DNA from: a virus
IMG/VR virus record: IMGVR_UViG_3300027754_000173
Coordinates: 1 to 44,586 of that record
Strand: one strand, 5' to 3'
Length of the DNA stretch: 44,586 bases
Shown: piece by piece, positions 1 to 44,586 of the stretch
Position numbering within the stretch: position 1 is the stretch's first letter
Layout: every line of letters begins with the position of its first letter
The notes under the pieces: generated by a model
What the model saw: only the letters and a program-made list of their open reading frames with translations
Database searches by the model: none
Told to the model about the DNA's origin: nothing
Translations under genes and position numbers: made by a program

Positions 1-19
1 AACCCTTTCGGGTTGAGGG
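1..19 (-). terminator. Partial rho-independent terminator for the first small gene
   Basis: The window begins inside an AACCC-TTTC-GGGTT hairpin. The same hairpin core recurs at about 2715-2742 and 3103-3133, where a run of A on the plus strand (U on the minus transcript) accompanies it. Here the A run would lie outside the window. It follows the stop codon of the minus-strand gene at 35-349. Confidence 0.6.
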
Positions 20-34
20 TCTTAGCGTCTGATC

Positions 35-349
35 TTATGCGTGAGCGTGACGCTCAAAACGAGCCGCTGACTCTTCAATGAGTTCCTCGCGCATCACTTC
101 AATTGCGGATGTAATCTTTGCTAAGTCGTCGGCGTTCTTGTACTTGTCGCGAATTTGATTTACGATACCTTCTGCGCTGTGCATATTCTCAATTGTCCTG
201 CAAGCTTTCTGAAATTCGGGATCAGAGGGAAGGTTGAGTGCAAACGTCAAACTCTCTTGGATTGCGCGAAGGGCGCGTTCGTTGAAGTCCATTGTATTTT
301 GGCTTTTTTTGAAACTGTCGTTTTCGTAGTCGTCGTAGTAGTTCGGCAT
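35..349 (-). CDS. Small acidic phage protein, unknown function
   Basis: A 104-codon gene, not recognised. The frame stays open upstream to 529, but the extension crosses the terminator at 462-488 and a GC palindrome, so I start at the ATG at 349, giving a protein beginning MPNYYDDYEND. The product is hydrophilic and predicted mainly helical (residues 20-100), with no membrane segment and no Cys motif. It ends in a His-rich tail (ERHAHA). A TATAAT-like box lies only about seven bases before the ATG on the minus strand and there is no clear Shine-Dalgarno. It is the first complete cassette of an array in which each small gene has its own terminator and GC palindrome. Confidence 0.7.
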   Translation of the reverse strand: MPNYYDDYENDSFKKSQNTMDFNERALRAIQESLTFALNLPSDPEFQKACRTIENMHSAEGIVNQIRDKYKNADDLAKITSAIEVMREELIEESAARFERHAHA

Positions 350-398
350 ACTTTTATTATAGCACACGCATTTGCTAAAAGAACAAAAAGAATAAAAG

Positions 399-419
399 AT
401 TACGCATTTTGTGCGTAAT
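399..419. repeat. AT-rich dyad ATTACGCA/TGCGTAAT
   Basis: A perfect 8-bp inverted repeat with a 5-nt spacer (399-406 and 412-419), lying upstream of the gene at 35-349 and directly beside GC palindrome copy 1. The same dyad with a 3-nt spacer occurs at 907-929. It is a candidate operator, or part of the promoter of the downstream minus-strand gene. Confidence 0.5.
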
Positions 420-461
420 AGACATAATGGCCCTTGGCCAGGGCTAGGCCTGGGCGGGCAC

Positions 462-488
462 AAAAAACCCCGCCGAAGCGGGGTTTTT
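462..488 (-). terminator. Rho-independent terminator of the gene at 504-830
   Basis: The stem CCCCGC/GCGGGG (468-473 and 478-483) has a CGAA loop and is flanked by A6 on the left and T5 on the right, so it can act on both strands. It lies just after the stop of the minus-strand gene at 504-830. Confidence 0.85.
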
Positions 489-503
489 ATACTTGACTTG
501 TGA

Positions 504-830
504 TTAGCAATCGCCGCAGCAATCGCCAATGTCCGTCAGCGACTCCCAGTAACCATCAAGATGGCGATCTTCTGCGCCATGATCCATGGCGTCAGATTCC
601 CACGCAAGATCCTCATCTTCAAGATCTTGCTCCATGCGCTCGATGACGACATCTTCTGATGCCTGTATGTGGTGCGCTTCCTGCGCGTGCGTGAGTGCGA
701 TGTTCGCAACCTCTTCCAAGAGAGCGATTTGTTCGACTGTGAGTGAGGCGGGATTGATGTTATTCACGCTGAAAAGAGCGGCGTTGAGGGTGGCGGTGAG
801 GGTGGATTCGGGTTGTGATGCGTTGTGCAT
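504..830 (-). CDS. Small acidic protein with C-terminal Cys cluster, unknown function
   Basis: A 108-codon gene, not recognised. The N-terminal half (residues 20-60) is predicted helical and Ala-rich. The second half is strongly acidic (EQDLEDEDLAWESDAMDHGAE). The protein ends in DCCGDC, a compact three-Cys cluster that could bind metal or form a disulfide. There is no signal peptide and no membrane segment. The ATG at 830 is the first in frame. Upstream, between the gene and the dyad at 907-929, is an AT-rich stretch that could hold its promoter. It is a monocistronic cassette with its own terminator. Confidence 0.7.
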   Translation of the reverse strand: MHNASQPESTLTATLNAALFSVNNINPASLTVEQIALLEEVANIALTHAQEAHHIQASEDVVIERMEQDLEDEDLAWESDAMDHGAEDRHLDGYWESLTDIGDCCGDC

Positions 831-906
831 GAGAAAGACTCTAGAGTAAATTTTTTGTTTTTCAACCCCTCTTTTTTCATGCCAACTTGAACTATAATTT
901 CAACAA

Positions 907-929
907 TATTACGCACGAAGTGCGTAATA
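907..929. repeat. AT-rich dyad TATTACGCAC/GTGCGTAATA
   Basis: A perfect 10-bp inverted repeat (907-916 and 920-929) with a GAA spacer, about 77 bp upstream of the minus-strand start at 830 and next to the 16-bp GC palindrome at 938-953. It matches the dyad at 399-419, which suggests a common DNA-binding regulator or promoter element of the cassettes. Confidence 0.55.
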
Positions 930-983
930 GTCATAATGGCCCTGGCCAGGGCCAGGCCTGGACTTTACCCATAAACACCAAAC

Positions 984-1005
984 CCTATCCCCTTGCGGGG
1001 ATAGG
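984..1005 (-). terminator. Hairpin terminator of the gene at 1033-1287
   Basis: A perfect 9-bp stem CCTATCCCC/GGGGATAGG (984-992 and 997-1005) with a 4-nt loop. On the minus strand it is followed by GTTTGGTG, so the U-tract is weak. The hairpin and its flanks are repeated almost exactly at 2347-2368. Confidence 0.65.
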
Positions 1006-1032
1006 ATTTGCAACTAACTATTGCTGAAAGCG

Positions 1033-1287
1033 TTACGCAATCGAATGGTCGAACGCATCCGATTCAGCCATAAGCCTATCAGCCGCAAGGGCTTCCAGTT
1101 CGTCGATTTGCGCCATTACCCGATCATGCTCAAGTCGCAGATCCTGAGCGATTTGCGAGGCTGTGAAGGCGATAGCCTCAAGCATCTTGACATCGCTATG
1201 TGCCATGTCGGGGGCCATAACGTGCAACATGAAATTCATGTTGCGGAGGGTTTGCGTGGCGGGTGAGGTAGCAGGAGTCATTTCCAT
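1033..1287 (-). CDS. Small helical protein, unknown function
   Basis: An 84-codon gene, not recognised. Residues 30-75 (AHSDVKMLEAIAF onward) are predicted as a long amphipathic helix rich in Ala, Glu, Asp and Leu, possibly a coiled coil. There are no Cys and no membrane segment. The first in-frame ATG is at 1287; a second Met two codons later (1281) is equally possible, and neither has a clear Shine-Dalgarno. It has its own terminator downstream and GC palindrome copy 3 upstream. Confidence 0.65.
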   Translation of the reverse strand: MEMTPATSPATQTLRNMNFMLHVMAPDMAHSDVKMLEAIAFTASQIAQDLRLEHDRVMAQIDELEALAADRLMAESDAFDHSIA

Positions 1288-1400
1288 GCGTACAAACTAA
1301 GCGAATGGAACAAATGAGTCAACTATTTTTTAAACATTAATAACTCATTGCGTAATAACGACTTACGAAAGGGCCAGGCCCAGGCCTGGGCGTGCAAAAA

Positions 1401-1447
1401 AGTGGGGCGACCCGCCACATCGGATCGCCCCTTACACAAACCCCACT
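1401..1447 (-). terminator. Terminator with two competing stems, copy 1
   Basis: On the minus strand an inner stem GGGGCGA/TCGCCCC (1404-1410 and 1425-1431) and an outer stem AGTGGGG/CCCCACT (1401-1407 and 1441-1447) share the same GGGG, so only one can form at a time. Both end next to A5-A6 at 1396-1401, the U-tract of the minus transcript. It follows the gene at 1459-1770. A near-identical copy is at 1868-1914. Confidence 0.75.
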
Positions 1448-1458
1448 TAGGGAAAGAC

Positions 1459-1770
1459 TTACCAGAGTTCGCGCTCTAGAGCGCGATACGTTTCTTGCAT
1501 ATCTTCGTCTTCTCTGAGGACGGAAATGTTTTCTGAAACAGCCCATTCAAAAATAGCCTCGCGTAATTTTTCCTCAAGTTCTGTTGGCAAAATGTCAACA
1601 TTTATTTTTGACCGTAAGATTTCATTTTCGATGCAATCTTGGGCGCTATCTACAACCCAATCAGGATGATAGTCGCTATCGTAGCAATAGCGAATTTCAG
1701 TTGCTGAATCTTTGATGATTTGGTGGGCGGTGATAATTGATGGGTGAACCATAGGAGAGAAAAATATCAT
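1459..1770 (-). CDS. Small phage protein, paralogue of the next gene (copy A)
   Basis: A 103-codon gene of unknown function. It aligns without gaps to the neighbour at 1926-2237, with about 74% identical residues by eye. Shared blocks are PSIITAH, IIKDS, DSDYHPDW, TELEEKLREAI and AVSENI. The frame stays open to 1887, but the extension runs into the terminator and palindrome of the next cassette, so I start at the ATG at 1770, the Met conserved in both copies. A Met three codons earlier (1779) is the alternative. The protein is acidic with no membrane segment. The pair arose by tandem duplication with a 467-bp period that includes the terminator. Confidence 0.75.
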   Translation of the reverse strand: MIFFSPMVHPSIITAHQIIKDSATEIRYCYDSDYHPDWVVDSAQDCIENEILRSKINVDILPTELEEKLREAIFEWAVSENISVLREDEDMQETYRALERELW

Positions 1771-1806
1771 TTCTGCCATTCTATGCAAGCACAATTTCAA
1801 ACATTC

Positions 1807-1833
1807 GCAAGTCATTGCGCAATAATGACTTGC
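1807..1833. repeat. Dyad GCAAGTCATT/AATGACTTGC upstream of copy A
   Basis: A perfect 10-bp inverted repeat (1807-1816 and 1824-1833) with a 7-nt spacer, upstream of the gene at 1459-1770 and beside GC palindrome copy 4. Imperfect versions with the same layout occur at about 1342-1365, 2273-2300, 2652-2678, 3045-3071 and 3682-3708. The ACTTGC/ACTTAC half-sites connect these dyads to the iterons at 3682-4150. Confidence 0.6.
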
Positions 1834-1867
1834 AGAAGGCCCAGGTCCAGGCCTGGGCGTGCAAAAA

Positions 1868-1914
1868 AGTGGGGCGACCCGCCACATCGGATCGCCCCTT
1901 ACACAAACCCCACT
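1868..1914 (-). terminator. Terminator with two competing stems, copy 2
   Basis: A near-identical copy of 1401-1447: inner stem at 1871-1877/1892-1898, outer stem at 1868-1874/1908-1914, and the A-run at 1863-1868. It follows the gene at 1926-2237. The non-coding copy is more conserved than the duplicated coding regions. Confidence 0.75.
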
Positions 1915-1925
1915 TGGGGAAAGAC

Positions 1926-2237
1926 TTACCAGAGTTGACGCTCAAGCCATCTGTAGGTTTCTTCCATGTCGTCGTCTTCTCTCCAGACGATAATGTTCTC
2001 AGAAACAGCATGTTCCAAAATAGCTTCGCGCAACTTTTCCTCCAATTCTGTTGACAAAAGATCGATATTAATCTTGCAACGCGAAATCTCATTTTCGACG
2101 CATTCTTGCGCTGTATCCATCACCCAGTCAGGGTGATAGTCACTATCAAACCAGTGCTTAACTTCCATGCGTGAATCTTTGATGATGCGGTGAGCGGTGA
2201 TGATGGATGGGTAAACCATAGGATAGAAAAATATCAT
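1926..2237 (-). CDS. Small phage protein, paralogue of the previous gene (copy B)
   Basis: A 103-codon gene, the tandem duplicate of 1459-1770, with identical length and no indels. The differences are scattered and many are conservative (I/V, D/E, R/K), which suggests both copies remain under selection. Two Trp are gained relative to copy A (HWFDSDY and IVWRED). A start ten codons upstream (MKLCLH, 2267) is possible because part of that segment is also readable in copy A, but copy A lacks that Met. I therefore prefer the shared ATG at 2237, which has a weak GGA eleven bases upstream. Function unknown. Confidence 0.75.
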   Translation of the reverse strand: MIFFYPMVYPSIITAHRIIKDSRMEVKHWFDSDYHPDWVMDTAQECVENEISRCKINIDLLSTELEEKLREAILEHAVSENIIVWREDDDMEETYRWLERQLW

Positions 2238-2346
2238 TTCTATTATTCCATGCAAGCACAATTTCAAACATTCGTAAGTTGTTGCGTAATAACGATTTGC
2301 AGAAGGCCCAGGCCTGGGCCTGGGATTTTACCTATAAACACCAAAC

Positions 2347-2368
2347 CCTATCCCCTTGCGGGGATAGG
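2347..2368 (-). terminator. Hairpin terminator of the gene at 2400-2594
   Basis: A second copy of the CCTATCCCC-TTGC-GGGGATAGG hairpin (stems 2347-2355 and 2360-2368). The flanks ACACCAAACC on the left and ATTTGCAACTAACT on the right are also shared with the copy at 984-1005. Confidence 0.65.
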
Positions 2369-2399
2369 ATTTGCAACTAACTCTAAATTTTAATTAATT

Positions 2400-2594
2400 T
2401 TATTCCAGCTCAACTCCAAGCTCTTTGGCTTCACGCCTAATGTCTTGCATCCAAGCGGTTTCCTTATCAATGTCCTCCTGCAAAGAACGCATACGAGCTT
2501 CAAGTTTGAACAAAGACTTTTGCACGCTTTCAAAGCGTCCTTGAATTTCGCTGGCGATTTCTTCTTGAGTGGGTTCGATGTCTGTATTTGTCAT
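2400..2594 (-). CDS. Short coiled-coil protein, unknown function
   Basis: A 64-codon gene, not recognised. Apart from the first ten residues the protein is one predicted amphipathic helix with heptad-like Leu/Ile spacing (IQGRFESVQKSLFKLEARM onward), charged and without Cys, so it probably forms a coiled-coil dimer. It ends in ELGVELE. The ATG at 2594 is the only upstream start. Upstream the minus strand reads TAACTTTG (2642-2649), the same octamer that lies at 3673-3680 before another cassette gene. Confidence 0.7.
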   Translation of the reverse strand: MTNTDIEPTQEEIASEIQGRFESVQKSLFKLEARMRSLQEDIDKETAWMQDIRREAKELGVELE

Positions 2595-2641
2595 AGCAAA
2601 TTAAAACTACATAAACTCAAAAAACAATGCAACAAAAAAAT

Positions 2642-2678
2642 CAAAGTTACACAAGTAATTGACTAATAACTACTTGCA
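2642..2678 (-). promoter_or_regulatory. Candidate promoter/operator of the gene at 2400-2594
   Basis: CAAAGTTA (2642-2649, TAACTTTG on the minus strand) is followed by the imperfect dyad CAAGTAATT/AACTACTTG (2653-2661 and 2669-2677). The same arrangement, CAAAGTTA then AAGT-TTGACTAATAA-ACTTGC, occurs at 3673-3708 before the gene at 3152-3601. TAACTTTG fits the TAnnTTTG -7 element described for Bacteroidota promoters, but I see no convincing -33 element at the right distance. Confidence 0.35.
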
Positions 2679-2714
2679 GGGCGGCCAGGCCCAGGCCTGG
2701 GCATACACAAAAAA

Positions 2715-2742
2715 CCCCCAACCCTTTCGGGTTGAGGGTTTT
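2715..2742 (-). terminator. Rho-independent terminator of the gene at 2756-2989
   Basis: Stem AACCC/GGGTT (2720-2724 and 2729-2733), extended by CCC/GGG pairing, with a TTTC loop. It is flanked by an A-run at 2709-2714 and TTTT at 2739-2742, so it can work in both directions. Confidence 0.8.
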
Positions 2743-2755
2743 ACGCAATGTGCGT

Positions 2756-2989
2756 TTAGTGCTGGTGTACGCCCTCGCGTAGCGCATCAAGCTCTTCCCA
2801 TGTCACGCCCTCGCACCATGCGGAGCGAGCATGTTTCGGCTTTTTGGGGACGCCGTATGCATCCATCCACGCATCGCGCTCAGTCGCGCCTTCACCGATA
2901 AGGCAGTTTCTGAACCCACGCGCACTAGGCGCGAGAATAACATACGCGAAAACAGGGGCGGAAGCGGCGGAGTTGGATTGTGTATTCAT
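2756..2989 (-). CDS. Small phage protein with DAWxDAYG motif, unknown function
   Basis: A 77-codon gene starting at the ATG at 2989. The frame is open to an earlier ATG at 3025, which would add a short hydrophobic MHCTNFLICFLA stretch, but I prefer the internal start because it places the coding region downstream of the AT-rich leader. Features are AYVILAPSARGF, ERDAWMDAYGVP and a C-terminal VTWEELDAL segment. The combination resembles short phage and bacterial proteins in which DAW-AYG precedes an E-E-L helix, but I cannot name a family. It is a monocistronic cassette with its own terminator. Confidence 0.65.
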   Translation of the reverse strand: MNTQSNSAASAPVFAYVILAPSARGFRNCLIGEGATERDAWMDAYGVPKKPKHARSAWCEGVTWEELDALREGVHQH

Positions 2990-3102
2990 CGCTAAGAAAC
3001 ATATCAAAAAATTTGTGCAATGCAATACCTTTTTTTAAACATTAATAACTCATTGCGTAATAAGCACTTACACAGGGTCCAGGTCCAGGCCTGGCCATGC
3101 AC

Positions 3103-3133
3103 AAAAAACCCCAACCCTTTCGGGTTGAGGCAT
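3103..3133 (-). terminator. Rho-independent terminator of the gene at 3152-3601
   Basis: A-run, CCCCAACCC, TTTC loop, GGGTTGAGG: the same hairpin core as at 1-19 and 2715-2742, placed just after the stop of the next minus-strand gene. Confidence 0.8.
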
Positions 3134-3151
3134 TTGCGTGTCAAGAACTTT

Positions 3152-3601
3152 CTATCCCTGCAGTAACTTCAACTCGCTGTTGCACTTATCAAGCTCGACG
3201 CTTGTCAAGTCCATTCTTCTGAATGCATCGCGTGCTGAAACTACCTTGCCATCAACCACTTGCAATTGATAGAGGTCGTGTGTGTAGATCGGGCATCCCT
3301 TGACAACCTCAAAGCCTTCAGGCGCTTCGAACGTAAGTTTCTGCCCATCAACATCTTCCAACTTATAGATATCGCGTTGAGCGAGATCTTCTAAACGCTC
3401 TAACTCCTTGCGTGTAAGGACTTTATCTTCAATGGCGATCATTGCTTCCCTAAAGGCGGCAAGATGGATCATGTGGTCATTTAACTCTCTCAGTTCGAAG
3501 CCTTTAGCCTCACCTAAAAGGTCGTCTAGTTCACTAGTGAACTTTTCGAGATTGTGAATGAGGTCGTAGGAGCAGGAGAAGGAGTGGGTGTTTTTAATCA
3601 T
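3152..3601 (-). CDS. Cassette protein of 149 aa, unknown function
   Basis: A 149-codon gene, the longest in the array and not recognised. I chose the ATG at 3601 (MIKNTHSF); the frame can be extended to a TTG at 3640, which is weaker. Residues 10-75 are predicted helical and charged (LEKFTSELDDLLGEAKGFELRE region, then a second helix). The C-terminal half looks beta-rich (KLTFEAPEGFEVVKGCPIYTH, then QLQVVDGKVVSARDAF). No catalytic motif is seen. The gene has its own terminator, and its upstream region holds the CAAAGTTA box, the imperfect dyad and palindrome copy 8, where the iteron region begins. Confidence 0.7.
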   Translation of the reverse strand: MIKNTHSFSCSYDLIHNLEKFTSELDDLLGEAKGFELRELNDHMIHLAAFREAMIAIEDKVLTRKELERLEDLAQRDIYKLEDVDGQKLTFEAPEGFEVVKGCPIYTHDLYQLQVVDGKVVSARDAFRRMDLTSVELDKCNSELKLLQG

Positions 3602-3840
3602 GGAAGCCGTACTATATAGGAGAATGGGCAAAAATGCCAAAACAATCTTCGTGCCAACTCCAACTTTATTTTCAAAGTTATGTAAGTTGTTGACTAATAA
3701 TGACTTGCAACTGCCCCAGGCCCTGGCCTGGATTCAAAGATTACTGCCAAATAGCTTAATAAAGGATCGTGGCAACTCCAGGCCAGGCCCTGGACTTACA
3801 ACAGTCGTAAGTCGTTGATTATCAGGCACTTATGACTTAT

Positions 3841-3936
3841 GTAAGTCGTTGATTATCAAGCACTTACAACGTATGACTTCAAAAAATAGTTGTTGACAAG
3901 CGTAAGTGCTTGGCGTTGAGGTACTTACGCAAGTGC
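3841..3936. repeat. 96-bp direct repeat, copy 1
   Basis: Runs from GTAAGTCGTTGATT to ACTTACGCAAGTGC. It contains four GTAAGT/ACTTAC hexamers and TTGACAAGCGTAAGTGCTTG, which includes a -35-like TTGACA. The second copy is 214 bp downstream, with the same length and a handful of substitutions. Confidence 0.85.
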
Positions 3937-4054
3937 ACGTATGTTATTTGTGCGCGTAACTCGCTTTTGTAAGGCGTTGATATATAGCTACTTACGACGT
4001 TACCTTATGTAAGTACCCCAGGAGTTTGTAAGTACTTCAGGCTCAAGTACTTGT

Positions 4055-4150
4055 GTAAGTCGTTGATTTGCAGGCACTTACAACGTATGCCTCCAAAAAA
4101 AATTTCTTGACAAGCGTAAGTGCTTGGCGTTGAGGTACTTATGTAAGTGC
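4055..4150. repeat. 96-bp direct repeat, copy 2
   Basis: Same length and order of elements as 3841-3936, with differences concentrated in the A-rich centre (CTCCAAAAAAAATTTC against CTTCAAAAAATAGTTG). The outer hexamers and the TTGACAAGCGTAAGTGCTTG segment are kept. Confidence 0.85.
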
Positions 4151-4174
4151 TTGATACTGAGGAATTAAGGCAAC

Positions 4175-4202
4175 AAAAAAGCCCCATGCTTTCGCATGGG
4201 GC
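4175..4202 (-). terminator. Rho-independent terminator of the zinc-ribbon gene at 4221-4424
   Basis: A perfect 9-bp stem GCCCCATGC/GCATGGGGC (4181-4189 and 4194-4202) with a TTTC loop; A6 at 4175-4180 gives the U-tract of the minus transcript. Confidence 0.9.
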
Positions 4203-4220
4203 TTCGCTTGTGTAACTATC

Positions 4221-4424
4221 TCAGAGAGAACGCCTTCCGATATCGTCTTTAAGCGCATCTTCGAACATAATTTCATCATGCTCTTCTCGCGTATCTTCTT
4301 GAGCATCAACTACTTCCAAACGTCCACGCCTAACGGCGTGGTTCATAACCCGTTGAATTTCAATGCTTTCTGCAGGGCATCGACATTGGGAGGCTTTGCC
4401 TCCACAGTTAGGGCACTTTCTCAT
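4221..4424 (-). CDS. Small zinc-ribbon-like protein
   Basis: A 67-codon gene. The N-terminus KCPNCGGKASQCRCP has the spacing C-x2-C-x6-C-x-C, a probable zinc-binding knuckle. The rest is a charged helical tail ending GRRSL. The function is unknown; a nucleic-acid or protein adaptor would be typical for such small phage zinc proteins. It starts two bases after the stop of the 38-codon gene at 4427-4543, so the two are very probably cotranscribed and translationally coupled, and it is followed by a strong terminator. Confidence 0.7.
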   Translation of the reverse strand: MRKCPNCGGKASQCRCPAESIEIQRVMNHAVRRGRLEVVDAQEDTREEHDEIMFEDALKDDIGRRSL

Positions 4425-4426
4425 AA

Positions 4427-4543
4427 TTACTTGGATTCCAACACTTTAAGAATGATTCCGAATGCGATAGCTAAAAGCAACGCAGGGAGGAAGTTAACAA
4501 ATACTTTCGCAAGTACTTGAGCAGTAAGGATTAACGATTGCAT
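4427..4543 (-). CDS. 38-aa single-pass membrane protein (very short gene)
   Basis: A short ORF from the ATG at 4543 to the TAA at 4427-4429. It starts MQSLILTAQVLAKVF, continues with a long hydrophobic run (residues about 12-33, including LPALLLAIAFGIILKVL) and ends ESK. This is a single predicted membrane helix with a short charged C-terminus. It sits two bases upstream of the zinc-ribbon gene. Its leader begins with AACCCTAAC, as in the leader of the gene at 4604-4909. The function is unknown; small membrane proteins of this kind in phages include holin-like or host-membrane-targeting peptides, but nothing here proves that. Confidence 0.6.
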   Translation of the reverse strand: MQSLILTAQVLAKVFVNFLPALLLAIAFGIILKVLESK

Positions 4544-4560
4544 GATTTTGTTAGGGTTAG

Positions 4561-4590
4561 AGCGGGTTACGCTTGCTTGCGTAACCCGCT
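4561..4590. other. Perfect 12-bp hairpin between two minus-strand genes
   Basis: AGCGGGTTACGC (4561-4572) and GCGTAACCCGCT (4579-4590) with a 6-nt loop. It lies between the stop of the gene at 4604-4909 and the start of the 38-codon gene. There is no U-tract on the minus strand, so it is a weak terminator at best and may be an RNA-processing or regulatory hairpin. Confidence 0.6.
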
Positions 4591-4603
4591 CAGGTTGTGG
4601 GGT

Positions 4604-4909
4604 TTAGGCTTTGGCCGCTTTGGCGGCTTTTTTGGCGTGCCTTCTTAACCCTCTTGGTGAGAGGCACTTCCACATTATAGAGCCGATCCGCCGATCATGC
4701 AGATCTAAGTAGTTCGGATTCAAGAAGTTATGAATGTGCATATTCTGCTGCAACAAGCTTATCTTCATTGACCTATACATGTTAAATGCCGCTTTTTTGC
4801 TTGGGTTCCATTCGGAGTAAGAACGGAATGAGTGTGCCAAGCATTGAAGCGCTGTGTAAGCGTCTGGGCGAGTGCACTTTAGCGTGATTATATCTTTTAC
4901 GTTGTTCAT
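4604..4909 (-). CDS. Basic small protein, unknown function
   Basis: A 101-codon gene, not recognised. The protein is basic, with four Cys/His-containing segments but no regular zinc motif, and ends in the very basic helical tail RRHAKKAAKAAKA, which suggests nucleic-acid or membrane-surface binding. The ATG at 4909 is preceded by AAGGAAAA on the minus strand, a good Shine-Dalgarno. Its leader (4924-5001) closely matches the leader of the gene at 5037-5309, so the two are probably regulated by the same factor. Confidence 0.7.
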   Translation of the reverse strand: MNNVKDIITLKCTRPDAYTALQCLAHSFRSYSEWNPSKKAAFNMYRSMKISLLQQNMHIHNFLNPNYLDLHDRRIGSIMWKCLSPRGLRRHAKKAAKAAKA

Positions 4910-4923
4910 AGTTTTCCTTTGTT

Positions 4924-5001
4924 AGGGTTTGGTGTTCAACACCTTACAACTGGCCACGTAGTGGAGAAATCGCAGTTTGCAAGATGCTGAAGGCAAACCC
5001 T
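4924..5001 (-). promoter_or_regulatory. Conserved structured 5' leader, copy 1
   Basis: On the minus strand the leader begins GGGTTTGCC and ends ACACCAAACCC, so its ends can pair (GGGTTTG with CAAACCC). Between them are TGCGATTTCTCC (identical in copy 2) and a small hairpin CCAC-TAC-GTGG followed by CCA. Copy 2 (5310-5385) keeps the constant parts and has a different but still self-complementary hairpin. This pattern of compensatory change supports a conserved RNA structure. Confidence 0.55.
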
Positions 5002-5027
5002 AAGTGGCTGCATTGCAGCCACTTAGG
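4999..5027 (-). terminator. 14-bp inverted repeat after the gene at 5037-5309
   Basis: CCTAAGTGGCTGCA (4999-5012) and TGCAGCCACTTAGG (5014-5027) with a one-base centre. It lies directly after the stop of the minus-strand gene and directly before the structured leader of the next one. The minus transcript continues GTTTGCC rather than a U-run, so termination strength is uncertain. Confidence 0.55.
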
Positions 5028-5036
5028 AGCCATACG

Positions 5037-5309
5037 CTAGACTAACTCGTAGTTTTTGACGATTGATAAACCGTTGATTTCCAACGATTTAACGACGGCT
5101 TCCGAAGTGAAGGAGCGAACTCCTTCCTCTGTTTCAACCTTAATTTGAAGCACGCCGTTTTTAGCGGCGTAAATGTCTGAAACAGAGACACTTTTGAATG
5201 ACCGCAGTTTTCCGTTATCGGGATTTCTGCGATCGTCAGCGCATTTGTGATAAAGCACTGAAATTACGTCACTTACAGCGATTCTTTCGATGATGTCTTC
5301 TGCTTTCAT
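5037..5309 (-). CDS. Small phage protein, unknown function
   Basis: A 90-codon gene, not recognised. The N-terminal 40 residues are predicted helical (KAEDIIERIAVSDVISVLYH) followed by a basic loop. The C-terminal part (from FKSVSVSDIYAA) reads as alternating beta strands (VLQIKVET, RSFTSEAVV, LSIVKNYELV). The ATG at 5309 lies one base from the conserved leader element, whose CCAAACCC strand would pair with GGGTTTG upstream and could hide the start region. No Shine-Dalgarno is seen outside that element. Confidence 0.65.
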   Translation of the reverse strand: MKAEDIIERIAVSDVISVLYHKCADDRRNPDNGKLRSFKSVSVSDIYAAKNGVLQIKVETEEGVRSFTSEAVVKSLEINGLSIVKNYELV

Positions 5310-5385
5310 AGGGTTTGGTGTCCTAACCTTCTCAATGGCCGTAACTTACGGAGAAATCGCATCGTAAGGTCAGGAGGCAAACCCC
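5310..5385 (-). promoter_or_regulatory. Conserved structured 5' leader, copy 2
   Basis: On the minus strand it reads GGGGTTTGCC, then a variable part, TGCGATTTCTCC, the hairpin CCGTAA-G-TTACGG, a variable part, and GACACCAAACCC, followed by T and the ATG of the gene at 5037-5309. The order and constant blocks match copy 1. The terminal GGGTTTG/CAAACCC stem would sequester the region just before the start codon, which suggests translational control. Confidence 0.55.
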
Positions 5386-5942
5386 TCAGAATGAGGGATT
5401 TAAGCGTTTTCCGATACTGGGACACACGCAGTTTGCAACTACCTGCAAACCAAGGCTTTGAGTGAGAAAGAGCAGTGAGGGAAGGCCTCTCGCAGCTGCT
5501 TCACAGCACCTGCTACCATCAAAAGTAGCCCAGAACAGATTTAAAGAAAGAACTATTTTTATGTGCTTACATAAGACGTTCAAAGAGAGACACTTATAAC
5601 GTGAGATTTTTCTTTCAAACGGCGGAAGCCGCTTGCCATCGGCATTGCAGGACGTTTGCTTGTGTAAGTAGCTCAAAATCAAAGTTTAACGACAACCAAA
5701 GCGAATCGCAAAAGTCAAAGTTTAACGTAAACCCTTGCGAATTAGGCACTTACCCCATTTTTAGAAAAGCGATCCGCCCAAAATCGGCATCGCCGCCAGG
5801 GGGACCGTTTTCTCAGTCCACCCCCACATTTTAATCATTTATAATTACCCCCTGCCCCCATTTCCTAAAACCAGCCAAAAAAAATCTCAAAAAATCTAAA
5901 AAAAAGGTCAAAAAAAAACCGAACCCATTTATTATATAGGGT
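5386..5942. other. Non-coding transition zone between the GC-richer and AT-rich parts
   Basis: No convincing gene. It contains a CCCTCA/TGAGGG hairpin just before it (5383-5397), two direct repeats of TCAAAGTTTAACG (5679-5691 and 5715-5727, 36-bp period), further CACTTAC/GTAAGT hexamers (for example near 5664 and 5745), and a C-rich then A-rich stretch (about 5800-5930). Base composition changes sharply at about 5830-5940. The last bases before the ATG at 5943 read TTATTATATAGGGT, a likely AT-rich -10 element. Divergent promoters for the two gene blocks probably lie here. Confidence 0.5.
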
Positions 5943-6503
5943 ATGGACTTAAAAAAATTTCACAGCCGCCAGGATGTTGTAAATGAATATAATTTTCCCA
6001 ATCAAAAACAAGATGAACTTGATAGTTGTTGGTTTATGACTTCTCTTGAGAGGCAATTAAAGCAATTAAATAATGGTTTGGGCAAAATCACATATTTTAA
6101 AACAAAAAAAAGAGATCTCGAAACAACTCCTTATCTACCAGAATTTGAAAAGCTCGAAAATCAAAAACCAATAATGTATGAAATGATTACTGATTATGTT
6201 TTAGTTGGCGAATATGTGCACGCTTCTGATTGCACATGCGGATGTGTAGAAGAAAAGCGAGCAAGTCTTTTAAAACTAGATGGATTTGATGAATGCTATT
6301 TAGGAATAGGAGAAACTTATGGAGAGCACCCCGCATTAATTTATGACTACGCCCAAATCATCGAACATCTGCAACAGCAAGATGGAATGTCTCAAGAAGA
6401 AGCTGAAGAGTATTTTGAATTCAATATACTTGGTTCTTACATCGGAGAAAAGATGCCCATTTTCTTAAATCGAGTTCCACTTGACGACTTGAAAGTTACC
6501 TAA
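5943..6503 (+). CDS. Conserved phage protein, unknown function, Cys-cluster
   Basis: A 186-codon gene, first of the AT-rich block. A central C-T-C-G-C cluster (residues 98-102) may bind metal. The C-terminal QEEAEEYFEFNILGSYIGEK segment resembles short conserved phage proteins with an E-E-A-x-E-Y-F-E-F-N box that I know only as hypothetical. No enzyme motif was identified. The ATG at 5943 follows TATATAGGGT. The 3' end overlaps the convergent deaminase gene by 39 bp. Confidence 0.75.
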   Translation: MDLKKFHSRQDVVNEYNFPNQKQDELDSCWFMTSLERQLKQLNNGLGKITYFKTKKRDLETTPYLPEFEKLENQKPIMYEMITDYVLVGEYVHASDCTCGCVEEKRASLLKLDGFDECYLGIGETYGEHPALIYDYAQIIEHLQQQDGMSQEEAEEYFEFNILGSYIGEKMPIFLNRVPLDDLKVT

Positions 6504-6896
6504 ACAATCAATATAATATATTTGTTTAAATCCCAAACCCTGCAGGACTCGAAAACAGTTCTCGCAGGGTTTTGACATATTTGGGCAATCATTTTTATCT
6601 ACTCTTATGTTTATAAATGTAAGGCGCGAACAATCAGTTCTTCCAAGTTTCACAATAGCATCAATTTCAGAATGAATACCAGCAACATATCTTTCTGGAT
6701 TGTCTTTTGTTCCTTTGTATAGTCCAAATCTATGGTGGCGATGTAATTTTTTATAATTATTAAACCCAATACTAAGCAATTTGCCCTTATCAAAAATAAA
6801 GGTAGAATGAAATGATCTACCAGAACCTCTTTCCTCTCGCAAAGCTTTAGTTATTTCTATACATTTGTTTATTTTATTATGTATGTTTTTGCTCAT
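6465..6896 (-). CDS. Zinc-dependent nucleotide (cytidine/dCMP-type) deaminase
   Basis: A 143-codon gene. It has the two zinc-site motifs of the cytidine deaminase-like superfamily: H75-S-E77 (usual HAE/CAE, with the proton-shuttling Glu) and P110-C-E-N-C114 (PCxxC). The short length fits a phage dCMP-deaminase-like enzyme that feeds dUMP/dTMP synthesis, but substrate specificity cannot be read from the motifs. It is convergent with the gene at 5943-6503 (39-bp coding overlap) and divergent from the tube-like gene at 6934. It is the only metabolic gene in the late block, and its minus orientation suggests expression separate from the virion genes. Confidence 0.8.
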   Translation of the reverse strand: MSKNIHNKINKCIEITKALREERGSGRSFHSTFIFDKGKLLSIGFNNYKKLHRHHRFGLYKGTKDNPERYVAGIHSEIDAIVKLGRTDCSRLTFINIRVDKNDCPNMSKPCENCFRVLQGLGFKQIYYIDCLGNFQVVKWNSI

Positions 6897-6906
6897 GTCT
6901 TATAGA

Positions 6907-6933
6907 GTGTAATCTATTCAAAGGAATAAGTCA
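6907..6933 (+). promoter_or_regulatory. Late-promoter-like GTGTAA element before the gene at 6934
   Basis: GTGTAAT (6907-6913) stands 21 bases before the ATG, with AAAGGAA as a plausible Shine-Dalgarno in between. It belongs to the recurrent GTGTAA set found before late transcription units (also 13481, 19983, 24542 and 27904). Confidence 0.4.
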
Positions 6934-7839
6934 ATGGCAACATATTTAAAATATTCTGATATACCAGTGTATGCAAATTTTAATGCACTCAATACAGCTC
7001 CAACTACAGATACAGCTGCTTATATGTTTGCAGTTACAGAAGCTTCGCTTTCTATCGAACCCATATTAACACCAAACAGATTTCTTGGAGGAAATAAAAC
7101 AAGAACAAATTTTTCTACTACAGGTCCAGCTGAAGGAAAATTTTCAATGACATTTTTCCCTTTAATAGAAACGGTTGCACAAAAAAAATTAGTAATTAAC
7201 CAACAAAATCAATTAAATTTTTTTAAAACTACTGGTGATTTTAGAAATGGTCATCAAATAAAAATTTCAACTTTTCTTTTAAAGCAATGTTATTTGCAAA
7301 ATTATTCAGTAAAAATTAATGCATATCAACCAATATCTGTTACAGCTAATTTTATAGTTTTTGATATTACTAGTATTACTGGCACAAGTATTACTGCAAC
7401 ATCAAATATTCCATCAGTTCCAAAAGATTCTACTCAACCTTATTACGAGTCATTGCACGCATTAACAACTAAAATCGATGGAGTTTCAACAAACATACCT
7501 TCTACAAAAATAAATATAGATATAAATGTAGATTGCGCTAGAATGCCTATATATCAACTAGGATCTAAAACTCCAGATGATGTTGTTTTAAATACAGTAG
7601 ACAGAACTACAAATATTCAAGGTGAAAATGTTGGTCAAATTATAGGTATTACAGGTGCTGGTGCTGGCGCTACCACTATTTATTTTTTACCATTAAGCGA
7701 GGACGGAAAAGGCGCACCAAGCTCAACAAATAATGTTTTATCTTTTGATATTAATGGTATTGTTGCATCTCAACAATTGTCTACATCTCAAGGATCTATT
7801 TTAAATGGTAGAGTAGTTATTAAAGAAATAATACTTTAA
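6934..7839 (+). CDS. Tail-tube-like virion protein (paralogue of the tail tube)
   Basis: A 301-codon gene, beta-rich and without enzyme motifs. Residues 200-211 read DCARMPIYQLGS, which matches LSRTPIERLGS in the second half of the tail tube protein (26559-27842) and NRQPFFSIGS in the distal tail protein (39755-40654). Its N-terminal part (SLSIEPILTPNRFLGG, then FSTTGP, then FSMTFFP) also fits the N-terminal half of the tail tube. I infer a tube-fold structural protein, perhaps a minor tube or tail-tip ring. Its place far upstream of the other tail genes is unusual. Confidence 0.6.
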   Translation: MATYLKYSDIPVYANFNALNTAPTTDTAAYMFAVTEASLSIEPILTPNRFLGGNKTRTNFSTTGPAEGKFSMTFFPLIETVAQKKLVINQQNQLNFFKTTGDFRNGHQIKISTFLLKQCYLQNYSVKINAYQPISVTANFIVFDITSITGTSITATSNIPSVPKDSTQPYYESLHALTTKIDGVSTNIPSTKINIDINVDCARMPIYQLGSKTPDDVVLNTVDRTTNIQGENVGQIIGITGAGAGATTIYFLPLSEDGKGAPSSTNNVLSFDINGIVASQQLSTSQGSILNGRVVIKEIIL

Positions 7840-7856
7840 TAATTTATTATATATTA

Positions 7857-8582
7857 ATGCCTAAAAAGCCATCACCCAAAACTTCTGAAGATTTTAGCAT
7901 CAAACCAAAGCCTTTAGAAAAAATTAATTTTAAACAACGCAAATTTAAATTCTCAGATAGACAAAGAGATTTCTTGGAATTAGCATTAAATGAAGATTCA
8001 AAAATTATATTTTTGGCTGGTCCAGCAGGCACATCAAAAACTTACTTATCTGTATATGCTTCAATTAATCTTTTAGCAAAAGATCAAGAAAAAGAAATTA
8101 TTTACGTTAGAAGTATTGCGGAAAGTGCGGAAAAAGGACTGGGCAGTCTTCCAGGTGAAGCTGGACATAAATTTGAGCCATTTGTAACTCCTCTTTGGGA
8201 AAAGATTGATGAAATGGTTTCTCCAGAACATGCAATCTGGTTAAAACAAAGCCAACATCTTTCTGCGAAGCCAATAAACTATTTAAGAGGTGCAAGTTGG
8301 GAGAACAAATTAATTATTGCAGATGAAGCTCAGAATTTTTCCTTTAAAGAACTTGTAACATTAATTACTCGTATTGGCGAAGGTACAAAAATGTTTATTT
8401 GTGGTGATTTTATGCAAGCAGATGTAAAATCTAGTGGATTTCAACAAATGTTTGATTTATTTAATGATCAAGAGTCTATTCCTCATGGAATTCACTGTTT
8501 TCAATTTAATAATGACGATATTCATCGCAGTATGATTTTAAGATTTATTATTTCTAAACTTCAGAAAGGAAAAATTAACTAA
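7857..8582 (+). CDS. phoH: PhoH-like P-loop ATPase
   Basis: A 241-codon gene. Walker A GPAGTSKT is at residues 55-62, Walker B LIIADEAQN at 152-160, and VRSIAESAEKGLGSLPGE and ICGDFMQAD are the family-specific blocks. PhoH proteins are ATPases related to the N-terminal part of superfamily 1 helicases, and they are common in phages; a role in RNA metabolism has been proposed but is not settled. The ATG at 7857 is preceded by TTATTATATATTA with no Shine-Dalgarno. The next gene starts two bases after its stop, beginning a tightly packed operon that leads to the terminase. Confidence 0.93.
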   Translation: MPKKPSPKTSEDFSIKPKPLEKINFKQRKFKFSDRQRDFLELALNEDSKIIFLAGPAGTSKTYLSVYASINLLAKDQEKEIIYVRSIAESAEKGLGSLPGEAGHKFEPFVTPLWEKIDEMVSPEHAIWLKQSQHLSAKPINYLRGASWENKLIIADEAQNFSFKELVTLITRIGEGTKMFICGDFMQADVKSSGFQQMFDLFNDQESIPHGIHCFQFNNDDIHRSMILRFIISKLQKGKIN

Positions 8583-8583
8583 T

Positions 8584-8964
8584 ATGTCTTCAATTTTCTG
8601 TCCATCATGTGGAGCAAAGGCTGAATATCAATTTTCAGCTCCAAATTTTTGTTCGAAATGTGGTAGATCTTATTCAAATTCATTTTCAACTCAAAAACCG
8701 CTTTTGAGATCAACTTTAAAAGCTAAAATTGCTCAAAAAAATCAAAATCTTGAAGAACCAGATGAAGAATTTGAAGAAGATGAAAATTCAGATTCAGAAG
8801 ATGACGTTTCATATTCAAATGTTTTAAGAGTTCCTCGTTTAAGAAAAATAGATGTCGAAATAGACTCTCAAACTGATGTTCGAGTATTTAAATTTGAAAA
8901 TTTTCTAGACAATGCTCAAAGTAATTTTATTAAACCTAAAAAACTAGATCTGGGAAATCCTTAA
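8584..8964 (+). CDS. Zinc-ribbon protein with acidic linker
   Basis: A 126-codon gene. The N-terminal zinc ribbon has C6-x2-C9 (CPSCG) and C23-x2-C26 (CSKCG). A strongly acidic segment (residues about 58-78, EEPDEEFEEDENSDSEDD) and a C-terminal conserved-looking part (VLRVPRLRKIDVEID) follow. The protein could contact RNA polymerase or another nucleic-acid enzyme. The next gene, a sigma-factor-like protein, overlaps its stop (TAATG), so the two are probably translated together and may act together in late transcription; that is inference. Confidence 0.75.
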   Translation: MSSIFCPSCGAKAEYQFSAPNFCSKCGRSYSNSFSTQKPLLRSTLKAKIAQKNQNLEEPDEEFEEDENSDSEDDVSYSNVLRVPRLRKIDVEIDSQTDVRVFKFENFLDNAQSNFIKPKKLDLGNP

Positions 8965-9665
8965 TGAGTAATAATATCATAAAATATTCATTTGAAGAAA
9001 AAAGTATTATAATAGATAAAGCCATTAGTAGAAAAAAAAATAAATGGCAGCTTACCGCTATTTCTTGGATGGATTTTGATGATGTTTCTCAAATTATTAG
9101 ACTTCATATATATAAAAAGTGGGAAATGTGGGATCAAACTAAACCACTTGAACCTTGGATAGGCAGAATAATATCCAATCAGTTAAAAAATTTAATAAGA
9201 AACAATTATAGCAATTATGCTAGGCCATGTTTAACATGTCCACACAATTCTGGAGAAGATCATTGTGCGATTTCTCCAAATAATCTTCAAGGAAGCTTTT
9301 GTTTACTATATTCAAAATGGGAAAAGAATAAAAAAGCTGGTTATGATTTAAAAATGCCATTAACCATTGAAAACCATAAACAAGAAGTCGAACAAAAATT
9401 TGATTCATCATTTTTTTCATTTAAAAGCATAGAAATCCTAAATGAAGAAATGAAAAAGCAGCTTTCATATAAACAATATTGTGCTTATATAATGTTATTT
9501 TTTGAAGAGAGAGGTGAAGAAGAAGTTGCTCGTTTTATGGGTTATAAAACCACTGAAAAAAATAGAATGATTGGATATAAGCAAATTAAAAATTTAAAAA
9601 AACTTTTTAAAGAAAAAGCTTTAGAAATTTTAAATCAAAAAGATATTTTATATGGCTCAGATTAG
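8964..9665 (+). CDS. RNA polymerase sigma-factor-like protein (putative late sigma)
   Basis: A 233-codon gene. Residues 37-82 (DFDDVSQIIRLHIYKKW, then PLEPWIGRIISNQLKNLIRN) match the sigma-70 region 2 pattern: core-binding D-D-x-x-Q, then the W-I-x-R-I-x-x-N-x-x-x-x-x-x-R helix. Residues 165-225 (LSYKQYCAYIMLFFE, then EEEVARFMGY, then IKNLKKLFKEKA) look like a region 4 helix-turn-helix. Between them is an unusual four-Cys insert, C89-x2-C92-x8-C101-x11-C113, a probable zinc site. By analogy with phage T4 gp55 it could direct host RNA polymerase to late promoters. TAATG overlap with the upstream gene and 14-bp overlap with the downstream one. Confidence 0.72.
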   Translation: MSNNIIKYSFEEKSIIIDKAISRKKNKWQLTAISWMDFDDVSQIIRLHIYKKWEMWDQTKPLEPWIGRIISNQLKNLIRNNYSNYARPCLTCPHNSGEDHCAISPNNLQGSFCLLYSKWEKNKKAGYDLKMPLTIENHKQEVEQKFDSSFFSFKSIEILNEEMKKQLSYKQYCAYIMLFFEERGEEEVARFMGYKTTEKNRMIGYKQIKNLKKLFKEKALEILNQKDILYGSD

Positions 9666-10710
9666 TTTAACACAAGATCAAGAAGATTTTATATTAAATA
9701 ATCATAAACTTATTAAAGATTTAAATGCTTTAACTCAAAAAGTATTTAATGATGAATCTTTAGATGGTCGAACAATTCAAGGGAAATTAATAAGAGCATT
9801 TTTAGTTAAAAATAATTTAAAATATAGCACTTCCAAACATATTAAAGTTGATTCGGTAGAATTTACTGATTCAAATAAAGAGTTTATTATTAATTCTGCT
9901 GAACAAGGCATGAGTTCTTTTGGAATTGCTGAATTATTATTTCCAGATAGAGATATTAAAAAATTAGGAGCTGAACAACGTGCAGTTTTAGAACATATTC
10001 GATCTATAAATGAAAATTTTATTCCAAGTCAGGAGTCTGGTTTATTAACAAGCTATTCACCTCCAAAAACATATCCAAGATTAATAAAAAAAGTTTTTGA
10101 TTCAACTGGTTTTGCATTAGATGAACAGAAAATGAGTCGAGGACAAAGAAATTGCTTAGATAAAATGGCAATTAATCTTTCGAACTCTAGATTCATGAAA
10201 ATAATGAATAATTATACTTCAAAAGATGATAGAAATCTATTTGAGGAAGAATTTACTCGATTAACTTGGGATAAACCTGATTTAACTGCTGACGAAATCA
10301 ATCTTTATATGAATGTATGTAAAGAAATTATTAATTTAGAGGTTATTAGTAAGCATTTAAATAAATTAAATGATTTATTTGATTGTGCTGAAGAACAAAA
10401 TGATATGTCAGTTAAATTAGCTGAAATTATTAAAGCTAAAAGTGGAGAATATCATCAATGCGAAGGAAGAATCGAAGCCTTGACAAAAAAATTGCAAGGA
10501 GATCGTTCAGAAAGAATGAAAAATAGGCAGAGAGAAAATGCTTCCATTTTATCATTAGTACAGATGTTTCAGGATGAAGAAGAGCGTAAAAATATGATTC
10601 GTATTGCAGAAATGCAAAAGAAACTTGTTAAAGATGAAGCCAACAGACTTGAAGGAATGTCTGCATTTAAAGCTAGAGTATTAGGAATTTCTCAAGAAGA
10701 TGTCATTTAA
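9652..10710 (+). CDS. Helical protein before the terminase, possible small-terminase or DNA-binding protein
   Basis: A 352-codon gene, not recognised with certainty. It is largely helical and charged. The N-terminal 50 residues could form a helix-turn-helix (QEDFILNNHKLIKDLNALTQ, then RTIQGKLIRAFL). A second similar unit, EFIINSAEQGMSSFGIAELLF, follows at about residues 78-98, typical of small terminase DNA-binding units. The C-terminal half (residues 230-345) is a long coiled-coil-like region. The position, directly upstream of the ERCC4 nuclease and large terminase, favours a packaging role. It overlaps its neighbours by 14 and 11 bp. Confidence 0.6.
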   Translation: MAQISLTQDQEDFILNNHKLIKDLNALTQKVFNDESLDGRTIQGKLIRAFLVKNNLKYSTSKHIKVDSVEFTDSNKEFIINSAEQGMSSFGIAELLFPDRDIKKLGAEQRAVLEHIRSINENFIPSQESGLLTSYSPPKTYPRLIKKVFDSTGFALDEQKMSRGQRNCLDKMAINLSNSRFMKIMNNYTSKDDRNLFEEEFTRLTWDKPDLTADEINLYMNVCKEIINLEVISKHLNKLNDLFDCAEEQNDMSVKLAEIIKAKSGEYHQCEGRIEALTKKLQGDRSERMKNRQRENASILSLVQMFQDEEERKNMIRIAEMQKKLVKDEANRLEGMSAFKARVLGISQEDVI

Positions 10711-11629
10711 CTGTTTAGAATGTGATAAAAATTTTGAATCAGAAAGAAGTTTACATGCACATATAAAAAAGCATGATTTATTTCTTCACGATTATTATGT
10801 TAAGCATTTTGAACGCAAAAATTTATTAACTAATGAATTATTACCTTTTAAAAATAAAGATAGTTATTTTGAGCTTGATTTTGAGCATATACATCAACTT
10901 TATCAATGGTGTAATCAAGCTGACGGAACGCTTGTTAAAGAATATATAAAAGATAAACTTACAAATAGAGTTAAAAGTCGTAATTTAAAATTTGCACCAA
11001 ATGAAATTGAACTTTTCACTTCTTTTTTGCCTAAAATAGATATTTTTAAAAAAAATTTTTTAAGTTATAATTATATTTGTGAAGAATTAAATATTGAGCC
11101 TCTTTTTGGAAGTAAATTAATAGATAATTTTTGGAATCAAAATGTTTTGGAATTAAATATTATTACCGATACTAGAGAGCAGGAACCTTTATTTTTTAAA
11201 AAGCAAGTTGTCGAAAAACTAGATATTGGAGATTATGGAATAAGGGAATTTTTTGATTATACTTTTGTGGATAGAAAATCTGATCAAGATTTTAAAGCTA
11301 CGCTAAGTCAGGATAATTTAAAAAGATTTGAAAAAGAATTATTAAGAGCAAGATCAATTAGTTGTTATTTATTTATTGTTGTAGAATCAGATTTATACAA
11401 TTTAGAATTTTCTAATAAAAAATCTTATCATAAATCAAATTTAAAATATATTTATCATAACATGAGAGAGTTGCAACATGAATATAAAGATTGTTGTCAA
11501 TTCATTTTTACTGGATCTAGAACTAATAGTGAACATTTAATACCCTTGTTACTGCGTGCGGGTAAAAAAATATGGAAAACAGACATGCAGTATTATATCA
11601 ATAAAAAATATGGCTTGGGAATTAGGTAA
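10700..11629 (+). CDS. C2H2 zinc finger-ERCC4-type nuclease
   Basis: A 309-codon gene. The N-terminus is a textbook C2H2 finger: C5-x2-C8-x12-H21-x3-H25. The C-terminal half is an ERCC4/XPF-type nuclease domain: D157-T-R159-E160-Q, then L-D-I-G177-D-Y, then V-D191-R-K193-S-D-Q-D, matching the D-x-R-E, GDY and ERK motifs with Glu replaced by Asp in the last. Such nucleases cut branched or flap DNA, and in phages they often sit beside packaging genes, where they could resolve replication intermediates before packaging. The product ends 20 bp inside the terminase gene. Confidence 0.85.
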   Translation: MSFNCLECDKNFESERSLHAHIKKHDLFLHDYYVKHFERKNLLTNELLPFKNKDSYFELDFEHIHQLYQWCNQADGTLVKEYIKDKLTNRVKSRNLKFAPNEIELFTSFLPKIDIFKKNFLSYNYICEELNIEPLFGSKLIDNFWNQNVLELNIITDTREQEPLFFKKQVVEKLDIGDYGIREFFDYTFVDRKSDQDFKATLSQDNLKRFEKELLRARSISCYLFIVVESDLYNLEFSNKKSYHKSNLKYIYHNMRELQHEYKDCCQFIFTGSRTNSEHLIPLLLRAGKKIWKTDMQYYINKKYGLGIR

Positions 11630-13463
11630 TCAAAAAAGTAGAAATAAAGATAAAGATATAAATCAACACATCTTATCTAAGCAAGGATATTTAGATGAGC
11701 GAGAAGCTAAAATATTATTATATAGATTCCTTAGAGAGAATCCTTCTTTTACTTCTGAATTAATAACTGGTGTTGAATTATTTCCATTTCAACACATGGC
11801 TATTAAGGCCATGTTCAATACAGACTATTTTCTAGGCATTTGGAGTCGTGGCCTATCTAAATCATTTACAACCGCTGTATTCGCCATGCTAGATGCCATT
11901 ATGCATCAAGGCGTGCATATTGGTATTATATCTAAATCTTTTCGTCAAGCAAAAATGATTTTTAGAAAGATTGAGGATATATCTAAAACAGTAAAAGCAT
12001 CCATGTTTGCGGAAACTATAACTAGAGTATCAAGGGGTAATGATGAATGGTTTATGGAAATTGGATCTTCAAGAATTACAGCTCTACCACTTGGTGATGG
12101 CGAAAAGCTTCGTGGTTTTCGTTTTCAACGAATGATTATCGATGAATTTTTGCTTATGCCTGAAAAGATTTTTAATGAAGTTATTGTTCCCTTCTTATCT
12201 GTTGTTGAAAATCCAATTGAACGTCAAAATCTTTATGATATTGAATCAAAAATGATTGCAGAAAATAAGATGCAAGAAAGTGAAAGAAGAATTTGGCCAA
12301 ACAATAAAATTATTGGTTTATCTTCTGCCAGTTATAAATTTGAATATTTGTATAAACTATATCAAGAATATGAAAATTTAATTAAAAGAGGTGATGAAAA
12401 GGCTCATAGAGTAATTATGCATTTTAGTTATGATTGTGCCCCCAGTCAATTATATGATGGAGCATTATTGAATCAAGCTAAAGCAACAATGAGTGAATCC
12501 CAATTCCAAAGAGAATTTGGATCAATATTTACTGATGATTCTAGTGGATATTTTAAAGTTAGCAAAATGATGGTTTGCACAATACCAGATGGCGAAGGCC
12601 AATCTATTGAAATAGCTGGAGATGCTGGATGTAAATATATTTTATCTTTTGATCCAAGTTGGTCTGAATCAGATGGTTCGGATGATTTTGCAATGCAAGT
12701 TATTAAATTAGTTCCAGATAAACGAAATGGCATTCTTGTTCATAGTTACGCAATGGCTGGATCTAATTTAAAAAGTCATATACAATATTTTTTATATCTA
12801 TTAGAAAATTTTAATATTGTTTCAATTGTTGGAGATTATAATGGTGGCGTGCAATTTTTGAACTCAGCAAATGAAAGCGAAATGTTTAAAAAGGCAAAAA
12901 TACAAATAGAAACATTTGATGCAGATTTTGAAAATTTACAAGAGTATAATCAAGCTATTAAAGAGTCTAGAAATCAATATAATTTAACAACTAGAAAAAT
13001 ATGTCATTTAAGAAAGCCTACAACCTCTTGGATTCGTTATGCTAATGAATTATTACAATCCGCATTTGATCATAAAAAAATATTATTTGCTGGAGCAGCT
13101 ATGAACGACTCGTATTCAAAACAAAGATCAAAAAATATTCCAATTGAGATGCTTAAATTTTTAAGAGGAGGTGGGGAAGAAAAAGAAAAAGGTGCAAAGA
13201 TGATAGATTTTATTGAACATCAAAAAGATATGATAGATTTAACGAAGGCTGAATGTGCATTAATTCAACCATCTACAACTGCCACTGGAACTCAAACATT
13301 TGATTTACCAACTAATTTAAAAGGTCAAAAGGGTGCAGATAGAGCAAGAAAAGATTCTTATTCAGCGTTGGTTTTAGCAAATTGGATGATGAATGTTTAT
13401 TATGATATGATGGATGCTGCTGAAGAGCCTAAGTATACTTTTATGCCAATGTTTATAAAGTAA
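11610..13463 (+). CDS. terL: Terminase large subunit (packaging ATPase-nuclease)
   Basis: A 617-codon gene with the start chosen at the ATG at 11610. The open frame reaches 11556, but that adds 18 codons buried in the upstream gene. The Walker A-like WSRGLSKS is at residues 78-85 and the Walker B MIIDEF at 175-180, followed by the coupling region GLSSASYKFEYLYKLY. The C-terminal RNase H-like nuclease has acidic residues at FDPSW (D348), GDYNGG (D409) and a third candidate in the DMIDL segment. It drives genome packaging through the portal. It is the last gene of the phoH-terL operon; the portal gene begins 31 bp later with its own GTGTAA element. Confidence 0.92.
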   Translation: MAWELGNQKSRNKDKDINQHILSKQGYLDEREAKILLYRFLRENPSFTSELITGVELFPFQHMAIKAMFNTDYFLGIWSRGLSKSFTTAVFAMLDAIMHQGVHIGIISKSFRQAKMIFRKIEDISKTVKASMFAETITRVSRGNDEWFMEIGSSRITALPLGDGEKLRGFRFQRMIIDEFLLMPEKIFNEVIVPFLSVVENPIERQNLYDIESKMIAENKMQESERRIWPNNKIIGLSSASYKFEYLYKLYQEYENLIKRGDEKAHRVIMHFSYDCAPSQLYDGALLNQAKATMSESQFQREFGSIFTDDSSGYFKVSKMMVCTIPDGEGQSIEIAGDAGCKYILSFDPSWSESDGSDDFAMQVIKLVPDKRNGILVHSYAMAGSNLKSHIQYFLYLLENFNIVSIVGDYNGGVQFLNSANESEMFKKAKIQIETFDADFENLQEYNQAIKESRNQYNLTTRKICHLRKPTTSWIRYANELLQSAFDHKKILFAGAAMNDSYSKQRSKNIPIEMLKFLRGGGEEKEKGAKMIDFIEHQKDMIDLTKAECALIQPSTTATGTQTFDLPTNLKGQKGADRARKDSYSALVLANWMMNVYYDMMDAAEEPKYTFMPMFIK

Positions 13464-13480
13464 CTTTAATTAACATTTAA

Positions 13481-13494
13481 GTGTAAGAATTTTT
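13481..13494 (+). promoter_or_regulatory. GTGTAA element before the portal gene
   Basis: GTGTAA (13481-13486) ends eight bases before the portal ATG, with no Shine-Dalgarno between. It is a member of the recurrent GTGTAA set. Confidence 0.4.
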
Positions 13495-15540
13495 ATGTCA
13501 GATAAGAGGAGATACAATAAAAGATCAGATTATTGGAAAAAGTTTGACCAGCAACAATCACCAATGTTGCCTCAAAACATTCAATTTCAAAACACAGTAA
13601 CGCCAATAAGTTCTGGTGAACCTTTTTATACTTCAGACGCTTCAGTTTCTACCGCAGCTTATTCAAGAAGTACTGACAGTGAATCAAGATCGGGCCAAAC
13701 CAGAGTTAATAGAGCTGGATTTTCTATGCCTGCAGGCCGTTTTAGTAGCATAAGAATGGGAATGATGCCTTATGAATATGCTGCTGATGGAGTTAACGTA
13801 AGAGAAGCTATAGAGCTATGTCAAAAAGCTTATGCAAACGTAGCGGTATTTAGAAATGCAATTGATACAATGGCTGAATTTGCAAACGCTGAAATTTATC
13901 TTGAAGGCGGCAATAAAAGTTCAAGAGATTTCTTTTATCGTTGGTTTAACAAGATTAGAATTTGGGATTTATCTGATCAATATTTTCGTGAGTTTTATAG
14001 AAGTGGTAATATTTTCCTTTATCGTGTTGATGGAGATTTAAGTATAGAAGACTTTAATAGTTTATCTAAAAGTTATGCCGCAGAAGGTTTAAAAAAAGAT
14101 AAAATTCCAATTAAATATATTTTACTGAATCCTTGGGATATTGTAGCAAAAAGAAGTACTGTTTTCTCTACAGGTGCATATGAAAAAATCTTATCTGAAT
14201 ATGATATGGAAAGATTGCGTAATCCAAAAGATGAATATGATAAAGAAATTTTTGACGCACTCCCTCCAGATGTAAAAGAAAAGATTAAAAAGGGTCAATA
14301 TTACGCCAGCGGACTTTTAATTAAGCTTGAGAATGATAAATTAAGTTATTCGTTTTTTAAAAAGCAAGATTATGAGCCTTTTGCTATTCCTTTTGGGTTT
14401 CCAGTTCTTGAAGATATTAATGCAAAGTTAGAATTGAAAAAAATGGATCAAGCGATTACAAGAACGGTTGAAAATGTTATTTTATTGATAACAATGGGAG
14501 CTGAACCTGAAAAAGGCGGAATTAATCCACATAGTCTTCAAGCAATGCAGCAGCTTTTTTTAAATGAAAGTGTTGGAAGAGTTTTAGTTTCTGATTATAC
14601 CACAAAAGCAGAATTTATTATTCCAGATATTGCAAAAATTATTGGTCCAGAAAAATATCAAGTATTAAATGAAGATATTCGAATTGGATTGCAAAATATT
14701 ATGGTTGGCACTGAAAAATATAATACCACAGAAGTAAAAGCTCGTATCTTCATGGATAAATTAAATGAAGCTAGAAGAGCTTTTTTAAACGATTTCTTAA
14801 ATAGAGAAATTAGAAGAGTTTCAATTAGTTTAGGGTTTAGAAATATTCCTATTGCAAAATTTGTTGATGTAGATTCCAAAGATCAAAATGAATTACTGCG
14901 TGTTGCAACAAGATTAATGGAAATTGGAGTCGTTACTCCTCAACAAGGTCTTGATATATTCAATACTGGAAGATTTCCAAATTCAGAAGATATTGGTACA
15001 ACTCAAGAACAATTTGTTTCTGAAAGAAAGAAAGGTTATTATAATCCATTAGTTGGTGGAGTACCAATGGTTGCACCACCTGCGCCTAAAATGCCTGCAG
15101 GCGCTAAAGCTGCTGGTTTAGGAGTGGGTATAAATAACCCAGCAGCACCAATAGCTAAAAATAATACCCCCAAAAGTGCAGGTAGGCCAACTGGAAAAAA
15201 GACTGGGCCAACAAAAACAATTAAAGGCTACTCTCAAAAAAATATACAAAGCATAGTGGGAAAAATTGAAAAATTAAGAACGGTAGCTACAGAAGAGATA
15301 AAATTAAAATATAAAACTGATGATTTAAATGAAAGCCAAATCAATATTGTAGATCAATTATGTGAAGCTGTTGTTTGTGCAACTCATTTTAACGAATGGG
15401 AAAGTGAATTAAAATCTTGTGTAAATGATATTAATAAAATTCAGGAACTTCATACGCTGCATGATGTTTTGGATATATCGGCTGAACATGAATTAGCTAC
15501 ATATCCATCTGCAATTTTATATCATTCCGATAAATTATAA
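13495..15540 (+). CDS. Portal protein
   Basis: A 681-codon gene. It follows the terminase and precedes the protease-scaffold gene. The core has typical portal features: REAIELCQKAYANVAVFRNAIDTM, FYRWFNKIRIWDLSDQYFREFYRSGNIF (split here by position 130-165), a long segment with W-D-I-V-A, and a helical stem region (DQAITRTVENVILLITMG). The N-terminus (60 residues) is Gln/Ser-rich and disordered. The C-terminus after residue 500 has a Pro/Ala/Gly linker followed by a helical tail to 681, longer than in many portals. Portals form the dodecameric DNA channel at one capsid vertex. The stop overlaps the next start (TAATG). Confidence 0.85.
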   Translation: MSDKRRYNKRSDYWKKFDQQQSPMLPQNIQFQNTVTPISSGEPFYTSDASVSTAAYSRSTDSESRSGQTRVNRAGFSMPAGRFSSIRMGMMPYEYAADGVNVREAIELCQKAYANVAVFRNAIDTMAEFANAEIYLEGGNKSSRDFFYRWFNKIRIWDLSDQYFREFYRSGNIFLYRVDGDLSIEDFNSLSKSYAAEGLKKDKIPIKYILLNPWDIVAKRSTVFSTGAYEKILSEYDMERLRNPKDEYDKEIFDALPPDVKEKIKKGQYYASGLLIKLENDKLSYSFFKKQDYEPFAIPFGFPVLEDINAKLELKKMDQAITRTVENVILLITMGAEPEKGGINPHSLQAMQQLFLNESVGRVLVSDYTTKAEFIIPDIAKIIGPEKYQVLNEDIRIGLQNIMVGTEKYNTTEVKARIFMDKLNEARRAFLNDFLNREIRRVSISLGFRNIPIAKFVDVDSKDQNELLRVATRLMEIGVVTPQQGLDIFNTGRFPNSEDIGTTQEQFVSERKKGYYNPLVGGVPMVAPPAPKMPAGAKAAGLGVGINNPAAPIAKNNTPKSAGRPTGKKTGPTKTIKGYSQKNIQSIVGKIEKLRTVATEEIKLKYKTDDLNESQINIVDQLCEAVVCATHFNEWESELKSCVNDINKIQELHTLHDVLDISAEHELATYPSAILYHSDKL

Positions 15541-17081
15541 TGAATTTTAAATATAAAACACAATTCAGCACTGCTGGACTAAAAGTTTCTCAATTATCTT
15601 TTGACGAAAAAGTTTCAAGAGCTTCATTAGAAAATTTAAACTCTTTAATTCCAACAAGTGAAATTAATTTTAATGATAATATAGATTTATTGGGTGTTGC
15701 ATTTAATGCAGCGGTAGTAAATTCTTTTAATAAAAACGATGATGGAATTGACACTCAAACAGCGTTAAGAATAACAAATCTTTTTAAACATAAGCCAACA
15801 AATATTGAACACAAAAAAGAAAAAGTTGTTGGTCATATTTTAACTGCTGGATTTAGCAAATATGCATCTAGCGAAATCTTAACTCCAGAACAATTAAGCA
15901 ATTATAATGATCCTTTTAATATTGCTTTGGGAGCAGTTGTTTATAAATTTGTGAATAAAGATTTTGCTTCTGTGTTAGAGCAATCTACAGATCCAAATAG
16001 TAAATTATATAATAAAATTTCTACAAGTTGGGAACTTGGATTTAATGATTACAATATAGCAGTCGGATCTAGCGATTTAAAACATGCAGAAATCATTACA
16101 AATGAAAAACAGATCAAAGAATTAAAAGGTAAATTAAAATCTTATGGTGGATCTGGAACTTTAGATGATGGCACTCGTATTTATCGTTTAGTTATCGGTG
16201 AAGTATTCCCATTAGGAATCGGATTTACTGCAAGTCCAGCCGCTAATGTTCAGGGTGTTGTTGTTAATGTAAAAAATGATTTTGAAGAAATTCTAGAAGA
16301 ACCAAGAGCTAAAATTTTTCAATTTAAAGATTACGTTTTTGTTGAAAAAAATTCACATTCTGAAATTTGCGATGTAAATCTTCAAAAAGAAAGTTCCATG
16401 AACCTAGAAACAGTTTTATCCGAAATTAAAGACGCTTTATTGGAAAAGAAAATTTCCCAAGAAGCTGCTGCAAACATGACAGCTACTTTCACAGAAGCCA
16501 TTAAGAAAAAAGACGAAGAATATAGAAATGAATTAGTTTCTGCAAAAGAAGAAGCTGAAGCTGCTATTAAAGAGCGTGCTGAATTAAAAGCTTCTATCGA
16601 AGAAGTTCAAAAACAATTAAAAGAGGCTTTAGAAAGAGTTTCAGAATTTGAAACTGCACAAAAAGCTACTCAGGCTTTAGCTGCATTCAATAGTCGCATG
16701 CAAGAATTGGATAGCATGTTTGATTTGGAAGATGCAGATAGACAAATTTTAGCAGAAGACATTAAAAACTTAAATAGTGATGAGTCTTTTGCATCTTATA
16801 AAAATAAACTTTCCGTTATTTGGAGAAATAAAAATAAAGAAGTTAAATCAGAGCAAGAAAAAGAAATTCAAGCTCGAATTGACGAAGAAGTTCAAAAAAG
16901 AATTTCATCTTTAAAAACATCTTCCAATTCAACAGTTTCCGTTGAAGCTATTTTAGATAAAGCTAAAGCTTCTAACGATGCACTTATTCCAAATAACAAC
17001 GAATCTTCTTCTAAGCAAAATCAATCTTTATATCAAAGATTTTCAGAAGCATTTAAGAGGGAAAACATTTTAATTTCTTAA
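15540..17081 (+). CDS. Prohead protease-scaffold fusion (XkdF/S78-like)
   Basis: A 513-codon gene. Residues 50-255 look like a capsid maturation serine protease: KPTNIEH91-KKEKVVGHI carries the candidate catalytic His, and KIS161-TS163-WELGFNDYNIAVG the candidate nucleophilic Ser, in the order seen in XkdF-like and S78 proteases. From about residue 285 to 470 the protein is a long charged coiled coil (SEIKDALLEKKISQEAAAN onward), typical of a scaffold. Fusion of protease and scaffold, with the scaffold removed after assembly, is well known in phages. It sits between portal and capsid genes, as expected. Confidence 0.75.
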   Translation: MNFKYKTQFSTAGLKVSQLSFDEKVSRASLENLNSLIPTSEINFNDNIDLLGVAFNAAVVNSFNKNDDGIDTQTALRITNLFKHKPTNIEHKKEKVVGHILTAGFSKYASSEILTPEQLSNYNDPFNIALGAVVYKFVNKDFASVLEQSTDPNSKLYNKISTSWELGFNDYNIAVGSSDLKHAEIITNEKQIKELKGKLKSYGGSGTLDDGTRIYRLVIGEVFPLGIGFTASPAANVQGVVVNVKNDFEEILEEPRAKIFQFKDYVFVEKNSHSEICDVNLQKESSMNLETVLSEIKDALLEKKISQEAAANMTATFTEAIKKKDEEYRNELVSAKEEAEAAIKERAELKASIEEVQKQLKEALERVSEFETAQKATQALAAFNSRMQELDSMFDLEDADRQILAEDIKNLNSDESFASYKNKLSVIWRNKNKEVKSEQEKEIQARIDEEVQKRISSLKTSSNSTVSVEAILDKAKASNDALIPNNNESSSKQNQSLYQRFSEAFKRENILIS

Positions 17082-17108
17082 TAATTAACAACAAACAAAT
17101 AAAATAAT

Positions 17109-17756
17109 ATGGGAAAACGACTCTTACCCTTTAGACAATATAACGAGCATGACGTAGTAAATATGTTTGCTCTAGACGATTCAGTTTTAACAGCTACACA
17201 AAGCTTTGTAGAGAATCACTCTGGTGATGCTGGTGTTTTTGTTAAAATTTCAAACGGTAATCTTGATTTAGATCCTGTTACTTATGGAAGCAATTCTTAC
17301 TTGGGTAAGACTGATTATCCATTCGTTGGAGCTAACTCTTATCCTTCAGTTTCTTTAAAAGTTACTCCTGCATATTCTGGTGATATCAGACCTTTGGGAA
17401 TTACTTTGTGGGAAACTTCTAAGTATGACGAAAATGGCCAAAAGCTTATTTATTACCCTCAAAAAGCTGCAGAAAATCAAGTATTACTTCCAGGTCAATC
17501 TGTACCTGTAGCTACAAAAGGTATTTTCACTATTACTGATAGTGGATACAATAATACGGCAAACTGGTCAGTAGGTAATCCATTTGTGCTTTCTGCTCAA
17601 TATGGAAAAGTATCTGGTGTAGCTACGACTTATAATGCAGCTGGTGGTGCAGCCGTAATTGGAACGATTTTAGCTACTGGAACAAGAGGGACAAATGGCG
17701 CGACTCTTGCAGATAAGTATTCTGGTTCATTTTCTGTAATCAAACTTAACGCCTAA
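17109..17756 (+). CDS. Probable capsid decoration/head stabilisation protein
   Basis: A 215-codon gene, beta-rich, Gly/Ser/Thr-rich, without Cys or enzyme motifs. Features are KGIFTITDSGY, VGNPFVLSAQYGKVSG, a Gly-rich stretch, and a C-terminal SGSFSVIKLN. Its place directly upstream of the major capsid protein, and an SVIKLN-type ending seen in head decoration proteins, suggest a capsid surface protein. There is no Shine-Dalgarno (AAATAAAATAAT before the ATG). The spacing of 21 bp to the capsid gene suggests a shared transcript. Confidence 0.6.
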   Translation: MGKRLLPFRQYNEHDVVNMFALDDSVLTATQSFVENHSGDAGVFVKISNGNLDLDPVTYGSNSYLGKTDYPFVGANSYPSVSLKVTPAYSGDIRPLGITLWETSKYDENGQKLIYYPQKAAENQVLLPGQSVPVATKGIFTITDSGYNNTANWSVGNPFVLSAQYGKVSGVATTYNAAGGAAVIGTILATGTRGTNGATLADKYSGSFSVIKLNA

Positions 17757-17777
17757 TTTTAATAAAACAATAAAAGT

Positions 17778-18959
17778 ATGAAAATCTCACTTAAAAGAAC
17801 TCCTGAACAGATCGAACTAGTTAAGGCAATGGCCTCTAGAAATCGTGACGTTGCTTATGAGGCACAAGTAGCATTAGCTGCATTCTTAGGACCAGTATTG
17901 GCCGAAGTAATTAATAACGCACCTGTACTTTCTAATTTATTTTCTCCATTGTCTTTCAATGCCGAAGATAATCCTTCAATTCCTTTGGATCTCTACTATG
18001 ATATTACAGATGATGATTACATTCAAGTATATAGTCAATCTGTAGCAGGTGGTCTTCCTACAAATCAAGTATTGCCAACCACTTCAGAAATGAAGATTAC
18101 TACCTACACTCTTGATTCTGCACTTAGCTTTGATAAGCGTTATGCTGCAAAGAGTCGTATGGATGTAGTTAGCAAAACTTTTACTCGTATGGCTCAAGAA
18201 ATTTTGAGCAAACAAGAAAAGACTTCTGGCAACTTGATTTTAGGAGCTTTAGCGGCTGCCTCCACAAATAACTATAAACACGTTCAACGTGCAAATGCAA
18301 CAGGCCGTTTCTTGTTGCAAGATATGAATGAGTTATTGACTCTCTCTCGCAGAGTATTCACTTCTTATACAGGTGGAACTAGAGCTGATGGCCAAGCTGG
18401 CATGGGAATCACTGATCTTTTGATCTCTCCTGAAATTGAAGAAGAATTACGTGCAATGGCTTATAACCCAATCAATACTAAAGGAAGTCCAATTTCTGGA
18501 ACGGAAACTGCTTCCTTAAAAGTAGATGCAGATACTCGTAATACAGCGTTCATTACTGCTCCTGATTCAGTTCGCGTTGGATTATTCAATGGTGGTGGTA
18601 TATCAAGTTTCTATGGTGTTAATTTGATGGTATTTAATGAGTTTGGTATTAATCGTAGATTTAATACCATCTTCAATACTTTAGCTACTGGACAGTCATA
18701 TCTAACTGCTGCAGGTGGATCTGGTCAAGGTACTACATTTGTTCCATCAACAGATGAAATTCTTTTAGGTATTAATCGTAATCGCGAATCATTGATTCGT
18801 GCAATTGCGGTTGATTCTGAGTCTGGCTCTGAATTTAGCTTGGTAGCTGATGATCAATATTCCATTCGTCAAAATAAAATTGGTTATTTTGGATCTTTGG
18901 AAGAAGGTCGTATGGTTCTGGATAATCGCGCATTATTTGGAAAAATCGTAAGACACTAA
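17778..18959 (+). CDS. Major capsid protein (HK97-fold)
   Basis: A 393-codon gene. An N-terminal helix (QIELVKAMASRNRDVAYEAQ), P-domain-like spine helix (RMDVVSKTFTRMAQEILSKQ) and A-domain segments (GITDLLISPEIEEELRAM, FYGVNLMVFNEFG) fit an HK97-type capsid protein. Codon use is visibly richer in G/C third positions than in its neighbours, as expected for the most expressed phage gene. A strong rho-independent terminator follows within 20 bp. The N-terminus is short, so no large delta domain is fused; scaffolding is supplied by the gene at 15540. Confidence 0.85.
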   Translation: MKISLKRTPEQIELVKAMASRNRDVAYEAQVALAAFLGPVLAEVINNAPVLSNLFSPLSFNAEDNPSIPLDLYYDITDDDYIQVYSQSVAGGLPTNQVLPTTSEMKITTYTLDSALSFDKRYAAKSRMDVVSKTFTRMAQEILSKQEKTSGNLILGALAAASTNNYKHVQRANATGRFLLQDMNELLTLSRRVFTSYTGGTRADGQAGMGITDLLISPEIEEELRAMAYNPINTKGSPISGTETASLKVDADTRNTAFITAPDSVRVGLFNGGGISSFYGVNLMVFNEFGINRRFNTIFNTLATGQSYLTAAGGSGQGTTFVPSTDEILLGINRNRESLIRAIAVDSESGSEFSLVADDQYSIRQNKIGYFGSLEEGRMVLDNRALFGKIVRH

Positions 18960-18979
18960 TCAGTAATTAGTTTAAAACT

Positions 18980-19015
18980 ATGGCCACCCTGCTAGAAAGG
19001 GTGGCCATTTTTTTT
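18980..19015 (+). terminator. Strong rho-independent terminator after the major capsid gene
   Basis: A perfect 11-bp stem ATGGCCACCCT/AGGGTGGCCAT (18980-18990 and 18998-19008), a 7-nt loop and a run of seven T. It separates the capsid unit from the head-completion unit. Confidence 0.95.
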
Positions 19016-19023
19016 ATTATAAA

Positions 19024-19037
19024 GTGTATAATATATT
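19024..19037 (+). promoter_or_regulatory. AT-rich promoter-like element before the gene at 19038
   Basis: GTGTATAATATATT runs directly into the ATG. It combines the recurrent GTGTA element with a TATAATAT -10-like box, right after the capsid terminator, so a new transcript must start here. The transcript would have a very short leader. Confidence 0.45.
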
Positions 19038-19394
19038 ATGGCCAATTTAAATGAATTAGAATTAACAAACGGCAAAGATTTTATTGAAAAAATTTCTGAA
19101 CTTGAAGAACTTCTTGGAATTAATAAAATTAGTCCATTCGGAACAAATGAGCTTGAAGTGTTTCAAGAAAATTTAAAATCTTCAACACATTCTGACTTGC
19201 AAAAATTAGCTCAAAGAGTTGGCCTTAATCCATTCTTAGATAAATCAAGATTAAAAAATTCTTTAGTTAAAGAGTTTATTGCATATTCAAAAAATATGCG
19301 TAGAGCAGCAATTCCTCAACCTGTGGCGCAATTTAAATTGGATAAAAATAATCCAAATCACGCAGAAACAATTAGACTTTTAGGAGAAATTTAA
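19038..19394 (+). CDS. Small virion-associated protein, SAP-like motif, unknown function
   Basis: A 118-codon gene. Residues 48-82 (SSTHSDLQKLAQRVGLNPFLDKSRLKNSLVKEF) resemble SAP/Rho-N-type helix-extended-helix units that bind nucleic acid (given here as positions; core THSDLQKLAQRVG). The rest is helical. The position between the capsid and head-completion genes suggests a head or packaging role. The stop overlaps the next start (TAATG), indicating translational coupling. Confidence 0.6.
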   Translation: MANLNELELTNGKDFIEKISELEELLGINKISPFGTNELEVFQENLKSSTHSDLQKLAQRVGLNPFLDKSRLKNSLVKEFIAYSKNMRRAAIPQPVAQFKLDKNNPNHAETIRLLGEI

Positions 19395-19969
19395 TGAGTC
19401 AATTAACTGATTTAGCTTATTCTATTTTTGAAACAGAATTTGATGCAGATACAAATTTAGCAAATCCCTCTTCAATAGAAGGTTGGTTTGTCGAAAATTT
19501 AGGTTTGCTAAACACATTAATTTACTCAAGTTTTTCTGGAGAAGATCCAAATTTAGGCTTAGAAGAAAAAGCAATTTATAAACAATTATATTTATATAAT
19601 TATTACACAAGACAAGCTAGAAATGTTTTGCGAGGCATTACTTCAACAAATTCTAGCGATAATATTATAATGGTTGCGGATGAGGGAAATAAAATTCAAT
19701 TTACTAATAAAAATGAAGTTAGTAAAACATATAGAGATTTAGCAAAAGATACGAAACAACAATTAGATTCATTAGTTGCTAAGTATAATATCTACGCCGC
19801 CAAGCCTCTACAGGTTGGAGGTATTGAAACTGATGCAGTTAATGCTGTAATTCAAATTAATCAGGGAGGTTTAACATCAAACGAGCAAGCATTACAAGCA
19901 TTACAGCAATTGGCTCAATTTGGAAGCGATAGTGGAAATCCATCAGTTTTAGAGGGCGGCAATGATTAA
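19394..19969 (+). CDS. Putative head-completion/connector protein
   Basis: A 191-codon gene. The N-terminal half is helical: IEGWFVENLGLLNTLIYSSF, then LEEKAIYKQLYLYNYYTRQA. This W-x-x-x-N-x-G-x-L-N plus Y-Y-x-x-Q pattern I associate with small phage proteins encoded between capsid and tail genes, probably head completion or connector components. The tail of the protein is Gln/Ala-rich (QALQALQQLAQFG), with a Gly/Ser end. Not certain. It is coupled to the upstream gene by TAATG. Confidence 0.5.
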   Translation: MSQLTDLAYSIFETEFDADTNLANPSSIEGWFVENLGLLNTLIYSSFSGEDPNLGLEEKAIYKQLYLYNYYTRQARNVLRGITSTNSSDNIIMVADEGNKIQFTNKNEVSKTYRDLAKDTKQQLDSLVAKYNIYAAKPLQVGGIETDAVNAVIQINQGGLTSNEQALQALQQLAQFGSDSGNPSVLEGGND

Positions 19970-19982
19970 TTAATTTATTTTG

Positions 19983-19999
19983 GTGTAAATAATCAAGAT
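19983..19999 (+). promoter_or_regulatory. GTGTAA element before the fibre gene
   Basis: GTGTAAAT (19983-19990) ends nine bases before the ATG at 20000; no Shine-Dalgarno. It is a member of the recurrent GTGTAA set. Confidence 0.4.
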
Positions 20000-22486
20000 A
20001 TGGCCAGTATCCCTTTCAGAGTAACGCACCGAAGAACATGTACAGTTGGAAGAGTTCCACAAATAGGATCTCTTTTAACTGGTGAAATTTATGTACAATT
20101 AGCTGATGAATTGATTTATTTCAAAAATGCAGATGATAGTAGAGTAGTTACAGTAATCACAGACGCATCTGGAAATGGATTAAATAAATTAAAATTTAGC
20201 GGAGCTTCTGCTGGTGAAATTCCATATTGGGATGGAACTAAATTTTTAGCAGCCAGCACTGGAAGTTTTATTACTACTGGAATGACTGGTGCATTTGGTA
20301 GTGCAGGTGGTGGTAATGTTGATTTATCAAATTATGTAACTAAAACTGCAACTGGCGCGTTAACTGGCTTGACTGGCGGACTCGTTAGCACCGCAATGAC
20401 TGGCGCGTTAACTGGCTTGACTGGCGGACTCGTTAGCACCGCAATGACTGGCATACTTGCAGTAGATTTATCAAGTTATGCAAAATCTTCTGATCTTAAT
20501 AGTTACGCAACAAATGCGAATACTGGCAATCTAACTAATGTATTTGCAGGTCTTAGTGGTGGCTATTTAACTCATTCTCAGATTCCAAATATTTCTGGAG
20601 ATGTTTGCATTAATGCTGCATCTAATGTTTCTATTCTTTGTGCAATTCAAGGGTATCCAGTATCCAATCAAGTTCCAACAATTGGTCAAACTTTACAATT
20701 TGATGGAACATATTGGCAGCCTGGAGCCATTCCAGCTGGTGGCAACGGTGGTGGTGGATTGGTTTATTATTTTAATGATTTAATTACTGCAGATCTTCCA
20801 ACTGGAGGTCTTTCTGGTACATTGTCTGGAAATTTTGAATTGGGCAGAACTGGAATTCCGTCGCAAAAAACAATTGTTGCCAATGCACTTCCTGTAGATA
20901 CGTATAAGCCAATTGTTGGATTTGTTAGTGATAATTTAGATCCACTTACTACTGCTATTCCTGCTGGATTATTTGATTTTAATATTTGGGCATCAAGTAA
21001 TAGTGCGACTGAAACAATACTTAAATTACAAGTTTATAAATATAATGGAGACACTTTAACTTCCACAAAATTAGCTGAGTCTGATGATTTTTATACTTAT
21101 GATGGAATTGTTACAGCTCAATATATAATGTCTATTGTTTTGCCACAGACAAGCATATTAAGTACTGATAGATTGTATATTTTAGTTCTTGCTAAAGGGT
21201 TAGGAAATAATAAAGATATTACTTTGTATTTTGGTGGCAATACTCCATCGCATGTTCACACCACAATTCCATCTGTTGGTGGCTCAGGATTAGTTAAAGT
21301 AATTAATGGAATTATGCAAAGTTGCGCATCGCAACTTGTAGATTCTGACGTATCTAATAGTGCGGATATTTGTGGTACAAAAATAAAAGCAGGCTATTTT
21401 GCATTAGCAGCTAATACTGGTTGTTTTGTATTTGTTTCGCCTAGTTATTCATCTATAATTGCAGGTCAAAATAATACAAATAATGGAAATTATTCAGCTA
21501 TAGTTGCTGGTAGAGATCATGTTATAACAGATTCATATGATGCATTAATATTAGGCGGTTCAGCAAACCGCATTTGCAATTATGGATTTAGAAATTCTAT
21601 ATTAGCAGCTCAAAATAGTTGTACATTAGGTGATTCATCATGTAACAGTTTAATTTCAGCATCTAACGTATCAATTTTATGCAATAGTAGTAATTCTAGT
21701 ATTTTAACATCTTATTATTCATGTAATATTTGCGATGTTACATCAACATTAATTTCAACATCCTGTTCTTATTTATCTGGATCTTGTAATTCAGCAATAA
21801 TTGGATCTTTTTGTTCGCGTTTGACTGGCGTTTGTAATTCCGTTATAATTGCAGGAACTAATATAACAGGAAATTCATCAAGAACATTATATGCAAATAA
21901 TTTTTGTTCATATGCTGGAAAATTTTATGGTGACGGTTCTGCATTAACTGGCATAGCTACTGGTAGTTTTATTACTACTGGCATGACTGGTAATTTTGGT
22001 TCATCTCAAACTCAAATTACTCAAACAAGTTTAATAGCAACAGGATCATGTATAAATGGAACTCCATGCCTTCATACAAGAAATACTGTTATTGTCGCTA
22101 ATGCTTGTCTTAATGGCATGTCTGATAATGGATATTTATGTTTAAATGCTGAAGACAATATTAATAAAACTTCTGGTTTATATAATTTAGTACCTTCTAC
22201 AAATATTACAGGAGCTGGTACATTTTCGGCAATGATAATTGGACATGGATATTGTTCAAATGGAAATGCATTTGTTACTTCAATGCGTATGGATGGCGCT
22301 TTTGCTTGCAATACGATATTAAATCAAACTAAAAATTATTATTTTAGATCTAAAACTACTCATGATGCAAATGTTTGTGTTAATCAAAATGGATATTTAA
22401 CAATAAATATTACTGGCATTTCAACTGATGTTGGTCATTGGTCTACAAAATTAGATATTATAGATTTAAATAGACCAATGCCTTAA
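20000..22486 (+). CDS. Tail/head fibre-like adhesin with beta-helical Cys-rich repeats
   Basis: An 828-codon gene. The N-terminal domain (residues 1-60, with LLTGEIYVQLADELIYFKNA) resembles virion-attachment domains of phage fibres. A low-complexity Thr/Gly region follows with TGSFITTGMTG at 87 and again at 654, and an exact 16-residue tandem repeat at 118-149. Residues about 485-640 form repeating N-S-x-I-x-x-x-x-N units (SIIAGQNN, AIVAGRDH, ALILGGSAN, SILAAQNSC), typical of trimeric beta-helices such as YadA-like heads, and are unusually rich in Cys. The C-terminal domain (from about 675) is likely the receptor-binding or trimerising tip. The gene ends abutting a convergent gene with no spacer. 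Confidence 0.75.
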   Translation: MASIPFRVTHRRTCTVGRVPQIGSLLTGEIYVQLADELIYFKNADDSRVVTVITDASGNGLNKLKFSGASAGEIPYWDGTKFLAASTGSFITTGMTGAFGSAGGGNVDLSNYVTKTATGALTGLTGGLVSTAMTGALTGLTGGLVSTAMTGILAVDLSSYAKSSDLNSYATNANTGNLTNVFAGLSGGYLTHSQIPNISGDVCINAASNVSILCAIQGYPVSNQVPTIGQTLQFDGTYWQPGAIPAGGNGGGGLVYYFNDLITADLPTGGLSGTLSGNFELGRTGIPSQKTIVANALPVDTYKPIVGFVSDNLDPLTTAIPAGLFDFNIWASSNSATETILKLQVYKYNGDTLTSTKLAESDDFYTYDGIVTAQYIMSIVLPQTSILSTDRLYILVLAKGLGNNKDITLYFGGNTPSHVHTTIPSVGGSGLVKVINGIMQSCASQLVDSDVSNSADICGTKIKAGYFALAANTGCFVFVSPSYSSIIAGQNNTNNGNYSAIVAGRDHVITDSYDALILGGSANRICNYGFRNSILAAQNSCTLGDSSCNSLISASNVSILCNSSNSSILTSYYSCNICDVTSTLISTSCSYLSGSCNSAIIGSFCSRLTGVCNSVIIAGTNITGNSSRTLYANNFCSYAGKFYGDGSALTGIATGSFITTGMTGNFGSSQTQITQTSLIATGSCINGTPCLHTRNTVIVANACLNGMSDNGYLCLNAEDNINKTSGLYNLVPSTNITGAGTFSAMIIGHGYCSNGNAFVTSMRMDGAFACNTILNQTKNYYFRSKTTHDANVCVNQNGYLTINITGISTDVGHWSTKLDIIDLNRPMP
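20351..20446 (+). repeat. Exact 48-bp tandem repeat (two copies) in the fibre gene
   Basis: Copies at 20351-20398 and 20399-20446 are identical and in frame, encoding TGALTGLTGGLVSTAM twice. The repeat is GC-richer than its surroundings (ACTGGCGCGTTAACTGGC), so it is either recent or maintained by gene conversion. Slippage here would lengthen or shorten the fibre. Confidence 0.95.
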
Positions 22487-23461
22487 TTATTGGCCCATTA
22501 ATTTAATCATTTGATCCATAGATAAAGTTCCTCCATTTTTTGCAATCTCTTCTGATAATGAAAGTTTTTTTGCAGATGGATCTAAAATATCTATATCTTT
22601 TTTAGTTGCGCCAAAAAGCATGGTCGCATCGCTATCACCAACTTGATTTTCATATTTTTCTTTAGATTTTTTATTATCAATAAATTCAAAGATTTCTTTT
22701 GGATCTTTTTTAATATGATCTGGAATATCATCATTATATTGAAAAATATTATTAAATACTCTTGCATATAATAGTAATTTCATTTGATTTCCAGTTAAAT
22801 CACAAATAAATTTTCCGAAAAAAGCGTATGAATTTTCACAAAATGAAATGTACATATTAAAAAAATCTTCAACTACAATTTTTTGAATATTTTCGTCATT
22901 TAGTTTTTCGACAATATTAAAATATATTTTATTTATAATTTGCAAATATTCATGCGGTAAAGATCCAAATTCATCTTCTGTAAAAGCTAGTTTTTTTAAA
23001 ACTTTATCTTCGTAGATTAAAATTCTTAAAAATTCTTCGTTTGACATTTTTGTTGCATAATTTTCCGCAGTAATTCCAACTAATTCAGCTTTTTTTGCTA
23101 ATAATATATTTAATTTATACGTTTCATCATCTATTAATTTTTGATGTCTTTCTTTTTGAGATGGCAAAAATAAATTATTTTTTGATTTTTTTAAATTTGA
23201 AACGTATAATTCTAATTCTGCTATTTTTAAATCATCGCTTTGATTCCAGATTCCATCTTCTTTAATTCTATCCAAACATTCCTGTTCTGTTTCTATGCCC
23301 TTTTTTATTGCAATATCTTTATATTTTTCATAATTAATAGATATATAATTTTGATCTCTTAAAGAAAAATGTCGAAAAAACAAGGTTCGACCGTTAAGAT
23401 CGAACCTTGTATATCCATCTATTATTTCAATTAATGAAGATAATAAAGGATTATAGTTCAC
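22487..23461 (-). CDS. Tail assembly chaperone-like protein, second gene (GTG start)
   Basis: A 324-codon gene on the minus strand. It is helical and charged: DQNYISINYEKYKDIAIKKGI near the N-terminus, ELVGITAENYATKM at about 127-140, then a conserved-looking SYAFFGKFICDLTG and a disordered tail ending SMDQMIKLMGQ. The only possible start is a GTG at 23461 overlapping the stop of the upstream gene by 11 bp; an in-frame stop lies three codons upstream. A +1 (or -2) frameshift from the upstream frame within that 15-nt window is an alternative. The place just before the neck and tape measure genes fits a tail assembly chaperone. A terminator-like hairpin lies inside its first codons (23375-23410). 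Confidence 0.55.
   Translation of the reverse strand: MNYNPLLSSLIEIIDGYTRFDLNGRTLFFRHFSLRDQNYISINYEKYKDIAIKKGIETEQECLDRIKEDGIWNQSDDLKIAELELYVSNLKKSKNNLFLPSQKERHQKLIDDETYKLNILLAKKAELVGITAENYATKMSNEEFLRILIYEDKVLKKLAFTEDEFGSLPHEYLQIINKIYFNIVEKLNDENIQKIVVEDFFNMYISFCENSYAFFGKFICDLTGNQMKLLLYARVFNNIFQYNDDIPDHIKKDPKEIFEFIDNKKSKEKYENQVGDSDATMLFGATKKDIDILDPSAKKLSLSEEIAKNGGTLSMDQMIKLMGQ
23375..23410 (-). terminator. Intrinsic-terminator-like hairpin inside the second chaperone-like gene
   Basis: A perfect 11-bp stem ACAAGGTTCGA/TCGAACCTTGT (23380-23390 and 23400-23410) with a 9-nt loop. On the minus strand it is followed by TTTTT, exactly like a rho-independent terminator. It begins about 40 nt after the stop of the upstream gene, within codons 18-29 of the downstream gene, and could limit expression of that gene relative to the first. 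Confidence 0.6.
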
Positions 23462-24206
23462 CAGCTTCTATTTTTCGATCTAATTCTGCAAAATCTTCTT
23501 TTGTGGACGCTTGATTGAAAAACCAAAATGCTATCAATGTGGATAATTTGTTTGCAATAGATTTATATTGTCCAGATTCAGATTCCTCTTTTTTATAGAA
23601 ATCTGCAATTTTATCTTCAAATTCTTTACCTTTATATAAGGGTTTAAATTCAGTATCTAATTCTGTTTTAATAAAAGATAAATTTAATATATACCACATT
23701 AAAACTTTATTTTGAGCTTTTGAGTCTGCAGTATGATCAAATAGTGCTCTATACGAAGATTCAATTTCTATAATCTTTTTTCTTGATAAATTTAACTGCT
23801 CTAAAACTTCATCTTGTTTAGCTTTAATTTCATCACTTTTATTTGTAGATGCATCTAATTTTGTATGTTCAGATTGAAGGTCAAATACTTGTTTATAAAG
23901 ATCAACCAATTCTTGAGATTCAGATTCTGACATCAAACCTCCTGTATCCGAATACTTCTTAGCCAACATCGCTTTGGTTAAAATGCCCTTTTTAATACAC
24001 TTACTCATTTCAACACTGAATTCTAAATCGGCTTCTTCCGATTGTCTTCTAGTTGGCTTTTTAATTAAAATTTCAGTTGGTGATTTTACTGTTACCTTTT
24101 TCTTTACAATTGTTTCTTCTTTTGAAATTTCATCAACAGTAGATTCTTCTATTACTGTTTCTTTGTTTTCATAGATTGTAAATATATATAATTCTTTTGA
24201 GTCCAT
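23451..24206 (-). CDS. Tail assembly chaperone-like protein, first gene
   Basis: A 251-codon gene. The N-terminal 50 residues have a beta-rich start (ELYIFTIYENKETV). A conserved-looking block follows, KKPTRRQSEEADLEFSVEM with IKKGILTKAMLAKKY, then long coiled-coil helices (residues 100-150) and KIADFYKKEES near the end. Phage tail assembly chaperone pairs are encoded upstream of the tape measure and often joined by a frameshift; this gene overlaps the next by 11 bp in the +1 frame. The AT-rich start region (AATATATAATAGGAAT) gives a weak Shine-Dalgarno and a -10-like box. Confidence 0.55.
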   Translation of the reverse strand: MDSKELYIFTIYENKETVIEESTVDEISKEETIVKKKVTVKSPTEILIKKPTRRQSEEADLEFSVEMSKCIKKGILTKAMLAKKYSDTGGLMSESESQELVDLYKQVFDLQSEHTKLDASTNKSDEIKAKQDEVLEQLNLSRKKIIEIESSYRALFDHTADSKAQNKVLMWYILNLSFIKTELDTEFKPLYKGKEFEDKIADFYKKEESESGQYKSIANKLSTLIAFWFFNQASTKEDFAELDRKIEAGEL

Positions 24207-24220
24207 ATTCCTATTATATA

Positions 24221-24511
24221 TTAATTTTTAAATACAAAATTTACAGTAAAATCATTAATATCATTGTCAAATGATCTTATTGTTTCATTTCCAATATCTA
24301 GTACTCGCTTTCTTATTCTACTCATTTTTTCATTATCAAATGTATCTGCATTATCAACAAGATTATGATATTCAGATGGAATCCCATCTTTAATTTTTTT
24401 AACGTATTGATCGTGTTCAAATTTTAAATCTTCTATTAACATTAAATATTGTTTAAATAAAAAACTAATTGATTTGGTTGATTTTTTTGAAAGTGTTTCT
24501 TTTGCGTCCAT
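24221..24511 (-). CDS. Small conserved phage protein in the minus-strand tail unit
   Basis: A 96-codon gene. The core FLFKQYLMLIEDLKFEHDQ is a helix; the C-terminal part has IRKRVLDIGNETIRSF, then a beta ending FTVNFVFKN. I recognise the general pattern from phage hypothetical proteins near neck genes but cannot assign a role. It is the first gene of the minus-strand unit; its promoter must lie in the 44-bp divergent region shared with the gene at 24556 (minus strand reads TATAATATATAGGTATAAGGT before the ATG, given here as two overlapping boxes). Confidence 0.6.
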   Translation of the reverse strand: MDAKETLSKKSTKSISFLFKQYLMLIEDLKFEHDQYVKKIKDGIPSEYHNLVDNADTFDNEKMSRIRKRVLDIGNETIRSFDNDINDFTVNFVFKN

Positions 24512-24555
24512 ACCTTATACCTATATATTATAAATTTATAAGTGTAAATATATAC
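24512..24555. promoter_or_regulatory. Divergent promoter region, with GTGTAA on the plus strand
   Basis: A 44-bp spacer between divergent genes. On the plus strand GTGTAAATATATAC (24542-24555) leads into the ATG at 24556. On the minus strand TATAATATATAGG precedes the ATG at 24511. It must contain two promoters, so it is the best place to test the late-promoter motif. Confidence 0.5.
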
Positions 24556-25002
24556 ATGGCTGGATTTTTAAATGATTCTACAAAACAAAATATTAGAAAT
24601 GTTATTGATCGAATCCATGATACTTTTGCTAGACCGATACTTGCATATAAATCTGGACAAAGAACTACAATAGTTACAACTGGTGGATATAATTCATTGT
24701 ATAAAAAAAATCCTAATGTAAATCCAAGTGAAATTATTAAAAATTCTAAAATAATATATGCTAGAATAAAATATGAATCTTTTGATCAAGATAATTTTTA
24801 TCAAGAACATTCTCAAGAAAAGATAATTATTCCAGAAGGTGCTATATATATTAAAGTAAATTTAGAAGGATATGAATGGATTAAATTATCTAAAACAGTT
24901 GAATTAGATGGAAAAACATTTGCAATAAAAAGTCCAGGCAAGCCCGAAGGAATGTTTGGCCCTCAATATTATAAATTTTTATTAATACCTTTAGAAAGTT
25001 AA
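24556..25002 (+). CDS. Putative neck/head-tail adaptor protein
   Basis: A 148-codon gene. The frame is open from 24469, but those codons overlap the divergent promoter region and the opposite gene, so the ATG at 24556 (MAGFLNDST) is chosen. It begins with a helix (NVIDRIHDTFARPILAYK) followed by beta strands (KIIIPEGAIYIKVNLEGYEW) and ends with GMFGPQYYKFLLIPL. The small size, fold pattern and position before a tail-completion gene suggest a neck or adaptor protein. It starts a plus-strand unit with the genes at 25004 and 25666. Confidence 0.5.
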   Translation: MAGFLNDSTKQNIRNVIDRIHDTFARPILAYKSGQRTTIVTTGGYNSLYKKNPNVNPSEIIKNSKIIYARIKYESFDQDNFYQEHSQEKIIIPEGAIYIKVNLEGYEWIKLSKTVELDGKTFAIKSPGKPEGMFGPQYYKFLLIPLES

Positions 25003-25003
25003 T

Positions 25004-25663
25004 ATGCAATTTTCAAAACAAAAATTAAAAGAAATAAAAACTATTGCTGCAAGTAAACTTTTGCAACAAAATAAACAAATTATTATAAATACTTTTGAGT
25101 ATACAAAAGAATCTTTATTGTTAGAATTTCTAAACCATCCAGTAACTAAAGAATTACAAGCTGGTGCAGATTCATCTAGTTCTGGTTCCGACGTATTATC
25201 TGATATATCTCCAGTGGGTAATTTATTTTCATTTATTGGATTTGATAGAGGTTATGATCCAATTGCACCAATATTAGAAAGATTAAAATTAATACAATTA
25301 GATTTTAAACAAAATGGAGAGTTTATAACTATAGAAATAAAAAATTATCCTCTTCCTCAAGAAATTTTTAATCCTGCCCTCACGCCAATGCCAAGACAGC
25401 AAGGAAGAAGTTGGGCTAAAGGAATAGAATCTGGTATTTCTGGATTGAATTATTTTTTATTTGTAAGGGATAAAACTTTTAAAAAATCTGCTTCTGGACA
25501 CGCAATTCAATTAAAAGATAAAGTAAGAGGTGGTAAAGGAATATTTTTTAAAGGAGCTAAATTTAATAACGCAAAATATATAACTAATTTATTAAATAAA
25601 TATAAAAATGTATTTGCAAAGTTATATAGATTTGAATATGGAATAACTGTAATTATTGATTAA
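25004..25663 (+). CDS. Putative neck/tail completion protein
   Basis: A 219-codon gene, one base after the preceding stop. An N-terminal helix is followed by FLNHPVTKELQAGADSSS, then NLFSFIGFDRGYDPI, a TPMPRQQGRSWAKGIESGISG block (about residues 126-146) and a C-terminal FRFEYGITVIID-like strand. The HPVT, FSFIGF and SW-GIE-GISG signatures recur in phage proteins near the neck, which I take to be tail-completion or connector components. No enzyme motif. Confidence 0.5.
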   Translation: MQFSKQKLKEIKTIAASKLLQQNKQIIINTFEYTKESLLLEFLNHPVTKELQAGADSSSSGSDVLSDISPVGNLFSFIGFDRGYDPIAPILERLKLIQLDFKQNGEFITIEIKNYPLPQEIFNPALTPMPRQQGRSWAKGIESGISGLNYFLFVRDKTFKKSASGHAIQLKDKVRGGKGIFFKGAKFNNAKYITNLLNKYKNVFAKLYRFEYGITVIID

Positions 25664-25665
25664 CT

Positions 25666-26505
25666 ATGAAGGCTCAATTTCAACATTCGGTAGCAACGTC
25701 TTACATGCTTTGGTTTGAAAATACTTTATTTAAAAAATCAAATGCATATTCAATAAAAAATGGAGTATTTACTCATTATGTTGATGATACTTTACCTTCT
25801 ACTTATGAAGTATTTGGAAGTAGTTATAAGCAGCTTATTTATGATTCATCTTTACCAAACGTACATATTCCAAATGGAATATATGTAAATGATGTATTTA
25901 TTGAATTTAATAATCAAAACAAAATATTTGATTTTGATAATGGTAGATTTATTTCTAATCAATTTTCATCTAATTCAAATGTAAATGGAACTTTTACAGT
26001 TAAAGATGTTAGCATTTACTATACAAATGATACTGAGGAGGGTATAGTTTTAAATGTGCAAGAAAAAATTAATCAAAGCGTTGACAATAAGCATGAATTT
26101 TATTCTCCTCAAGAGCAAAAATTGCCAGCTATATATTTATCAAATCAATCTTTTTATAATTTACCATTTGCATTTGGAGGTATGAATGAAACAGTTATAA
26201 ACGCTAAAGCTGTTGTAATATCAAATAATAGTTATGATTTAGATTGTATATTATCCATATTTTCTGATACATATAATAATGTTATTCCATTATGTGAATT
26301 TGACTCTCATCCATTAAATGAATTTGGAAGTTTAAAAAATGGATATTATTCATATAATGATATCATAAAAAATAGTCAAAATAAAATGTTTGTAAAATTT
26401 GTAAATTCTTCAAAACTTACCGATAAATTAAAACAAAATTTATTAAAAGATTTATATATTGGTTTTATTGATTTTGAGTTTTCTGTATATAGATATTCAA
26501 GTTAA
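25666..26505 (+). CDS. Putative tail terminator/completion protein
   Basis: A 279-codon gene, two bases after the preceding stop. It is beta-rich, with YMLWFENTLFKKSNAYS at the N-terminus, PFAFGGMNETVINAKAVV at about 165-182, HPLNEFGSL, and IGFIDFEFSVYRYSS at the end. The size and position before the tail tube gene suggest a tail completion or terminator protein; I cannot assign it more exactly. There is no Shine-Dalgarno. The next gene starts 53 bp later with its own AT-rich element. Confidence 0.5.
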   Translation: MKAQFQHSVATSYMLWFENTLFKKSNAYSIKNGVFTHYVDDTLPSTYEVFGSSYKQLIYDSSLPNVHIPNGIYVNDVFIEFNNQNKIFDFDNGRFISNQFSSNSNVNGTFTVKDVSIYYTNDTEEGIVLNVQEKINQSVDNKHEFYSPQEQKLPAIYLSNQSFYNLPFAFGGMNETVINAKAVVISNNSYDLDCILSIFSDTYNNVIPLCEFDSHPLNEFGSLKNGYYSYNDIIKNSQNKMFVKFVNSSKLTDKLKQNLLKDLYIGFIDFEFSVYRYSS

Positions 26506-26558
26506 TTTCACAACCATAGGTATATACTGTAAATTCTATCAAATAAAATTTTCTCATT

Positions 26559-27842
26559 ATGGCACGTAATCGCGTAATTTATCAATCTGAAGCCCTCTAT
26601 ACAAGTAAAAATATTGCATCACAAATATCTGGAGAGCATTTCCAATTAAGAAGAGTTCAAAGTGCTAATTATAATTTTAGCATTGATCGTAAAGATGTTA
26701 ATCAATTTGGTCAATTAGCTCGTATTGATGCTTTGGTCCTTAAATCTCCAACTGTTGGATTAGATTTTTCATATTATCCAACTGACGGATTAAATGAAAA
26801 AGCTTTAGGATTTTATGTAAGAGATGCTGGACTTCCAGTTTACACAGGAACAACTCCTGGAGTTTCTGTAACTGGTCTTGCAACTACGGCTCAGAGTATA
26901 TTTTCTGGTTATGTAAATACTCCTCCTGAAGGAAATTTTGCTTCTGGTCAAATGGGAGCTTCTTCTGGTCAAAATTTCTATATTGTTACTACTGATGAAG
27001 GTCAAGATTTAAATACTACAGTTGCAACTTCCGCAAGCAATCCTGGAGCAATGAGTGGAAAAAATATAATTGCAATTGGTAATGGATTTTTAAGTAATTA
27101 TACATTAGATACTAGTGTTGGAAATCTTCCTACTGTAAAAATTACAATTGAAGGATTGAATATGCAATCCTCAGCAATTCTTGGTACTGCAACTACTGGA
27201 ACTAATGTTACTGGAACTGGAAATATGGTAATCGTTCCATCTGTAGATCCTGTTAATGGATTAAGTAAATATTTAACTGGAGCATTAAAAAATCCAGTTG
27301 AAAATACTGGAGCTGGAGTTCTTTCTGCTTTAAGACCAGGAGATCTTACTTTATCATTTGGCGATTATGAAACAGCTACTTCCACACAAGGCACTCCAAT
27401 TGCAAGTTTAACAGCTTTAAATGTTCAAAGTGCTTCATTATCTTTGCCATTATCTCGTACACCAATTGAAAGATTAGGTTCTCGTTTTGCTTATGCTCGC
27501 GTTGTTGATTTTCCAATTGTTGCAACATTGAATGTTAGTTCAATTTTGTCTGATGTTCAAGCTCGTAATTTATCTAGTATGTTGGATGATTCAACTAAGA
27601 GAACTGTAACATTAACAATTAAAAAACCTGGATCAACTGATGTTGCTTTAGCATACTCTTTAAAAGGAACCTTGTTAAAGAGCGAATCATTCTCTTCTAG
27701 TATCGGATCAAATAAAACTGTTGATTTAGTGTTTGAAACTCAAATTGGTGGTCCAAGTGATACTGCAAATGGCGTTTATGTTTCTGGAAGTTACACCTAT
27801 GCCGATTGGGCATCAAATGTTTCTGGAACTTGGGCTTACTAA
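26559..27842 (+). CDS. Major tail tube protein with internal duplication (T5 pb6-like arrangement)
   Basis: A 427-codon gene. The position directly before the tape measure gene and the beta-rich, Ser/Thr-rich composition support a tail tube. Two halves match each other: VQSANYNFSIDRKDVNQFGQ (residues 33-52) and VQSASLSLPLSRTPIERLGS (289-308), each followed by a similar strand pattern ending near SYYPTD and NVSSILSD. A duplicated tube domain, giving a trimeric pseudo-hexameric ring, is known for phage T5 pb6. The middle part (residues about 90-260) holds inserted loops. A strong terminator follows. CTGTAA at 26527-26532 may be a variant of the promoter element. Confidence 0.75.
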   Translation: MARNRVIYQSEALYTSKNIASQISGEHFQLRRVQSANYNFSIDRKDVNQFGQLARIDALVLKSPTVGLDFSYYPTDGLNEKALGFYVRDAGLPVYTGTTPGVSVTGLATTAQSIFSGYVNTPPEGNFASGQMGASSGQNFYIVTTDEGQDLNTTVATSASNPGAMSGKNIIAIGNGFLSNYTLDTSVGNLPTVKITIEGLNMQSSAILGTATTGTNVTGTGNMVIVPSVDPVNGLSKYLTGALKNPVENTGAGVLSALRPGDLTLSFGDYETATSTQGTPIASLTALNVQSASLSLPLSRTPIERLGSRFAYARVVDFPIVATLNVSSILSDVQARNLSSMLDDSTKRTVTLTIKKPGSTDVALAYSLKGTLLKSESFSSSIGSNKTVDLVFETQIGGPSDTANGVYVSGSYTYADWASNVSGTWAY

Positions 27843-27860
27843 AAAAATAAATAATTAATA

Positions 27861-27893
27861 AAAAACCCACTTCGAAAGGAGTGGGTTTTTTTT
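27861..27893 (+). terminator. Rho-independent terminator after the tail tube gene
   Basis: Stem AAAAACCCACT/AGTGGGTTTTT (27861-27871 and 27880-27890) with an 8-nt loop and additional T. It separates the abundant tube protein from the tape measure gene. Confidence 0.95.
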
Positions 27894-27903
27894 GTTTTTA
27901 AAT

Positions 27904-27929
27904 GTGTAATTACATTAAAGGATTAAGGA
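27904..27929 (+). promoter_or_regulatory. GTGTAA element and Shine-Dalgarno before the tape measure gene
   Basis: GTGTAAT (27904-27910) lies 19 bases before the ATG at 27930, right after the tube terminator; AAAGGATTAAGGA gives two Shine-Dalgarno-like boxes. It is a member of the recurrent GTGTAA set. Confidence 0.45.
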
Positions 27930-30900
27930 ATGGCTCTCGATAAAATTCAAGTAACAGTAGAACCAGTTTTAAACACAACCTCTTTAGATGCAGCCATCAA
28001 TAGAGTGCAGGGTAGAACTTTAAAAGTTAGAGCTGAAGTCCAAGATCCAAATTTTGAACAAAAAATTGGTAGACCTCTTGGAAGAATAACTGGTCAAGTA
28101 GATGAATTTAAAAAGTCATTAGATGCCGCAAATGCTCGCGTGTTAGCATTCGGAGCATCTGTAGGAGTTATTGGTTTAATATCTAGTGCGTTTAAAGATT
28201 TAATAAATTCTACAATTGAAGTAGAAAAAAATCTAGCATTATTAAAAGTCACTGGAGATAAAACTTTTGGAAATTTAGAAAAGACTGGAAAAGGTGTATT
28301 CCAAATTGCAAAAGACATAGGTGTTTCATTTGCAGAAGCTACAAATGCAACTATAGAATTTTCTAGACAGGGTAAAGATTTACAACAATCTTTAGATGCT
28401 GCTAGAGCAGCTCTTGTTTTAGTAAAAACAACAGGTTTAGATGCGGTATCATCTGTAAATGGTTTAACTACAGCGGTTAATGCTTTTAGCGACTCTGGGC
28501 TTACTTATGCCGATGTAGTAAATAAAATGGCTGCAGTTGATACCAAGTTTGCTGTCAACTCAAAAGATCTTATTGAAGGTATAGGTCGTTCAGCTTCAGT
28601 TGCACAACAAGCTGGAGTATCATTTAATGAATTGCTTGGATTCATTACGGCATTGCAAGAAAAAACTGGTAGAGGTGGTCCAGTTATTGGTAATGCCCTA
28701 AAAACAATTTTTACAAGAATTCAAAATCCTGCAATAATTAATCAATTAAGAGAATTTAATATAGAATTGCAGGATACAGAAGGTAATGGCTTAAGTGCGT
28801 TACAAATATTAAAGAATTTTGCTAAAGAATTTGATAAATTAAAAGGAAATGATAAAGCTAGAGCAATTTTGGATGTTGGTGGAACTTTTCAAATTGATAA
28901 AATTGCTGCGTTAATAAAAGATCTTTCTAGCGCAAATTCAAAATTTGATCAAGCGACTGCAACGTCTGCAAATGCTAAAAATGAAGCTTATGGTAAAGTT
29001 ATAGAATTAAATAAAACATTAGATTCATCTTTAATTAAATTAAATACATCAGCTAAAGAATTTGGTTCTGCAATTGGTTCAATAGCTTTTGCCGATTCTT
29101 TTAAAGAAACTGTAAATTATATTTCTTCGAAATTTGATTCTTTAAATCAATCAATAAATGGAACAAAAACTTTAGAAGAAAGATTGGCATCTGGCGATGG
29201 AGATGGAGAAAAAGGTGGTGCAACATTAGGCAAAGCAATATTAAAAGGTATTGGCTCTGTTATTTCTGGTCCAGGTCTTTTACTTCTTGGTGGTATATTA
29301 ATTAAATTATCGGCAGATTTTGCAAAATTTTCTGCGTCTGGATTACAAACTTTATTAGGTATAACAACAAAATCCAAAGAAGAGGAATCTATTGAAGAAT
29401 CTATAGTTAATAAACTAAGAGGTAATGTTTCTCTTCAAAGACAATTATATTCATTAGGCGATGATAAAATTGCTCAAAATAAAGAATTGCTTAGACTTTA
29501 TACAGAGCAATATAATGCAAATAAAAAATTAACTGATTTAGCTAAAGGCGCTGCTCCAGCTTTATATGAAAGTGGAGTTAGATTAACTGGTGGAGAATTA
29601 ACAGTTAAAAATCTTCAAACTACAACGAAAGCATCTGCTAGTGCAAATGGTTATGTACCTAACTTCAATTCTTTAAATGAAGCGGTTTCATATGAAAAAG
29701 CCAATATGCCTGCTGGCGCAAGCGTTAAAGTAAATAAAAATTTTCCTTTTGGTGGCGGCAAGTATGGAACAATGGTAAGTAATACTTCAGAGTTTGAAAT
29801 TCCTAATTTCATGAATACTGGAGGAACTGCAATCATTCCTAGATATAAAAATGCAGTTTCTGGATATGTTCCTAATTTTGCAGATACTGAAAAGAAAAAA
29901 ACGCCTAGAAAAATTAACGAATTTCAAATTGATGCTGAAAAATATGGAATTGCAGGTTTAACATTAGGTAGCGATTCATATACTTTAGAAAGATCTAAAG
30001 CTAAAGTATTAAAAGATGAAAATGATAAACCAACAAAATGGGTAAGAGATAATTTTAGTGATTCTCCATTATTTAATTCTTTAATGAATTATGATAAAGC
30101 TGTAGTTACTAATTTACCAGTTGGTGGCGTTTACAAAGCAAGCTCAACACTAAAGTCTAACGAAAAAGATGTAAAAGCAAATTTTGTTAATAGATTAAAT
30201 AAATCTATTGGATCATCATCTTTAGCTTTTTTAATAAATGAAATTAATAATCTTAAAATTCCTTTAACTAATTCATTTAAACAAAAATTATATTCAACAG
30301 AAGTTGGAAGTTTAAATTTAATTGATAATGGCCTAGCTGGAAATTTCTTTGAGAAAGTTGTTAAACTTCCTTTGATGCAAAATGAAAAAGATTTTGGCTT
30401 CAAAAAGGAAACTGGTTCTAATTTTGATATTTATGGATTGTCTGCTCCAGATGCTAAAGTATATGGTCTTCCAGAAAGATCTTTTAGATATGGTGAAATA
30501 AAATTTAGTTCAAAAGATTTATATGACGATATTACTGAAAAGTTTTTGAATCAAGCCAAACTGGAAGTTGGAGGATCTGTGGTTCCCAAAACTAGCGTTG
30601 CGTCTTCAGCTGCGCATGGATATGTCCCCAATTTTGCAGCAACTGGTTTTGTAAAAAACAAAGATGATGGACCAAATGTAGTTGAAGAGGGAAAAATTTT
30701 TGAAAAAAATTTCTATAATTTATTAAAGATAAACATGGATGATAGGCCAAAATCTGGCGCTCCATTGGATTTACCAAAGGGAATTTTAGATAAATATGAT
30801 GATGAAACTTTATCAAAATTTGGAGTTGCAGTTGGATCTCCTTTTAGAACTTCATGGGGAGATATCAAATTATCTCATAATAAAGAAAGTGCATTAAGTT

Positions 30901-33900
30901 TAATTTCTAAATATTTTAGATATACTGGTACTTTAATAGATGAATCTAAAAAAATAAATGCATCTTCAGAAAATTTTTCAATGCTTTATAAAAATGGACC
31001 AGAAGATATTATTTTAAATAGAAAGGCATCTTTGCCTGCTTTAGTAAATGAAAGTCCTAGTTTATTCAGACAAATTTCAGAAAAATTAAGATATAAAGGT
31101 AAAGAAGAATTAAATAAAAGGGGTCAAGCCACTGAAATTGATTTTACCTATAATGCTGATCGCGTATTTACTGGTATGTCTGCATCAGCGCATAAAGGTT
31201 ACATTCCAAATTTTGCAGAAACAAAATTAGGAGAAGGTTATTCTGCAGCATTTTATGATCTTGGTTCTGGAATTGGAGAAAAAAGATTTTTTCCAGAAAT
31301 TTTAGAAGAAGATCCTAAAAAAGCAAAAACTGAAGCTACCATATCTAAAAAACTAGAACAACTAAATTCAAAATTAAAAATAGTAAGATTTCCAAAAATT
31401 TTTGGTTCTACTGCAACTTCTATAAAAAAAGAGGTTGTAACCGATCCATTAGCAGCAAAAGTATTTGATGGTGTTCAAGGACCAAGCGATGTAAAAAAAA
31501 TGTTGCAAAGAAGATTGCAAGAAACTTTAAGAATTGCATTAGCTCCAGTTCAAATAGCTGGAATAGTTCCGCAAGATTTAAATGAAAATAATTATACAGT
31601 TAATTCAAATATCCAAGCATTGCTTGGAAATATATTAAATAGTCATTCAGGAATTCCATCTGCAGAAGATTTATATAGACAAATTAATGCTTCTGGCGGA
31701 ATGATGACAATGATTGACCCTGGAGAATTTTATAAAGATAAACCAAATAAAAAAGAATTAGAAAAATTTCAAAAATATAAAGAACAAGGATTATTGGAAA
31801 ATGCTTATAATGGATATGTTCCTAATTATGCGACTGCTGCAGAAGGTTCATTTGCAACTTGGAGTGATCAAGGTAGATCAATAAGAGGTACTAATTATGG
31901 AAATAAAGTATTTAAAGAAGAAAATTCAACAACAGACTTCTTTAAAGATAATGATATAAGATTTGGTAAATTTGACGAATCTAAAGGGCAACCATATAGA
32001 GATTTTAAAATTGAACAAGAATATTTGATGGGTAAAGCTTTAGAGAGAATTGGCTCTAAGATACCAGGCGTAAGATTTCCTAAAATTTTTGGCAGTTTAC
32101 AAAGATCTTTAAAAGATAAAACTATAAGAAAAGAAGTTGCAAAAGGTCCATTAGCAAGTTCTTTTTTAGATAATTTAACTAAAAATTCAAAAGGCGTTAA
32201 TACAATTTCACGCATACAACAATTGGAGCAAAATTTAACTTCTGCGTTAATAAAACCAATAGAAAATTATGGAATAGCTCCATACGATATATCTGGAAAT
32301 CCACAAAATTATACTATAAATGACGCTTTTCAACAGGGTTTAATTTCTTTGTTTAAAGATAAAGAAGCTAGAAGAACTGTATCTAGTTTTAGAAGTCAAA
32401 CAAAAGATGAAAACCCAAAATTATATAATTTATTAAAAGAAAGTTTTGAAGAAAAACGAGAAAAAAAACAAGTTAGTGTATCAAAAGAATTCTTGTCTCA
32501 AATAATTAATAATGGTGGAATTGCAACAATTTTTGATGTTGGCCAATTTGAATTTAAAAACAAAAACCAATATGAACAAGAATTGCAAAGAGCTAACATT
32601 CAAGAATCTTTAGAATCTAGATTTAAAGAAGTATCTACTTCACCTTCATTGAATTCACAAAATTATTCTCAATTAAATTATTCTCAATTAATGCGTGCAG
32701 CTCCAAAGCGCAGAGGATATTTAGCTAAAGATGGATATGTGCCTAATTTTACTGAGCTTAGTGGTTCTGGATCTGGAATGCTTTACAATGATCCAAATTA
32801 TGATGTTTTAGGTTCAGGAACCTCTGGAATGTTTTTAGCTCCAAAATCTGGAGAAGGAATGGGTCAAAAAATATTCTTTAAATCTGATAGTGAAAAAGCA
32901 AAACATGAATATCATGTTAATAAATCATTAAAAGAATTTGAAAAATTAAATCCTACCTTATTTGCTAAAAATGCAATCTCATTTACTAATGTTGGAAATA
33001 TTTTAACAAAAAATGGATTAATCGCAGGATTTGAAAGAGAAGTCATTAAAGACCTTGGAGTCGATGAATTTGCAACTGGAACATTTCCGAATAAAAGCAA
33101 AAATTCTGGAGATGTGAACGAAATGGCAAACTATGCATTTTTCCTTTCTGAGTTTATGTCTCAGGCTGGAGCTAAAAATGTTGTAGATGAATATCGCAAA
33201 TCAAATAATGACGATTCATTTAGATTGCAAGATGTATATGCTGGAAATTTTAAAGTTAATGCTGCAATGCAAAAAGCTTTAACCGATGAAACAAACAAAA
33301 GATTTTCATTAAAAAACAAACCCAAAGATTCATATTCTGAAATAAAATCTCTAGCAGAATCAAATGGAATATCAGCTTTGAATGAAAAGTATGGAGCTAT
33401 TGGCGCTAGAAATATAATGTTTGATACAATGGGTTTTTCACAAAATGCTGTTAAGACTGCATCTAGTGGTTATATACCTAACTTTGCAATTAAAGACAAG
33501 CTTAAAGCGGGACTACCAATATTAAAAGAATTAGCAGTAAATAGTATTGAAGGATTTTTGAATTTGCCAGATAAGAGTATTGATATGATTTTAGAGGCTG
33601 TTGCTAAAAGTGGACACGCTCTTGACTATTTTGTAAATGATACTTTAAATGGCGGAAACGCAGTCAAACATAAAGAATTTGTTATAAAAAAAATGCTTGA
33701 AAGGGGCTATTGGAGTGGCGATGGTATTGTTTGGAAGCATAAAGAAACTGGAAAAATAGCTTATCGTCCCAGTACTATTAATAAAATTATAAATAAAGCT
33801 GCTGATGGATATGTTCCAAATTTTTCAAAAAAAGCAGTTCAGGATGCAGTAGAAAGAGAGCAAAAACAATCTGGTTTACCATTATCTGATATTTCTGTAG

Positions 33901-36900
33901 TAAGAGATAGTCGAGTTATGGGGCCACAAAACCCTGGAGGTTTTGCGGTAATAAATAAACGAGATGAGCCAAATGGAAAAGTTCCAAATTTTGCAGGTAG
34001 AAGTGCTGGTGATTTATTTGAAGATTTAGGTGGTAAATTAACTCCAGAAATTACTGAAAATGTAAAAGCCACAAAAGCATTAACAGAAGTAATAAAAAAA
34101 ATAACTTCTATTAATTCTTTTACTTCCTCACCTGCAAGTTCAAAGGGTTCTGGATATTTAGGCGCAGCTGCAATGTATGGATCAATATCCATTCCAACAA
34201 CGACTACTACTGAGATAGAAACTAAATCAAAAAGAGGAAAACCTAAAATAGATTCAGTATCAAGTTCTTTATTGATTCCACAAGGTCAAGCTTATGATTT
34301 ATCTAATACATCTGATAAAGATCACCTAAGTAAAGAAGAAAATGCAAAAAGAATTGAAGAAAGAATAAAAACAAATTCATTCTCACTTCCTCCTTCACCT
34401 ATTGCTAGACAATCTCAAAATTATTCATATAGATCATTACCACCAATTGATCCTAACACTCAAAAAAGTTTTAATCCATTTTTAAAAAATAATTTTGCGA
34501 GTGAATTATTTCCTTATTCACCATCTAATGAAAAAGCGGAAGCTTTAGCGGTTAAGGCAAGAATTAAAATTCCACTTTATCGATCAAATGTTCCAGGCGT
34601 AAATAAAGATATTAATGAGTCTCGATTGGTTGGTTATTCAGAAAGAGGTCAGTCTTCAGATCCAATTACTCAATTTAAAGATTTAAAAGAATCAGTATTA
34701 AAAAGTAAAGAAAATTTTAATAAATTAGCTTCTGAAATTGCAATACTTTCAACTCAGCTACAAAAAGATGGAAAAGAAATGCATACTTTTCAAGATCAAT
34801 TAGCTGCATCAACAAAATTTTTAAAAAATGTTGGGATTGACATTTCACCTAAACTTCTTAGTGACTTAACTAAAGGTACTGCTTTTGAACAAACTGAAAA
34901 ACAATCAAAAAAATCTACAAATGATGCTTTGGTTCAAAGAGCTGTTTCACTTTCAGAAGTAAATCCAAATACTGAAAGAAATTTTCAAATGCAGGCTCAA
35001 GCTTTTGCTGCAGAAAGGCAGCGACAAAGATATGCACAATACGCTCAAGCTCAAACAAACGTATATGGATCATTTGCAACTCCAAATGTAGGGCCACCTA
35101 CTACTCAAGACGATATTAAAAAATCTTTATATGATAGAATGAAATCGGGAGTAGGATCAATAATTGGTTCTTCAAAAGTTTTAACTGAACAAGAAAAAGC
35201 TCAAAAATTAGAAAAAGATAAATTAATAGCGCAAGAAAAAGCAAATAAATCAATGGCAGATTCTTTTGCCACAATTATGAAATGGCAAACTGGGATTGCT
35301 GCATTAACTGGTGCGGTTAGCGTACTTGGAGAAGGTGCTACAGTCGCAGCAACTTCTATTGGATCACTTTTTAATAGTGTAATTTTAGCAAAAGAAGGAA
35401 TGTCTGGAGCTAAAGATATTCTTGGCAAAACTACTTATGAATATACTACAGCTTCTGGAGAAAAGAAAACTGGAGAAAGAAATAAAACATTTGGAGAATC
35501 TTTCAACGCAATAAATAAAAAAATTGACGAAGGCATGGGCACTGGTGATGGTGCGGGCACTGGATTTTTGGGAATTGTAGGTGGAATAAAAAATGCAAAA
35601 GGTGAAATAGGTACTTTTGCTAAAGCAGCAGGAATTGCAGCTTTATCATGGGGCACTGTTGCTTTTCAGGCGATTCAAAATATTGATCAAGTTTGGAAAT
35701 ATCTTGATAATGGAGCTGAAAAAAGCAAAAAAGCAATTGCTAAAGTCGCAGAAATGCAAGATAAATATAATATAAGTTTGGGTAGATCTCAGGAATCCGT
35801 AGCTAAAATGATTTCAGTAATTGGTGATTCTGATACTGAAGGATTGATGGGCGCATTTACTAGGGCTGGAATAATTTTTGGAAGAGAGCAGTTTGGTGGT
35901 CAAGATAAGCAAACAACTGCTTTAGCACAATTTAAATTTGGCAATGAGGGTACAAAAGTTGTCGCAGGTGAATTATCTAAAATAATGTCCGCAACAGCAA
36001 GCACTCAAATGTCAGAACAGGATAAAAAAAATCCACTTAAAGTTGCAATTGAAGCTTCTAAATTACAAGGAAATTTTTTAGAAAATATAATAAATAAATA
36101 TTCAAATGATGTCGTTTCAGAAAGACAAGTTCCAATGACTGCAGAAGAATTAAAGTCTGAAACCCTTTTCGGTAAATTGGTAAAAATGCTTGCATTTGGA
36201 GCTGGACCTGGTAATGGAGCTAAACCTGCCCTACCTGGAATGAAATTAGAAGTAATCACACAAAGAGTTCTTGATGCTTCAAAAGCTGCAGAAATGCAAT
36301 CCGAATTATTTGACGAACTTCAAAAACAAGCCCAGTTAGTTTTACCTAAAATAAATGAAGAAGAAAAAAGAAGAGCAAGCATATTAGGTGTATCGGTTGA
36401 TACCTTGAAGGTTCAATTAGATCTATATACAAAAATCACAAAAGCAATTAATGATACAAAAACAGGTTTAGAATTTAATTTAGAAATTGAAAAAGATGAT
36501 TTAGGTACAACTCAAAAAAGAAAAGATGAAATTGAATTACAATTAAAACTTCTACAAAAAGAAAAAGAAATACGTTCTCAGAAAAACGATATTGCAAGTT
36601 CGGTTTCTCAAAAAGAAATTTTTGATCGTTTAAAAGGTCAATTAGGAGGCTTAACAGAACCTCAGTATCAACAATATAGTGAAAGTTTTAAATCTATAAA
36701 TCTTGGAATTCAAAAAGGAGATACATCTTCACAGTCTGCTGAAAAATTAGCTGATTTATTGACTGCTTTAGGAGTTCAATCATCTCAATTAAAACAAGAA
36801 GCTGCAGATCTTTTGAACTCTCAATTAAGTTCTATTGATATTATTGGTAATAAAGATAAGTTATTATTAAAATTAGAAACAGATAAATTACAAGTAAGTA

Positions 36901-39755
36901 AATTCTATAAATATGAACAAGATCAAATAAAAGAAAGATTAGAAGCTCAATTAACTGTTTCTCAAAAAAATTTAGCAGTCAGAAAAGAAGAAGCTTCAAT
37001 AATTCAAAATATTAAAGATTTGCAATTTAAAACTTCAATTGCCGAACTTGGCCCAAGAACTCAGGAATTATTAACTAAACAAAGAGAGCCTGAAAATCAA
37101 TTACAAAAAGATAACCAAGCATTGCAGTTCAGAAGAGAAGAGTCATTTCAATCTACAAAAAGAAATGTTATAAATTATGTAACTCAAAGTAATCCAGAAA
37201 TTTTTAAAGACGAAAAAGCTGCTGCCGCTTTATATGGATCAAAAAGCTTATCTGATTTAAAAGATGCATTAATTAAAGTAAAACAATTACAAGAAGAACA
37301 AGCAAAGGTAGATCCCATAAAACTTAGTGGTGATTATTTTAGCAATGGAGTAAAAAGAGCTACTGATACTTTAGAAAGTGCATTTGATATAATTGGAAAG
37401 AAATTTGCTGAAAAATTAGGTTTACCTTCATTTGATGTCAATAAACCTGCAGAATTAAAATTAGAAAAACAATTTAATAAAGATAATTTTTTAAAGAAAG
37501 GAGAGTATTCTGATGCAGAAATGGGAATTCAATTTCCCTTAACATTATTTCCAACTGGAACTGAATCATTAAGCAATCCACTTGGTGAAAAATTTTTAAA
37601 GCCAATAAGTTTAGGTAAAACTAATTCTTCAGAATTAGTTCCATTTGATGCTAAAGATTTATTTTCAACATTAACGCCAACAAATAGTAATATACCATTT
37701 AAACAAACAGAAATAGTATTACGTTCTGTTGATTCAGCTTTAAAAACTTCTACTGGTACTGCCACTAAAACCACTGAATCTGCAAAAAAAGCAGAAGAAG
37801 CTGTACGTAAGGTTAATATTGACGAATTCTTTAAAAGTTTCTTAGAAACAATTCCAGATAAAGCTATTCGAGATGAAATTAAAGCCAAGTATGAAAATGC
37901 AATTAAAGATAGACAAACTTTTGTTAGAAGAAGTACTACATTTTCTGGTGGAATGGAAGAATCCAAACTTAAAATGGATGAAGATATTAAATATTTTAAC
38001 AATACTTTAGGAAAACAAATTCCAAATGATTTTGCATCTTCAATGAAAGATGCATTAAAAGAACTTTCAAATCCAAATTCAACAGAACCTTTAAAAAATA
38101 GATTATTGGGAGTTGCTAATGCTTTTTTATTAAAGATACAAGATGCATTTATGACTCAAGCAGCTAATCAAATAACAAGTGGTATTATGGGAATTGGAGG
38201 AAAAGCTGCTGGAGGTCCAATTGTTGGAGGATCTGGAGTTAAAGACGATGTTCCAGCGATGTTAATGGGTGGTGAATATGTTATTACAAAATCGGCTGCA
38301 CAAAAATATGGCCCAGAATTTTTATCTGCTTTAAATAGGGGTTCAATTAAAAAATTTGCAACAGGTGGATTTGTCGAATCAGATACAACTAAATATCAAG
38401 ATACTTCAAAAATAACTCCATATGGTCAAACAAGAGATAAAGGATTATCGTTTGATGCTTCTGGCAAAGTTATTGGAATGGATAGTTATACTGGAACTGC
38501 AGATAATAAAGAAGATGCAATGAGAAAAGCTCAATCTGATTATTATTATAAAAATGCTCAAAATGGAGAGGGTGGATTTTACATGCCTGGACAAAATGGA
38601 ATGGGTGCAATAATGGGGCAAAAAAATTTATTAGCATTTGCTACTCAACAATCTGCTGGTACTAAATTTGATAAATTTTCATCTGGAGCAAATTCTGCTG
38701 GAATTGATTTGGGTGCTGGTAGTGCTAATATGTCTTTGTTTGCATTAAGAAATCAAGGAAATTCTAAAAATACAGAATATTCTGAAGCAAAACAAAAAGC
38801 ATTAGATTTATATCTGGGTGGAATTGACGCTTCAAAAGAAAAAGCAAATAAAGAAGAAGATATTAGAAAAGATATTGAAAAAGCAATACAAGAATATAAA
38901 ACTGCAGAAAGAAAACAATATCAAAGTCTTATTAGAAATTTTGTAATATCTGCTGCTATGGCAGGAATTAGTTACGCTGGAAATAAAATGATGACAACTG
39001 GTGGTCAAGAAGCGCAAAGTGGAAAAATAGAATCCATAAATAATGAAATAGATACTAAAGGTTACTCTAATCAAGGAATTTCACAAAATGGAGAAATTTA
39101 TAGCGCCTCAAATAGAGCTTCAATTGATAATACTAGAATAACAAGTGGTGAAAAATTTTTTGGATACGAAGGAAAAGGTGGATTTTTTAGAGGATCATTG
39201 TCTGGAGATAATAATAAATTTATATCTAATGGTAAAGGAATGTATTCTTGGGATGGTGGAGGTTATAGTCGAATGAATGATAATTCATTTTCAGGTAAAC
39301 AGTGGGCACAAATGAATTATTCAGCAAAACCAATTCAAATAGGAGGCGAAACATATTATCCAGCCTCAATGGGAAGGCGTGCGGCAGGCGGTTATGTTCC
39401 AGGAAATGGCATGGGAGATAATGTTCCAACAATGTTAAATGGTGGAGAATTTGTGGTTTCTAAACAAGCTACGCAAAATATTGGAATAAATAAATTGCAA
39501 CAAATAAATTCAGGATCAAAATCTTCTGATGTCTCAGAAGAATTACTATCTAAATTAGATGAACTTGTTGAAAAATTAAGTGCAGTTGGCACTTTAAATA
39601 TAACAGTTAATTCTGATTCAAGTGGAAATCAAAAATCATCAAAAGAATCAAGTAATAATCAAGATCAGCAAACTAAAGATCTTGCTAAAAGAATTAAAGA
39701 TGTAGTTTTAGGCGTTCTTAGAGAAGAAAAACGACTTGGAGGTATGTTGAGATAA
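27930..39755 (+). CDS. Giant tape measure protein with embedded enzyme-like domains
   Basis: A 3,941-codon gene. Residues 1-330 are a TP901/PhageMin-type tape measure domain (NARVLAFGASVGVIGLISSAF, FAEATNATIEFSRQG, TGRGGPVIGNALKTIFTRI). Hydrophobic segments occur near 440-475, 2450-2485, 2560-2585 and 3665-3685. Residues 574-2021 carry nine G-Y-V-P-N-F motifs with nuclease-like and kinase-like domains between them. Residues about 2690-3100 are coiled coil. Two GG-DDVPAML-GGEYV boxes typical of tape measure C-termini are near 3428-3455 and 3820-3848. It sets tail length and usually enters the host with the DNA. Only about 2,400 residues look like real tape. The next gene overlaps the stop (TAATG). 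Confidence 0.92.
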   Translation: MALDKIQVTVEPVLNTTSLDAAINRVQGRTLKVRAEVQDPNFEQKIGRPLGRITGQVDEFKKSLDAANARVLAFGASVGVIGLISSAFKDLINSTIEVEKNLALLKVTGDKTFGNLEKTGKGVFQIAKDIGVSFAEATNATIEFSRQGKDLQQSLDAARAALVLVKTTGLDAVSSVNGLTTAVNAFSDSGLTYADVVNKMAAVDTKFAVNSKDLIEGIGRSASVAQQAGVSFNELLGFITALQEKTGRGGPVIGNALKTIFTRIQNPAIINQLREFNIELQDTEGNGLSALQILKNFAKEFDKLKGNDKARAILDVGGTFQIDKIAALIKDLSSANSKFDQATATSANAKNEAYGKVIELNKTLDSSLIKLNTSAKEFGSAIGSIAFADSFKETVNYISSKFDSLNQSINGTKTLEERLASGDGDGEKGGATLGKAILKGIGSVISGPGLLLLGGILIKLSADFAKFSASGLQTLLGITTKSKEEESIEESIVNKLRGNVSLQRQLYSLGDDKIAQNKELLRLYTEQYNANKKLTDLAKGAAPALYESGVRLTGGELTVKNLQTTTKASASANGYVPNFNSLNEAVSYEKANMPAGASVKVNKNFPFGGGKYGTMVSNTSEFEIPNFMNTGGTAIIPRYKNAVSGYVPNFADTEKKKTPRKINEFQIDAEKYGIAGLTLGSDSYTLERSKAKVLKDENDKPTKWVRDNFSDSPLFNSLMNYDKAVVTNLPVGGVYKASSTLKSNEKDVKANFVNRLNKSIGSSSLAFLINEINNLKIPLTNSFKQKLYSTEVGSLNLIDNGLAGNFFEKVVKLPLMQNEKDFGFKKETGSNFDIYGLSAPDAKVYGLPERSFRYGEIKFSSKDLYDDITEKFLNQAKLEVGGSVVPKTSVASSAAHGYVPNFAATGFVKNKDDGPNVVEEGKIFEKNFYNLLKINMDDRPKSGAPLDLPKGILDKYDDETLSKFGVAVGSPFRTSWGDIKLSHNKESALSLISKYFRYTGTLIDESKKINASSENFSMLYKNGPEDIILNRKASLPALVNESPSLFRQISEKLRYKGKEELNKRGQATEIDFTYNADRVFTGMSASAHKGYIPNFAETKLGEGYSAAFYDLGSGIGEKRFFPEILEEDPKKAKTEATISKKLEQLNSKLKIVRFPKIFGSTATSIKKEVVTDPLAAKVFDGVQGPSDVKKMLQRRLQETLRIALAPVQIAGIVPQDLNENNYTVNSNIQALLGNILNSHSGIPSAEDLYRQINASGGMMTMIDPGEFYKDKPNKKELEKFQKYKEQGLLENAYNGYVPNYATAAEGSFATWSDQGRSIRGTNYGNKVFKEENSTTDFFKDNDIRFGKFDESKGQPYRDFKIEQEYLMGKALERIGSKIPGVRFPKIFGSLQRSLKDKTIRKEVAKGPLASSFLDNLTKNSKGVNTISRIQQLEQNLTSALIKPIENYGIAPYDISGNPQNYTINDAFQQGLISLFKDKEARRTVSSFRSQTKDENPKLYNLLKESFEEKREKKQVSVSKEFLSQIINNGGIATIFDVGQFEFKNKNQYEQELQRANIQESLESRFKEVSTSPSLNSQNYSQLNYSQLMRAAPKRRGYLAKDGYVPNFTELSGSGSGMLYNDPNYDVLGSGTSGMFLAPKSGEGMGQKIFFKSDSEKAKHEYHVNKSLKEFEKLNPTLFAKNAISFTNVGNILTKNGLIAGFEREVIKDLGVDEFATGTFPNKSKNSGDVNEMANYAFFLSEFMSQAGAKNVVDEYRKSNNDDSFRLQDVYAGNFKVNAAMQKALTDETNKRFSLKNKPKDSYSEIKSLAESNGISALNEKYGAIGARNIMFDTMGFSQNAVKTASSGYIPNFAIKDKLKAGLPILKELAVNSIEGFLNLPDKSIDMILEAVAKSGHALDYFVNDTLNGGNAVKHKEFVIKKMLERGYWSGDGIVWKHKETGKIAYRPSTINKIINKAADGYVPNFSKKAVQDAVEREQKQSGLPLSDISVVRDSRVMGPQNPGGFAVINKRDEPNGKVPNFAGRSAGDLFEDLGGKLTPEITENVKATKALTEVIKKITSINSFTSSPASSKGSGYLGAAAMYGSISIPTTTTTEIETKSKRGKPKIDSVSSSLLIPQGQAYDLSNTSDKDHLSKEENAKRIEERIKTNSFSLPPSPIARQSQNYSYRSLPPIDPNTQKSFNPFLKNNFASELFPYSPSNEKAEALAVKARIKIPLYRSNVPGVNKDINESRLVGYSERGQSSDPITQFKDLKESVLKSKENFNKLASEIAILSTQLQKDGKEMHTFQDQLAASTKFLKNVGIDISPKLLSDLTKGTAFEQTEKQSKKSTNDALVQRAVSLSEVNPNTERNFQMQAQAFAAERQRQRYAQYAQAQTNVYGSFATPNVGPPTTQDDIKKSLYDRMKSGVGSIIGSSKVLTEQEKAQKLEKDKLIAQEKANKSMADSFATIMKWQTGIAALTGAVSVLGEGATVAATSIGSLFNSVILAKEGMSGAKDILGKTTYEYTTASGEKKTGERNKTFGESFNAINKKIDEGMGTGDGAGTGFLGIVGGIKNAKGEIGTFAKAAGIAALSWGTVAFQAIQNIDQVWKYLDNGAEKSKKAIAKVAEMQDKYNISLGRSQESVAKMISVIGDSDTEGLMGAFTRAGIIFGREQFGGQDKQTTALAQFKFGNEGTKVVAGELSKIMSATASTQMSEQDKKNPLKVAIEASKLQGNFLENIINKYSNDVVSERQVPMTAEELKSETLFGKLVKMLAFGAGPGNGAKPALPGMKLEVITQRVLDASKAAEMQSELFDELQKQAQLVLPKINEEEKRRASILGVSVDTLKVQLDLYTKITKAINDTKTGLEFNLEIEKDDLGTTQKRKDEIELQLKLLQKEKEIRSQKNDIASSVSQKEIFDRLKGQLGGLTEPQYQQYSESFKSINLGIQKGDTSSQSAEKLADLLTALGVQSSQLKQEAADLLNSQLSSIDIIGNKDKLLLKLETDKLQVSKFYKYEQDQIKERLEAQLTVSQKNLAVRKEEASIIQNIKDLQFKTSIAELGPRTQELLTKQREPENQLQKDNQALQFRREESFQSTKRNVINYVTQSNPEIFKDEKAAAALYGSKSLSDLKDALIKVKQLQEEQAKVDPIKLSGDYFSNGVKRATDTLESAFDIIGKKFAEKLGLPSFDVNKPAELKLEKQFNKDNFLKKGEYSDAEMGIQFPLTLFPTGTESLSNPLGEKFLKPISLGKTNSSELVPFDAKDLFSTLTPTNSNIPFKQTEIVLRSVDSALKTSTGTATKTTESAKKAEEAVRKVNIDEFFKSFLETIPDKAIRDEIKAKYENAIKDRQTFVRRSTTFSGGMEESKLKMDEDIKYFNNTLGKQIPNDFASSMKDALKELSNPNSTEPLKNRLLGVANAFLLKIQDAFMTQAANQITSGIMGIGGKAAGGPIVGGSGVKDDVPAMLMGGEYVITKSAAQKYGPEFLSALNRGSIKKFATGGFVESDTTKYQDTSKITPYGQTRDKGLSFDASGKVIGMDSYTGTADNKEDAMRKAQSDYYYKNAQNGEGGFYMPGQNGMGAIMGQKNLLAFATQQSAGTKFDKFSSGANSAGIDLGAGSANMSLFALRNQGNSKNTEYSEAKQKALDLYLGGIDASKEKANKEEDIRKDIEKAIQEYKTAERKQYQSLIRNFVISAAMAGISYAGNKMMTTGGQEAQSGKIESINNEIDTKGYSNQGISQNGEIYSASNRASIDNTRITSGEKFFGYEGKGGFFRGSLSGDNNKFISNGKGMYSWDGGGYSRMNDNSFSGKQWAQMNYSAKPIQIGGETYYPASMGRRAAGGYVPGNGMGDNVPTMLNGGEFVVSKQATQNIGINKLQQINSGSKSSDVSEELLSKLDELVEKLSAVGTLNITVNSDSSGNQKSSKESSNNQDQQTKDLAKRIKDVVLGVLREEKRLGGMLR
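29892..30584 (+). other. PD-(D/E)XK nuclease-like domain I in the tape measure protein
   Basis: Between motifs 2 and 3. E808 (GNFFEKVVKLPL), D833 (SNFDIYGL) and E856-I-K858 (RYGEIKFSS) follow the order and spacing of the E, D and E-x-K residues of PD-(D/E)XK nucleases. All candidate catalytic residues are present, so it could be active. The assignment is by motif only. Confidence 0.5.
30672..31184 (+). other. PD-(D/E)XK nuclease-like domain II in the tape measure protein
   Basis: Between motifs 3 and 4. E925 (GKIFEKNFYNLL), D947 (GAPLDLPKG) and D978-I-K980 (WGDIKLSH) repeat the pattern of domain I with Asp in the last motif. It is shorter than domain I. Confidence 0.45.
31215..31799 (+). other. 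Kinase-like domain I in the tape measure protein
   Basis: Between motifs 4 and 5. A Gly-rich start G1101-E-G-Y with K in GEKRF, a helix Glu (E1135, EATISKKL), the catalytic-loop-like D1216-L-N-E-N-N1221 (D and N five apart as in HRDxxxxN; the His is Pro), and the DFG-like I-D1263-P-G-E-F. VRFPKIFGS (1152-1160) is shared with domain II. Confidence 0.5.
31827..32723 (+). other. Kinase-like domain II in the tape measure protein
   Basis: Between motifs 5 and 6. RGTNYGNK1326-VFK resembles the glycine loop plus Lys, VRFPKIFGS at 1381-1389 matches domain I, A-P-Y-D1453-I-S-G-N-P-Q-N fits a catalytic loop with extra residues, and I-F-D1536-V-G-Q-F fits DFG. It looks paralogous to domain I but more degenerate in the catalytic loop. 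Confidence 0.5.
32751..33464 (+). other. Kinase-like domain III in the tape measure protein
   Basis: Between motifs 6 and 7. G1628-S-G-T-S-G glycine loop, Q-K1647-I-F-F, an E-helix (EYHVNKSL), G-F-E-R-E-V hinge-like strand, L-Q-D1768-V-Y-A-G-N1773 with canonical D-to-N spacing, and M-F-D1832-T-M-G. It is the most kinase-like glycine loop of the three. Confidence 0.5.
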
Positions 39756-40654
39756 TGAAAGATTATACAAATCAATTTTTACTTATAAAGCCATTAGTAT
39801 GGAATAATAATCAATATACTAATTCAAGTATATATTATAAAATTGATGCAATTAATAATATTTCACTTTCTAAAAATAATTCATTTTCTGAATATTATGG
39901 ATTAGGAGCTGTTCAATTACCAATGAATGTAAATGCTCCTCAATCTACAGAATTATCAATTGATAGATTCTTAATGTATGATAATAATTCAATAGATTCA
40001 AGACAAGAAGATATTTTTTATAGATATAGTGGATCTAATCCATTATCAGAAGCAATTGTATATGATAATGATACGCTTTATAAAGTAAAAAATTTATATT
40101 TAATAAATTATTCTATTGGATTTTCAATTGGCGAACTTCCAAGAATTAATACAAAATTTACTTCATATGAAATTCCCGAAATAAGTAAATATAATTTAAG
40201 TGACGATTTTAAAATAAATAAATCTTTAGATTATCCAAAAGCATATATTCCAAATTTATCATCTATTACTATATTAAATAATGATGATACTCCCAATAAT
40301 ATAATTACTTTTGGATATAATATTTATTCATTTGAATATTCATTAGAAATAAATCGACAACCATTTTTTTCTATTGGAAGTTCTACTCCATCTGAAGTAT
40401 GTGAAATTTTACCAATAAAAATAATTTTTACTATAAATTCAAAAATTAATAGTGACGAAATAACTAGAAATAAAGAAATTTTAACAAAAAAAACTCAAGA
40501 AAATTTAGAATTTAAAATAGTTATTTTAATAGATGATGAAAAAAATATTATTTTTTATATAAAAAATGCTCAATTAATAAATTCTGAAATTACATTATCT
40601 ATTGAAAATACATTAGAATTAAAAAGAACTTTTATAGGATACTATGGCTTATAA
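39755..40654 (+). CDS. Distal tail protein with tail-tube-like fold
   Basis: A 299-codon gene, starting in the tape measure stop (TAATG). Residues 200-209 read NRQPFFSIGS followed by STPSEV, matching ARMPIYQLGS-KTPDDV in the gene at 6934 (residues 202-214) at nearly the same position. The N-terminal part (NISLSKNNSFSEYYGLG) is also tube-like. The place immediately after the tape measure fits a distal tail or tail-tip ring. The next gene overlaps by 11 bp. Confidence 0.6.
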   Translation: MKDYTNQFLLIKPLVWNNNQYTNSSIYYKIDAINNISLSKNNSFSEYYGLGAVQLPMNVNAPQSTELSIDRFLMYDNNSIDSRQEDIFYRYSGSNPLSEAIVYDNDTLYKVKNLYLINYSIGFSIGELPRINTKFTSYEIPEISKYNLSDDFKINKSLDYPKAYIPNLSSITILNNDDTPNNIITFGYNIYSFEYSLEINRQPFFSIGSSTPSEVCEILPIKIIFTINSKINSDEITRNKEILTKKTQENLEFKIVILIDDEKNIIFYIKNAQLINSEITLSIENTLELKRTFIGYYGL

Positions 40655-41642
40655 TAATCCGTTTTTTTATAATAAAGATTTATCAGTAGATTCAGAAAAA
40701 TATTCATATACTGATGCAACTATATACAAAGCTATATATGGATCGTCTGTTTCATATGTTTCTAGATTGAATTATTTACAAACAGTAGATAATGCATTAA
40801 AAATTCTTCCATCATCTGAAAACAATTTAACAATTAAATATAATTTAAAATTTTTATTGAATGATTTAAATTCTGGAAATTTATTAAAAACTATAGAAAT
40901 AGCTGGTGGATATAGATATTTAAAATTTAAAGATCCATCTAATTTTTATTTAGATATGATTGGTTTTGTTGAGGATTATTCTATTAATAAAATTTCTACA
41001 AATTTAAATGAAATATCCATATCTATATCTTCTTATGTTAAAGCTCCAATATTTAAATGGAGAACAAGCTGTTTATTAAATAACATAAGTAAAGATAATA
41101 CTGAATGGAAATCAGCCACTAATTATTTAAAGGGAGATTTTGTATATAATGATTTTAAAAATTTTACGAAAAATAAAATTGATAATTTTTGGTTTGCAAC
41201 TCAAGATATACCAAATACAGAATCAACATTCAATACCTCATATTGGACTAAAAATTTTAATTATGATTTAAAATTACCATTTGAATTAAATAATAGTTTT
41301 GATATATATCAATTAAATTACAAAAATTCATATATCCAAAATATAAAACATAAAGATAATTCAAATTCATTGAAACAGTTTAATGTTAAACTTACAAATA
41401 TAACTGATAGAGAATGTAGATCTGTTTTATTTTTTTTAGAAAAAAAATGTGGATATAGAAGATTTATTTATGAATTTCCAATATATTTAAAAAATAAAAA
41501 AGTTTTTATATGTACTGCTTGGAATCATACTTTAAAATTTTTAAATTGTAATGATATAGATATGACATTTGTTGAAGATCCAAATCCAAATATATTTATT
41601 GATAATAGTAATGTTAATAATCCGCAGTATTATGTAATATAA
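40644..41642 (+). CDS. Minor tail protein, lambda gpM-like C-terminus with CBM-like insert
   Basis: A 332-codon gene. The C-terminal 80 residues (ECRSVLFFLEKKCGYRRFIYE, then VFICTAWNHTLKF, then DMTFVEDP) follow the pattern of the phage minor tail protein family that includes lambda gpM: Phe/Tyr-rich strands, C-x-x-W, and a final T-F-x-E. An internal segment at about 149-196 (EWKSATNYLKGDFVYND, then FWFATQDIP, then YWTKNF) looks like a small carbohydrate-binding (chitin-binding type 3-like) module with the W-x-x-x-x-x-Y-x-x-G-D-x-V signature. It is probably at the tail tip and may touch the cell surface. Confidence 0.65.
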   Translation: MAYNNPFFYNKDLSVDSEKYSYTDATIYKAIYGSSVSYVSRLNYLQTVDNALKILPSSENNLTIKYNLKFLLNDLNSGNLLKTIEIAGGYRYLKFKDPSNFYLDMIGFVEDYSINKISTNLNEISISISSYVKAPIFKWRTSCLLNNISKDNTEWKSATNYLKGDFVYNDFKNFTKNKIDNFWFATQDIPNTESTFNTSYWTKNFNYDLKLPFELNNSFDIYQLNYKNSYIQNIKHKDNSNSLKQFNVKLTNITDRECRSVLFFLEKKCGYRRFIYEFPIYLKNKKVFICTAWNHTLKFLNCNDIDMTFVEDPNPNIFIDNSNVNNPQYYVI

Positions 41643-41645
41643 TAT

Positions 41646-44586
41646 ATGGCTTACGCAGATTTAATATGTAGTATTGATTTATCTGGTTCTTTATTTAGAA
41701 CAGATACAAATCAAACTTGTTTTTATAAAATAGGTTGTGCTAATTATTATGATTGCGACGATGGATTAGGAGGCACATTTTGCGATAATCTTTATTTATA
41801 TTATGGTCAGTGTATCGCATTAGAATGTGGATCTGATATAGTAGGAAATTATTGTATTCAAATTGATGCATATGAATCTTATATATACTGCGCATATGCA
41901 TACGTTGCTTATGATTATGGCACACTTGTAAATTGTTGCAATCTTTACTTATACATTAGAAGTGATCTATTTAAAAGTCAATGTATTTTAAGTTATTCTT
42001 GTGGCTTTTTTAATGCAGCAGTATTACCAACATATCAATGTATAAATTATATATATAATGATAATGATGTCATCAATATATATAATGATTTATATAATGA
42101 CTACAGATGCAGATTTACTTATTATTACGTATGCGCATCTAATGAATTTTGTTTTCAATCTTGCATGTTATCGCTAACTGGCGAAGCTATTATTGCTAAT
42201 ATTTCTTGTATAGATTTATGCATACCAGAATTATGTACAACTTTAGCAAATGGATGTTTATATTGTTTTTCCGATAATACTTGCGCTTCTATATACTGTT
42301 GTTCAGATTATAATTTTTGTGAAATTGGAAATTTTGAATTTGTTTCTGATGGTCAAGGTTCATATAAAATAAAAAATACTTTACTATATCCAACAAAAAA
42401 TGTAATAATCGATTGGGATTTTAGTAAAAGTACAAAAAATAAATATTTTAATTCCACAATAAATTCTTCTGGTCAAAATATTTTTATTTGCTTAAACAAA
42501 TTAGAAAATTCTTTTTATGAAGTAAATACTACAGATAATTCTACAGTATTTTTGTATGAAGCTTATAATAATTGTTCAATTATATTTAATCAAATACAAA
42601 AATCTTTAATTTATTTTAGAAATATTGGAGCATGTAATTTAAATTTGTGTTTAACAAACACAGGTGAATATTTGGAGTTTGATAAATTAACAACATTAAA
42701 TTGTTATAATTTTAAAAATATAACCTTAAAGCCAAAAGATTCTATATTTTTAACTTTAAATTCTTCTTTAGATGGATCTAAATATTATGCTACAACATCT
42801 TTTCCATATGGATTTTTTTATGAATTTAAAAATATAGAAACAGTAAATCCATATGGAGCATATCCATCTTGTTGTTTTATTAATCAAGATAATTCGTGCA
42901 TTAAATTATATGCATATAATAATATTCATTCTGGAGTTTTATGCTTTTGTCAAACTGGATATTTTTTATGTTATAAAAAATTTGCATCAATGGGTGAAAA
43001 TTTAATTGTTGATACAAATGTAGATTTAGAAATTTCATTTTCAAAGCGAGTATGCGATTCTCCAGATTTAGATATAACTTATACAATTGAAAATAAAAAT
43101 TATTGCTCTATATTTGAAAATAATTTTATAAAAAATAATTTAATTATTAATTGTATATCACTTTTTGATTCAAATACAAATGAAATAGTATTAAATAATT
43201 TAGATTTATATTGCTTAAATATTAATTCTGATAAATGTATAAAAATTATCTATGATATAGATATTTACAATTCTTGTACTTCATCTTTATATTATATTGA
43301 TTGTTATTCTGGTAATCCAAATTATGATTTATGTATAATATCAACTGATAAATTTAATAAAACTAAAATTTTTTTCAAAAGATGTATATTAAATAATAAT
43401 GGAATTTTTTATTTAGAAGATAATATTAATTCTAGAGTTTGCATAAATTTAATAGAAAATTCATCTATTAAAGATTTAAAAAATTCAATAGTAAATAGAA
43501 ATAATTTATTTTTACCTGATACGTGTCAATTTAATTATAATTATAATTTTTATTTAAAAGATTATCACGACATTGATAAATCATTAAGTGGAAGTTGGAT
43601 AAATGAAAATAATCAATCATATTGTACTAGTGGATTTGTAAACTGTTCTTTTATTATTGACTCTTGTTCAGATATTTTTAATTGTAATTTTACTGGTTTA
43701 TACGAAATAAATATAAATATAGATGAAAGTAGAAAAAATACAAATTTAATATTAAATAAAAATAATTCAAATATTAGTGAAGATTTTTGTTTATTTTCAC
43801 CAAAAATTAAAAAATGTTTTAATTTTTGTGGACTTGATTTTTGTTATAATTATTTTGATTGTATAGTTTATCAAAATAATTTTTATGAAATTAATAATTC
43901 AAATATAGATATGACTTTTGAAGTAACTGGAAAATGTCTTACTTTTAATTTTCCAATAAATGCAATCAATGCTGATAAAATAAATATTAATACTCAATAT
44001 GAAATCTTTAATAATATAAATTATATAAATACAAATATGTCATATAGTGGATTGTTATTAAATTGCGATACTATAGAAAATTCAAATAATAAAATATTAA
44101 AAATTCCTATACTGCGTTGCTGTGATTTAAGTTGTTTTGAATATCCAAGTTTATCTTTAAGTATTTTTAATAATAAAATAATTCAAAAAAATATTAATTT
44201 TAGTATTAACATTTTTAACAAATTCATTGATAATGATGATTATTGTTTAAATACTTTTTTATTATTTATATCTTCTTATCTAAATAATGGAATTGCATCT
44301 CAATTAAGTGTGGAAGATTTATGTTGTAATTATGGTTATAATTCAAGTAATTATAATTTTTTAATGATGGATTTAAGGAATGAATTTATTGATAATAATT
44401 TTATAATTCCTAGTGGACAATATCTTTTATTTGATGAAAGAATATCTTTTTCAGATGTTACAAATTGTTTATTAATTCCATATAAAAATATAACTGGAAA
44501 TGGTTATAATTACATTATTCCAATAAATAATTTATTATCTTATTGTGATTCATATTATACTGGAATTGAAAATATTACTATTCAAT
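41646..44586 (+). CDS. Cys-rich giant tail-tip/adhesin-like protein (incomplete, runs off the window)
   Basis: An open frame starts at the ATG at 41646, three bases after the preceding stop, and has no stop through the last base, so at least 980 codons. It begins MAYADLICSIDLSGSLFRTD. I count about 68 Cys in 980 residues, with 27 in the first 230 (near 12%), often about ten residues apart and in several CC pairs (NCC, YCC, SCC, RCC, LCC). Asn, Ile, Tyr and Phe are also very frequent. Beta-strand-like repeats suggest an elongated structural protein. The family is not recognised. The position after distal tail genes suggests a tail-tip or fibre protein. Confidence 0.75.
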   Translation, partial: MAYADLICSIDLSGSLFRTDTNQTCFYKIGCANYYDCDDGLGGTFCDNLYLYYGQCIALECGSDIVGNYCIQIDAYESYIYCAYAYVAYDYGTLVNCCNLYLYIRSDLFKSQCILSYSCGFFNAAVLPTYQCINYIYNDNDVINIYNDLYNDYRCRFTYYYVCASNEFCFQSCMLSLTGEAIIANISCIDLCIPELCTTLANGCLYCFSDNTCASIYCCSDYNFCEIGNFEFVSDGQGSYKIKNTLLYPTKNVIIDWDFSKSTKNKYFNSTINSSGQNIFICLNKLENSFYEVNTTDNSTVFLYEAYNNCSIIFNQIQKSLIYFRNIGACNLNLCLTNTGEYLEFDKLTTLNCYNFKNITLKPKDSIFLTLNSSLDGSKYYATTSFPYGFFYEFKNIETVNPYGAYPSCCFINQDNSCIKLYAYNNIHSGVLCFCQTGYFLCYKKFASMGENLIVDTNVDLEISFSKRVCDSPDLDITYTIENKNYCSIFENNFIKNNLIINCISLFDSNTNEIVLNNLDLYCLNINSDKCIKIIYDIDIYNSCTSSLYYIDCYSGNPNYDLCIISTDKFNKTKIFFKRCILNNNGIFYLEDNINSRVCINLIENSSIKDLKNSIVNRNNLFLPDTCQFNYNYNFYLKDYHDIDKSLSGSWINENNQSYCTSGFVNCSFIIDSCSDIFNCNFTGLYEININIDESRKNTNLILNKNNSNISEDFCLFSPKIKKCFNFCGLDFCYNYFDCIVYQNNFYEINNSNIDMTFEVTGKCLTFNFPINAINADKININTQYEIFNNINYINTNMSYSGLLLNCDTIENSNNKILKIPILRCCDLSCFEYPSLSLSIFNNKIIQKNINFSINIFNKFIDNDDYCLNTFLLFISSYLNNGIASQLSVEDLCCNYGYNSSNYNFLMMDLRNEFIDNNFIIPSGQYLLFDERISFSDVTNCLLIPYKNITGNGYNYIIPINNLLSYCDSYYTGIENITIQ

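Follow-up and report, generated by a model that had tools for sequence, protein, structure and literature searches.

The tape measure protein (TMP) of an uncultured phage contains an internal cassette of segments bounded by a short GYVPNF-type motif, and close relatives have swapped these segments as modules, with DNA breakpoints at the motif. The phage is represented by IMG/VR record IMGVR_UViG_3300027754_000173, of which positions 1 to 44,586, here called the window, were analysed. This layout suggests a second role for the tail ruler, as a vehicle for proteins acting in the host cell. We consider it likely that the TMP carries an exchangeable effector cassette, which would be packed in the tail, leave with the TMP and act in the host.

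The cassette and its boundary motif

The 3,941-aa ORF product is a TMP of the PhageMin_Tail type, with the TMP domain, a long ORF and a surrounding tail gene cluster. It matches PHROG tape measure families (down to 4e-41), and the second gene 3' of the TMP gene matches the minor tail protein PF05939 (5.8e-6, under the curated cut-off). The cassette spans aa 574-2021, and the coordinates given for it in the initial annotation, 29649-33992, are exact to the base. The normal tape ends described there were also recovered, the PhageMin_Tail domain on the N-terminal side and the repeat-bearing normal TMP end on the C-terminal side (Table 1). In the cassette 10% of the residues are aromatic, and its helix-forming composition is lower than that of the tape at aa 2400-3430.

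Table 1. Features of the tape measure protein gene in the window
Feature	Residues (aa)	Position	Strand	Basis
Tape measure protein gene	3,941 aa	27930..39755	+	ORF; PhageMin_Tail 5.6e-28; PHROG tape measure families
PhageMin_Tail domain	126-318	28305..28883	+	Pfam PF10145, E 5.6e-28
Hydrophobic, possibly membrane-spanning stretch, N-terminal to cassette	436-465	29235..29324	+	Hydropathy scan
s1, conserved N-cap opening with GYVPNF	574-644	29649..29861	+	N-caps from other phages 44-47% identical, E as low as 8e-15; alignments
s2, putative PD-(D/E)XK-type nuclease	645-896	29862..30617	+	Residues invariant in 5 homologues; hhalign 97.4% to family C0
s3, putative PD-(D/E)XK-type nuclease	897-1089	30618..31196	+	Family C2 alignment; hhalign 93.5% to C0
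s4, putative kinase-like domain	1090-1294	31197..31811	+	Family C7 alignment
s5, putative second kinase-like domain	1295-1601	31812..32732	+	blastp E 4e-14 vs s4, about 31% identity; alignment
s6, possible degenerate kinase-like domain	1602-1846	32733..33467	+	By-eye alignment only
s7, module also present in relatives L311 and L312	1847-1959	33468..33806	+	37-39% identity there
s8, conserved C-cap	1960-2015	33807..33974	+	C-caps from dozens of phages as much as 60% identical; alignments
Ninth, variant motif GKVPNF, end of cassette		33975..33992	+	GKVPNF likewise in relative L313
C-terminal TMP region, GGxVxG...GE[FY]V-type repeats, normal end	~3334-3941	37929..39755	+	43-47% identical in L310-L313

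The motif copies start at positions 29649, 29862, 30618, 31197, 31812, 32733, 33468, 33807 and 33975, all in the TMP frame. Of the earlier claim of nine GYVPNF copies, the number holds and the identical sequence does not. Eight copies read G-Y-[VI]-P-N-[FY] (five GYVPNF, two GYIPNF, one GYVPNY) and one reads G-K-V-P-N-F. These eight closer copies have no further occurrence in the six frames of the window. Tape measure proteins are often repetitive, and the copies could in principle be chance or low-complexity repeats within an ordinary TMP. However, the pattern G[YFK][VI]PN[FY] occurs nine times as against a mean of 0.001 in shuffled versions of the window TMP, and it is kept across hundreds of contigs while missing from the TMPs of four related cultured phages (Slash, WRP3, FADO and SPbeta). 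These shuffling statistics, together with the clustering of breakpoints at the motif described below, refute this reading and leave it a negligible probability.

All nine motif 18-mers differ in their DNA, therefore conservation acts at the protein level; the varied codons noticed earlier are thus nine encodings for nine copies. The reported Ala/Ser enrichment immediately upstream of the motif is real as well, with A or S at position -2 in 86% of 796 instances. Position +6 is A in 73% of these instances, which is partly a selection effect, because the search patterns required Ala there. Information is scant beyond about -5/+7. We rejected a derivation of cap or motif from the C-terminal repeats of the TMP, as hhalign gave no relation. 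The motif was not found in the literature searched.

Other uncultured IMG/VR phages carry the motif too, mostly in several copies per TMP and from the same starting place. A long ORF with the motif is present in 281 of the 305 loci listed, 254 of these 281 having at least two copies, and nearly all of the 138 complete-start ORFs have the first motif at residue 529-639 (median 625, maximum 1,479). All 9,180 pairs among 136 TMP N-termini are homologous, therefore they represent one TMP family. Across the relatives, the conserved N-cap and C-cap enclose variable segments. For example, L310-L313 are 41-43% identical to the window TMP at aa ~1-900 and 43-47% identical at aa ~3334-3941, and differ from it in the cargo between. 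MAG contigs suggest aquatic Flavobacteriia and Verrucomicrobia as possible hosts. A search of 50,697 cultured-phage records did not recover the caps, and cultured phages yielded no cassette homologues, essentially only the conserved TMP ends matching. A search of viral contigs with the whole TMP gave no match, with patterns that were specific to the window.

Modules are exchanged at the motif

Different segments are found in phages whose TMP N-termini are 82-98% identical; close relatives exchange unrelated domains of differing length. Among the loci listed, a subset of the IMG/VR and metagenome copies, 108 ordered pairs that differ in cargo gave 298 homology breakpoints. Of these, 78% lie at most 20 nt from a motif centre, compared with 8.7% under random placement; in a deduplicated set of 163 breakpoints, 69% are near the motif. 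In L046 and L211, the DNA is 96% identical until 5 nt beyond a motif, and in each of the two homology restarts with the opening base of a motif. The difference between L041 and L166 is one motif-to-motif unit. The initial annotation had proposed a modular system with the motif as a boundary, and the homologues back this at both the protein and the DNA level: the motif does delimit the modules and coincides with the exchange boundaries. For TMPs, a 2023 study surveying mosaicism in phage proteins reported a mosaic signal, but no genuine recent case could be confirmed (PMC10684548). The recent TMP swaps presented here are visible in DNA, with breakpoints at a defined motif, and bear on this open point.

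Such precise insertions at the motif would also fit selfish elements, homing-like nucleases that invade the TMP gene at the motif DNA and whose presence is tolerated. The commonest segments bear a nuclease signature (see below), and nuclease genes have been reported where phages exchange DNA (PMC10448857). Yet many modules belong to other kinds (GNAT, tRNA nucleotidyltransferase, kinase-like), and the elements would have no fixed DNA target, because 785 motif copies are encoded in 388 different ways and codon matching of the copies within a TMP is only in slight excess (0.52 vs 0.47 expected). The fixed position, the paired caps and the uninterrupted reading frames point instead to selection at the protein level, and colonisation by selfish elements seems to us quite improbable.

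Enzyme-like segments in the window and its relatives

The claim that the segments look like enzymes stands for relatives, in which several motif-bounded segments are enzyme domains. One segment matches the Pfam PolyA_pol head (L092, 9.6e-15), with a tRNA nucleotidyltransferase PHROG match of 8.5e-58 in the same set, and others match staphylococcal nuclease (SNase; L195, 2e-9), GNAT (6.7e-8) and HATPase_c (5e-5). For the window's own segments, none of which has a Pfam match above the curated cut-off, the enzyme identity is putative, drawn from the conservation of catalytic-type residues and from profile comparison. With the same qualification for the window's share, several distinct enzymatic domains occur in one phage protein, as is typical of polyvalent proteins. 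Among the loci listed, 409 motif-bounded segments form 125 clusters, 80 of them singletons, in many orders and combinations. Most segments match no recognisable family, and the families listed for 217 segments include no known polyvalent-associated or peptidase domain.

The commonest segment family, C0, has the E...D...(D/E)xK residues of PD-(D/E)XK nucleases, with E in 83/84, D in 84/84 and [DE]xK in 84/84 sequences at a mean column identity of 13%. Its AF2 model (pLDDT 78.8, pTM 0.71, motif end of low confidence) is mixed alpha/beta. Thus the one well-predicted segment family is not the helical tape that would have spoken against the initial annotation. The PD-(D/E)XK assignment is a signature call, because Foldseek gave the model no significant match in either PDB or BFVD. 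Segments s2 and s3 align to C0, with candidate catalytic residues E808, D833, E856 and K858 in s2 (invariant across 5 homologues) and E925, D947, D978 and K980 in s3.

Segments s4 and s5 are putatively kinase-like, a call made at the level of residues. Candidates in s4 are K1118, E1135, D1216, N1221 and D1263 (DPG); across seven sequences the kinase-type residues E, D, N, D and G are invariant, and the Lys is present by eye. The AF2 model of s4 is poor (pLDDT 43) and gave no fold match, and the family member L253 had no Pfam kinase match up to E 10. PDB sequence searches with the kinase-like, nuclease-like and C-cap profiles returned chance-level hits only, and the PADLOC defence models a single marginal hit (2.1e-4). 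A MAFFT alignment spanning the entire cassette, meant for structure prediction, was set aside, as the fragments came out scattered. By-eye calls of a HAD phosphatase (L046), an ADP-ribosyltransferase (L098) and HExxH metalloproteases (L068, L114) had no Pfam confirmation and are leads only. An intein-like insertion was dropped, as no intein or splicing family was matched and the segments hold enzyme domains.

Could the segments be purely structural, as globular or extended tape, with the motif as a repeated contact to the tube or to an assembly chaperone? In mycobacteriophage TM4, loss of a 114-aa enzymatic motif from the TMP makes the tail ~20 nm shorter (PMC1796659). Therefore, domains embedded in a TMP can serve as tape in that phage and add to tail length, which also weighs against the cargo reading. 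At about 0.15 nm per residue, the window TMP would correspond to a tail of roughly 590 nm with the cassette counted and 375 nm with it left out. A role without enzymatic activity is nevertheless highly improbable for this cassette, given the catalytic-type residues kept at such low identity, the Pfam enzyme matches between motifs and the swapping of unrelated domains of unequal length by close relatives.

Cargo delivery and comparison with known systems

In the explanation that we favour, a conserved N-terminal TMP domain is followed by the hydrophobic stretch, the N-cap, a variable string of domains that would fold independently, and the C-cap. The cargo of the window would comprise two putative PD-(D/E)XK-type nucleases, two kinase-like domains, possibly a third, degenerate one, and one further module. 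By analogy with phage polyvalent proteins, it would be packed in the tail with the TMP and is probably ejected into the host, leaving with the TMP and acting at the start of infection in host takeover or counter-defence. Some proteins ejected from the phage head are known to act in the host early in infection. Nuclease, kinase and tRNA nucleotidyltransferase modules imply cytoplasmic targets. The fit of such large folded cargo in the tail lumen is a point against this reading.

Alternatively, the modules may act in the producing cell. The TMP would then be a polyprotein with the motif as a protease site, and the cassette would be excised ahead of tail assembly or in its course, without ever entering the virion. 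As expected of a protease site, the motif is short and linear and lies in linkers whose surrounding residues show little conservation. Cassette length and the length of the rest of the tape are uncorrelated (r 0.02, n 58), and proteolytic loss of internal TMP segments is mentioned for other phages (PMC1796659). However, no protease family was matched among the 20 window genes scanned, most of which are without a known family, and modules of use to the producing cell alone could be encoded by separate genes. Their location within the one ejected protein argues for delivery, and we regard action in the producing cell as rather unlikely.

With less certainty than delivery itself, the motif [AS]xG[FY][IV]PN[FY]A, which would sit in a flexible linker before and after each domain, may be a recognition site under protein-level selection. 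It could be cleaved to release each domain, or docked during threading, or it may be no more than a tolerant linker, and a fixed motif linker would be a place where a module swap remains functional. More tentatively still, the tail ruler might be a delivery platform with a standardised, motif-defined loading bay for effector exchange, the motif serving as release or threading signal. If the delivery reading is true, the TMP would serve generally to carry early effectors in a phage group without a member found among cultured records, and caps and motif would offer a simple sequence handle for finding hundreds of unrecognised injected proteins. The delivered domains would be candidate new nucleases, kinases and counter-defence proteins.

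Other virion-borne proteins are delivered at infection, among them MuF-type polymorphic toxins, T4 Alt, N4 vRNAP and P1 DarB, some with exchangeable domains. Unlike the TMP here, their carriers are head or portal-associated proteins, and none of them is known to have a tail-ruler cassette or a GYVPNF-type boundary. Polyvalent proteins, which are large and multidomain, are encoded by phages and conjugative elements and believed to enter the host along with the phage DNA (Iyer et al. 2017, PMC5512222). They resemble the cassette in the domain kinds they share with it (kinases, in the cassette putative, GNATs and nucleotidyltransferases), in the proposed separation of domains at deployment, and in kinases without the C-terminal subdomain, reported mainly in (pro)phages of Verrucomicrobia-Chlamydia and Bacteroidetes. 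TMPs are absent from the main text of that paper, whereas here the carrier is a TMP, and fixed N-cap, C-cap and a short boundary motif take the place of built-in peptidases. The mt3 motif of TM4 gp17 (PMC1796659) is likewise an enzyme domain inside a TMP and dispensable for viability. It differs as a single 114-aa peptidoglycan hydrolase motif with a cell-wall target, without a motif-bounded string, caps or swapping at motif sites. Sle1, a TMP-related contractile injection effector (PMC13277306), shares the TMP-like carrier, the exchangeable domains and the location inside a tail-like particle. No sheath was matched among the 20 window genes scanned. Sle1 belongs to a bacterial contractile system and has one C-terminal functional domain after a coiled coil, whereas the phage cassette described here is internal, holds multiple modules and is bounded by a motif.

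Anatomy and spread of the cassette

The window, classed as linear in its IMG/VR virus record (44,586 bases), encodes a tape measure protein (TMP) with nine copies of a hexapeptide motif within residues 574-2021 (GYVPNF five times, GYIPNF twice, GYVPNY and GKVPNF once each), compared with a mean of 0.001 copies expected in shuffled versions. The DNA encoding differs among all nine, so that selection is on the protein. Across phages the motif follows the consensus [AG][AS]xG[FY][IV]PN[FY]A, and conservation is slight further out; the Ala at +6 stems in part from how the search patterns selected matches. This slight conservation fits a short linear motif within a linker, as does the motif end of one segment family, which AF2 models at low confidence.

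The cassette, the motif-divided central part of the TMP, has a conserved cap at each end. The C-cap follows the consensus GYVPNFAxPLxxAIxRExAAGVPxSxIRVxxxxxLxxxxNPxGLGVxNTRDEP. Some phages carry a second type in its place (...GNKAILDT...PFPFIRNxSQ..FAxAxxDHGG), as the last motif-bounded segment of loci L018, L058, L095, L103 and L114. Between the caps, 409 variable segments of at least about 95 residues were grouped into 125 clusters (80 with a single member) and occur in many orders. Cassette length does not correlate with the remaining tape length (r 0.02, n 58).

The motif proved widespread in three degenerate-DNA scans of IMG/VR. Among the matches listed, 281 of 305 loci carry it in a long ORF, 254 of these 281 with at least two copies. 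Of 138 ORFs with a complete start among the matches listed, nearly all have their first motif at residue 529-639 (median of the set 625, maximum 1,479). Every pair of 136 TMP N-termini among these matches could be aligned, and they therefore represent one tape measure family. As far as tested, the motif is confined to uncultured phages: in 50,697 cultured-phage records the C-cap had no match at E 1 and the window cassette none at 0.01, and the motif was not found in the literature searched. Motif-bearing contigs were binned with Flavobacteriaceae, Verrucomicrobiales and Halobacteriovorax MAGs, binning being weak host evidence. Two contigs of one Halobacteriovorax MAG (L308 and L309) encode TMPs of at least 4,202 and 5,001 residues, with seven motif copies each and an apparently identical cassette.

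Features of the window TMP, of related TMPs (L-numbered loci of uncultured phages) and of the rest of the window
Feature	Location	Observation
TMP gene	window 27930-39755	ORF, 3,941 aa
N-cap, first segment (s1)	TMP aa 574-644	conserved family, cassette start in other phages
C-cap, last segment (s8)	TMP aa 1960-2015	conserved family, cassette end in other phages
PolyA_pol head	L092:7557-8981	tRNA nucleotidyltransferase-like, between two motifs inside TMP; Pfam 9.6e-15
SNase	L195:8760-9362 (-)	staphylococcal-nuclease domain, motif-bounded TMP module; Pfam 2e-9
ADP-ribosyltransferase-like module	L098:5535-6209 (-)	by eye, no Pfam confirmation
HAD phosphatase-like module	L046:615-1061 (-)	by eye, no Pfam confirmation
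HExxH metalloprotease-like modules	L068:2314-3222 and L114:8274-8867 (-)	by eye, no Pfam confirmation
Region without long ORFs	window 1-5900	G+C about 45% (rest of contig about 30%); no phage DNA match, no Rfam match; either numerous small genes of an early region or foreign/chimeric stretch
PhoH	window 7857-8582	near zinc finger/ERCC4-like gene
Sigma-70-like gene	window 8964-9665	near zinc finger/ERCC4-like gene
Zinc finger/ERCC4-like gene	window 10700-11629	one protein; C2H2-type zinc finger match (5.5e-6) and ERCC4 nuclease-like match (4.9e-5, narrowly below cut-off)
Open ORF	window 41642-44586	at least 981 aa, 20.7% G+C, directly after tail genes, past contig end; probably part of a large tail or fibre protein, truncated

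Cargo modules

Besides the Pfam-supported modules in the table, motif-bounded segments of relatives include GNAT (Pfam 6.7e-8) and HATPase_c (Pfam about 5e-5) domains, and a PHROG tRNA nucleotidyltransferase match reached 8.5e-58. In C0, the commonest segment family, Asp and (D/E)xK are retained in all 84 sequences and Glu in 83 of them, at a mean column identity of 13%; this is the residue signature of PD-(D/E)XK nucleases. The AF2 model of C0 is mixed alpha/beta (pLDDT 78.8, pTM 0.71) and had no significant Foldseek match, so that C0 is a putative PD-(D/E)XK nuclease, called from its signature.

In the window, no segment had a Pfam match above cut-off. Segments s2 and s3 show the C0 residue pattern and align to its profile with 97.4% and 93.5% probability. 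Segments s4 and s5 are related to each other and to family C7. The E, D, N and DxG positions are invariant among them, and they also have a Lys and a start rich in glycine. They are putatively kinase-like, a residue-level call because the AF2 model was poor and without fold match. Segment s6 may be a degenerate copy, and s7 is common to the window TMP, L311 and L312.

Module exchange at the motif

The TMPs of the four relatives L310-L313 match that of the window at 41-43% identity in the first ~900 residues and at 43-47% in the last ~600, with differing modules in between. In closer pairs, differing cargo follows N-termini that are 82-98% identical. At DNA level, the alignments break at the motif. 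Between L046 and L211, DNA identity is 96% as far as 5 nt beyond a motif, and the two become homologous again at the first base of a motif in each. A single motif-to-motif unit separates L041 from L166; L275 and L288 have different first modules and differ by one whole later module. In 108 ordered pairs, drawn from 46 loci, 78% of 298 homology breakpoints lie at most 20 nt from a motif centre, against 8.7% under uniform placement; since pairs share loci, breakpoints are not fully independent, and after deduplication the share is 69% of 163. A conserved motif could lengthen a match by its own length, not draw a distant breakpoint to itself. These data show a string of exchangeable domains, delimited by the motif and bracketed by the caps; in relatives, several such domains are enzymes. 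A recent survey found mosaic signal in tape measure proteins, with recent cases that it could not confirm (PMC10684548); the swaps described here are such cases.

A fixed DNA recombination site at the motif is countered by 388 encodings among 785 copies and a same-codon rate of 0.52 (0.47 expected). The motif is probably a peptide recognition site, to be cut or docked, and we infer that it also marks where a module swap keeps function.

Probable delivery and known systems

Other virion-borne enzymes are known to enter the host with the phage and act early. Because the cargo sits inside a protein that fills the tail and would leave it at ejection, it most likely enters the host together with the TMP and acts there at an early stage; polyvalent proteins have been proposed to do the same (PMC5512222). 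One chief doubt about delivery comes from TM4, in which an embedded enzyme motif added to tail length (PMC1796659).

The window cassette would work like polyvalent and polymorphic-toxin carriers, but the carrier protein differs, being here the TMP. Their typical peptidase or associated domains were not found by Pfam in the window segments or in the relatives' segments examined. Sle1-type effectors (PMC13277306) are alike in having a TMP-like carrier with swappable domains, whereas the cassette described here is internal, multi-module and motif-bounded.

Follow-up and report, generated by a model that had tools for sequence, protein, structure and literature searches.

The tape measure protein (TMP) encoded in the window (the whole 44,586-nucleotide stretch analysed, IMG/VR record IMGVR_UViG_3300027754_000173) carries an array of modules bounded by GYxPNF motifs, two of which, S2 and S3, possess a nuclease-like active-site signature that is conserved across a large and divergent family. 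We interpret S2 and S3 as distinct subfamilies within a new PD-(D/E)XK-like nuclease family that would be carried as swappable TMP modules and delivered with the genome, a reading to which we assign a probability of about 0.55.

The 3,941-residue open reading frame (ORF) hosting these modules is a TMP: Pfam family PF10145 matched residues 126–318 (E = 5.6e-28), eight PHROG tape-measure families matched as well, and this N-terminal TMP domain is accompanied by a neighboring minor tail gene (40,644–41,642; phrog_14, with PF05939 below its cut-off). Apart from the TMP domain, no Pfam family exceeded its cut-off in the window's TMP, and the 40 of 98 protein-database matches listed all cover the N-terminal TMP part only. 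Using phmmer with residues 41–420, we recovered, among the matches listed, all 75 of the ORFs with at least two GYxPNF motifs and at least 400 residues ahead of the first motif, and a hydrophobic stretch similar to that ahead of the window's array recurred (at about residues 413–457) in all 15 TMPs inspected.

Evaluating the array itself, we found GY[VI]PN[FY] at residues 574, 645, 897, 1090, 1295, 1602, 1847 and 1960, with a variant, GKVPNF, at residue 2016 (Table 1). The original prediction had placed two PD-(D/E)XK nuclease-like domains inside the TMP at positions 29,892–31,184 (residues 655–1085), which are the segments between motifs 2 and 3 and motifs 3 and 4, and this placement is borne out by the motif map and the TMP domain matches, with E808, D833, E856 and K858 of S2 and E925, D947, D978 and K980 of S3 all found at the predicted positions. 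The short module ahead of S2 resembles short modules of other TMPs that form a 23-member cluster, and the short last module (residues 1960–2021) was found again in many relatives. Behind S3 lie three modules, kinase-like by eye, that are related to each other and to residues 868–1072 of the relative L051; a profile from the other three of this group matched the third window module (E = 3.9e-5), and Pfam gave no kinase match for them. The nuclease-like and kinase-like modules of the window's TMP were recognized by motif alone.

Table 1. Coordinates of the tape measure protein, its modules and candidate active-site residues in the window.
Feature	Position	Strand	Basis
Tape measure protein with module array, 3941 aa	27930..39755	+	ORF; PF10145; PHROG tape measure families
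Conserved TMP N-terminal domain (PhageMin_Tail)	28305..28883	+	Pfam; phmmer
Hydrophobic stretch ahead of array, aa 437–457	29238..29300	+	Kyte-Doolittle
Short module, motifs 1–2, aa 574–650	29649..29879	+	Motifs; cluster membership
Module S2, first PD-(D/E)XK-like module, aa 645–902	29862..30635	+	Motifs, family alignment, model
E808, S2 candidate catalytic residue, helix A	30351..30353	+	Alignment column; model helix 156–172
D833, S2 candidate metal ligand	30426..30428	+	Alignment column; adjoins model strand 190–193
E856-x-K858, S2 [DE]xK motif	30495..30503	+	Alignment columns; model strand 208–213
Module S3, second PD-(D/E)XK-like module, aa 897–1095	30618..31214	+	Motifs, family alignment, model, structural neighbors
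E925, S3 candidate catalytic residue, helix A	30702..30704	+	Column of E808; model helix 21–35
D947, S3 candidate metal ligand	30768..30770	+	Alignment column of D833
D978-x-K980, S3 [DE]xK motif	30861..30869	+	Columns of E856/K858; model strand 80–86
Three related modules, kinase-like by eye, aa 1090–1300, 1295–1607, 1602–1852	31197..33485	+	Mutual relation
Last modules, aa 1847–1965 and 1960–2021	33468..33992	+	Motifs

Among 5,000 shuffles of the segments, 86% (S2) and 79% (S3) still contained the loose order E-x(15-40)-D-x(15-40)-[DE]-x-K, so the bare residue order weighs little and was rejected as proof. The pattern G..[FY]E..D..[DE]xK was present in 3.1% of shuffled S2 and 1.9% of shuffled S3 sequences and, across the entire TMP, starts at residues 804 and 921 only. 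We consider the signature to be beyond chance because it is conserved in relatives.

The pattern scan for these relatives covered at least 119 stretches, with 113 of the 119 having an ORF with GY[VI]PNF and 101 an ORF with at least two motifs (114 and 102 with the window's own, L001, included); the L114 and L109 contigs, which recur in longer form as L121 and L122, were counted once each. Among the matches listed, S2 and S3 fall in an 85-member family of GYxPNF-bounded segments, a cluster that excludes C-terminal pieces and segments of less than 100 residues after trimming, and leaving out L016_795_1255 for its length gave an 84-row alignment in which the S2 and S3 residues share the signature columns. 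These columns hold E in 78 rows and D in 5, D in 81, D in 46 and E in 35, and K in 82, with four divergent rows (L036_1311, L052_6, L066_1120 and L125_1464) present in these counts and left out of the 70 non-redundant rows. Within the latter, apart from the GYxPNF flanks, full invariance is confined to one G, the D and the K; G and D are invariant with E and K at 90% or more in alignment A3, and G, D and K are invariant with E at 90% or more in alignment A4. Identity of the other family members to the S2 module is 13–36%, and the modules are under purifying selection, dN/dS being 0.11–0.32 in all nine pairs (one of them, L066_1120/L125_1464, without the full signature).

Because the common GYxPNF flanks inflate matches between modules, untrimmed profile matches were not accepted as evidence and later module comparisons used flank-trimmed profiles only; an initial trimmed clustering, in which the C-terminal pieces were retained, lumped 218 segments together and was discarded. 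With trimmed profiles, the S2 and S3 families matched two larger families at P-values of 2e-6 to 4e-8, with a P-loop module as control at 0.4–0.5, and the direct match between S2 and S3 was weak (P = 0.005). Their separate relatives and this weak direct match rule out a recent tandem duplication and make the earlier wording, in which the active sites were called duplicated, misleading; judged from these profiles, S2 and S3 are distinct subfamilies.

Among the matches listed, 62 of the 75 TMPs having the N-terminal part carry at least one such nuclease-like module, 13 carry no family member and six carry at least two, and 57 of 70 are positive once the window and L123–L126 (loci recruited via the modules themselves, all positive) are removed. 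Two intact modules were also found in L066, L067, L087, L125 and L126. The slots hold unrelated types as well, all flanked by GYxPNF: P-loop modules identified from their motif, kinase-like modules and, in one slot, an SNase domain (38.1 bits vs a Pfam cut-off of 21). Pfam scans of the other modules, one of them with 60 of the 64 segments left after thinning the larger clusters, gave weak AAA rows for the P-loop type. A slot swap is seen in L123 and L124, which share ~81% identity over their first 1,500 residues and have unrelated slot 2 contents, with likeness limited to 10 residues at the motif and the switch falling exactly at GYxPNF. We identified neither an immunity gene nor a control gene. 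Genome contigs yielded 27 stretches with the motif pattern, and the four with at least two motifs per ORF (L134, L139, L149 and L153) give no firm host because all come from metagenome bins; scans for close relatives, whether with the complete array or with S2 by itself, returned nothing useful. Six array queries drawn from the window and its relatives found no tblastn match in 50,697 phage records, and by these queries the phage group is absent from the cultured-phage collection.

Turning to fold, in the models of both S2 and S3 the E lies within a helix, the D falls at a strand or a bridge and the [DE]xK at the next strand, followed by a helix; of the alpha-beta-beta-beta-alpha-beta core that such domains were expected to show, this helix–strand–strand–helix part stood and the third strand was not seen, with at most two strands between the two helices. 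Matches of S3 to solved structures were weak (best Z 4.1; best Foldseek E 0.068), with listed neighbors that include McrC, LmuA, DUF4297/Cap4, NucC and BglII and of which 10 of 12 are what we take to be restriction-type PD-(D/E)XK nucleases, and no fold match was listed for the S2 model against the PDB and viral predicted structures. Searching 69 family members against Pfam, NCBIfam and PADLOC gave no convincing nuclease-family match (single weak PADLOC rows: REase_II, E = 0.0056; HamA, E = 0.044), PHROGs gave one weak row for the module family, sequence searches of solved structures with the modules gave no match, and McrBC (PF10117) was not matched in the window's own record. In a rough profile comparison (UPF0102 row L191 is seemingly wrong-strand, several Mrr_cat rows are without catalytic residues and the Cap4 profile has three rows only), the module profile gave P-values of 0.026, 0.23 and 0.41 against Mrr_cat, UPF0102 and the Cap4 nuclease, none significant, and Mrr_cat against UPF0102 gave 1.3e-4; the alignment with Mrr_cat, a match that is not significant, has E and D in register. 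The assignment to PD-(D/E)XK-like domains is favored by a near-invariant signature in a large divergent family and by the S3 neighbors, mostly such nucleases, and weakened by S3 matches of Z 4.1 at most and by the unmatched S2 model, and we consider a PD-(D/E)XK-like fold probable and catalysis of nucleic-acid cleavage reasonably likely.

Under our preferred interpretation, the array would consist of independently evolving GYxPNF-bounded modules between an N-terminal structural domain and a C-terminal part, with S2 and S3 acting as metal-dependent nucleases that use the E of helix A, then the D, then the [DE]xK on the next strand. The TMP would travel from the tail tube into the cell envelope, either preceding the DNA or together with it. 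The modules, packed in the tube, would be delivered alongside the genome, regain their fold and, during the opening minutes of infection, cleave nucleic acid near the point of entry, with host DNA, plasmid DNA or defense-related nucleic acid as candidate targets and slot contents varying through conflict or host-specific selection. The tail may bring enzymes into the infected cell, as suggested by a nuclease-like active site kept across dozens of relatives, and delivery with the DNA would accord with TMP biology, passages of one report (PMC13190303) placing the lambda TMP at the inner membrane and having it help genome entry. We hold both delivery and target at slightly under even odds; attack on host DNA or processing of the entering genome, as originally proposed, may be the role.

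The modules could instead act on the phage's own DNA, through end trimming or processing at entry or through packaging or tail joining in the virion, given that the TMP adjoins the leading genome end within the tail and that modules in 62 of 75 TMPs (among the matches listed) are what a housekeeping role predicts. A housekeeping nuclease, however, would be expected as one conserved subfamily at one place, whereas the subfamilies differ, slots swap in close relatives and, among the matches listed, 13 of 75 TMPs have no module of this family and six have two or more, which leaves this role rather unlikely. We also find it unlikely that the fold is kept in binding or structural inserts, their acidic and lysine residues binding metal or a partner with no cleavage: no curated nuclease family was matched and S2 has no fold match, but such inserts would sooner keep hydrophobic core positions, and the top conserved positions outside the flanks include the nuclease-site E, D and K, with D/E at the fourth.

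Convergent likeness, in which an unrelated alpha/beta fold presents E, then D, then [DE]xK, gains from the loose order in 79–86% of shuffles and from the incomplete canonical core in the models, and is made distinctly unlikely by a signature conserved over 84 rows, by the helix–strand–strand–helix placement in both models and by the 10 of 12 listed S3 neighbors that are presumably such nucleases. Homing enzymes of the PD-(D/E)XK type exist and the modules are exchanged between relatives, as would suit homing-endonuclease-like selfish insertions spreading among TMP genes, but this leaves the P-loop, SNase and kinase-like modules with the same bounding motif unexplained, and we regard it as very improbable.

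TMPs are usually regarded as rulers and DNA conduits. Beyond the nuclease reading, we tentatively propose, at odds of little more than one in three, that GYxPNF TMPs could represent an array of injected, exchangeable effectors that would be the phage-tail equivalent of polymorphic toxins. Its core effector would be a new nuclease family with copies differing in target, and phages of this group would prevail in early conflicts with hosts or rival elements through the varied nucleases, kinases and other enzymes loaded into one and the same tail protein. If true, the tail ruler would be a delivery vehicle for early-infection enzymes, GYxPNF would be a search key to a hidden pool of such phage enzymes, and it would become testable whether a multidomain enzyme string can get through the tail tube and act within the cell.

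In mainly open-access literature, we found no paper with GYxPNF strings in full text, no paper joining tape measure with a protein kinase domain and, in the titles and abstract openings listed, no description of nuclease modules in TMPs. With the PD-(D/E)XK superfamily (McrC, LmuA, DUF4297/Cap4, NucC, BglII, Mrr) the modules share the helix E, the D and the strand [DE]xK followed by a helix, and they differ from it in that neither profile nor fold comparison gave a significant match, in showing two strands at most between the helices of the models, and in their position inside a TMP between GYxPNF motifs. TMPs with built-in cell-wall hydrolases, enzymes that aid wall passage, are known, and lysostaphin/ALE-1-like names occur on TMP database matches (among those listed); common to both is an enzyme domain on a TMP entering the cell envelope, whereas the modules here look nucleic-acid-directed, several per protein and exchangeable. 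Polymorphic toxin systems pair a constant delivery scaffold with exchangeable enzymatic modules, nucleases frequent among them, and our arrays resemble them in scaffold, exchangeable enzyme-like modules and nuclease-like content, and depart from them in the phage tail protein as carrier, the internal modules and the absence of an identified immunity gene. Passages on polyvalent proteins (Iyer et al. 2017, PMC5512222) describe long phage proteins, each with many enzyme-like domains and thought to be injected, suggest cassette-like exchange and describe kinases without the C-terminal subdomain, and "tape measure" has no occurrence in that paper's main text. As far as those passages go, the arrays would share with polyvalent proteins the gathering of several enzyme-like domains on a single long polypeptide, and unlike them have a TMP as the carrier and modules delimited by a short repeated motif.

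At 31% G+C, the 44,586-base IMG/VR virus record encodes a tape measure protein (TMP) carrying an array of the short motif GYxPNF (Table). The original prediction had placed two PD-(D/E)XK nuclease-like domains in a segment pair that spans TMP residues 655-1085, and all eight of its named residues are where it put them: E808, D833, E856 and K858 in the module between motifs 2 and 3 (S2), and E925, D947, D978 and K980 in the module between motifs 3 and 4 (S3). The bare E, D, [DE]xK order is weak on its own, arising in 86% (S2) and 79% (S3) of segment shuffles, and the decision was therefore left to relatives. Once the helix context G..[FY]E is required as well, matching shuffles fall to 3.1% (S2) and 1.9% (S3), and across the 3941-aa TMP this fuller pattern starts only at residues 804 and 921.

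Excising inter-motif segments, trimming their motif flanks and clustering by single linkage, we recovered one cluster that held 85 of the 173 segments of at least 100 aa among the matches listed, including both window segments. Across 84 aligned segments, the E808/E925 column holds E in 78, D in 5 and I in 1; the D833/D947 column D in 81, S in 1 and a gap in 2; the E856/D978 column D in 46, E in 35 and others in 3; and the K858/K980 column K in 82, T in 1 and a gap in 1. Among 70 non-redundant rows with flanks excluded, full invariance is limited to three columns, namely the D, the K and a G that precedes the E by four columns, with the E itself at 93%, and further alignments gave concordant conservation. 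Near relatives of S2 (loci L114 and L109) retain all four residues, while relatives of S3 (L005, L066, L067, L087) keep D, D and K while their first residue is either E or D. Selection is purifying, with dN/dS of 0.107-0.323 in 9/9 pairs. Two intact modules are also present in L066, L067, L087, L125 and L126. The pair had been described as duplicated, which did not hold for any recent event: in trimmed profile-profile comparisons the S2 and S3 families matched two larger families with P values between 2e-6 and 4e-8 (control P-loop modules, P 0.4-0.5) and each other directly at P 0.005, and they are therefore distinct subfamilies of one family.

AlphaFold2 models of S2 and S3 (alignments of 69 and 46 sequences; pLDDT 82.6 and 77.2, pTM 0.75 and 0.71) place these residues on similar predicted elements. 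For S2, E164 (E808) lies within helix 156-172, D189 (D833) adjoins strand 190-193, and E212/K214 sit at strand 208-213, followed by helix 217-235; for S3, E29 (E925) lies within helix 21-35, D51 adjoins a bridge residue, and D82/K84 fall inside strand 80-86, followed by helix 89-101 and further strands. Foldseek returned nothing for S3 at E <0.001 (top match, a DUF4297-HerA chain at E 0.068), and a second structural aligner gave 12 entries at Z ≥2, with Z at most 4.1, under that aligner's reliable level: McrC (three), DUF4297 (three), LmuA, BglII, NucC, bunyavirus endonuclease, GATOR1 and EcoP15I, 10 of which we take to be PD-(D/E)XK nucleases. Structural searches with the S2 model gave no match, sequence searches of the module family against solved structures gave none, and the 69 members had no convincing curated-family match in Pfam, NCBIfam or PADLOC. 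Profile comparison with Mrr_cat brought E and D into register at P 0.026, which is not significant (positive control, Mrr_cat against UPF0102, P 1.3e-4). Because the signature is conserved, its elements run in the expected order and weak fold neighbors are enriched, we put membership of the PD-(D/E)XK superfamily at roughly three in four. The original prediction is partly supported: a nuclease-like family is likely and its nuclease function putative, and both models show at most two strands between the two helices rather than the full canonical core.

Scanning viral contigs with a DNA pattern for GY[VI]PNFA yielded at least 119 stretches besides the window, at least 113 with a GY[VI]PNF open reading frame and at least 101 with two or more motifs. 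Among the matches listed, all 75 frames that have two motifs or more, the first of them preceded by at least 400 aa, carry the TMP N-terminal domain, so the array belongs to a TMP family; 62 of these 75 TMPs hold one or more nuclease-like modules (57 of 70 with the window and L123-L126, loci drawn in via the modules themselves, removed). A hydrophobic stretch lies N-terminal to the array in 15/15 TMPs inspected. None of six tblastn queries, taken from the window's array and those of its relatives, matched any of 50,697 phage records, and the group appears to have no sequenced isolate in that collection. In a separate search, similarity among the matches listed (40 of 98 records) is confined to the TMP N-terminal part. 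Elsewhere in the window TMP, the start of GYVPGNGMGDNVPTMLNGGEFVV resembles GYxPNF and may share its origin. Outside it, the Cys and Asn content of the 980-aa frame is odd for a tail protein, and the 324-aa minus-strand frame matched nothing in Pfam and drew a single weak PHROG row.

Features of the window and of related GYxPNF loci (L-numbers); positions are window nucleotides unless a locus or aa is given
Feature	Position	Strand	Remark
TMP ORF, 3941 aa	27930-39755	+	Pfam PhageMin_Tail aa 126-318, E 5.6e-28; PHROG tape measure families, E down to 4e-41
GY[VI]PN[FY] motifs in TMP	aa 574, 645, 897, 1090, 1295, 1602, 1847, 1960		Motif search
Variant motif GKVPNF in TMP	aa 2016		
S2	29862-30635	+	TMP aa 645-902
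S3	30618-31214	+	TMP aa 897-1095
Three tandem related modules	31197-33485		TMP aa 1090-1852; kinase-like by eye, from a glycine-rich start through conserved K, E and D-x4-N to DxG
Relative of the tandem modules	L051 868-1072		
C-terminal TMP element DDVPAMLMGGEYVI	38244-38285		
C-terminal TMP element GYVPGNGMGDNVPTMLNGGEFVV	39390-39458		
828-aa ORF	20000-22486		Cys-containing repeats, by eye
Three ORFs (324, 251, 96 aa)	22487-24511	-	Amid plus-strand structural gene block
980-aa open frame	41646-44585		Runs past window end; 6.9% Cys, 14.1% Asn
SNase domain filling a slot	L098 8742-9362	-	TMP aa 438-644; PF00565, E 2.2e-9, 38.1 bits, cut-off 21
P-loop module in a slot	L016 7882-8400	-	Walker A-like GPAGTGKTT
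HAD-like module in a slot	L063 832-1299		By eye
E/D/ExK module	L109 2144-2791		By eye, outside the 85-member cluster
Alternative second modules	L123 6745-7404; L124 6769-7416		

The slots between motifs also hold other contents, including an SNase domain and, among the matches listed, a 15-member P-loop module with weak Pfam AAA rows. By eye, HAD-like modules occur as well, and further E/D/ExK modules, all outside the 85-member cluster, lie in L109, L082, L054, L003 and L092. The motifs of the window's three tandem modules form what we take to be a kinase-like set, with no Pfam support. Comparing L123 and L124, the TMPs are ~81% identical across their first 1500 aa, with module 1 at 92% and module 3 at 83%, whereas module 2 is unrelated except for 10 residues at its GYxPNF end; this whole-module swap therefore marks GYxPNF as a module boundary where contents exchange. 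E/D/E-x-[KR]-like patterns persist by eye in the swapped alternatives. Beyond the two domains originally noted, the larger point is a widespread TMP family whose enzyme-like modules are bounded by motifs and can be exchanged.

Read most economically, these TMPs would bring enzymes into the cell: modules would be packed inside the tail tube, enter together with the DNA, refold and then act at the entry site, with the nuclease-like ones presumably cleaving there. The varied slot content suggests that the target varies too, as in a contest with hosts or competing elements, and is not a single invariant step acting on the phage genome itself. PMC13190303 reports that the lambda TMP aids genome passage through the inner membrane and was labeled there during injection. 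Long multidomain phage proteins co-injected with DNA, the polyvalent proteins, are the theme of PMC5512222, and the window's kinase-like modules stop shortly past DxG, as do the C-lobe-less kinases described in that paper; its main text does not use the term "tape measure", whereas the carrier here is a TMP.
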